Part shown: positions 1 through 27,061 of the stretch, in pieces
Layout of the letters: every line of letters begins with the position of its first letter
Position numbering within the stretch: position 1 is the stretch's first letter
Virus record (IMG/VR): IMGVR_UViG_3300046009_010605
Span: 1-27,061 of that record
DNA: 27,061 bases
Strand: one strand, 5' to 3'
Source of the DNA: a virus
Made by a program: the position numbers and the translations under genes
Notes under the pieces: generated by a model
Told to the model about the DNA's origin: nothing
Seen by the model: only the letters and a program-made list of their open reading frames with translations
Database searches by the model: none

Positions 1-226
1 AGGCAGTTTCCTGCATAGATTCTCATGGCTGGAAGATGATCGCATTGGTGAGCTAGCGCCAGAATGGAATTGGTTACCAGATGAATACGGAGCCAATCCA
101 GATGCAAAACTGCTGCACTATACACTGGGTACACCGTGTTTTCACGAGTTCGCCGACACACCACAATCGGAAGAATGGCATAGAGAGCGCATCTATACCG
201 AATATTGTCAACAGCACATGAAATGA
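1..226 (+). CDS. glycosyltransferase, C-terminal fragment (5' end outside window)
   Basis: An open frame enters from the left edge (first full codon at base 2) and ends at TGA 224-226, giving about 74 visible residues. The visible part contains 'WNWLPDEYG' followed by 'KLLHYTLGTPCF', a pattern like the C-terminal H-x-T-x-G-x-P segment of GT8-like and related phage glycosyltransferases, where the histidine helps bind the nucleotide-sugar diphosphate. The catalytic DxD region would lie upstream of the window. The last codons overlap the next gene by ATGA, so it is the upstream member of the same operon of sugar genes. The family assignment rests on one short motif and on the neighbours. The reading frame itself is clear. 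Confidence 0.6.
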   Translation, partial: GSFLHRFSWLEDDRIGELAPEWNWLPDEYGANPDAKLLHYTLGTPCFHEFADTPQSEEWHRERIYTEYCQQHMK

Positions 227-1029
227 TATTTCTCAGCAAAGATGGTCAGGACACTTATATCAACACACTAGCAGCCAGCATGGGCCGCAAGCCCACTGCC
301 ACACAGGATTTTGTCTATGAAGACAGTTTAGAACCCATAGTGTTGCGTGGCATACTCAAGCACAAGATCATGCAACGTTGTTGGAACGACGGAAGAACGT
401 TCTATTATGTTGACACAGGATATTTTGGCAACGAAATCACAGCTCACAACCCTCATGGTTGGAAGCTATGGCATAGAATAGTCAAAAACAATCTACAACA
501 TCATGACTTGATTGCAAGATCCGAACATCGTTGGCATACTTATTTCTCTTACAAAAAATTTGCACCATGGCGTCGCCAGGGCCGCAGCATAATGATTGCT
601 GCTCCGGATGAAAAACCTTGTAAATTTTACGGCATAGATCGTGACCAGTGGATAGCAGACACCAAACAACAGATAGCTATGTACACTGACAGACCCATAG
701 TGGTACGTGAACGTGCTTCTCAGCGCAAACAGCGTACTCATGTCAATACTCTGCAGCAGGCCTTGGTAGAACAAGATGTGTTTGCCTTGGTAACTTTTAA
801 CAGTGTAGCCGCCACTGAAGCTATTTTCAATGGGATACCGGCGTTTGTGTTGGCTCCGGCCAATGCTGCCGCACCAGTGGCTTTGCAGGATCTCGCCCGG
901 ATTGAAACACCTTTCTACCCTGACGCAGATTTACTGACTCAGTGGGCCAGTCACCTGGCCTACGGACAGTTTCGTGTTGACGAAATGCGAAATGGTACGG
1001 TGTGGCAAATACTTCAGGAAACTGTATGA
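223..1029 (+). CDS. GT-B/capsule-biosynthesis-like protein, paralog A
   Basis: This 268-residue protein starts at ATG 223, which overlaps the TGA of the previous gene. A TTG at 205 would extend it but only by running into that gene. The C-terminal half has 'RPIVVRERAS', then 'TFNSVAATEAIFNGIPAFVLAP' split by a conserved NS/EA pair, then a 'DLARIE' segment and a W-x-HLAYGQF tail. The same layout occurs in three other proteins of the window (1934-2848, 2845-3651, 8137-8988), and it is closest to the one at 2845-3651. The NS...EA..G.P signature resembles the nucleotide-sugar side of GT-B transferases such as capsule (KpsS/KpsC-like) proteins. That link is inference; what is seen is a paralogous family inside a glycan gene cluster. 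No signal peptide or membrane segment is visible. Confidence 0.6.
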   Translation: MIFLSKDGQDTYINTLAASMGRKPTATQDFVYEDSLEPIVLRGILKHKIMQRCWNDGRTFYYVDTGYFGNEITAHNPHGWKLWHRIVKNNLQHHDLIARSEHRWHTYFSYKKFAPWRRQGRSIMIAAPDEKPCKFYGIDRDQWIADTKQQIAMYTDRPIVVRERASQRKQRTHVNTLQQALVEQDVFALVTFNSVAATEAIFNGIPAFVLAPANAAAPVALQDLARIETPFYPDADLLTQWASHLAYGQFRVDEMRNGTVWQILQETV

Positions 1030-1937
1030 CTATTCAATACATAGTGGTTAATCGCAAAGATTCCAACAACGTGGGCGACGTGGCCAGCAACCCTCTGCAA
1101 TATTTTCTCGACAGCGATCAATATCAAACTGTGGATGCGGCCGACCTGTACAAGGAATCATATCCCACAGGTGTACCCATAATCCTTGGCGGTGGCGGTC
1201 TGTTTGGCAATCAGTTCATTGGTGACGCAGCACAGATGTTGTGCAACAGTCCTGATCGGTTGCAGCTGGAGCGTATGCACGAAGATGCATGGAGGTTGAG
1301 TGATTCACGCTATCAAGAAATGTGGAACAATTTCAATCAGCAGTATCATGGCTTGATTTCAAATTGCCTGGCCAACATTGAAAACAATCCAGCACTCAAA
1401 CATGTGTGGGGAGCCGGGCACAATGGAGATCCAGTGTCCGATGCTGCAGATTTGCGTTACAGCAAAGCCTTGGCCAATTTTGACAGGGTGGGACTGCGCG
1501 ATGACATAGGCTACAACAGATATGACTGGGTACCCTGTGCCAGTTGTATGCATCCTGCACTGCGAAAAACCTACAGCATCCGCAATGATGTAATTTGGTT
1601 TGAACACAAAAAACAGTTGATCAAGGATTTTGGACCTGATAGTATTCCTAGATTTGTCAACTCAGGCAGCAATGTTGAACAGACCATAGAACTGCTGGGC
1701 AGCGCCAATATCATCTTGACCAACAGTTATCACGGGGTGTATTGGGGAACTTTGCTGGGTAAACGAGTGGTGCTGACATCAGTATGGAGCAGTAAGTTTC
1801 AGTTTTTCCGTCACGCACCCGCGGTGTTGGAAAAACGCGAAAGCTGGCGAGACGCTGTGCAACGTGCTACGACGTATGAAAACGCCCTGGATGAATGTGT
1901 GCAAGCGAACGAAAATTTTTGGGCCAGTCTACAATGA
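1026..1937 (+). CDS. polysaccharide pyruvyl transferase family protein
   Basis: This protein of about 303 residues starts at ATG 1026 (ATGA overlap with the previous stop). The family adds pyruvate ketals from phosphoenolpyruvate, or related groups, to surface sugars. Visible family hallmarks are an N-terminal 'NVGD' motif, the glycine-rich 'ILGGGGLFGNQF', a 'WGAGHNGD' segment, 'VGLRDD' followed by a 'CASCMHP' stretch, and near the C-terminus 'TNSYHGVYWGTLLGKRVV', the typical NSYHG motif. Length fits the family (300-400). It sits between two GT-B-like genes with ATGA overlaps on both sides, so it is probably made in fixed ratio with them. The acceptor sugar cannot be told from sequence. An alternative start at 1002 lies inside the upstream gene and is less likely. 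Confidence 0.82.
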   Translation: MTIQYIVVNRKDSNNVGDVASNPLQYFLDSDQYQTVDAADLYKESYPTGVPIILGGGGLFGNQFIGDAAQMLCNSPDRLQLERMHEDAWRLSDSRYQEMWNNFNQQYHGLISNCLANIENNPALKHVWGAGHNGDPVSDAADLRYSKALANFDRVGLRDDIGYNRYDWVPCASCMHPALRKTYSIRNDVIWFEHKKQLIKDFGPDSIPRFVNSGSNVEQTIELLGSANIILTNSYHGVYWGTLLGKRVVLTSVWSSKFQFFRHAPAVLEKRESWRDAVQRATTYENALDECVQANENFWASLQ

Positions 1938-2848
1938 AAGTAGTAGCCTATCTGTCAGCAATCCCTAATCAACAAAAGAATCCTCACAAGGTTGAAATCC
2001 TTCAAAGATTCATTGATGGAGTGTGTGTTCAAGGTGATCAAGGTCTTCTACATACTGGCACTGATATTGTTGACGCAGATGTGGCCATGATACAGGGCTG
2101 GAGTCACGAACATGGCAAACGCAGTGCGCATCTGCAACTGAGAGAGGCAGTGTATCACAATCAACTGCGTCTAGGGCGCCGCACTCTCATTGTAGACAGC
2201 AATTTATTCAACTATAGCGCACCAGCAACACCGGTAACATATCATCGTTACAGTTTTGACGGTGTGTTTCCCACCACAGGTTGTTATTTTGATCACACAC
2301 CAGATCCTGCACGTTGGCTGCAAATCAGTCAACGAACCGGTATCGTGCTTAAGCCTTGGCGACGCAACGGCAATCATGTGCTGATATGCACACAACGCAA
2401 CGGCGGTTGGAGCATGCGTGGTCTAGGTGTCATGGACTGGCTCACACAAACTGTTAAAACTCTTAGACGCTATACTCAAAGACCCATAGTGGTACGAGGT
2501 CATCCTGGGGACAAGCAAGCACCTGTGTATCTCACAGTGCGTGGCTCATCGTGGCGTGTGAGTCGCCACAGCAGTATATTGGATGATTTAAACAATGCTC
2601 ATGCTGTGATTACCTACAACAGCAGCCCTGGCGTAGCTGCCGCCATTGAAGGTATTCCGGTTTTTGTGACCGATCCTGAACCGCAACACAGTCAGGCTCT
2701 GCCTGTGGCCAATGTTGACTTGGCCAATATTGAAAACCCTGTGATGCCAGATCGTGATGCCTGGATTCAACGTTTGTCAATGTCACACTGGAGTTTTGAC
2801 GAATTGTCCAACGGCCAGTGCTGGGCGCATATCAAAACCTACGTATGA
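1934..2848 (+). CDS. GT-B/capsule-biosynthesis-like protein, paralog B
   Basis: This 304-residue protein starts at ATG 1934 in an ATGA overlap with the pyruvyl transferase gene. The N-terminal half has 'DVAMIQGW' and 'RRTLIVDSN'. The C-terminal half has 'RPIVVRGHPGD', then 'TYNSSPGVAAAIEGIPVFV', then 'DLANIENPVMPDRDAW' and a final W-SFDEL-NG-W tail. These line up block by block with the protein at 8137-8988 ('RPVIIRPHPRS', 'NYNSGPGVQAAIAGSRVIV'), so the two form the longer subclass of the local family. The H-P near the middle and the NS-PG-AA-G run resemble the donor-binding half of GT-B or CDP-glycerol/capsule transferases. Enzyme activity is inferred, not shown. Confidence 0.62.
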   Translation: MKVVAYLSAIPNQQKNPHKVEILQRFIDGVCVQGDQGLLHTGTDIVDADVAMIQGWSHEHGKRSAHLQLREAVYHNQLRLGRRTLIVDSNLFNYSAPATPVTYHRYSFDGVFPTTGCYFDHTPDPARWLQISQRTGIVLKPWRRNGNHVLICTQRNGGWSMRGLGVMDWLTQTVKTLRRYTQRPIVVRGHPGDKQAPVYLTVRGSSWRVSRHSSILDDLNNAHAVITYNSSPGVAAAIEGIPVFVTDPEPQHSQALPVANVDLANIENPVMPDRDAWIQRLSMSHWSFDELSNGQCWAHIKTYV

Positions 2849-3651
2849 TATACCAGGTTTTGAAATCAGACTACGATGAAAATCCTTGGTTCAAGGATTG
2901 GTCCAATGTTGTGGTTAAAAATTCACTGGAAGATATTGATCCCCTGGAACCTATCATAACCGGCAGTGTGCTGACACACGTACATGTTCAAAAATGGTTG
3001 AATCAAAAACAACCTGCAATATACATTGGTAGAGGATATGTGGGCAATCACCTGTTCAAAACACGATGGTTGTGGAGATACAGCATCAATGGGTGGGCCA
3101 ATATCAAGTTGCGACCTATGCCGCATTCGCGATGGTCGGTGATGCAACTGGATAAGCATCCCTGGAAAGTACGACAAGTAAAAAATGTATTGATAGCACC
3201 CAGCGCCATGACAGCACCAATCTGGAGCCCTGAGGATGGTTGGCAATGGGCAGAACACATGGCTAGACAATTTCCCGGCGCTGATGTGCGCATACGATAC
3301 AAAATTAAAAAAAGTGGAGCAAGATGGGCCACGCTGTTCCAAGACTTGTACTGGGCAGATTTGGTAGTGGCACAGGGATCAGCAATCACTGCTGAAGCAT
3401 TGTGGTATGGTAAAAAAGCCATAAGCCTGCATCCCTGCATAACCTGGGCAGCTGGAGCACAGTCTTTGCAAGATTGGCAAAACCCCAGTGAGCCCGTCTT
3501 GAGAGATCAATGGCACGAACATCTAGCCTGGTCACAGTTTACCAATGAAGAATGGCAATCAGGGCGTGCGTTGGAATTGATAGAACAATATGCTGGATCA
3601 GTGGTAGATTTTGAGCATGATCATGACTACAATTTCAAAACCAATCTCTGA
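2845..3651 (+). CDS. GT-B/capsule-biosynthesis-like protein, paralog C
   Basis: This 268-residue protein starts at ATG 2845 in an ATGA overlap. It matches paralog A (223-1029) in length and layout: a 'LEPI' block near residue 35, an aromatic 'IGRGYVGNHLF' block where A has 'VDTGYFGNEI', an 'IAPS' strand, then 'AQGSAITAEALWYGKKAISLHP' in the place of A's NS...EA..G.P segment, and a C-terminal W-x-EHLAWSQF tail. Here the NS pair has become GS, so if the fold binds a nucleotide sugar this copy has diverged most at that site. It is the last plus-strand gene of the first block. Its 3' end overlaps the oppositely oriented reductase gene by 17 bases with no terminator visible. Confidence 0.58.
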   Translation: MIYQVLKSDYDENPWFKDWSNVVVKNSLEDIDPLEPIITGSVLTHVHVQKWLNQKQPAIYIGRGYVGNHLFKTRWLWRYSINGWANIKLRPMPHSRWSVMQLDKHPWKVRQVKNVLIAPSAMTAPIWSPEDGWQWAEHMARQFPGADVRIRYKIKKSGARWATLFQDLYWADLVVAQGSAITAEALWYGKKAISLHPCITWAAGAQSLQDWQNPSEPVLRDQWHEHLAWSQFTNEEWQSGRALELIEQYAGSVVDFEHDHDYNFKTNL

Positions 3652-4456
3652 GTTCTTTGAGTTGTTGATCGTACTCGGGAATGTCAAATGACAACCCCAT
3701 TCGGGTGTCAACCAAGATTTTGTTTATGTTCTTGGGACCTTTACCGCGCAGCACAGTTTTGCTCAAACCGTAAATATCATTTACCTTACACAGCAGTTCA
3801 TATTTGCTGATATTGACATTATTGTTGACCAAGTGATATATTCCGCTTATCCGCGGATTGTGAATATACTGTTCAATGCACTTGGCCAATTGCAAGGTTG
3901 TCATGCCATTCCACAATGCATTGTCCCAGCCTGTTAACTCTGAATCTGGATTGTTCAGGATCCATTGCAACAACCCTGTGCCAGTGGATTTGATTTCAGG
4001 TCCTATGATACTCATGCGCAATGTGATGTCTTTGTCGTTGTCAAGCTCGCCCAAAGATTTGCTACGACCATAAAAGTTTGTTTCGGTCGGCACATCGTGC
4101 TCTTTGTAATAGCCCTGACTTCCATCAAACACACAATCAGTTGACAAGTGAATCACCCTGGTGCTGGATCCTCGAAAAGTTGCTTCCAGCAGATGTGGAA
4201 ACCAGGCATTGACAATCGTGGCTCGATCAGGATAGTGATTGCTGTCTTTGACCAACAGGCCCACACAGTTTATCACATAGGCAAAATTGTCACGGAATTC
4301 TGCGAATAGTTCTGTGGTGGCTCGGGTATCTTCAATGTCCACACAGTAGGTAGCACTGTGTCTGGCCACTGTGAACACATTGTAGTTTTTTTGTTGCAAG
4401 TAATCAGTGATCATGTGGCCGGCCATGCCGTTGCTGCCAACAACTAGAATTTTCAT
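3635..4456 (-). CDS. RmlD-like NAD(P)-dependent sugar reductase
   Basis: This 273-residue extended short-chain dehydrogenase/reductase starts at ATG 4456 (ATGA overlap with the gene upstream on the minus strand). It has the Rossmann nucleotide motif 'VVGSNGMAGHM' (GxxGxxG, residues 7-13), 'STDCVFDG' with the catalytic Ser/Thr at 105-106, and the Y129-x3-K133 pair in 'YGRSK'. This fits the RmlD substrate-binding family, which reduces 4-keto groups of dTDP- or UDP-6-deoxy sugars. Right next to a CapE/FlaA1-like dehydratase, the likely role is the second step of making a UDP-linked 6-deoxy-HexNAc, as in CapE-CapF or WbjB-WbjC pairs. It lacks the extra C-terminal cupin of CapF and no separate C2 epimerase is seen in the window. 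Confidence 0.8.
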   Translation of the reverse strand: MKILVVGSNGMAGHMITDYLQQKNYNVFTVARHSATYCVDIEDTRATTELFAEFRDNFAYVINCVGLLVKDSNHYPDRATIVNAWFPHLLEATFRGSSTRVIHLSTDCVFDGSQGYYKEHDVPTETNFYGRSKSLGELDNDKDITLRMSIIGPEIKSTGTGLLQWILNNPDSELTGWDNALWNGMTTLQLAKCIEQYIHNPRISGIYHLVNNNVNISKYELLCKVNDIYGLSKTVLRGKGPKNINKILVDTRMGLSFDIPEYDQQLKELRDWF

Positions 4457-5433
4457 ATGAATCGTCCTTTCTCTAACATGGTCTTGATTTCTTCTTGGTT
4501 CATGATTTTGGTTTTTGATGAAAATTCACTGTAAGGAAATGCTGCATGATCCTGATATCTAGTGGCCAAGGCCTGATTGTAGTTGGCAGGCAAGGTCACA
4601 AAGTAGTGATCATCGTAACACCGTGTGAGCTGCGCTTCGTGATGTGATATCAACATTTCATCAAGTTTCTCTCCTGGGCGCATTCCTGTTTCTACAATTT
4701 CAACAGTGCCATATCTGTGCATCAGCACCTGGGCTAGATCTTTGATATAGCAACTGGGCATGTTCATGACAAAAGTTTCGCCGCCAATGCTGTCAATGCT
4801 GGCCTTGAACAACAAATGAATGGCCTGCTCAAGAGTGAGAAAGAATCTTGTCATTCTGCGATCAGTGATGGTTATGGGACCACCTGCACGGATTTGTTCA
4901 ATAAAGTAGGGAATGACCGAACCACTGCTGCCCATGACATTGCCGCCTCGTATGCACACAAATCTAGTATAGTCACTGAGATCATTGGCCTGCACAATGG
5001 TTTTTTCTCCCACGGCTTTGGTCATGCCATAGAGATTGATTGGTTCAACTGCTTTGTCTGAGCTTACATCTATGACTTTTTTCACGCGGTTAGCAATGGC
5101 AGCATTGACTATGTTTGTGGTACCGGTGATGTTGGTTTTTATAGTTTCTTGAACGTTTTCCTCGCACACCGGTACATGCTTGAGCGCAGCAAGATGAAAC
5201 ACATAGTCAATGTTTTGCGTGGCAGCCAATACTGCATTATAGTCACGCACATCGCCAATCACAAACCGCAGTTTCGGGCTGTTGAATTTTCTACGCATCA
5301 ACACCTGCTGCAATTCGCCACGCGAAAAACACACAATTTCTCCCACGTCGTGATTGCTCAACAACAGTGAAATCAAGGTCTGTCCCCATGATCCAGTGGC
5401 CCCGCTTACAAATATTCTTGATCCATTAAACAT
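4453..5433 (-). CDS. UDP-GlcNAc 4,6-dehydratase-like (CapE/FlaA1/PseB family)
   Basis: This 326-residue polysaccharide-biosynthesis SDR has the N-terminal 'GATGSWGQTL' nucleotide loop (residues 11-20), 'HLAALKHVP', then 'SSDKAVEPINLYGMTKA' carrying the D126-K127-Y135 set and K139 expected for the inverting 4,6-dehydratases, 'GNVMGSSGSVIP', and a 'GMRPGEKLDEML' region. The C-terminal tail resembles CapE/WbjB more than the membrane form FlaA1, since no membrane segments are present. The reaction would convert UDP-GlcNAc to a 4-keto-6-deoxy sugar, with or without C5 inversion. Its start (ATG 5433) overlaps the end of the methyltransferase gene by 8 bases and its own end overlaps the reductase start by ATGA, so the two steps are translationally coupled. 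Confidence 0.87.
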   Translation of the reverse strand: MFNGSRIFVSGATGSWGQTLISLLLSNHDVGEIVCFSRGELQQVLMRRKFNSPKLRFVIGDVRDYNAVLAATQNIDYVFHLAALKHVPVCEENVQETIKTNITGTTNIVNAAIANRVKKVIDVSSDKAVEPINLYGMTKAVGEKTIVQANDLSDYTRFVCIRGGNVMGSSGSVIPYFIEQIRAGGPITITDRRMTRFFLTLEQAIHLLFKASIDSIGGETFVMNMPSCYIKDLAQVLMHRYGTVEIVETGMRPGEKLDEMLISHHEAQLTRCYDDHYFVTLPANYNQALATRYQDHAAFPYSEFSSKTKIMNQEEIKTMLEKGRFI

Positions 5434-5986
5434 GATTGGCCTTTAAAATGTCTACTATTTCTTGATCGGAATACAATTTTACTGTGGCAATGTAGTCAGC
5501 AAATTCGTCATAGCTAAGAGCAGCATAATGATCTGGCGGAGCTATCTTGGCAGCAGGCATTCTCACAAAAGTCAACCCAAAATTGTTGTTCATAACATAG
5601 ATTGTCAAATCAGTTTGTTGCAATAGAAAACTCAGCAATCTAAACGAGTCAGAACAAAACTTGCTTTGTGTGAACTTCTTGCTGGGCGGTATCATGTCAT
5701 GTATCACAATCCACTTGGTGGCATGATCTATGCTGTTGTTGAAGTCACGAACAACACAGTCATAGTCATGATTGGCATCAATAAAAATTATATCAAATTT
5801 GGTGTCAGGCTCAAGTTGCTCAAAGTATTGATCAGTTGTGCCGGTGTACATGGCCTCGCCGTTGATGTCAACTGAAAACTTGTTGCGGCATTGAATGGCG
5901 TTGAAGTTTTGATTGTCAAACACGCCCAATTCAAGATAGCTGTGGTTTTCAATTCCGGGAATATGATTTAAGATAACACTGCTCAT
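5426..5986 (-). CDS. class I SAM-dependent methyltransferase
   Basis: This 186-residue protein has a Rossmann methyltransferase core. The glycine-containing motif I is 'YLELGVFDNQNF' (from about residue 17), the acidic motif II is 'FSVDINGEAM', and a central strand with 'FDIIFIDANHDYD' is followed by 'WIVIHDM'. This pattern is typical of the Methyltransf_24 family often found in O-antigen and phage sugar clusters. The short length means it has only the catalytic core and no separate target-recognition domain. Its likely target is a sugar made or moved by the neighbours, which is inferred from position. It starts 9 bases after the end of the upstream transferase gene. Confidence 0.75.
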   Translation of the reverse strand: MSSVILNHIPGIENHSYLELGVFDNQNFNAIQCRNKFSVDINGEAMYTGTTDQYFEQLEPDTKFDIIFIDANHDYDCVVRDFNNSIDHATKWIVIHDMIPPSKKFTQSKFCSDSFRLLSFLLQQTDLTIYVMNNNFGLTFVRMPAAKIAPPDHYAALSYDEFADYIATVKLYSDQEIVDILKANHV

Positions 5987-5995
5987 TGATGGTCC

Positions 5996-6640
5996 TCAAA
6001 TGTATTTTTTGGCTTTGTTTGTGGCAATCACACTGCGATGCCAAGGTAAGAACACAGTGGGCACAGCAGGGCCAAGATCATGGTGATAGGTTTGTTCTGG
6101 CAGCCGGCGTGTCACAAACTCAGCACTGGGTTTGGCTGTGGGATCATAGCCAGGTCGGTCGACTGCCAGCCACTTGGCCTCAAAGTGCGGCCTGGCTCTG
6201 GCATAGTCCCAGCTAGATCGTGATTTTTCATACTCTACTTCTTGTGTGATGTACATGGCAATGTTGGCTTCTTTGAGACGAATATACATGTCGTCGTCTT
6301 CGTAACCGCCGCCCACGTATCTTTCATCGAACATGCCTATCTGCCTCATGAGCTGTTTTTTGAATCCAAAAAATCCAAAACGATACAGCCCAACCAAACC
6401 AAAACCTTGTTGCACCAGGTCAACAATTTTGCGCACATGGTGTTTGGTGGGACGTACTTTGTCAGACATTACTACCACAATTTCTGTTGATGCCGAAGCC
6501 ACACAACAGTTGACCAATCTACTGAATGAGTCAAAGCCCTGACCATCAAAATAGGTCACTGGCTCACTCTCTAAGCTGTTTTGTATCTGTGGAAAAATGT
6601 GTGGCTTGTTTGACACTACAAAACAACTGTGTTGGTTCAT
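5996..6640 (-). CDS. glycosyltransferase, GT2/galactosyltransferase C-terminal type
   Basis: The protein of about 214 residues starts at ATG 6640, giving an ATGA overlap with the preceding gene's stop. An ATG at 6655 would add five residues and lie inside that gene. The central part has 'EIVVVMSDKVRP', where a GT-A enzyme would have its DxD-like turn, and then 'IGMFDERYVGGGYEDDDMYIR', broken by the E-D-D-D cluster. That matches the Glyco_transf_7C-type segment (F.GWG.EDDD) of galactosyl- and GalNAc-transferases. The N-terminus begins in 'CFVVSNKP' and is shorter than full GT2 enzymes, so it is a compact version. The donor and acceptor are unknown. It belongs to the minus-strand sugar operon. 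Confidence 0.72.
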   Translation of the reverse strand: MNQHSCFVVSNKPHIFPQIQNSLESEPVTYFDGQGFDSFSRLVNCCVASASTEIVVVMSDKVRPTKHHVRKIVDLVQQGFGLVGLYRFGFFGFKKQLMRQIGMFDERYVGGGYEDDDMYIRLKEANIAMYITQEVEYEKSRSSWDYARARPHFEAKWLAVDRPGYDPTAKPSAEFVTRRLPEQTYHHDLGPAVPTVFLPWHRSVIATNKAKKYI

Positions 6641-7326
6641 TGATAGGTGCCCCAAAATTTTGTTCTGGTTAGGCTTTTCTTGCCATCTTTTTTGATTAGA
6701 GCAATGCCCATGATGTAGTTGTGGATCTCAATGGTGACATGATGTTGATTGATAGCATTGTCTGCGGGCAAAAAGGTCTTGGCGTAGGTTGTAACTAACT
6801 TTTTGGCTGCGTGTGGATGTATGGCGTAACCACAACATCCAGGCATGGATGCAGATGCATATCCACTGGCCTTGGGCTCGTCTTCAGGATCGGTGAGATA
6901 CGGCATATAGCGTTCGCTCTTGGTGGGATGACCCAAGGCCACCACCAACACATCTTGAAACTTAACTGGAATGTAAGGCCTTGACAGCACAATGTCATCT
7001 TCAAAAATCATTATAGATTCATCAAGTTCTACACATCGTTGCCACAGCCGGAAGTGGCTGTAGAAGCATCCAATCACTCCAGGTACCAGTATTTTTCTGC
7101 GTTGTTTGTCTTGTTCTTCATCGCTGATCGGTGCAGGGTTGGGCCCTTTGATACCAAAAGGATGGATGGTTCGCTGTTCCTGCTGCAACAGCTCAACCCC
7201 TTGGTTGCCATAGGTGCCTTCAAACAGTTCAACAGGCATGTTGTAGTCTTTCAACTGCTGTTGTAATTGCACTGCTGTAGACATACTGGATTCAATTTTG
7301 CTAAGACAGATAATAAAACTTTTCAT
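6637..7326 (-). CDS. glycosyltransferase family 25 (LPS-type) protein
   Basis: This protein of about 229 residues starts at ATG 7326 in an ATGA overlap; a TTG two codons upstream is the only reason a longer frame exists. It opens with 'FIICLSKIESSM', has 'GVIGCFYSHFRLWQRCVE' around residue 83 and 'IMIFEDDIVL' (FEDD at 108-111), and further on 'CCGYAIHPHAAKKL'. This order (I-N/S-L start, GC-SH--LW, hEDD, Y-hs--gA) is the signature of GT25 enzymes that add galactose or similar sugars to lipooligosaccharide. Length is slightly under the usual 230-260. It lies in the middle of the minus-strand transferase row. Confidence 0.82.
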   Translation of the reverse strand: MKSFIICLSKIESSMSTAVQLQQQLKDYNMPVELFEGTYGNQGVELLQQEQRTIHPFGIKGPNPAPISDEEQDKQRRKILVPGVIGCFYSHFRLWQRCVELDESIMIFEDDIVLSRPYIPVKFQDVLVVALGHPTKSERYMPYLTDPEDEPKASGYASASMPGCCGYAIHPHAAKKLVTTYAKTFLPADNAINQHHVTIEIHNYIMGIALIKKDGKKSLTRTKFWGTYQ

Positions 7327-8126
7327 TTCCAATAGGCCTCGTTTCTCTTGACCACTAGATCATTTGGCAAACTTCTGCCTGTTTTTTTACGTTTGCCCTT
7401 GAGATGGTCAAGGTATGCACCCCAGGCACTGTTGATCAAAGGATGTCCTTCGCCGGTTATGAGATTGCCGCTCCAGTCCAGCTGCTTGAGACTGTGACGA
7501 CTACGCACAGCATCAAACACAAAACTGTCGTGCCATTCAGGCAAGGTAAAGATGCCAGACTCTGCATTGTCATAAAAGTTCTGGAAATCCGCAAGAAAAT
7601 TCTTTACCGCGGCACTGGGTAAATGCATGGCATACAGACCACATTCTGAAAATTTGTTGCGTCGTCCAAGATAACACAGTTCAGCTGAATCTGGACACAG
7701 TTCGTTCAGTTTTTGCTCAGACACCGCGCTGTGGCACACAGTATCAGCATCCATCCACAACAGCCACTGTGCTGGGGAAGTACGAGCACAATGAAAAATC
7801 GCATACACTTTATGAGCAAACCTCACAGCATCCCACTTGAATCCTTTGCCAGCATCTTTTCTTTTGTTTCGCACAGGATCATTACTGACATCTCCCGTGG
7901 CATAGGGCACGTTTTGCCAACGCTGCTTGAATGCCACTAGATCCGGACAATTTGAATCTAAGTCCAACACTGTGAGATTGGCAGCAGATTCAACCACTTT
8001 GCAATTTTCTGCATACACCACTAATTGAACTGTTTGTGGCCAATTTTGCAAAAAGGTCTGGATCATGCGTTGACCATACAGATTGTAACCGTCTTGATGA
8101 AAGGTGGTAACTACTGAATATTTCAT
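7323..8126 (-). CDS. glycosyltransferase (GT-A fold with DxD)
   Basis: This 267-residue protein starts at ATG 8126. The track of sense codons extends to 8150, but the 'MKYSVVTTFH' start fits the first beta strand of GT-A enzymes. The metal-binding motif 'WLLWMDADTV' lies at residues 121-130, followed by a histidine/aspartate-rich acceptor side ('LPEWHDSFVFD') and a 'GEGHPLINS' turn. No specific GT family is certain; it resembles phage transferases distantly related to GT8 and GT34. It is the first gene of the minus-strand operon, and only 10 bases separate its ATG from the divergent ATG at 8137, leaving no room for a normal promoter between them. Confidence 0.7.
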   Translation of the reverse strand: MKYSVVTTFHQDGYNLYGQRMIQTFLQNWPQTVQLVVYAENCKVVESAANLTVLDLDSNCPDLVAFKQRWQNVPYATGDVSNDPVRNKRKDAGKGFKWDAVRFAHKVYAIFHCARTSPAQWLLWMDADTVCHSAVSEQKLNELCPDSAELCYLGRRNKFSECGLYAMHLPSAAVKNFLADFQNFYDNAESGIFTLPEWHDSFVFDAVRSRHSLKQLDWSGNLITGEGHPLINSAWGAYLDHLKGKRKKTGRSLPNDLVVKRNEAYWK

Positions 8127-8136
8127 AGCGATACTT

Positions 8137-8988
8137 ATGATCAAAACCATAGCCTATTTTCCTAAACAGTGTGCTCTAAACAGTGGTCCCGTAATGGAAG
8201 CCGTTTTGGATGTGTTTCAGGCTTCGGGTATTGACACCCAAGAAAACAGTCGCGACAGCGATGCTGCTGTGATTTGGTCAGTGCTGTGGAACGGACGCAT
8301 GCGACCCAATCAAGCAGTGTATCAACACTATCGCAATCTGGGCCGACCCGTGGTAATTCTGGATGTGGGAGCTCTGCATCGAGAATATACCTGGAAGGTC
8401 AGTGTGAACAATATCACTGCACAGGGCTACTACGGACATCATGATAATCTTGATCCAGATAGACCAAGACGTCTGGGTGTGAGTCTCGCAGAAAGATCGC
8501 AGGCAAGACCGGAAATCTTGGTAGCGGCACAGCATCTACGCAGTCAGCAACTTGAAGGTGTTGACCTGGAGTCTTGGATCACAGACGTGGTCACACATTT
8601 GAGACAGCACACAGATAGACCGGTGATAATTAGACCACATCCCAGATCTACCTTGGATTTTCAACGCCTACCACCCGGTACTACCATTGAATCGCCGCGC
8701 CGCATCATCAATACCTATGACAGTTTTGACATTGACTATGGATATCACGCCGTGGTCAACTACAACAGCGGTCCTGGCGTGCAGGCAGCCATAGCAGGAT
8801 CTAGAGTGATTGTGCATGAAACCAGTCTGGCACATCCAGTCAGCATCAACATTGATCAAATTGAAACAGTGACAGTGCCGGACCGTGTGAACTGGCTGAT
8901 TGAAATCTGTCATACCGAATACACACTGGAAGAAATCAAAAGAGGAAAATGGTTACCACGGATAGCACCGGCTTTAGAGACACAGTGA
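8137..8988 (+). CDS. GT-B/capsule-biosynthesis-like protein, paralog D
   Basis: This 283-residue protein starts at ATG 8137; an earlier ATG at 8104 lies inside the divergent gene and is unlikely. Blocks shared with paralog B (1934-2848) are 'DAAVIWSVLWNGR' at the position of B's 'DVAMIQGW', 'RPVVILDVGAL' against 'RRTLIVDSN', 'RPVIIRPHPRS' against 'RPIVVRGHPGD', 'NYNSGPGVQAAIAGSRVIV' against the matching NS-PG run, and a 'VPDRVNWL' tail. The separation from the other three copies by the minus-strand operon shows the cluster was split by an insertion or an inversion. Function is inferred as sugar transfer; no membrane segment is visible. Confidence 0.62.
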   Translation: MIKTIAYFPKQCALNSGPVMEAVLDVFQASGIDTQENSRDSDAAVIWSVLWNGRMRPNQAVYQHYRNLGRPVVILDVGALHREYTWKVSVNNITAQGYYGHHDNLDPDRPRRLGVSLAERSQARPEILVAAQHLRSQQLEGVDLESWITDVVTHLRQHTDRPVIIRPHPRSTLDFQRLPPGTTIESPRRIINTYDSFDIDYGYHAVVNYNSGPGVQAAIAGSRVIVHETSLAHPVSINIDQIETVTVPDRVNWLIEICHTEYTLEEIKRGKWLPRIAPALETQ

Positions 8989-9692
8989 TAGATTGCGGCT
9001 GTGTGATTCACGGCACAGCCTATGATTGGACCTATGTGGACAGACTCTACAACATGGTTCAACGCAACATCACTGGACCAATACGTTGGCATGTATGGAC
9101 TGAAGCCGAGCGTGAAGTGCCACCACACATGATCAAACATGCTCTAATTGACTGGCCACGGGTGAGAGGACCGCGACGAGCCTGGTGGTACAAAGTACAG
9201 ATGTTCAATTCCTATTTCCATACCGGCAATCTTTTGTATTTTGATCTTGACACAGTGATTGTGGGCAATCTAGATTGGATACGCAACATTGATCCCAACA
9301 AGTTTTGGGCCATTAGAGATTTTAGATACCTTCAACGACGACACAGCACCACCTATAACAGCAGTGTGATGTGGTTCAATGCGGCCAAATTTGACTATGT
9401 GTGGCAAGAATTTGATCGCCATCCTGTAGATGAAATATCCCGGCGCTATCCAGGTGATCAAGATTTTATCACTGCCACAGTGAAAATAGAACATCAAAGA
9501 TTTTTCCCTGATCACCTGTTCCAAAGTTTTCGCTGGCAGGCCCTAGACGGCGGATTTGATTTCCGGCGCAAAAAAGCAGTCAAACCCAAGAGCGGCGTGA
9601 CCATCAGTCCTGACGCTGCTGTGTTGGTGTTTCACGGATCGCCCAAACCACATGAAGTTCAGGACCCAATAATTCAGCAACTTTGGCAGTGA
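8985..9692 (+). CDS. GT8-like glycosyltransferase
   Basis: The frame could begin at ATG 8949, but GTG 8985 overlaps the previous TGA (GTGA), gives the natural first strand 'IDCGCVIHGTAYDW', and matches the coupling used throughout this island. From 8985 the product has 235 residues. The nucleotide-sugar/metal motif 'LLYFDLDTVIVGNL' places DxD near residues 87-89. 'YNSSVMWFNA' follows, and 'GDQDF' is the usual acceptor-side motif. The tail 'VLVFHGSPKPHEV' contains the H-G-x-P-K histidine of GT8-like enzymes. An AGAGGA at 8941-8946 sits only two bases before ATG 8949, which is poor spacing. It closes the sugar region. Confidence 0.76.
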   Translation: MIDCGCVIHGTAYDWTYVDRLYNMVQRNITGPIRWHVWTEAEREVPPHMIKHALIDWPRVRGPRRAWWYKVQMFNSYFHTGNLLYFDLDTVIVGNLDWIRNIDPNKFWAIRDFRYLQRRHSTTYNSSVMWFNAAKFDYVWQEFDRHPVDEISRRYPGDQDFITATVKIEHQRFFPDHLFQSFRWQALDGGFDFRRKKAVKPKSGVTISPDAAVLVFHGSPKPHEVQDPIIQQLWQ

Positions 9693-9696
9693 CTGG

Positions 9697-9725
9697 TTGA
9701 CCAAAATTCCCCAATCATATACAAT
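9697..9725 (+). promoter_or_regulatory. sigma70-type promoter P1
   Basis: TTGACC at 9697-9702, 17-base spacer, TACAAT at 9720-9725. The leader ends in a GAGGGAG ribosome site at 9744-9750, six bases before ATG 9757. It lies in the short gap after the sugar island and starts the small-gene block. Confidence 0.75.
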
Positions 9726-9756
9726 AGCGGTACTGTGAACTTTGAGGGAGTCGACA

Positions 9757-10038
9757 ATGTCGCAACTTTCTATTCAGGATGTTAATTCAGCAATCATGTT
9801 TGGTTCGTTTACAAACGAGCAACTTTCTAGCATTGCAGATGCTATCAAGTATCGTCGCAGTCAAATTAACAAAGAAACAAAACGAGCACTGATGCCAGGA
9901 GATGTTGTTCAATTCACGCATCCACGTACCGGGCGCACACATCAAGGAAATGTTGTTAAAATCAACATAAAAAATGTCAAGGTGCGTGAGAACAATACCA
10001 CCTGGAACGTGCCTGCTAATATGTTAACAGTTGCATAA
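9757..10038 (+). CDS. small phage protein with SH3-like C-terminal half, function unknown
   Basis: The product has 93 residues. ATG 9757 is chosen because GAGGGAG lies six bases upstream; a TTG at 9742 would remove that site. The first half looks helical ('QDVNSAIMFGSFTNEQLSSI'). The second half has 'MPGDVVQFTHPRTGRTHQGNV' followed by 'KINIKNVKVRE' and 'WNVPANML', short alternating strands with a G-D-V start as in small KOW/SH3-like barrels that often bind nucleic acid. That fold suggestion is inference. It is first in a run of separately promoted small genes, an arrangement usual for phage early host-takeover functions. Confidence 0.7.
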   Translation: MSQLSIQDVNSAIMFGSFTNEQLSSIADAIKYRRSQINKETKRALMPGDVVQFTHPRTGRTHQGNVVKINIKNVKVRENNTTWNVPANMLTVA

Positions 10039-10066
10039 TCAGCAACTGTTGCTGATCTAGCAACAG
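10028..10066 (+). repeat. overlapping hairpins upstream of P2
   Basis: Two mutually exclusive stems are visible: CAGTTGC (10028-10034) with GCAACTG (10042-10048), and CTGTTGCT (10046-10053) with AGCAACAG (10059-10066) around a GATCT loop. The second sits 7 bases before the -35 box of P2. There is no T-run, so a classical intrinsic terminator is not supported. The GTTGCT/AGCAAC core recurs at 11795 and 12799. Confidence 0.6.
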
Positions 10067-10073
10067 ATCGCGG

Positions 10074-10102
10074 TTGACCAAAAAGAGCCCATTTGCTATA
10101 AT
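10074..10102 (+). promoter_or_regulatory. sigma70-type promoter P2
   Basis: TTGACC at 10074-10079, exact 17-base spacer, perfect TATAAT at 10097-10102 preceded by TGC (extended -10). The leader carries GGTACAGTAA and AAGGAG (10121-10126), eight bases before ATG 10135. Confidence 0.85.
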
Positions 10103-10134
10103 ATTGGTACAGTAACTAATAAGGAGCATACGCA

Positions 10135-10434
10135 ATGAGCAAGCTTACCGAATATACCCTAGAAATTTACAAAGCAGATAAGCGAGTTAAAAAAGCCGAT
10201 CGTTATGGTAAGAGTAAGCCAGGTCTGCGTTTTTATCAAGTAATGGACTTTGATCCTGTTACTAAGGATTACATTGAAACAGTAGCAGAGCAAAAGCGTA
10301 AACTGGGTTTTGTTGTAGAAGTTTTTGAAACTTTTGTAACCCGTAAGAACATGATGTCGGGCAAAGAGTATCAGGAGCGTTATGATACTCCGTACTATTG
10401 CTCACCGTCTAGCGAAACTTTTTGGAGCGCATAA
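10135..10434 (+). CDS. hypothetical small phage protein
   Basis: This 99-residue protein starts at ATG 10135, supported by AAGGAG at 10121-10126 and promoter P2. It is rich in lysine and tyrosine ('YKADKRVKKADRYGKSK'), has a short strand region 'GLRFYQVMDFD' and ends in 'PYYCSPSSETFWSA'. No domain is recognised, and no signal peptide or membrane segment is present. It has its own promoter and the next gene has another, so it is a single-gene unit. The charge suggests a soluble protein; nothing more can be said from the sequence. Confidence 0.75.
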   Translation: MSKLTEYTLEIYKADKRVKKADRYGKSKPGLRFYQVMDFDPVTKDYIETVAEQKRKLGFVVEVFETFVTRKNMMSGKEYQERYDTPYYCSPSSETFWSA

Positions 10435-10439
10435 ATTGG

Positions 10440-10468
10440 TTGACCATAATTCTCCATTTTGCTATACT
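10440..10468 (+). promoter_or_regulatory. sigma70-type promoter P3
   Basis: TTGACC at 10440-10445, 17-base spacer, TATACT at 10463-10468 with TGC in front (extended -10). AAGGAG follows at 10492-10497, six bases before ATG 10504. It probably drives several genes up to about 11796, since no further promoter of this class is seen until 11816. Confidence 0.82.
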
Positions 10469-10503
10469 ATTGAAACTTAGACAAAACACAAAAGGAGAGC
10501 AAC

Positions 10504-10725
10504 ATGGCAACAACCATCACCGTAGCACAAATGATTCAGGCACTGCAAGCTCTGCCTCCAGAGGCTCAGCTGGTAATGACCGAGAGCGGTTACTACTCCG
10601 GCTCAGAGTTCGCAGAGATCCAGCTGCCTGAAGCCTACACCACAGAGGCACGGGAGTACGACTATCATGGTGTCCCCAAGGGCACCGTGGTCTACTCAAT
10701 CGGTCACAGCCACCAGTCTTATTGA
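10504..10725 (+). CDS. hypothetical small phage protein
   Basis: This 73-residue protein starts at ATG 10504 with AAGGAG six bases upstream. The N-terminal block 'TVAQMIQALQALPPEAQLVM' resembles the opening of many small phage proteins of the 'T-V-x-E-L-I-x-x-L-x-x-L-P-P-D-A-x-V' type, which begin with a helix and a strand. The rest is acidic and tyrosine-rich ('ESGYYSGSEFAEI'). GC at this gene is higher than in the one before it. No function can be assigned. First gene of the P3 unit. Confidence 0.75.
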   Translation: MATTITVAQMIQALQALPPEAQLVMTESGYYSGSEFAEIQLPEAYTTEAREYDYHGVPKGTVVYSIGHSHQSY

Positions 10726-10737
10726 TAGGAGAACATC

Positions 10738-10911
10738 ATGTCCAAGATCGAAAAACAAATTTTCACATTGGCACAAGAAATGGGCGACCCATATGGCTTT
10801 GGATCTGACACTGCTGACTACATTGCCTGTGAACTCCAGATATCTACCGATGAGGTTGTTGAAGTTTTTGACAAATATACTCGTGCTGCCTGGAAAACCG
10901 TTGAAGTCTAA
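10738..10911 (+). CDS. hypothetical 57-residue protein
   Basis: A short frame from ATG 10738 to TAA 10909-10911 with AGGAG at about 10728-10732 upstream. The product begins MSKIEKQIFTLAQEMG and ends 'FDKYTRAAWKTVEV'; the middle has 'DTADYIACELQISTDEV'. It looks like a small helical, acidic protein, perhaps with a helix-turn-helix-like spacing ('YIACELQISTDEVVEVFDK'), though this is only a shape impression. It lies 12 bases after the previous gene and in the same P3 unit. Confidence 0.65.
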   Translation: MSKIEKQIFTLAQEMGDPYGFGSDTADYIACELQISTDEVVEVFDKYTRAAWKTVEV

Positions 10912-10935
10912 CATTTGATCAAAAAGGATTTTGAC

Positions 10936-11139
10936 ATGGGCTATGCCGTACTAGGTGAGCGCGATGCACGTTGGCAACCGCGCCGGGGTCTTGAAGGTCC
11001 GTTCTTCTTTGCCACTGGTCGTGTGCTTTACTACGATGTCAAGGAAGGCGAGTATTGGGATCCGCTGACCGATTTCTACGTGCCTGCTGACGAGGTGGCT
11101 CTGCTTCACAACGAGTTGGCTCGCATGCTGTCTAAATAA
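10936..11139 (+). CDS. hypothetical small phage protein
   Basis: This 67-residue protein starts at ATG 10936, with AAGGAT about 8 bases upstream. A TTG at 10915 would make it 74 residues but has no ribosome site. Notable are 'RWQPRRGLEGPFFFATGRV', 'YYDVKEGEYWDP' and a helical C-terminus 'ADEVALLHNELARML'. No family is recognised. Part of the P3 small-gene unit; the gap to the next gene is 12 bases and holds its AGGAG. Confidence 0.7.
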   Translation: MGYAVLGERDARWQPRRGLEGPFFFATGRVLYYDVKEGEYWDPLTDFYVPADEVALLHNELARMLSK

Positions 11140-11151
11140 CAGGAGATTGAA

Positions 11152-11325
11152 ATGATTAACAAAGAGTTCTTATTGATTTTATTGGCCATAGCCATAGGTG
11201 TATTTCTGGCTCTGGCTTATTACCCCAGCGATCAACGCACAATTGATTGCAGCATCGCGGAAATAAGCCCGGACTATACCAATGAGATGAAAGAAGCCTG
11301 CAGAAAAGAAAGGATGGCACGATGA
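11152..11325 (+). CDS. small single-pass membrane protein
   Basis: This 57-residue frame runs from ATG 11152 to TGA 11323-11325, with AGGAG about 7 bases upstream. Residues 6-23 ('FLLILLAIAIGVFLALAY') form one strong hydrophobic segment right after a short N-terminus MINKE. The tail is hydrophilic and contains two cysteines ('DCSIAEI' and 'EACRKERMAR'). It could be a signal anchor with a periplasmic tail or a lipid-free export signal; the two cysteines would suit a periplasmic disulfide. Role unknown, possibly lysis or superinfection exclusion by size and shape only. The stop overlaps the next start by ATGA. Confidence 0.68.
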   Translation: MINKEFLLILLAIAIGVFLALAYYPSDQRTIDCSIAEISPDYTNEMKEACRKERMAR

Positions 11326-11579
11326 ATGATTTAGTCAATAAATTGAAGTCACAATGTATTGACACTTACCAGGTGGACAGTTTTAATACCGAGAAGTTCG
11401 CAGAACTCATTGCTAGAGAGTGCGCCCAAGTGTGCATGAGCCGCGCTGACCGTAACGCCATACTCACACTGTTTGGTCTGCCTGTGCCCAGTGATGTCAA
11501 GTATCCAGCGCCGCCGGTGAAAAACAGTGTTGAAAGTCAATATCATCGGGACCTACAAATTCCTGGAGGTCGTGGGTGA
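11322..11579 (+). CDS. conserved small phage protein, function unknown
   Basis: This 85-residue protein starts at ATG 11322 in an ATGA overlap with the membrane-protein gene. The segment 'FNTEKFAELIARECAQVCM' (EKFAELI-REC) is a phrase common in small proteins of tailed phages. The C-terminal third is proline-rich ('PVPSDVKYPAPPVKN') and likely unstructured. Three cysteines are present but not in a metal-binding spacing. Coupled translation with 11152 suggests the two are made together. No function is known to me. Confidence 0.7.
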   Translation: MNDLVNKLKSQCIDTYQVDSFNTEKFAELIARECAQVCMSRADRNAILTLFGLPVPSDVKYPAPPVKNSVESQYHRDLQIPGGRG

Positions 11580-11613
11580 TTGTCACAGTTGACTGTGTGA
11601 GTGGGAGACAGAC

Positions 11614-11796
11614 ATGGAAATCATTGTTTGGATACTGAGTGTACAGTTGTGGACCGAAACAGACAAAATCAAATTTGTCTACAACAAGGAATATGCCACA
11701 TACGAGCAGTGCATGGAAGCCCGAGAAACCTGGGCAGCCAAGGAGTTCCGATCTTTTTGTTTGATCAAATACAAATCGCCCGCTGCGGCAAAATAA
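11614..11796 (+). CDS. conserved small phage protein, function unknown
   Basis: This 60-residue protein starts at ATG 11614, preceded by GGGAGA. It begins 'MEIIVWILSVQLWT', a short hydrophobic stretch that could be a weak signal or a buried strand, followed by 'FVYNKEYATYEQCMEARETW', the 'F-x-T-Y-x-x-C-x-x-A' phrase seen in many small phage proteins, and a second cysteine in 'RSFCLIKY'. The two cysteines could pair after export. An overlapping frame starting at 11601 is rejected. It ends just before the hairpin at 11795. Confidence 0.68.
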   Translation: MEIIVWILSVQLWTETDKIKFVYNKEYATYEQCMEARETWAAKEFRSFCLIKYKSPAAAK

Positions 11797-11817
11797 TGTT
11801 GCTGAATCAGCAACATT
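11795..11817 (+). repeat. perfect 11-bp inverted repeat before P4
   Basis: AATGTTGCTGA and TCAGCAACATT flank a single central A. It begins at the stop codon of the previous gene and its right arm overlaps the -35 box of P4 (11816). The core is the same GTTGCT/AGCAAC as at 10046 and 12799. No T-run follows. Confidence 0.7.
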
Positions 11818-11844
11818 GACTGAAATTCTCTGTTGTGCTAATAT
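11816..11844 (+). promoter_or_regulatory. sigma70-type promoter P4 (weaker)
   Basis: TTGACT at 11816-11821, 17-base spacer, TAATAT at 11839-11844 preceded by TGC. GGGAGG lies about 5 bases before ATG 11867. Confidence 0.6.
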
Positions 11845-11866
11845 ATGTTTCTTGACGGGAGGCACT

Positions 11867-11980
11867 ATGCAAACTCTGCGTGAATTGGTGGTTTGGACAG
11901 CAACCGGTGCAGCAATAGGCGCAACTGTTGCTGTTTTGCTATTGGCCGGGAATCATCTAGCCCAGGTCCTGCTGACTTGA
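11867..11980 (+). CDS. 37-residue membrane peptide
   Basis: A very short frame from ATG 11867 to TGA 11978-11980 with a strong GGGAGG ribosome site and its own promoter P4. After 'MQTLRELVVWTATG' comes an Ala/Gly/Val/Leu-rich segment 'AAIGATVAVLLLAGNHLAQ' that would span a membrane once. The stop overlaps the -35 box of P5. Its separate promoter and good ribosome site argue that it is a real gene although it is too short for similarity to say anything. Possible roles by shape are membrane-potential or lysis effects; none is shown. Confidence 0.6.
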   Translation: MQTLRELVVWTATGAAIGATVAVLLLAGNHLAQVLLT

Positions 11981-12005
11981 CCAAAAATCCCTGATGCTGT
12001 AAAAT
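11977..12005 (+). promoter_or_regulatory. sigma70-type promoter P5
   Basis: TTGACC at 11977-11982, 17-base spacer, TAAAAT at 12000-12005. The leader repeats GGTACAGTAA as in P2 and has AAGGAG at 12024-12029, five bases before ATG 12035. Confidence 0.8.
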
Positions 12006-12034
12006 AGTGGTACAGTAAACAACAAGGAGCAAGC

Positions 12035-12268
12035 ATGTTAGAAGTCACAGAATTCCGGGGTCGTGTTTACAATCGACGTCATGGTGGTGCGTTTGATCGC
12101 GGCAGCGCAGACAGTTACTATCGCAGACCGCGCGACCCGCACTATTATGAAGGCGGTACTGGTACCAGCGCCAAAGTCATACCAGAACCAGGCAGTCGTG
12201 AATACATGGACTACATGGCCGGCTATGAGTACAACGAGCTGCAAGGCGACTTCAAAAACTGGGATTGA
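12035..12268 (+). CDS. conserved small phage protein (RHGG-FDRGSADSYYRR type)
   Basis: This 77-residue protein starts at ATG 12035 after a good AAGGAG. It contains 'NRRHGGAFDRGSADSYYRR' followed by 'PRDPHYYEGGTG' and ends 'YMDYMAGYEYNELQGDFKNWD'. I recognise the general type, 'FDRGSADSYY-R...PH-Y...G...Y-AGY', as one found in many unrelated tailed phages, always as an uncharacterised small protein. It is rich in Arg, Tyr and Gly with no membrane segment. First gene of the P5 unit, with two or three small genes following without their own promoter. Confidence 0.75.
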   Translation: MLEVTEFRGRVYNRRHGGAFDRGSADSYYRRPRDPHYYEGGTGTSAKVIPEPGSREYMDYMAGYEYNELQGDFKNWD

Positions 12269-12270
12269 TC

Positions 12271-12468
12271 ATGGACCGACCCAACTACAGTCAACACCAA
12301 TATACCGTGCGATACACACTGAATCGCAAACGCCAGATCCGTGAGGCAATAGATGATCTATTGACAGAGCTGCATCAGGCACAATTGGACATGATTGATC
12401 AGGCCGTGGATCACAGCGACCTGCGTCAAGCCCGTGGACTCATTGACTACATCAGGGGACTGAAATAA
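12271..12468 (+). CDS. hypothetical small helical protein
   Basis: This 65-residue protein starts at ATG 12271, two bases after the previous stop; a TTG at 12265 is possible. After 'YTVRYTLNRKRQ' the rest reads as two amphipathic helices ('IREAIDDLLTELHQAQLDMI' and 'DLRQARGLIDYIRGLK'). No family is recognised. Its TAA shares a base with the next ATG (TAATG), so translation re-initiation is likely. Confidence 0.65.
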   Translation: MDRPNYSQHQYTVRYTLNRKRQIREAIDDLLTELHQAQLDMIDQAVDHSDLRQARGLIDYIRGLK

Positions 12469-12626
12469 TGGATACATTTCTGATTCAAATTGAACACGAT
12501 CCGGTGGCGGGTTCCTACATGGCCTGCTACAGCAACGGTGCCAATGTGATGTTGGCAGCTGGCTCCTACCAAGATGCGGTGCTGGAAGCCGACATGCTGG
12601 ATCCTGCAGAATATGACTGCGCCTAG
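12468..12626 (+). CDS. hypothetical 52-residue protein
   Basis: A short frame from ATG 12468 to TAG 12624-12626, overlapping the previous TAA by one base. The product opens 'MDTFLIQIEHDPVAGSYMA' and continues with a small-residue stretch 'NGANVMLAAGSYQDAVLEAD'. The pattern of an initial strand, an acidic turn and a later helix is similar to small HicB-like or antitoxin-like folds, but it is too short to claim that. It overlaps the following zinc-ribbon gene by 14 bases. Confidence 0.55.
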   Translation: MDTFLIQIEHDPVAGSYMACYSNGANVMLAAGSYQDAVLEADMLDPAEYDCA

Positions 12627-12834
12627 ACCTTGTTCGGTGGACTTGGGCACTGCTCAGTTGGCAGCAGCCCAGGGTCCGTGGGGGCCGCCCATGTCGCTGT
12701 ATACCTGCACAGGGTGTGGGTTTGTTGGCTTTGACACTCAGTTGTATTTTTACAACACCCCTGCAGACCGCTGTATTTGGTGCAGAAAATACCCCAAAGT
12801 TGCTAAAAAAGCAACAGTTGACAAAAAAGACTAG
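12613..12834 (+). CDS. small zinc-ribbon-like protein
   Basis: The frame from ATG 12613 gives 73 residues; ATG 12574 and ATG 12691 are other possible starts. Two cysteine pairs, 'YTCTGCGF' and 'DRCIWCRKY', are spaced about 22 residues apart and form a plausible four-cysteine zinc-binding site. The N-terminal part has a Pro/Gly-rich linker ('AQGPWGPPMS'), and the tail is lysine-rich ('VAKKATVDKKD'). Such ribbons in small phage proteins often bind nucleic acid or RNA polymerase, which here is only a suggestion. The last codons contain the hairpin at 12799 and the -35 box of P6. Confidence 0.6.
   Translation: MTAPRPCSVDLGTAQLAAAQGPWGPPMSLYTCTGCGFVGFDTQLYFYNTPADRCIWCRKYPKVAKKATVDKKD
12799..12815 (+). 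repeat. GTTGCT/AGCAAC hairpin before P6
   Basis: GTTGCT (12799-12804) and AGCAAC (12810-12815) with an AAAAA loop, two bases before the -35 box of P6 and inside the end of the zinc-ribbon gene. This is the third copy of the same core before a promoter in this block. Confidence 0.6.
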
Positions 12835-12846
12835 ATCCCATATAAT
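12818..12846 (+). promoter_or_regulatory. consensus sigma70 promoter P6
   Basis: Perfect TTGACA (12818-12823), 17-base spacer and perfect TATAAT (12841-12846). AAGGAG at 12866-12871, five bases before ATG 12877. It is the strongest match in the block, placed before the AAA+ ATPase gene. Confidence 0.9.
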
Positions 12847-12876
12847 AATGACATAACGTAAAAACAAGGAGCAAAA

Positions 12877-13899
12877 ATGAGCACAATTCGTATTCTGCGT
12901 GGCAGCTATCGTAACTTCCCGATTGAAAATACTGTGTTTGAACTTGTGTCTGGATTCCAGACCGGCGCCAAAGGCAATTACGTTACAGTCAAGAACAATG
13001 GCACTTTCCCTAAATTTAGCGATGTGATCCGCGTCCGAGTTGACAGCATCGCAGACATGGAGTATACCAACAGCATGAATATCGACAACACTGTAAAATT
13101 TGACAAGCCCGTGGCAGCACCAGCGGAAACCGACGAGCAGGCCATTCAGCGCATTCGTGAGCGTTTTGAAATCCTGCATGAAATGACCAAGGCCACAGTC
13201 AACGGCGACATCCGTGCCATGATTGTGAGCGGCCCGCCCGGCGTTGGCAAGAGCTTTGGTGTTGAGCAAGAAATTGAAAAGGCCACACTGTTTGACAAAC
13301 TGGCTGGCCGACGCTTGCGAGCCGAGGTTGTGAAAGGTTCGGCTACACCAATCGGCCTGTACATGACCCTGTACAAGTATTCAGACCCCAACTGCGTGAT
13401 TGTGTTCGACGACTGTGATTCAATCTTGCTAGACGACGTTGCACTGAACCTGCTGAAAGGTGCCTTGGACTCCGGCAAGAAGCGCACCATTAGTTGGCTC
13501 AGTGAGAGCAGCGCTCTGCGTCGTGAAGGCATTCCTGAGCGTTTTGAATTCAAGGGTAGTGTGATCTTTATTACCAACCTCAAGTTTGACAAGATGAAGT
13601 CGCAGAAACTGCGCGACCACTTGGATGCATTGCAGTCACGCTGCCACTACTTGGACCTTACCCTGGACACCATGCGTGACAAGATCCTGCGTATCCGACA
13701 GATTGCAGACGACGGTGTGTTGTTTGATGGCTATGATTTTGAGCCTGTACAGCGCGACGAGATCATTCAGTTCATGGACGACAATCAGAATCGTCTGCGT
13801 GAGATGAGTCTGCGCATGGCACTGAAGATTGCTGACCTGCGCAAGATGAGCCCCAACTGGCGTCGTCTGGCAGAGACCACTTGCATGAAGGTTGGCTAA
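12877..13899 (+). CDS. AAA+ family ATPase
   Basis: This 340-residue protein starts at ATG 12877 with AAGGAG five bases upstream. An N-terminal region of about 90 residues precedes the ATPase core. Walker A is 'SGPPGVGKSF' (GPPGVGKS at 119-126), Walker B is 'VIVFDDCD' (174-181), a sensor-1-type 'VIFITNLKFD' has T233-N234, and arginines after it ('LRDHLDALQSRCHYLDL') could supply the finger or sensor 2. The C-terminus is helical. This is a stand-alone phage AAA+ protein, not a clamp loader of the usual gp44 form as far as can be seen. It has a perfect consensus promoter and a strong terminator of its own, so it is probably abundant early in infection. Its target is unknown. Confidence 0.85.
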   Translation: MSTIRILRGSYRNFPIENTVFELVSGFQTGAKGNYVTVKNNGTFPKFSDVIRVRVDSIADMEYTNSMNIDNTVKFDKPVAAPAETDEQAIQRIRERFEILHEMTKATVNGDIRAMIVSGPPGVGKSFGVEQEIEKATLFDKLAGRRLRAEVVKGSATPIGLYMTLYKYSDPNCVIVFDDCDSILLDDVALNLLKGALDSGKKRTISWLSESSALRREGIPERFEFKGSVIFITNLKFDKMKSQKLRDHLDALQSRCHYLDLTLDTMRDKILRIRQIADDGVLFDGYDFEPVQRDEIIQFMDDNQNRLREMSLRMALKIADLRKMSPNWRRLAETTCMKVG

Positions 13900-13933
13900 A
13901 GATTGCTCCCGACTGTGTGAACAACACAGTCTT

Positions 13934-14791
13934 TTACACAGGCACTTCGGTGCCTGTTTTTTTGAGCAAAATTTCTGCCATGCTGTACAGTGTGCGCCGA
14001 TCCAGACTCATGGCAGCATGTATGATTTTGGTTGGTCGCAGTCGCAGTTCACGACACCAGTCATGATAGTCCTCGCCAAATGTGTTCCAAAGATAGTCCA
14101 CGGGAATTTGTTGCATGGCAGCGATTCCAACCCGCATGGCCACTTCCGAGATCATGCTGTGCTGATTGAAGATGGTGATGCTGTCACAGGGATCATGATA
14201 GCGATGATAACGTACACCAATGCGATTCCAGGCCAAGCCAAGACCTTTGCTGAGACTGAATGCCACAGACTGTATGACCGGACTGCTTAGATCCAAGTCA
14301 ATGTCTCGTGCCGAACCCAGCCAGGCAGCGTCAATGTGTATGGGAATGAGTTTTTGTTCACATTCGGCCACGATGTCCGGCCATTGCCAGTGCATGTCCA
14401 GCGCACCAGGAAATGGTGCTGCTATCAATACCGGAACACCGGGCTTGAGCGCACCCACCTGTGCCCAGGTCCGTCCCGGTGCTAGGCGACTGTAGTAACG
14501 GTAGTCGTGTTCAAAAATTTGCAAACCGTCAATGCCATGACGTTGCAGCAGGTTGTCAATGAAATGATTGCAACCCTGAATCACACAACGTTGCCCAAAC
14601 AGTTCAAGTCCGCGCACACTGTTGAGTTCGCTGCTTAGAAGGTAGTCATGAAAGGTGGCAATGAAAGTTGCTGCCACATCATTGCCACGATACATGTGTC
14701 CCTGTGCGGTGACTTGATCATGGAAGTCTCCAAACAGTGGTGGCTGCAGAGGTGGAAGACTGCGAGTGTTGAGTTGATCTTTAGACCACAT
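13934..14791 (-). CDS. PLP-dependent fold-type I enzyme (aminotransferase/decarboxylase-like)
   Basis: This 285-residue protein starts at ATG 14791, inside the last bases of the oxygenase gene (11-base overlap). The core motifs are 'IPIHIDAAWLGS' with D154, the aspartate that pairs with the pyridine nitrogen, and 'VAFSLSKGLGLAWNRIG' with K182 as the likely Schiff-base lysine. The order D-x-A-(about 25)-S-x-S-K-G is that of fold-type I enzymes. The protein is shorter than most (350-450), mainly in the N- and C-terminal small domain. The substrate is not evident; it could transfer an amino group to a sugar or modify a small molecule with the oxygenase. Its last eight residues lie over the terminator hairpin. 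Confidence 0.72.
   Translation of the reverse strand: MWSKDQLNTRSLPPLQPPLFGDFHDQVTAQGHMYRGNDVAATFIATFHDYLLSSELNSVRGLELFGQRCVIQGCNHFIDNLLQRHGIDGLQIFEHDYRYYSRLAPGRTWAQVGALKPGVPVLIAAPFPGALDMHWQWPDIVAECEQKLIPIHIDAAWLGSARDIDLDLSSPVIQSVAFSLSKGLGLAWNRIGVRYHRYHDPCDSITIFNQHSMISEVAMRVGIAAMQQIPVDYLWNTFGEDYHDWCRELRLRPTKIIHAAMSLDRRTLYSMAEILLKKTGTEVPV
13938..13963 (+). terminator. intrinsic terminator
   Basis: An 8-bp stem, ACAGGCAC (13938-13945) with GTGCCTGT (13950-13957), is closed by a stable TTCG tetraloop and followed by a run of seven T to 13963. It ends the ATPase transcript. On the other strand the same bases encode the last residues of the PLP enzyme gene. Confidence 0.93.
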
Positions 14792-15401
14792 AGGTGTGTA
14801 TCACAATGGCCTGTTTGCTGACATGACCCAGGGCTCTAAAGTCATTGCTGACATGAGCCAAGTGGCTGTCCCACCATACCAGGTCGCCTGGGTTCCAAGT
14901 AATCCATTCACGCACGGACACTTTCTGCAGCTGATGCAAAGGCACATGCGCAAGATCTTGTTGTAGATGGGCAGCATTGTGTTCAACACAGGGCATTTGC
15001 TCAAAATCACTCAAGGTTTCATTAAATACAACAGTGGCAGCCTGTGAACACAATGAAACATCATTGTCCACACTGTAGGGAATCAAACAACTGACATGGT
15101 GCTTGCCCTGGGGTTCTGGCAACGGCTTGAGGTCATGATGTATGCCAAATGGGTCATGGCAATCCAACAGCATGCCAAAAATCAATTGCACATGGTCGCC
15201 AAATTGTTGTTGTATTCTTCGGAAACAACAGCGTTTGAACCATAGATAGGCCAAATGCTTTTGATCAACACCGTAGATGGCATTGCCAGCACCTTCATAT
15301 TCCACTGTGGGGAAACGACGAAAGGTTCGAATCATGTCCTCGACTTCAACTTGATCAAACAATCCAGGAATTACACCGCAATGAAATTTGACATCTAGCA
15401 C
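14781..15401 (-). CDS. 2-oxoglutarate/Fe(II)-dependent oxygenase-like protein
   Basis: Starting at GTG 15401 the protein has 206 residues. Longer frames up to ATG 15473 would run back through the promoter region and the divergent uvsW start, so GTG is preferred. A candidate iron site is 'FGIHHDLKPL' (H88-x-D90) and the distal histidine in 'LVWWDSHLAHVSN' (H180 or H183), with a downstream R189 or K196 for 2-oxoglutarate. 'HHVSCLIPYS' and 'TVVFNE' look like the jelly-roll strands between. This fits the phytanoyl-hydroxylase/prolyl-hydroxylase class. The gene is followed by the PLP enzyme with an 11-base overlap, so they probably act in one pathway. Confidence 0.62.
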   Translation of the reverse strand: MLDVKFHCGVIPGLFDQVEVEDMIRTFRRFPTVEYEGAGNAIYGVDQKHLAYLWFKRCCFRRIQQQFGDHVQLIFGMLLDCHDPFGIHHDLKPLPEPQGKHHVSCLIPYSVDNDVSLCSQAATVVFNETLSDFEQMPCVEHNAAHLQQDLAHVPLHQLQKVSVREWITWNPGDLVWWDSHLAHVSNDFRALGHVSKQAIVIHTYVV

Positions 15402-15416
15402 AAAAATATTTATAAT
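15388..15416 (+). promoter_or_regulatory. perfect consensus promoter, leaderless arrangement (uvsW)
   Basis: TTGACA at 15388-15393, a 17-base spacer and TATAAT at 15411-15416. The ATG of the uvsW-like gene starts at 15423, only six bases after the -10 box, so transcription should begin at or next to the A of ATG. No ribosome site is present. The -35 box lies inside the start of the divergent oxygenase gene. Confidence 0.88.
15407..15414 (-). promoter_or_regulatory. possible T4-late-type promoter (TATAAATA) on minus strand
   Basis: Read on the minus strand, bases 15414-15407 are TATAAATA, the exact core of T4 late promoters, five bases before GTG 15401. It overlaps the -10 region of the plus-strand promoter. 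The site is AT-rich, so chance is possible; the call depends on the phage having a gp55-type late sigma factor. Confidence 0.35.
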
Positions 15417-15422
15417 ACACTC

Positions 15423-16895
15423 ATGAGACAATGCCAAATAGTGGTCAAGGACGAAGTCAATGTGCGTATTCAAGGTCTTGATCTTGACACACGCAAAGAT
15501 TTGGTCAAGGCCTTCAAATACGATGTACCCTATGCACGATATCTACCGGCTGTGCGACTAGGCCGCTGGGATGGCAAGGTCAGTTATTTTCAACTGGGCG
15601 GCAGTACCTACATCAATCTCTTGCCTGAAATATTGTCAGTGCTGGAACAGAACAACTGGGACATTGAGCTGATTGATGAACGTGACTATGCTACCACGTT
15701 TGAATTCACAGCCGTGGATGAAAACAGTTACGGTCATGTGTTGTGGCCCAAGGGTCACCCACAACAGGGTCAGCCCATGCAGTTGCGTGACTATCAGGTA
15801 GAAATCATCAATACATTTCTTGAGAATCCGCAGTGCATTCAAGAAGTGGCCACGGGTGCAGGCAAAACAGTGATCACAGCGGCCTTGAGCAATGCAGTCA
15901 CCCCACATGGTCGCAGCATAGTCATTGTACCCAACAAGAGTCTTGTGACACAGACCGAGACTGACTATGTCAACATGGGTCTGGATGTGGGTGTGTTCTA
16001 TGGCGAACGCAAAGAATTTGGACGACAGCACACCATATGCACCTGGCAGAGTCTCAACGTACTGCTCAAGAACACCCGCAATCATGAAGCAGACATCACC
16101 ATACAAGAGTTCCTGGAAGATGTGGTGTGTGTGATTGTGGACGAAGTACACATGGCCAAGGCCGACGCACTCAAGACCCTATTGACGGGTGTCATGAGTC
16201 GCATACCCATGCGTTGGGGGCTGACAGGAACCATACCCAAAGAAAAGTTTGAGTCTGTGGCACTGACTGTGAGTTTGGGTCCAGTGGTCAATCGCTTGGC
16301 AGCTAGTGAACTGCAGGATCGCGGCGTGCTGGCACAGTGCCATGTCAACATAGTGCAGCTCCAGGACCATGTGGAGTTCAGCAACTATCAGAGCGAGTTA
16401 AAGTATCTTCTAGAAGAATCTGGCAGACTTGATACCATGGCCGAATTGATTGCTCGTGTGCGTGAAACTGGCAATACCTTGGTGCTGGTGGACCGTGTGG
16501 CAGCAGGCCTGGCCTTGGTAGAGCGCCTGGGCGACCGTGCTGTGTTTGTGAGTGGTGCTACCAAGACTGCTGAAAGAAAAGAACACTATGATGAAGTTGC
16601 AGAAACTGATGACAAAATTATTGTTGCTACCTATGGTGTGGCTGCTGTGGGTATCAATATTCCCCGTATCTTTAATCTTGTACTTGTTGAACCGGGAAAA
16701 AGCTTCGTTAGAGTTATACAATCGATTGGTCGCGGTATCAGAAAAGCTGAAGACAAAGACTTTGTACAAATCTGGGACGTGACCAGTACCTGCAAGTTTG
16801 CCAAGCGACATCTCACCAAACGCAAAGTGTACTATCGCGAAGCCAACTATCCATTCACACAAGAACGTTTGGAGTGGATGACATTGAGTCGTTGA
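15423..16895 (+). CDS. uvsW: UvsW-like superfamily 2 DNA helicase
   Basis: This 490-residue protein is close to T4 UvsW (about 500). UvsW unwinds branched DNA, drives recombination-dependent replication and removes R-loops. Motifs in order: N-terminal DNA-binding part with 'LGRWDGKVSYF', Q-like 'LRDYQVEI' (121-128), Walker A 'ATGAGKT' (143-149), Walker B box DEVH (240-243), motif III 'GLTGT' (ending at 270), motif V 'VAAVGINIP' and motif VI 'QSIGRGIRK' with its arginine fingers. The ATG at 15423 follows a consensus promoter by six bases. Around 16560-16780 the codons turn AT-richer than in the rest of the gene. Its TGA overlaps the next promoter. Confidence 0.92.
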   Translation: MRQCQIVVKDEVNVRIQGLDLDTRKDLVKAFKYDVPYARYLPAVRLGRWDGKVSYFQLGGSTYINLLPEILSVLEQNNWDIELIDERDYATTFEFTAVDENSYGHVLWPKGHPQQGQPMQLRDYQVEIINTFLENPQCIQEVATGAGKTVITAALSNAVTPHGRSIVIVPNKSLVTQTETDYVNMGLDVGVFYGERKEFGRQHTICTWQSLNVLLKNTRNHEADITIQEFLEDVVCVIVDEVHMAKADALKTLLTGVMSRIPMRWGLTGTIPKEKFESVALTVSLGPVVNRLAASELQDRGVLAQCHVNIVQLQDHVEFSNYQSELKYLLEESGRLDTMAELIARVRETGNTLVLVDRVAAGLALVERLGDRAVFVSGATKTAERKEHYDEVAETDDKIIVATYGVAAVGINIPRIFNLVLVEPGKSFVRVIQSIGRGIRKAEDKDFVQIWDVTSTCKFAKRHLTKRKVYYREANYPFTQERLEWMTLSR

Positions 16896-16920
16896 CAAAT
16901 ACCAAACAATAACCTATACT
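16892..16920 (+). promoter_or_regulatory. near-consensus promoter, leaderless arrangement
   Basis: TTGACA at 16892-16897 overlaps the uvsW stop codon; a 17-base spacer leads to TATACT at 16915-16920. ATG 16927 is six bases further, with no ribosome site. It shares this geometry with the uvsW and primase promoters. Confidence 0.83.
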
Positions 16921-16926
16921 GACAGT

Positions 16927-17427
16927 ATGAGAATACTAACACTAGACAATGAGTGCTATGATCTTGATCATTTACCGGAAGAGGTAGATGACTTGAGGTT
17001 TGCAATACTGGACAACAGCGATCCGCGCGATCCAGACTACCATTTTATTCCTTTGATTTTTTTGGAAAGTTTCAACAGTCCAGCCTTGGTGCTGCGCATA
17101 GGCAACCACACAGTCAAGATGCCCATGGACTGGCAGATTCTGATAGGTGAACCTGATCTAGGAGATCTAGAAGTATTGCCGCTGACTTCGATCAATGATC
17201 GCGGATTCAAGGTGTTTCAATTCAATCCACTCAGCAGTTATAGACCCAGTTTCCCTGACATTGAAATCTTGGATGTATATCACGAAGTGTCGTGGTATGC
17301 ACCCAAACTAAAAAACGGTCAACTGTTGGCCGTTCCTCTCAGCGACGATACAGAACCTGACTGCGTGTACTTTGTGAAAGACATCAGTCGCAACTGTGAG
17401 ATAGTAGACTACAATCGGGCATGGTGA
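16927..17427 (+). CDS. hypothetical protein downstream of uvsW
   Basis: This 166-residue, acidic protein starts at ATG 16927, six bases after a -10 box. Distinct phrases are 'MPMDWQILIGEPDLGDLEVL', 'VFQFNPLSSYRPSFPDIEIL' and 'WYAPKLKNGQLLAVPLSD', which look like a beta-rich fold with a conserved central 'W-I-G-E/D' strand. No catalytic motif or membrane segment is visible. The 'K-GQLLAVPL' phrase feels like conserved T4-type phage proteins near replication genes, but I cannot name one. It starts an operon with the cupin gene, one base gap between them. Confidence 0.75.
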   Translation: MRILTLDNECYDLDHLPEEVDDLRFAILDNSDPRDPDYHFIPLIFLESFNSPALVLRIGNHTVKMPMDWQILIGEPDLGDLEVLPLTSINDRGFKVFQFNPLSSYRPSFPDIEILDVYHEVSWYAPKLKNGQLLAVPLSDDTEPDCVYFVKDISRNCEIVDYNRAW

Positions 17428-17428
17428 C

Positions 17429-17773
17429 ATGAAAATCAAATTACGCAAAAACAACATCGGCGGCGAAGTTGTGCTAGACAATGAAGTATACTGTGTGAGA
17501 GACAATCGCACACTGAACAATCTGGTGCTGAGCAGCACACGATTGCGAGTGGGACAACAAACACGAGGACATCGACATGCAGGGCAAGAAGAAATTTACT
17601 TTTTTGTGGGCGGTCATGGCAAAATGATCGTGGGCGATGAACACAGCGAACCGTTTGAAGTAGGCAGCGGTGACATTGTGCTGATTCCCGATGGTGCTTT
17701 TCACCGTGTTATCAACGACGGTGAGATAGACATGTTATTCAACTGTGTGTTTGATGGAAAACGAAATCACTAG
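17429..17773 (+). CDS. cupin-domain protein
   Basis: This 114-residue single-domain cupin starts at ATG 17429, one base after the previous stop. Cupin motif 1 is 'RGHRHAGQEEIYFFVGGHGKM' split here into H48, H50, E54 or E55 and the glycine pair. Motif 2 is 'GDIVLIPDGAFHRVIN' with H92. These provide a full metal site. Such small cupins can be sugar epimerases or isomerases, small-molecule dioxygenases or sugar-binding sensors. In a phage with many sugar genes a sugar-nucleotide role is possible, but it is far from that island and sits with replication genes. The 3' end overlaps the next gene by 20 bases. Confidence 0.85.
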   Translation: MKIKLRKNNIGGEVVLDNEVYCVRDNRTLNNLVLSSTRLRVGQQTRGHRHAGQEEIYFFVGGHGKMIVGDEHSEPFEVGSGDIVLIPDGAFHRVINDGEIDMLFNCVFDGKRNH

Positions 17774-18020
17774 TCAACTTGAACCTGGCGCCACTTACGT
17801 CTACGAAAAAGTCAACGGGCATACCTATGCTAGGCGTGTGGGAGACCCTGCCAGTCAGCGTGTGCTGATTGGTATTGATCAAGATCAAAGAGATCTAATT
17901 AGTCAACTGCGTGAAGACAAGTTGTGGGGCAACATTAGACGGGCTGCACAAACCAATCCCACTTTACATGATGCTCTAGAACATGTTAAAATGATATACA
18001 ACCTTACAAAACATGAGTGA
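17754..18020 (+). CDS. conserved small phage protein, function unknown
   Basis: This 88-residue protein starts at ATG 17754 (a GTG at 17745 would add three residues), 20 bases inside the cupin gene. Phrases are 'GATYVYEKVNGHTYARRVGD', 'RVLIGIDQDQRDLISQLRED' and 'LWGNIRRAAQTNPTLHDALE', ending in a helix 'HVKMIYNLTKHE'. The 'Y-Y-E-x-V-x-G-x-x-Y-A-R' opening reminds me of small proteins conserved in T4-type marine phages, without known function. It overlaps the next gene by 8 bases, so the group 17429-19130 is one coupled unit. Confidence 0.72.
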   Translation: MENEITSQLEPGATYVYEKVNGHTYARRVGDPASQRVLIGIDQDQRDLISQLREDKLWGNIRRAAQTNPTLHDALEHVKMIYNLTKHE

Positions 18021-18459
18021 CAAACTTTCCATACAGTACGAAATGCGCCAGTTTGATCTCAAATCTAGATCATTCTATGATGACCTCACTGACGAAGAAC
18101 GCAAGAAGTTCAGCAACTATCTCATGATACGCTGGGGATCAAGTGTGACTGGTAGTCGCGACCTTCAGGAATACTATGTGATTGCCACCAATGAATTGTT
18201 GAACACAAATTTTTTTGCAGTGAACCGGCATCCCAAACTACAGTGGCTCATGGCCACCACAGTGAGTCCGGACATGGGACCACAACGTCATCAATGGATA
18301 GCGCCCAAGAAAAAAGCAGCGGGACAGAGTGCCCGTCGCAAACAACTGCAGGAAATTTTCCCACACTATCGTGATGACGAAATAGATGTCATGATGCAGA
18401 TAACCACAGACGAAGAACTACGCCAATACGAACGTGACAGTGGTCAAGACAAAAAATGA
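18013..18459 (+). CDS. possible sliding-clamp-loader small subunit (gp62-like)
   Basis: This 148-residue protein starts at ATG 18013. The layout 'FSNYLMIRWGSSV', 'IATNELLNTNFF', 'LQWLMATTVSP', 'QRHQWIAPKKK', then a helical region 'IFPHYRDDEIDVMMQ' follows that of the small clamp-loader subunit of T4-type marine phages (a Y-hh-N/R-hhS segment, an N-x-x-N/L segment, and a Q-x-x-x-W/F-K-W-I-K-K basic segment). In T4 this subunit bridges the gp44 ATPases that load gp45. The match is by pattern and memory, not by alignment. The gp44 and gp45 genes are not in the window. Placement next to uvsW and the zinc-finger gene agrees with a replication role. Confidence 0.42.
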   Translation: MSDKLSIQYEMRQFDLKSRSFYDDLTDEERKKFSNYLMIRWGSSVTGSRDLQEYYVIATNELLNTNFFAVNRHPKLQWLMATTVSPDMGPQRHQWIAPKKKAAGQSARRKQLQEIFPHYRDDEIDVMMQITTDEELRQYERDSGQDKK

Positions 18460-19130
18460 CCTTCAAGTGCGAATACTGTGAACGCACGTTTCAACGCGAG
18501 CAGAGTTTGGTTGTGCATGTGTGCGAGCAGGCACAGCGTCGTCGCAACCAAAACAATCGTGATGTACAGCTAGGCTATCAGGCCTTTCTACGTTTTTATG
18601 AAGCAGCTCATGGCAGTAGTCGTCTCAAGACCTATGAAGACTTCTGCCGCAGTCCCTACTATCGTGCTTTTGTGCAATTTGGCAAATATTGCATAGACAT
18701 TCATGCCTTGGATCCTGAACAGTTTTTGAACTGGTTGCTCAAAAACAACAAACGTATTGACCGTTGGTGCAGTGATCAACTGTACACAGAGTTCTTGACG
18801 CATTATCTTCCACAAGAAAATCCCGGCGTGGCACTGACACGGGCCATTGAATACAGCATTGAGTGGGCCGAACGCAATGAGGCTGCGGCTCATGACTGTT
18901 TGAGATTTGGCAACGTCAATGCAATATGTTATGCTATAACCACGGGACGAATCAGCCCCTGGGTAATATACAACTGCGAAAGTGGGCAGCAGTTTTTGGC
19001 CACTCTTTCAGCACAGGAACTGAGTTTGATATGGCCCTATCTTGACAGTGATGTTTGGCAAAAGAGATTTTCAAGTTATCCAGCCGATCAAATCTGGGTC
19101 AAGGAAATGTTGACTCAGGCTGGATGGTAA
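18456..19130 (+). CDS. N-terminal zinc-finger protein, conserved in T4-type phages
   Basis: This 224-residue protein starts at ATG 18456 (ATGA overlap). It begins with a classic small zinc finger, 'FKCEYCERTFQREQSLVVHVC' (C5, C8, H21, C23), followed by a basic stretch 'QAQRRRNQNNRDVQ' and a large helical domain with 'GYQAFLRFYEAAH', 'YEDFCRSPYYRAFVQFG' and 'NWLLKNNKRIDRWCSDQLYT'. I recall proteins of this shape next to clamp-loader genes of marine T4-type phages, always uncharacterised. The finger and basic region suggest DNA or RNA binding. The 'Y..F..S.YY..F..FG' phrase gives the helical domain its identity. Confidence 0.72.
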   Translation: MTFKCEYCERTFQREQSLVVHVCEQAQRRRNQNNRDVQLGYQAFLRFYEAAHGSSRLKTYEDFCRSPYYRAFVQFGKYCIDIHALDPEQFLNWLLKNNKRIDRWCSDQLYTEFLTHYLPQENPGVALTRAIEYSIEWAERNEAAAHDCLRFGNVNAICYAITTGRISPWVIYNCESGQQFLATLSAQELSLIWPYLDSDVWQKRFSSYPADQIWVKEMLTQAGW

Positions 19131-19145
19131 TAGAGAGCGACACCG

Positions 19146-19514
19146 ATGATTACAACTATTTTAACCGGCAGTGAACACATAAACATCACAGGTGGTTACG
19201 TTACCACTGTGTATGTGTCAAACTGGCAGGAGTATGCACATGCGCGAGTGGCCGGTGCTGTTCGCTACAATGCCAGCCATCAATGTACAGAAGTTTTTGA
19301 TGGCAATGCATGGATGCGACTCCCATCCAACGCTGCCACTGTGGATCTTGCCCCAGATTCCAAACAGGCACTGGACTGGGCCAAGAAAAAAATGCGAGAA
19401 GAACAAGAACGACAGACTCTGGCAGAAAACAATCCAGCATTTGCTGATCTGTTGAATCAGTTTCGTGAACTAGAACAAAAAGTACGAATGGTTGAGGCCC
19501 TGATCAAGACATGA
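19146..19514 (+). CDS. probable virion-associated protein
   Basis: This 122-residue protein starts at ATG 19146, 15 bases after the previous stop, with only a weak AGAG upstream. The N-terminal half carries 'GAVRYNASHQCTEVFDGNAW', the R-Y-N-x-x-x-x-x-x-E-V-x-D-G-x-x-W phrase typical of phage tail-fibre and other virion proteins with short beta-strand repeats. The C-terminal half is a long charged helix ('LDWAKKKMREEQERQTLAEN' and on to the end) likely to form a coiled coil. The stop overlaps the next gene's start (ATGA at 19511). Confidence 0.6.
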   Translation: MITTILTGSEHINITGGYVTTVYVSNWQEYAHARVAGAVRYNASHQCTEVFDGNAWMRLPSNAATVDLAPDSKQALDWAKKKMREEQERQTLAENNPAFADLLNQFRELEQKVRMVEALIKT

Positions 19515-20089
19515 GCGCAGACATTGACATTGACTTGGCCAACCGTGATCAAATACTAAGCTTGATTCGACACACGCCAGCACGGCATACAGTGCAGGGG
19601 CAAACACGCCGCCACAACAGCGGTGTGTATGTCACAGACATTCCGCAAGATCCAGTCAACGGCTGTGCTGCCATAGACTACGAACAGGCCGAACAGCGTG
19701 GTTATTTCAAGATAGACTTTCTCAACATGGGAGTGTATCAATTGGTGCGTGACCAACAACATCTTGATGACATGTTGAGTCAAGAACCTCCCTGGTCAAG
19801 ACTGTGGCAAGATTCAGAATGGACCAAGCAGTTGGTGCATGTGGGCAATTACACAGATCTGCTGGCAGTGATGCGCCCTGACAGTATTGAACGCATGGCT
19901 GCATTTATCAGTATAATTAGGCCAGGCAAGGCGCACCTACAGCGGCAACCTTGGTCACAGGTGTTTGCTTCGGTATGGGATGGGGACAGCAGCAGGGGAT
20001 TTGTGTTCAAAAAATCACATGCTGTGAGCTACAGCATGCTGGTGGCGTTACATATGAATCTGCTCAATCAAGACGTCGTACCAGAGTGA
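19511..20089 (+). CDS. miniature DnaE-like protein (Pol III alpha palm/fingers remnant)
   Basis: This 192-residue protein starts at ATG 19511 in an ATGA overlap. It reads like a condensed DnaE core: 'ADIDIDLANRDQI' (residues 3-15) matches the P-D-x-D-x-D-F strand with two catalytic aspartates, 'GYFKIDFLNMGVY' (64-76) matches the K-x-D-F-L strand with the third (D69), 'IRPGK' (136-140) matches the fingers R-P-G segment, and 'FKKSHAVSYSMLVALHMNLL' (166-185) matches the K-S-H-A-x-x-Y-A helix. The PHP, thumb-like, HhH and OB parts of the usual 1,100 residues are missing. I recall similar small proteins in T4-type marine phages. Whether it polymerises DNA or only binds it is unknown. Confidence 0.7.
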   Translation: MSADIDIDLANRDQILSLIRHTPARHTVQGQTRRHNSGVYVTDIPQDPVNGCAAIDYEQAEQRGYFKIDFLNMGVYQLVRDQQHLDDMLSQEPPWSRLWQDSEWTKQLVHVGNYTDLLAVMRPDSIERMAAFISIIRPGKAHLQRQPWSQVFASVWDGDSSRGFVFKKSHAVSYSMLVALHMNLLNQDVVPE

Positions 20090-20441
20090 TGCTCTTGCGT
20101 TTGGATTTTTTGCGGGTAATATCCAGCAGACTACAGGCAGGACCGTGAATAATTTCAAGATCTTTGTTGACAAAAGTGCGCAACGTGTGCCTAAATTTTC
20201 GCCAGTCTTGGCGCAGGAAAATGTTGATAGGAATGCTTCTATTGCTTTCCCACCACCAAACACTGGCTAGTTCTAGAAATTCTAGTTTGGCATTTTGGTC
20301 TTGTACACTGCCAAAGTCGTATATGGTGGTGACGATGTCGTCCCTGTTTTGTACTATGCCCACGTACTCTTGATTGGCGTAAACGCATAGAGTAATAAAA
20401 GGGTATTTTTCAGTCAGTTTTTCAAACAAAGTGTTGCCCAT
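20064..20441 (-). CDS. conserved T4-type phage protein, function unknown
   Basis: This 125-residue protein starts at ATG 20441 and ends inside the last 26 bases of the mini-DnaE gene on the other strand. Phrases are 'FEKLTEKYPFITLCVYANQE', 'YVGIVQNRDDIVTTIYDFG', 'FLELASVWWWESNRSIPINI' and 'FRHTLRTFVNKDLEIIHGPA'. The 'WWWESNR-IPINIFLR' core is strikingly conserved in my memory of marine T4-type phage proteins, always without a function. It ends in a basic tail 'RKKSKRKSITLVRRLD'. It is a single minus-strand gene in a plus-strand region, with its start 20 bases from the divergent structural gene. Confidence 0.75.
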   Translation of the reverse strand: MGNTLFEKLTEKYPFITLCVYANQEYVGIVQNRDDIVTTIYDFGSVQDQNAKLEFLELASVWWWESNRSIPINIFLRQDWRKFRHTLRTFVNKDLEIIHGPACSLLDITRKKSKRKSITLVRRLD

Positions 20442-20446
20442 AAATA
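20439..20446 (+). promoter_or_regulatory. possible T4-late-type promoter (CATAAATA)
   Basis: CATAAATA differs from the T4 late core TATAAATA at one base. It lies 15 bases before ATG 20462, with GAGGA at 20453-20457 as ribosome site, and precedes a gene that looks structural, as expected for a late promoter. Confidence 0.4.
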
Positions 20447-20461
20447 CGTGTCGAGGATTCT

Positions 20462-21532
20462 ATGTATTCGACACCCGTTTACTTATATCAACAGATTACC
20501 AAAGTGTTATTGATTGACACCGGTGGAGAATATTTCACAGCGAGGTACGACCCAGTGTACGCAAAATATCTAACCATCAACAAGGGTGTTGACAATGTTC
20601 TACTGTTTGAGTTTTTGAATCAAGATCAAAAACCCGTGAACATTTTGGGCAGCACATTCAAATTTCGCCTGCTGAATCAAGCAGGCGACCGTCAACTATT
20701 GGAAAAAACCATGACAGTGTTGAGCACCACACTGGGCAGAGTCAAAGTTGTGTTGGACAGCACCGACACTGACAACATTGTTGCACAGCCTGCCAGCTAC
20801 AGCATTGAGCGCATTCAGGGAGATTATCAACAGGCTGTGTTTGTGGACGACAATGCTGGTGCCAGGGGCTACGCTGATGTTGTAGACAGTGTGTTGCCGC
20901 AGTTTATTCCCAGCGCAGAGCTCACAGTGCCCGATGTGTATGGCAAAAATCAATGGGTAGGTGACAATCCCACCAGTTGGCCAGACTGGGCACTGACCCC
21001 ACAACCACAAAACGCCATTCAGCAGACCGAATTCTACAGCAGCTTTATTCCCACCAATGGCAGCAGCTTTACCACTGTAAAAATGGATTTGGTTGGCTAC
21101 ACTGGAACTGTGAAACTACAGGCTGCAGCCAACTATGAAAGTGTTTGGTATGATGTTACAGAAAGCCGCGAATATCTCAATGAAACCAGCACCATCTTTT
21201 TCAATGCAGTGGGATACTATCCACTGCTGCGAGTGGCTCTAAACAACAGCATTGGTTACGGAGCACAGGCTTCGGCCACAGTGGTTGATGGAGTTGTGAC
21301 CAGCATCACAGTGACCAATCCTGGTTATTATTACCAAGCTGCTCCTTATGTGGAAATTTTGGGCAACGGTGCCGGGGCCAGAGCTGTGGCCACCATTGGC
21401 GGCAACGGCAGCGTGAGCAGCATTGCTGTTGTTGAAGGCGGCAGCGGATATCTGCCAATTCAGTTTGGTAGCAGCATCAGTGCCACAGTGCTGATCACCA
21501 ATGGCAAAGTTCAAAATTTACAATACCGATAA
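20462..21532 (+). CDS. virion structural protein with glycine-rich beta repeats
   Basis: This 356-residue protein starts at ATG 20462 after GAGGA. The N-terminal part ('NKGVDNVLLFEFLNQDQKPV', 'GSTFKFRLLNQAGDRQLLEK') looks like an immunoglobulin- or baseplate-type beta domain that sets a default shape. The C-terminal 120 residues contain about three imperfect repeats with the plan 'A-x-V-x-x-G-x-V-x-S-I-x-V-x-x-x-G-x-x-Y': 'VVDGVVTSITVTNPGYYY', 'GGNGSVSSIAVVEGGSGYLP' and the last 'LITNGKVQNLQYR'. This 'GGSGY-P' repeat is typical of adhesin-like or fibre-like virion proteins of T4-type marine phages. A late promoter-like box precedes it, which fits late expression. Confidence 0.75.
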   Translation: MYSTPVYLYQQITKVLLIDTGGEYFTARYDPVYAKYLTINKGVDNVLLFEFLNQDQKPVNILGSTFKFRLLNQAGDRQLLEKTMTVLSTTLGRVKVVLDSTDTDNIVAQPASYSIERIQGDYQQAVFVDDNAGARGYADVVDSVLPQFIPSAELTVPDVYGKNQWVGDNPTSWPDWALTPQPQNAIQQTEFYSSFIPTNGSSFTTVKMDLVGYTGTVKLQAAANYESVWYDVTESREYLNETSTIFFNAVGYYPLLRVALNNSIGYGAQASATVVDGVVTSITVTNPGYYYQAAPYVEILGNGAGARAVATIGGNGSVSSIAVVEGGSGYLPIQFGSSISATVLITNGKVQNLQYR

Positions 21533-21535
21533 TCA

Positions 21536-21564
21536 TTGTTGACTGTTGTGCATTATGCTATAAT
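21536..21564 (+). promoter_or_regulatory. extended -10 promoter, leaderless arrangement (primase)
   Basis: Perfect TATAAT at 21559-21564 with TGC directly upstream (extended -10). At 17-base spacing the -35 is TTGTTG (21536-21541); a better TTGACT at 21539-21544 is only 14 bases away. ATG 21571 follows the -10 by six bases, and no ribosome site is present. Confidence 0.75.
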
Positions 21565-21570
21565 AGCTAG

Positions 21571-22560
21571 ATGCTAGATGTGCGCAACTATATTCCTGGA
21601 CGACGACGCCAAACTCCGTCGGGCTGGGTCAGTTTCAATGCAGTGTGTTGTCAACATCAAGGACACGACGCAGATCGACGCGGTCGCGGTGGTTTCAAAG
21701 CCACCGATCAGGGCTGGAGTTATCACTGTTTCAATTGCGGATTCAAAGCCAGTTTCATCATTGGACGCACTCTCAGTTACAAGGCACGTCGACTGTTGAC
21801 TTGGCTGGGCGTGCCTGAACAAGAAGTTGAGCAGTTGAATCTTGAAAGTCTGCGACATCGAAGCATACACGGTGTGTTGGATCAACGTCGTCAACTGCAA
21901 GATTCTATTGCAGGCATTGAATTCGAAGAACGCGACTTGCCACCCTTTGCCGAAGCTCTCACCGCCGAACATGACATCCATTGGCAATATCTGCAAAACC
22001 GTTGTGTGCCCATGGACTATCCATATCAGGTTCAGATACAGAATGATGGTGTGCATTGGACCAGACCTCACGTGGTGATTCCATTTACCTATGATCATCG
22101 CGTGGTGGGTTATACCTGTAGATTTTTAGACAACAAACAACCACGTTACATATCAGACACCCAACCTGGCTATGTGTTTGGCATGGACCTGCAGCACGAC
22201 AACTGGCAACAGGTGATTGTGGTTGAAGGCATATTTGATGCACTGTCAATATCTGGAGTGGCTGTGATGCATGCTGATATTTCAGATGCACAAGCTAGAT
22301 TGATACGCAGTTTAGATCGTGACATCGTGGTGGTGCCTGATCAAGATCGCGCTGGACTGGCCTTGATAGAACGTGCAGTGGAGCTGGGTTGGTCTGTGAG
22401 CATGCCTGACTGGCCAGCGGGAGTGAAAGATGTCAACGATGCTGTGATCAAGCTGGGAAAACTGGTCACGCTGCTGACTATCATGCAAGCACGTGAAACC
22501 AGCAAAGTCAAGATTGCATTGAAGCTAAAACGATTGAAAAAAAAGCTAGAACAACAATGA
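21571..22560 (+). CDS. DNA primase, T4 gp61-like
   Basis: This 329-residue protein matches the size of T4 gp61 (342). The N-terminal zinc domain has 'NAVCCQHQGHD' (C26, C27, H29) and 'YHCFNCGF' (C53, C56). The catalytic TOPRIM domain has 'VIVVEGIFDALS' with E219 and 'VVVPDQDRAGL' with D257 and D259 for the two metal ions. It makes RNA primers for lagging-strand synthesis, working with the gp41-type helicase encoded further on. The start at ATG 21571 fits the family's 'TPSGW-SFN' N-terminus. The C-terminus is a lysine-rich helix. Transcription is predicted to begin at the ATG itself. Confidence 0.9.
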   Translation: MLDVRNYIPGRRRQTPSGWVSFNAVCCQHQGHDADRRGRGGFKATDQGWSYHCFNCGFKASFIIGRTLSYKARRLLTWLGVPEQEVEQLNLESLRHRSIHGVLDQRRQLQDSIAGIEFEERDLPPFAEALTAEHDIHWQYLQNRCVPMDYPYQVQIQNDGVHWTRPHVVIPFTYDHRVVGYTCRFLDNKQPRYISDTQPGYVFGMDLQHDNWQQVIVVEGIFDALSISGVAVMHADISDAQARLIRSLDRDIVVVPDQDRAGLALIERAVELGWSVSMPDWPAGVKDVNDAVIKLGKLVTLLTIMQARETSKVKIALKLKRLKKKLEQQ

Positions 22561-22582
22561 ACAGACTGTGGTGTGAATCTTG

Positions 22583-23599
22583 ATGCAAAACTTTTGTGTG
22601 ATTCCTTGGTACAGTCAAGAACTTGATCTGCGCTCAGGTGTAGAAACTGTGTGCTGTTGGATTGATGAGGATATCTCAAGACATCAGTTACAACAGCAAT
22701 TTTTGTCAGGACAACGACCCAGCCAATGCCAAAGATGCTGGCAGTCTGAAAGCCAAGGCATTGAAAGTCGCAGACAGATGGAAAATAGATTCCTTGATTT
22801 CAAAATGAACAGGGATCTAGAATTCTTGGCCCATGATGTTGCACAAGGCCAATCACACATCAACATGTATCAACTGTTTCTTGGCAGCACTTGCAACGGT
22901 GCTTGTGTCACTTGCGGGCCTGAATCTAGTTCATTGTGGAGGTCACTGCAAAAACGCACTGTGAGCATTAGATCGGAAAATACCGCAGTTGACGATCGTT
23001 GGCAAAACTTCTGCAGCACAGTGGATTGGACCGCAGCCAAACGATTCAATCTTTTGGGTGGCGAACCTTTGTTGCTGGACAAAAGTTTTGATGTGTTGCA
23101 AAAACTGTTACAGGCTGGCAACACCGACTGCAGGGTCAGTTTTGTAACCAATGGCAGTGTGACACCTAACAAACATCAACGTGAACTATTCAAACAGTTC
23201 ACTGACATCAGTTGTTGTGTCAGTATTGATGGCATTGGGTCTGTGTACGAGTATTTGAGATATCCATTGAGTTGGTCGGCCATGGAAAAAAATCTGGCGG
23301 TGTATCAAGAAATTTTCAGTGAAGTTGTGGTCAATGTAACCATCAGCAATTTGAATTATCATTTGCGTGAGGAAATTGTGGCTTGGTTGCAGAAAATGCA
23401 ACTAAAACATTTTGAAACCTATGTGAGTGACCCGCCTTGGTTCAACTGTGAGGTAACTCCCGAACATGCTTTGTGGCCTCGATTTGTCCAAGAAATCCAA
23501 ACACAGGACAACATAAAACAAATCAACATTGAAGATTACATGCCAGACATTGCTCAACTTATCCAAGAATCAACAACAGTGCAACACAAAATGTTATAA
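22583..23599 (+). CDS. radical SAM protein with N-terminal twitch-like cysteine region
   Basis: This 338-residue protein starts at ATG 22583 (a TTG one codon earlier is unlikely), 22 bases after the primase gene and without a clear ribosome site. The radical SAM cluster motif is 'STCNGACVTCGP' (C104, C108, C111; C-x3-C-x2-C). Before it lies a cysteine region, 'TVCCWIDED' and 'QCQRCWQSES', typical of twitch/SPASM-like auxiliary-cluster or zinc sites placed N-terminally. Later parts have 'NLLGGEPLLLD' (the GGEP motif), 'VSFVTNGS' and 'CCVSIDG', all usual in this barrel. The substrate is unknown. Its place between primase and helicase genes is unusual for such an enzyme. Confidence 0.85.
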   Translation: MQNFCVIPWYSQELDLRSGVETVCCWIDEDISRHQLQQQFLSGQRPSQCQRCWQSESQGIESRRQMENRFLDFKMNRDLEFLAHDVAQGQSHINMYQLFLGSTCNGACVTCGPESSSLWRSLQKRTVSIRSENTAVDDRWQNFCSTVDWTAAKRFNLLGGEPLLLDKSFDVLQKLLQAGNTDCRVSFVTNGSVTPNKHQRELFKQFTDISCCVSIDGIGSVYEYLRYPLSWSAMEKNLAVYQEIFSEVVVNVTISNLNYHLREEIVAWLQKMQLKHFETYVSDPPWFNCEVTPEHALWPRFVQEIQTQDNIKQINIEDYMPDIAQLIQESTTVQHKML

Positions 23600-23600
23600 T
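23592..23600 (+). promoter_or_regulatory. extended -10 promoter, leaderless arrangement (helicase)
   Basis: TGT directly precedes a perfect TATAAT (23595-23600), an extended -10 element. No convincing -35 is seen at 16-18 bases. ATG 23608 comes seven bases after the -10 box and has no ribosome site. The box lies in the last codon of the radical SAM gene. Confidence 0.65.
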
Positions 23601-23607
23601 TATCACT

Positions 23608-25014
23608 ATGCTCAAAGACTACGGAATTGACGTTCAAAGATTGTTCTTGGAAATGATGTTGGAAGATGCTGCCAGCTATGTGCGAGTGCAGAATATCTTC
23701 AATCCACAGAACTTTGACAAGAGTTTGAGGCCAGCAGCTGAGTTCATTCGAGAACATAGCGACCGCTTCAAGACCATGCCAGACCGCACACAGATACAGG
23801 CCACCACAGGCGTGCGACTTGAGGCAGTGCCGGATCTCAATGAAGGACACTTTGAATGGTTCATGACTGAGTTTGAGTCTTTTACTCGTCGTCAAGAGCT
23901 AGAACGTGCCATTCTCAAGAGTGCAGACTTATTGGAGAAAGGTGAGTTTGAACCTGTGGAGAAACTGATCAAAGATGCTGTACAGATCAGTCTCACCAAG
24001 GATCTAGGCACAGACTTCTGGGCTGATCCTGAAGGCATGTTTAGCAAGTATTTTGATGCAGGAGGTCAAGTCAGCACAGGTTGGCCACAGCTGGACAAAA
24101 TCATGTACGGTGGCTTCAGTAGAGGCGAACTCAACATCTTTGCAGGCGGCTCAGGGTCAGGCAAGAGCTTGGTCATGATGAACATTGCCTTGAACTGGGT
24201 GCAACAGGGCTTGCATGGTGTGTATGTCACGCTGGAACTCAGTGAAGAACTCACAGGGCTGCGTACATCGGCCATGCTCACAAATATGAGCACCAAGGAA
24301 ATACGCAAAGACAAAGAAACAGCAGCACTCAAGGTCAAGATGGTGGGCAAAAAGGCCGGCAGCTATCAGATCAAAGTATTGCCAGCACAGAGCAACATCA
24401 ATGACATTCGTGCATACTTGAAAGAGTATCAGATCAAGACCGGACGCCGAGTTGACTTTATCATGGTAGACTACTTGGATCTCTTGATGCCCGTGAGCGC
24501 CAAGGTCAGTCCCAATGACTTGTTTGTGAAAGACAAGTATGTGAGTGAAGAACTACGTAACTTGGCCAAGGAACTGTCACTGTTGATGATCACAGCATCG
24601 CAGTTGAATCGTAGTGCAGTAGAAGAAATTGAATTTGACCACAGTCATATTTCAGGTGGTATCAGTAAAATCAACACAGCAGACAACGTGTTTGGTATCT
24701 TTACTTCGCGAGCCATGCGTGAGCGTGGCAAGTATCAAATACAGTGTATGAAGAGTCGCTCGTCAACCGGCGTGGGACAAAAAATTGACCTGGAGTACAA
24801 CATTGAAACCATGCGCATTACTGACCTCGCTGAAGATGAACAGTATCAAGAATTCAAAAAGCGAGCACCCAGCATCTATGAAAGTATCAAGGCAAAAAGC
24901 CAGATTACTTCAGACGAACCCAACGCCACTGTGGCTGACGAGCCAGGAAAAATCTCAGCTGACGTGCAATCTGCCAAGCTGAAAACTCTGCTGAATCGTA
25001 TCAAGCAGACATGA
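23608..25014 (+). CDS. replicative DNA helicase, T4 gp41/DnaB-like
   Basis: This 468-residue protein is close to T4 gp41 (475). The N-terminal domain (1-130) is helical, with 'MLKDYGIDVQRLFLEMMLED' at its start. The RecA-like core has Walker A 'FAGGSGSGKSLVM' (GGSGSGKS at 180-187), the 'YVTLELSEE' H1a-like strand, Walker B 'VDFIMVDYLDLL' (282-293), an 'ITASQLNRS' glutamine motif and 'GISKINTADNV'. It would form the hexamer that unwinds the fork and recruits the primase. The C-terminal 60 residues are charged and probably disordered. Its TGA overlaps the start of the second radical SAM gene. Confidence 0.92.
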   Translation: MLKDYGIDVQRLFLEMMLEDAASYVRVQNIFNPQNFDKSLRPAAEFIREHSDRFKTMPDRTQIQATTGVRLEAVPDLNEGHFEWFMTEFESFTRRQELERAILKSADLLEKGEFEPVEKLIKDAVQISLTKDLGTDFWADPEGMFSKYFDAGGQVSTGWPQLDKIMYGGFSRGELNIFAGGSGSGKSLVMMNIALNWVQQGLHGVYVTLELSEELTGLRTSAMLTNMSTKEIRKDKETAALKVKMVGKKAGSYQIKVLPAQSNINDIRAYLKEYQIKTGRRVDFIMVDYLDLLMPVSAKVSPNDLFVKDKYVSEELRNLAKELSLLMITASQLNRSAVEEIEFDHSHISGGISKINTADNVFGIFTSRAMRERGKYQIQCMKSRSSTGVGQKIDLEYNIETMRITDLAEDEQYQEFKKRAPSIYESIKAKSQITSDEPNATVADEPGKISADVQSAKLKTLLNRIKQT

Positions 25015-26021
25015 TTGCGTATGATAAAATACGCGACATACATCTTGAAGCGGCCACACTGTGCAACGCTGCATGTCCTTGGTGTCCGCGCACGTTTTGG
25101 GGATACCCTTACAACGGCGGCTATCCTGAACTATATCTAGCACTGGATCAGGCCAAACAGATCTTCAGTGCGCAGTTCTTGAAACAAATCAAAACTGTTA
25201 GAATCAACGGAAACTTTGGCGACATTGTGATGAACCCCGACGGGGCCGACATCGTTGAGTATTTTCGCAACTGCAATAGCAAAATCAAAATCACAGTAAA
25301 CACCAATGGCGGCGCTCGTGACAAAGAGTTTTGGCAGAGGTTGGCCAAGGCTGGTGCCACGGTAGTGTTTGCATTGGATGGCCTAGCAGACACGCACCAT
25401 CTCTATCGTCAGAACACAGTTTGGTCCACAGTAATTCGCAATGCTGGAATTTTTATTGCAGCAGGCGGAACAGCAGTGTGGCAAATGATCAAGTTCAAGC
25501 ACAATGTTGATCAAATCAAACAGTGCAAAAAACTCAGTGTCGAACTGGGTTTTAAAAAATTTGAGTTAGTAGATCACGGACGAGATACTGCACCGGTGTT
25601 TGACGGCAACGGAAATCTGTCGCATGTGTTGGGGGATTATCAGGGCGAGACCAGTTTTCCAGTGTTGTTTCATAAAAAGCAGACCGATGACGTATTGCTG
25701 CAAGACATTGTGAAAAATCGTCAACCCCGACGCAGAGTGAGATGCGATGCACAGAGAAATCGCAGCATTTATATGGCTGCCAATGGTGATGTCAGTCCCT
25801 GCTGTTGGACAGGCATGTATCCTCGTACCTATGGTCGTGGGCAGTATTACCAAGCTGTGAACAAACAAGTAGCAGCCTTGATGACCAAAAACAATGCTCT
25901 GGAATATTCTTTGCAGGAATGCATTGAATGGTTTGCAGCAGTCAAGACATCATGGCAGATTGCAAACTATGATCAGGGTCGGTTGGTGGTGTGCGATGAC
26001 TACTGCGGATCAAATTTCTAA
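25011..26021 (+). CDS. radical SAM/SPASM-type protein
   Basis: This 336-residue protein starts at ATG 25011 in an ATGA overlap with the helicase gene. The cluster motif is 'TLCNAACPWCPR' (C18, C22, C25), followed by 'VRINGNFGDIVMNPD' where classical members have GGEP, and 'KITVNTNGG'. A C-terminal cysteine region, 'RVRCDAQRN' (C245), 'GDVSPCCW' (C264, C265) and a final 'CDDYCG', is SPASM-like and would hold an auxiliary cluster. Relatives modify peptides, sugars or nucleosides. It differs in layout from the radical SAM at 22583, so the two are not recent copies. Tail-to-tail it overlaps the DnaE gene by 12 bases. Confidence 0.87.
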   Translation: MIAYDKIRDIHLEAATLCNAACPWCPRTFWGYPYNGGYPELYLALDQAKQIFSAQFLKQIKTVRINGNFGDIVMNPDGADIVEYFRNCNSKIKITVNTNGGARDKEFWQRLAKAGATVVFALDGLADTHHLYRQNTVWSTVIRNAGIFIAAGGTAVWQMIKFKHNVDQIKQCKKLSVELGFKKFELVDHGRDTAPVFDGNGNLSHVLGDYQGETSFPVLFHKKQTDDVLLQDIVKNRQPRRRVRCDAQRNRSIYMAANGDVSPCCWTGMYPRTYGRGQYYQAVNKQVAALMTKNNALEYSLQECIEWFAAVKTSWQIANYDQGRLVVCDDYCGSNF

Positions 26022-27061
26022 ATAATCATTGATGGGCAAGCTCTTGATATTGGATCTGGAGCACTGCAAAAATTGACTACCATCGCGACTGGACATCTTG
26101 CCATTGCCCATGATCACTGATCCAGAGTTGTATTTAACTGGATTGTCCACAATGAGGTCCAGGTACTCACCCTCGCCCACTCCCAGGGTAATGAAATGAA
26201 TGTACTTTTTCTTGTCGCGTTTGAACACTCTGCTGTTGGCCACTATGCCAGCAAATTCAAAGTTGTCTAGATAGAGATTTCTCACACCCATGTTGGGTAG
26301 AAATCCTGGTGAGTTCCAGGCGCCGTGGTGAAGAAAACTTTCCACAGGATCTTCTGTGATCCAGTTGTCAAAGCCCAAGTCACGTAGGTCCCAGCCTGCA
26401 CGTTTGGCTTCGTTTCTGTAGACCCACTTGGCATAGCTGCCCTGACAGTGTTTTAGGGCTGCACGCCAAAACTCACGCGGATTGTGTGCTTTTTGATAGG
26501 CCAAGGCCCAGATCAATCTTCCCAGATTCACGGCATGAGCACGGCACAGACCAAAGCCTGACAGATTCAACATCTCTCGATAGATATCATCCTTGAGCGG
26601 ATGATCTCCCAGGCGGGACATGAACTCCATGACTTTTTCTTCGTTCCTTTTGGCAAAAGCTCTGCGGTACATGTCGGCTTCGTAGGCATTGACGCCAATC
26701 AGCTTCATGATGCGTTCTATGGCATCGTCTTCGCATACTATGGCACGTTCTTTGGTTCCTTCTGCGGTCCAGTCTCGGAACCACGAAGCTTTGCGACGAC
26801 CTTCCATGGCCACGGGTCGTACCAAGGCAGTGGCAAACACACAGTCATGCACTGACGTGGGCTTTATAGCTCTAAACAGTCTGCGCATGGCTGGTGACTC
26901 GCCTTGAGTCACGCCCAGTACATCACCGCGACTCAAGAGATCAGCAGTGGCATCGTCTTCCAGGGGATATTCATGCACACGCCGAGTGGGATCAATTTCC
27001 ATGAGTTGACTCAGTCCACGATTGGCAAGGATGTCTACCTTGAGGTGTTCAAGATCCTCAA
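26010..27061 (-). CDS. DNA polymerase III alpha (DnaE)-like polymerase, C-terminal part; 5' end outside window
   Basis: The frame runs in from the right edge (codon 27059-27057) without a stop, so ATG 27002 is internal; about 349 residues are visible. 'LEHLKVDILANRGLSQL' matches the K-x-D-x-L strand with the third catalytic aspartate of DnaE. Next come 'LLSRGDVLGVTQGESPAMRR' (the L-G-V-x-Q-x-E-S motif), 'KPTSVHD', 'LVRPVAMEG', 'YRRAFAKRNEE', and 'GFGLCRAHAVNLGRLIWALA' (the K-S-H-A-like helix, here R-A-H-A). The tail has an OB-like block 'EFAGIVANSRVFKRDKKKYI'. The part beyond the fingers is shorter than in bacterial DnaE. It is probably the phage replicative polymerase, or its partner, as inferred from neighbouring T4-type genes. 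Confidence 0.85.
   Translation of the reverse strand, partial: EDLEHLKVDILANRGLSQLMEIDPTRRVHEYPLEDDATADLLSRGDVLGVTQGESPAMRRLFRAIKPTSVHDCVFATALVRPVAMEGRRKASWFRDWTAEGTKERAIVCEDDAIERIMKLIGVNAYEADMYRRAFAKRNEEKVMEFMSRLGDHPLKDDIYREMLNLSGFGLCRAHAVNLGRLIWALAYQKAHNPREFWRAALKHCQGSYAKWVYRNEAKRAGWDLRDLGFDNWITEDPVESFLHHGAWNSPGFLPNMGVRNLYLDNFEFAGIVANSRVFKRDKKKYIHFITLGVGEGEYLDLIVDNPVKYNSGSVIMGNGKMSSRDGSQFLQCSRSNIKSLPINDYLEI

Follow-up and report, generated by a model that had tools for sequence, protein, structure and literature searches.

Leaderless mRNAs are already known in many bacteria and for a few phage genes. The lambda cI gene is expressed from PRM as a leaderless mRNA, a phage transcript that starts at the AUG, and it is known that 70S ribosomes initiate on a 5'-terminal AUG. 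Raised IF3 has been reported to inhibit the translation of leaderless mRNAs. The Thermus phage phiYS40 reportedly has leaderless middle and late transcripts, in work ascribed to Sevostyanova and co-workers in 2007. Where lambda offers a single repressor gene, the arrangement described here covers a set of replication genes. Like phiYS40, this is a large phage with both leadered and leaderless transcripts (here predicted), and in either case the IF2/IF3 balance may be involved; phage and host are unrelated, though, and here the class centres on the primase. Among cellular genes, TA-led leaderless genes have been described in bacteria (Zheng et al. 2011, PMC3160421) and -10-adjacent promoters in Deinococcus-Thermus (PMC12340547). 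As at our locus, the start codon in both lacks a Shine-Dalgarno (SD) sequence and has a TANNNT box whose first T lies about 12 nt upstream; the leaderless mRNA was predicted or shown there, whereas here it is predicted from the DNA. Our genes differ: they belong to jumbo phages, a clear -35 element stands 17 nt from the box, and they share the genome with a second, leadered class.

The window, by which we mean the whole 27,061-nt stretch of viral DNA analysed, had been noted to carry a TATAAT-like box ending 6, 6, 6 and 7 bases before the ATGs at 15423, 16927, 21571 and 23608. The coordinates of these TATAAT or TATACT boxes were verified, as were TTGACA at 17-nt spacing on the uvsW and 166-aa genes and the extended TGn on the primase and helicase genes. 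The features are:

15388-15393, plus strand: -35 element of the uvsW promoter, TTGACA, exact consensus, 17-nt spacing
15411-15416, plus strand: -10 element of the uvsW promoter, TATAAT, ending 6 nt before ATG 15423
15423-16895, plus strand: UvsW-like helicase (Pfam ResIII/Helicase_C; PHROG 16, DNA helicase), predicted leaderless, N-terminus conserved from ATG 15423
16892-16897, plus strand: -35 element of the 166-aa gene, TTGACA, 17-nt spacer, bases 2-4 forming the uvsW stop TGA (16893-16895)
16915-16920, plus strand: -10 element of the 166-aa gene, TATACT, ending 6 nt before ATG 16927
16927-17427, plus strand: 166-aa protein of unknown function (PHROG 11279), predicted leaderless
21536-21541, plus strand: -35-like TTGTTG of the primase promoter, 17-nt spacing
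21556-21564, plus strand: extended -10 element of the primase, TGC-TATAAT (TATAAT 21559-21564), ending 6 nt before ATG 21571
21571-22560, plus strand: DnaG-type primase (Pfam Toprim_2; PHROG 47, DNA primase), predicted leaderless, N-terminus MLD/MID conserved
22580-23599, plus strand: radical-SAM gene (weak Pfam Radical_SAM; PHROG radical SAM)
23592-23600, plus strand: extended -10 element of the helicase, TGT-TATAAT (TATAAT 23595-23600), ending 7 nt before ATG 23608 and containing the upstream stop TAA (23597-23599)
23608-25014, plus strand: DnaB/gp41-type helicase (Pfam DnaB_C), predicted leaderless in this genome

The radical-SAM gene is interposed between primase and helicase in the window; in many relatives the helicase lies immediately 3' of the primase.

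TATAMT at offset 6 or 7 was found before 4 of the 38 window genes; 2000 rounds of dinucleotide shuffling of the upstream regions yielded 0.06 genes per round on average, and one at most. Of the four sites the one at the helicase is weakest, with no -35 element in the window. The claimed lack of a ribosome site on the four genes was borne out, though this is not peculiar to close-box genes, as most window genes also lack one (a 5-base SD match was present in 6/38 and a 4-base match in 14/38).

The genes of the small-gene block had instead been described as having promoters with leaders and AAGGAG, and this was seen at four genes:

10074-10102, plus strand: leadered promoter TTGACC-17-TATAAT of gene 10135-10434, box ending 32 nt upstream
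10440-10468, plus strand: leadered promoter of gene 10504-10725, box ending 35 nt upstream
11977-12005, plus strand: leadered promoter of gene 12035-12268, box ending 29 nt upstream
12818-12846, plus strand: leadered promoter of gene 12877-13899, box ending 30 nt upstream

All four have 17-nt spacing and an AAGGAG leader, and the implied leader length is about 23-29 nt, assuming a start 7 nt after the box.

Conservation of the -10 spacing in related genomes, the check set beforehand, was found both genome-wide, as a peak at 6 nt, and at the primase, where the box lay 5-7 nt before the start in 58/63 non-redundant orthologue clusters (about 6 expected by chance). For the 166-aa gene and uvsW the box was at this distance in 59/84 and 29/96 non-redundant clusters. 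As a control we used other triplets of offsets, which gave averages of 5.5-7.1 and maxima of 10-15 across the four genes. The enrichment at the helicase was modest, with 13/57 clusters barely above the highest control of 11 (control mean 5.5); in most relatives this gene is SD-led or operonic, and the SD-led helicases start with TTG or GTG in 22/22 cases. TTG was present at the -35 spacing in 51/58 boxed clusters of the primase, 52/59 of the 166-aa gene, 23/29 of uvsW and 8/13 of the helicase, compared with 5, 4, 0 and 1 at control spacings. The start codon was ATG in 153 of the 159 boxed clusters and GTG in the other 6.

For the genome-wide scan, promoter scoring with an offset control replaced exact TATAMT-N6-ATG counts, which were too noisy in AT-rich phages, and the scan was filtered for internal SD-led starts. 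Over 325 loci, 12.7% of the ATG ORFs had a box at exactly 6 nt; other offsets mostly gave 0.3-3%, and GTG and TTG starts showed no 6-nt spike (2.4% and 1.0%). The offset-6 peak was genome-wide in five relatives (G001, G004, G005, G006 and G011) and in XacN1 and RAS14, with P values from 2e-3 to 2e-7. In another relative, G002, both primase and helicase carry the box (offset 5), without a clear spike genome-wide. A second, leadered class at 24-36 nt was clear in most genomes tested.

These results bear on whether the boxes are chance matches in AT-rich DNA, or the ATGs not real starts. The upstream regions are indeed AT-rich, and for some small genes first listed as leaderless the ATG after the box belongs to the leader only, and an SD-led true start follows some 20 nt later. 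The spike, however, occurs at 6 nt only and with ATG only, comes with a -35 partner and is not reproduced by shuffles, and sequence comparison among relatives shows the N-termini of the four proteins to be conserved from these ATGs. This explanation is already contradicted, and we regard it as very improbable.

The best reading is that the close-box promoters give leaderless mRNAs, as predicted from their geometry, with a probability of roughly 80%. It is supported because the 6-nt geometry persists where the sequence around it has diverged, is accompanied by a -35 element and hardly occurs with start codons other than ATG; leaderless transcription, as originally predicted, is thus strongly supported by the comparison. 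The box also goes with a gap of the gene's own: an upstream gap was present in 22/29 uvsW genes with the box, whereas 59/67 without it abut the upstream ORF (Fisher P = 1.5e-9). The 166-aa gene and the helicase showed the same tendency, and in the primase clusters the box was not associated with a gap. The promoters appear to be of the sigma70 type and would be read by the host RNA polymerase, and their placement would set the transcription start at the A of the AUG or within one base. Leaderless mRNAs would then serve primase, uvsW and the 166-aa gene, as well as the helicase in this genome, and would be translated independently of an SD, presumably by 70S ribosomes on the 5'-terminal AUG; those genes of the small-gene block that have their own promoters would be expressed from mRNAs with an SD leader. 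For primase, uvsW and the others the start could also lie 1-3 nt away, which would give a very short leader; for the primase it might be a G one base upstream, since many primases carry AG directly before the ATG. The close-box genes may also be transcribed from promoters further upstream.

Genome compaction alone might also place promoters beside the ATG where intergenic space is scarce, with leaderless mRNAs as a by-product of no regulatory meaning. This agrees with a coding density of 92-94% in the relatives of the window (by our own gene calls), with the stop codon inside the helicase -10 box of the window, and with the commonest gap upstream of the 166-aa gene, 31 nt, the least that can hold both promoter elements, the spacer and the final 6 nt if TTGACA includes the TGA stop. 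Yet in these genomes the leadered promoters of other genes take up additional space, gaps of 40-340 nt precede many leaderless uvsW genes, the primase geometry is kept across lineages, and IF3-encoding phages have leaders at that gene. We consider compaction a serious contender, with a little less than an even chance of being the whole explanation.

The 6-nt geometry was also found on genes for UvdE, a GIY-YIG nuclease, a 3'-5' exonuclease and gamma-glutamyl cyclotransferase (GGACT), and on unknown genes. The proposal of a separate class of replication genes therefore fits the primase and, in part, uvsW, but is too narrow in that these other genes share the geometry and the helicase is mostly SD-led or operonic. 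A broad set of jumbo phages without detected IF3 has this arrangement, on several genes of DNA metabolism and others, and most consistently on the primase.

Another possibility is that phages of hosts that are good at leaderless translation, such as several alphaproteobacteria and Xanthomonadales, adopt a leaderless class. This is favoured by the leaderless mRNAs of Caulobacter, where they make up 9.6% of CDSs (PMC4117421), and of Xanthomonadales (PMC3160421). The spike is present in XacN1 (Xanthomonas) and RAS14 (Stenotrophomonas) and missing genome-wide in GAP32 (Cronobacter). Three of the four cellular bS21 matches of a related phage's protein were alphaproteobacterial and one was from Desulfocarbo, but these are distant (identity at most 46%) and too weak to name a host. 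On the other hand, XaC1 also infects Xanthomonas, yet it has 0 at offset 6 genome-wide and a leadered primase, and the box is close to the primase start in PA5oct (Pseudomonas) and SCTP-2 (Salicola), though PA5oct has no genome-wide 6-nt spike. We consider it somewhat less likely than not that the class merely mirrors the host.

The primase was further compared with the translation factors encoded by the phages. Phages of the RaK2/GAP32/121Q type have homologous uvsW, primase and helicase genes in conserved order, but they encode IF3, their primases are leadered, and the two genomes tested (GAP32 and XaC1) lack the spike. The close box was missing at the primase in 10/10 IF3-encoding phages read there and present in nearly all IF3-lacking relatives, a correlation that rests on about two evolutionary changes. 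XacN1, without IF3, has the close box, in contrast to XaC1 with IF3. The search for an IF3 gene was negative in relatives of 343 and 356 kb and in the window, itself a 27-kb fragment. That 70S initiation might come into play when the host or phage alters its ribosome use, as had also been suggested, has the IF3 correlation as its one pointer. We tentatively suggest that the leader state of the primase is tied to phage-encoded IF3, leadered with it and leaderless without it, and, as part of the same tentative reading, that a wider leaderless class accompanies the leaderless primase mRNA in several IF3-less lineages.

Stronger versions did not stand. Absence of IF3 is not in itself sufficient for a genome-wide leaderless class, as PA5oct has neither IF3 nor the spike, and the idea that IF3 fully excludes leaderless genes was weakened by a small 6-nt excess in Phosso. 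A role of bS21 as partner of the leaderless class was dropped; almost every long relative has it, and so do Phosso and Atu_ph07.

The link between leaderless primase and phage-encoded IF3 is testable, and if it is true the mode of translation initiation would be a switchable phage trait. These phages offer a natural comparison, since an essential gene appears in a leadered and a leaderless version among related phages, some infecting the same host genus. A literature search found no earlier description of such a leaderless-type primase promoter, kept across >100 jumbo-phage contigs with flanks free to change. The annotated primase starts of XacN1, SCTP-2 and PA5oct appear to be misplaced in their records.

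Base-by-base inspection of the window verified the spacing originally noted: the distance from the end of the -10 box to the ATG is 6 nt at uvsW (15423), a 166-aa gene (16927) and the DnaG-type primase (21571), and 7 nt at the DnaB/gp41-type helicase (23608). TTGACA at 17 nt for the first two genes and an extended TGn for the other two were verified as well. A TATAMT hexamer at an offset (nucleotides between box end and start codon) of 6 or 7 was found at 4 of the 38 called genes; across 2000 shuffles the count averaged 0.06 and reached at most 1. The four small-gene promoters (10074-12846) were of another kind, as claimed: their boxes end 29-35 nt ahead of the start codon, and each carries AAGGAG. 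These promoters resemble a sequence family, approximately TTGACCAATAATTCCCAATTTGCTATAATA, that is repeated many times in related genomes. The close-box genes do lack an SD, but this lack is widespread in the window and hence does not mark the class. The uvsW stop codon falls inside the -35 of the following 166-aa gene and the helicase -10 includes the stop codon of the preceding gene, so these promoters suit very small gaps.

In gene order at uvsW, primase and helicase the window, a virus record of 27,061 bases, matches the RaK2/GAP32-type jumbo phages, Sinorhizobium phage Phosso and Agrobacterium phage Atu_ph07. Its UvsW protein shares 55% identity with the Phosso homologue, 51% with that of Atu_ph07 and 47-49% with those of RaK2/GAP32-type phages. 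The helicase immediately follows the primase in many relatives; in the window it has its own box, and a radical-SAM gene intervenes.

22580-23599, radical-SAM gene between primase and helicase
25011-26021, radical-SAM gene on the other side of the helicase

Conservation of the -10-to-start spacing was looked for in 325 related loci collected using four window proteins, and was found: before ATG a -10-like hexamer peaked at exactly 6 nt (12.7%, compared to mostly 0.3-3% elsewhere), and GTG/TTG starts showed no such peak in these loci. After near-identical upstream regions were dropped, a box 5-7 nt before the start was present in 58/63 primase, 59/84 166-aa gene, 29/96 uvsW and 13/57 helicase clusters, which are non-redundant upstream but, as kin by descent, not fully independent (control offset triplets averaged 5.5-7.1 and peaked at 10-15). 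TTG at -35 spacing accompanied the box in 51/58, 52/59, 23/29 and 8/13 of these, respectively, compared to 5, 4, 0 and 1 at control spacings. The start codon was ATG in 153 of the 159 boxed clusters, SD-led helicases started with TTG or GTG in 22/22, and the close box at primase persisted down to approximately 42% identity.

The close box varies with gene context. An upstream gap was present in 22/29 uvsW genes with the box, whereas 59/67 without it abutted the upstream ORF (P = 1.5e-9 for association). The 166-aa gene and helicase showed an association in the same direction, and primase showed none.

Whole or long relatives were scanned by one procedure, discarding ATGs within SD leaders. Five genomes (G001, G004, G005, G006, G011) had 5-10 offset-6 genes each compared to 0.9-1.4 expected, Phosso 5 compared to 1.1, and G002 4 compared to 1.8; XacN1 had 12, RAS14 9, GAP32 2, and PA5oct and XaC1 none. 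A leadered class at 24-36 nt was also present in most scanned genomes. In G005 (positions in the contig of L349-L359) the leader of leadered small genes at 111294-111569, 112469-112684 and 129861-130217 begins near an ATG; in such genes it is in frame with an SD-led start about 20-30 nt downstream, so two N-termini are possible.

The geometry had been proposed as particular to replication genes, which did not hold: close-box families in the window's relatives include UvsW and primase, but also UvdE, a GIY-YIG nuclease, an Rv2179c-like exonuclease, gamma-glutamyl cyclotransferase and several unknown genes. Judged from sequence, the best account of the close boxes is that host RNA polymerase would begin transcription of these genes at the AUG or right next to it. 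Bacterial leaderless mRNAs (PMC3160421, PMC12340547, PMC4117421) and IF3 in jumbo phages (PMC7824862) are already on record; our literature search found no paper that reports jumbo-phage primase genes as leaderless or that connects them with phage IF3.

As an elevated IF3 level inhibits the translation of certain leaderless mRNAs (PMC9031893), phage-encoded IF3 was examined. Pfam PF00707 (IF3) was present in Phosso, Atu_ph07, GAP32, RaK2, 2.275.O, Munch, CBB, SNUABM_44, 121Q, XbC2, XaC1 and BF, and was not found in the window's relatives, G002, SCTP-2, PA5oct, XacN1, RAS14, S-H34 and Melnitz-2. None of the 10 IF3 phages read at primase had a close box there; in nine a -10-like box lay roughly 26-60 nt upstream, and in most of these the start was preceded by an SD-like motif. 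Phosso had an SD without a clear promoter. By eye, the box lay 6-7 nt before the start in the IF3-less XacN1, PA5oct, SCTP-2 (TAGCAT), RAS14 (TACAAT) and Melnitz-2 (TATATT), the last three boxes being weaker and the starts taken for the first three differing from the records. Cyanophage S-H34, also without IF3, had no close box at primase. The IF3 label needs two changes on the primase tree, and these readings, which want independent repeat since they were made once the pattern was already suspected, are suggestive of a link between phage IF3 and a leadered primase, not proof.

In XacN1 and SCTP-2 the annotated primase start is downstream of the box-adjacent one, leaving out the Cys-rich zinc-binding region. 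In PA5oct the annotated GTG is right at the box, and another GTG 6 nt further on matches the leaderless geometry. The loci concerned are:

L416, 474 (AP018399.1 85221-86255)
L329, 19971
L330, 19935

In a related phage (contig L406, 1480-1704) a gene for ribosomal protein bS21 adjoins ClpX-, small heat shock- and ClpS-like genes, and bS21 was found in most long relatives.
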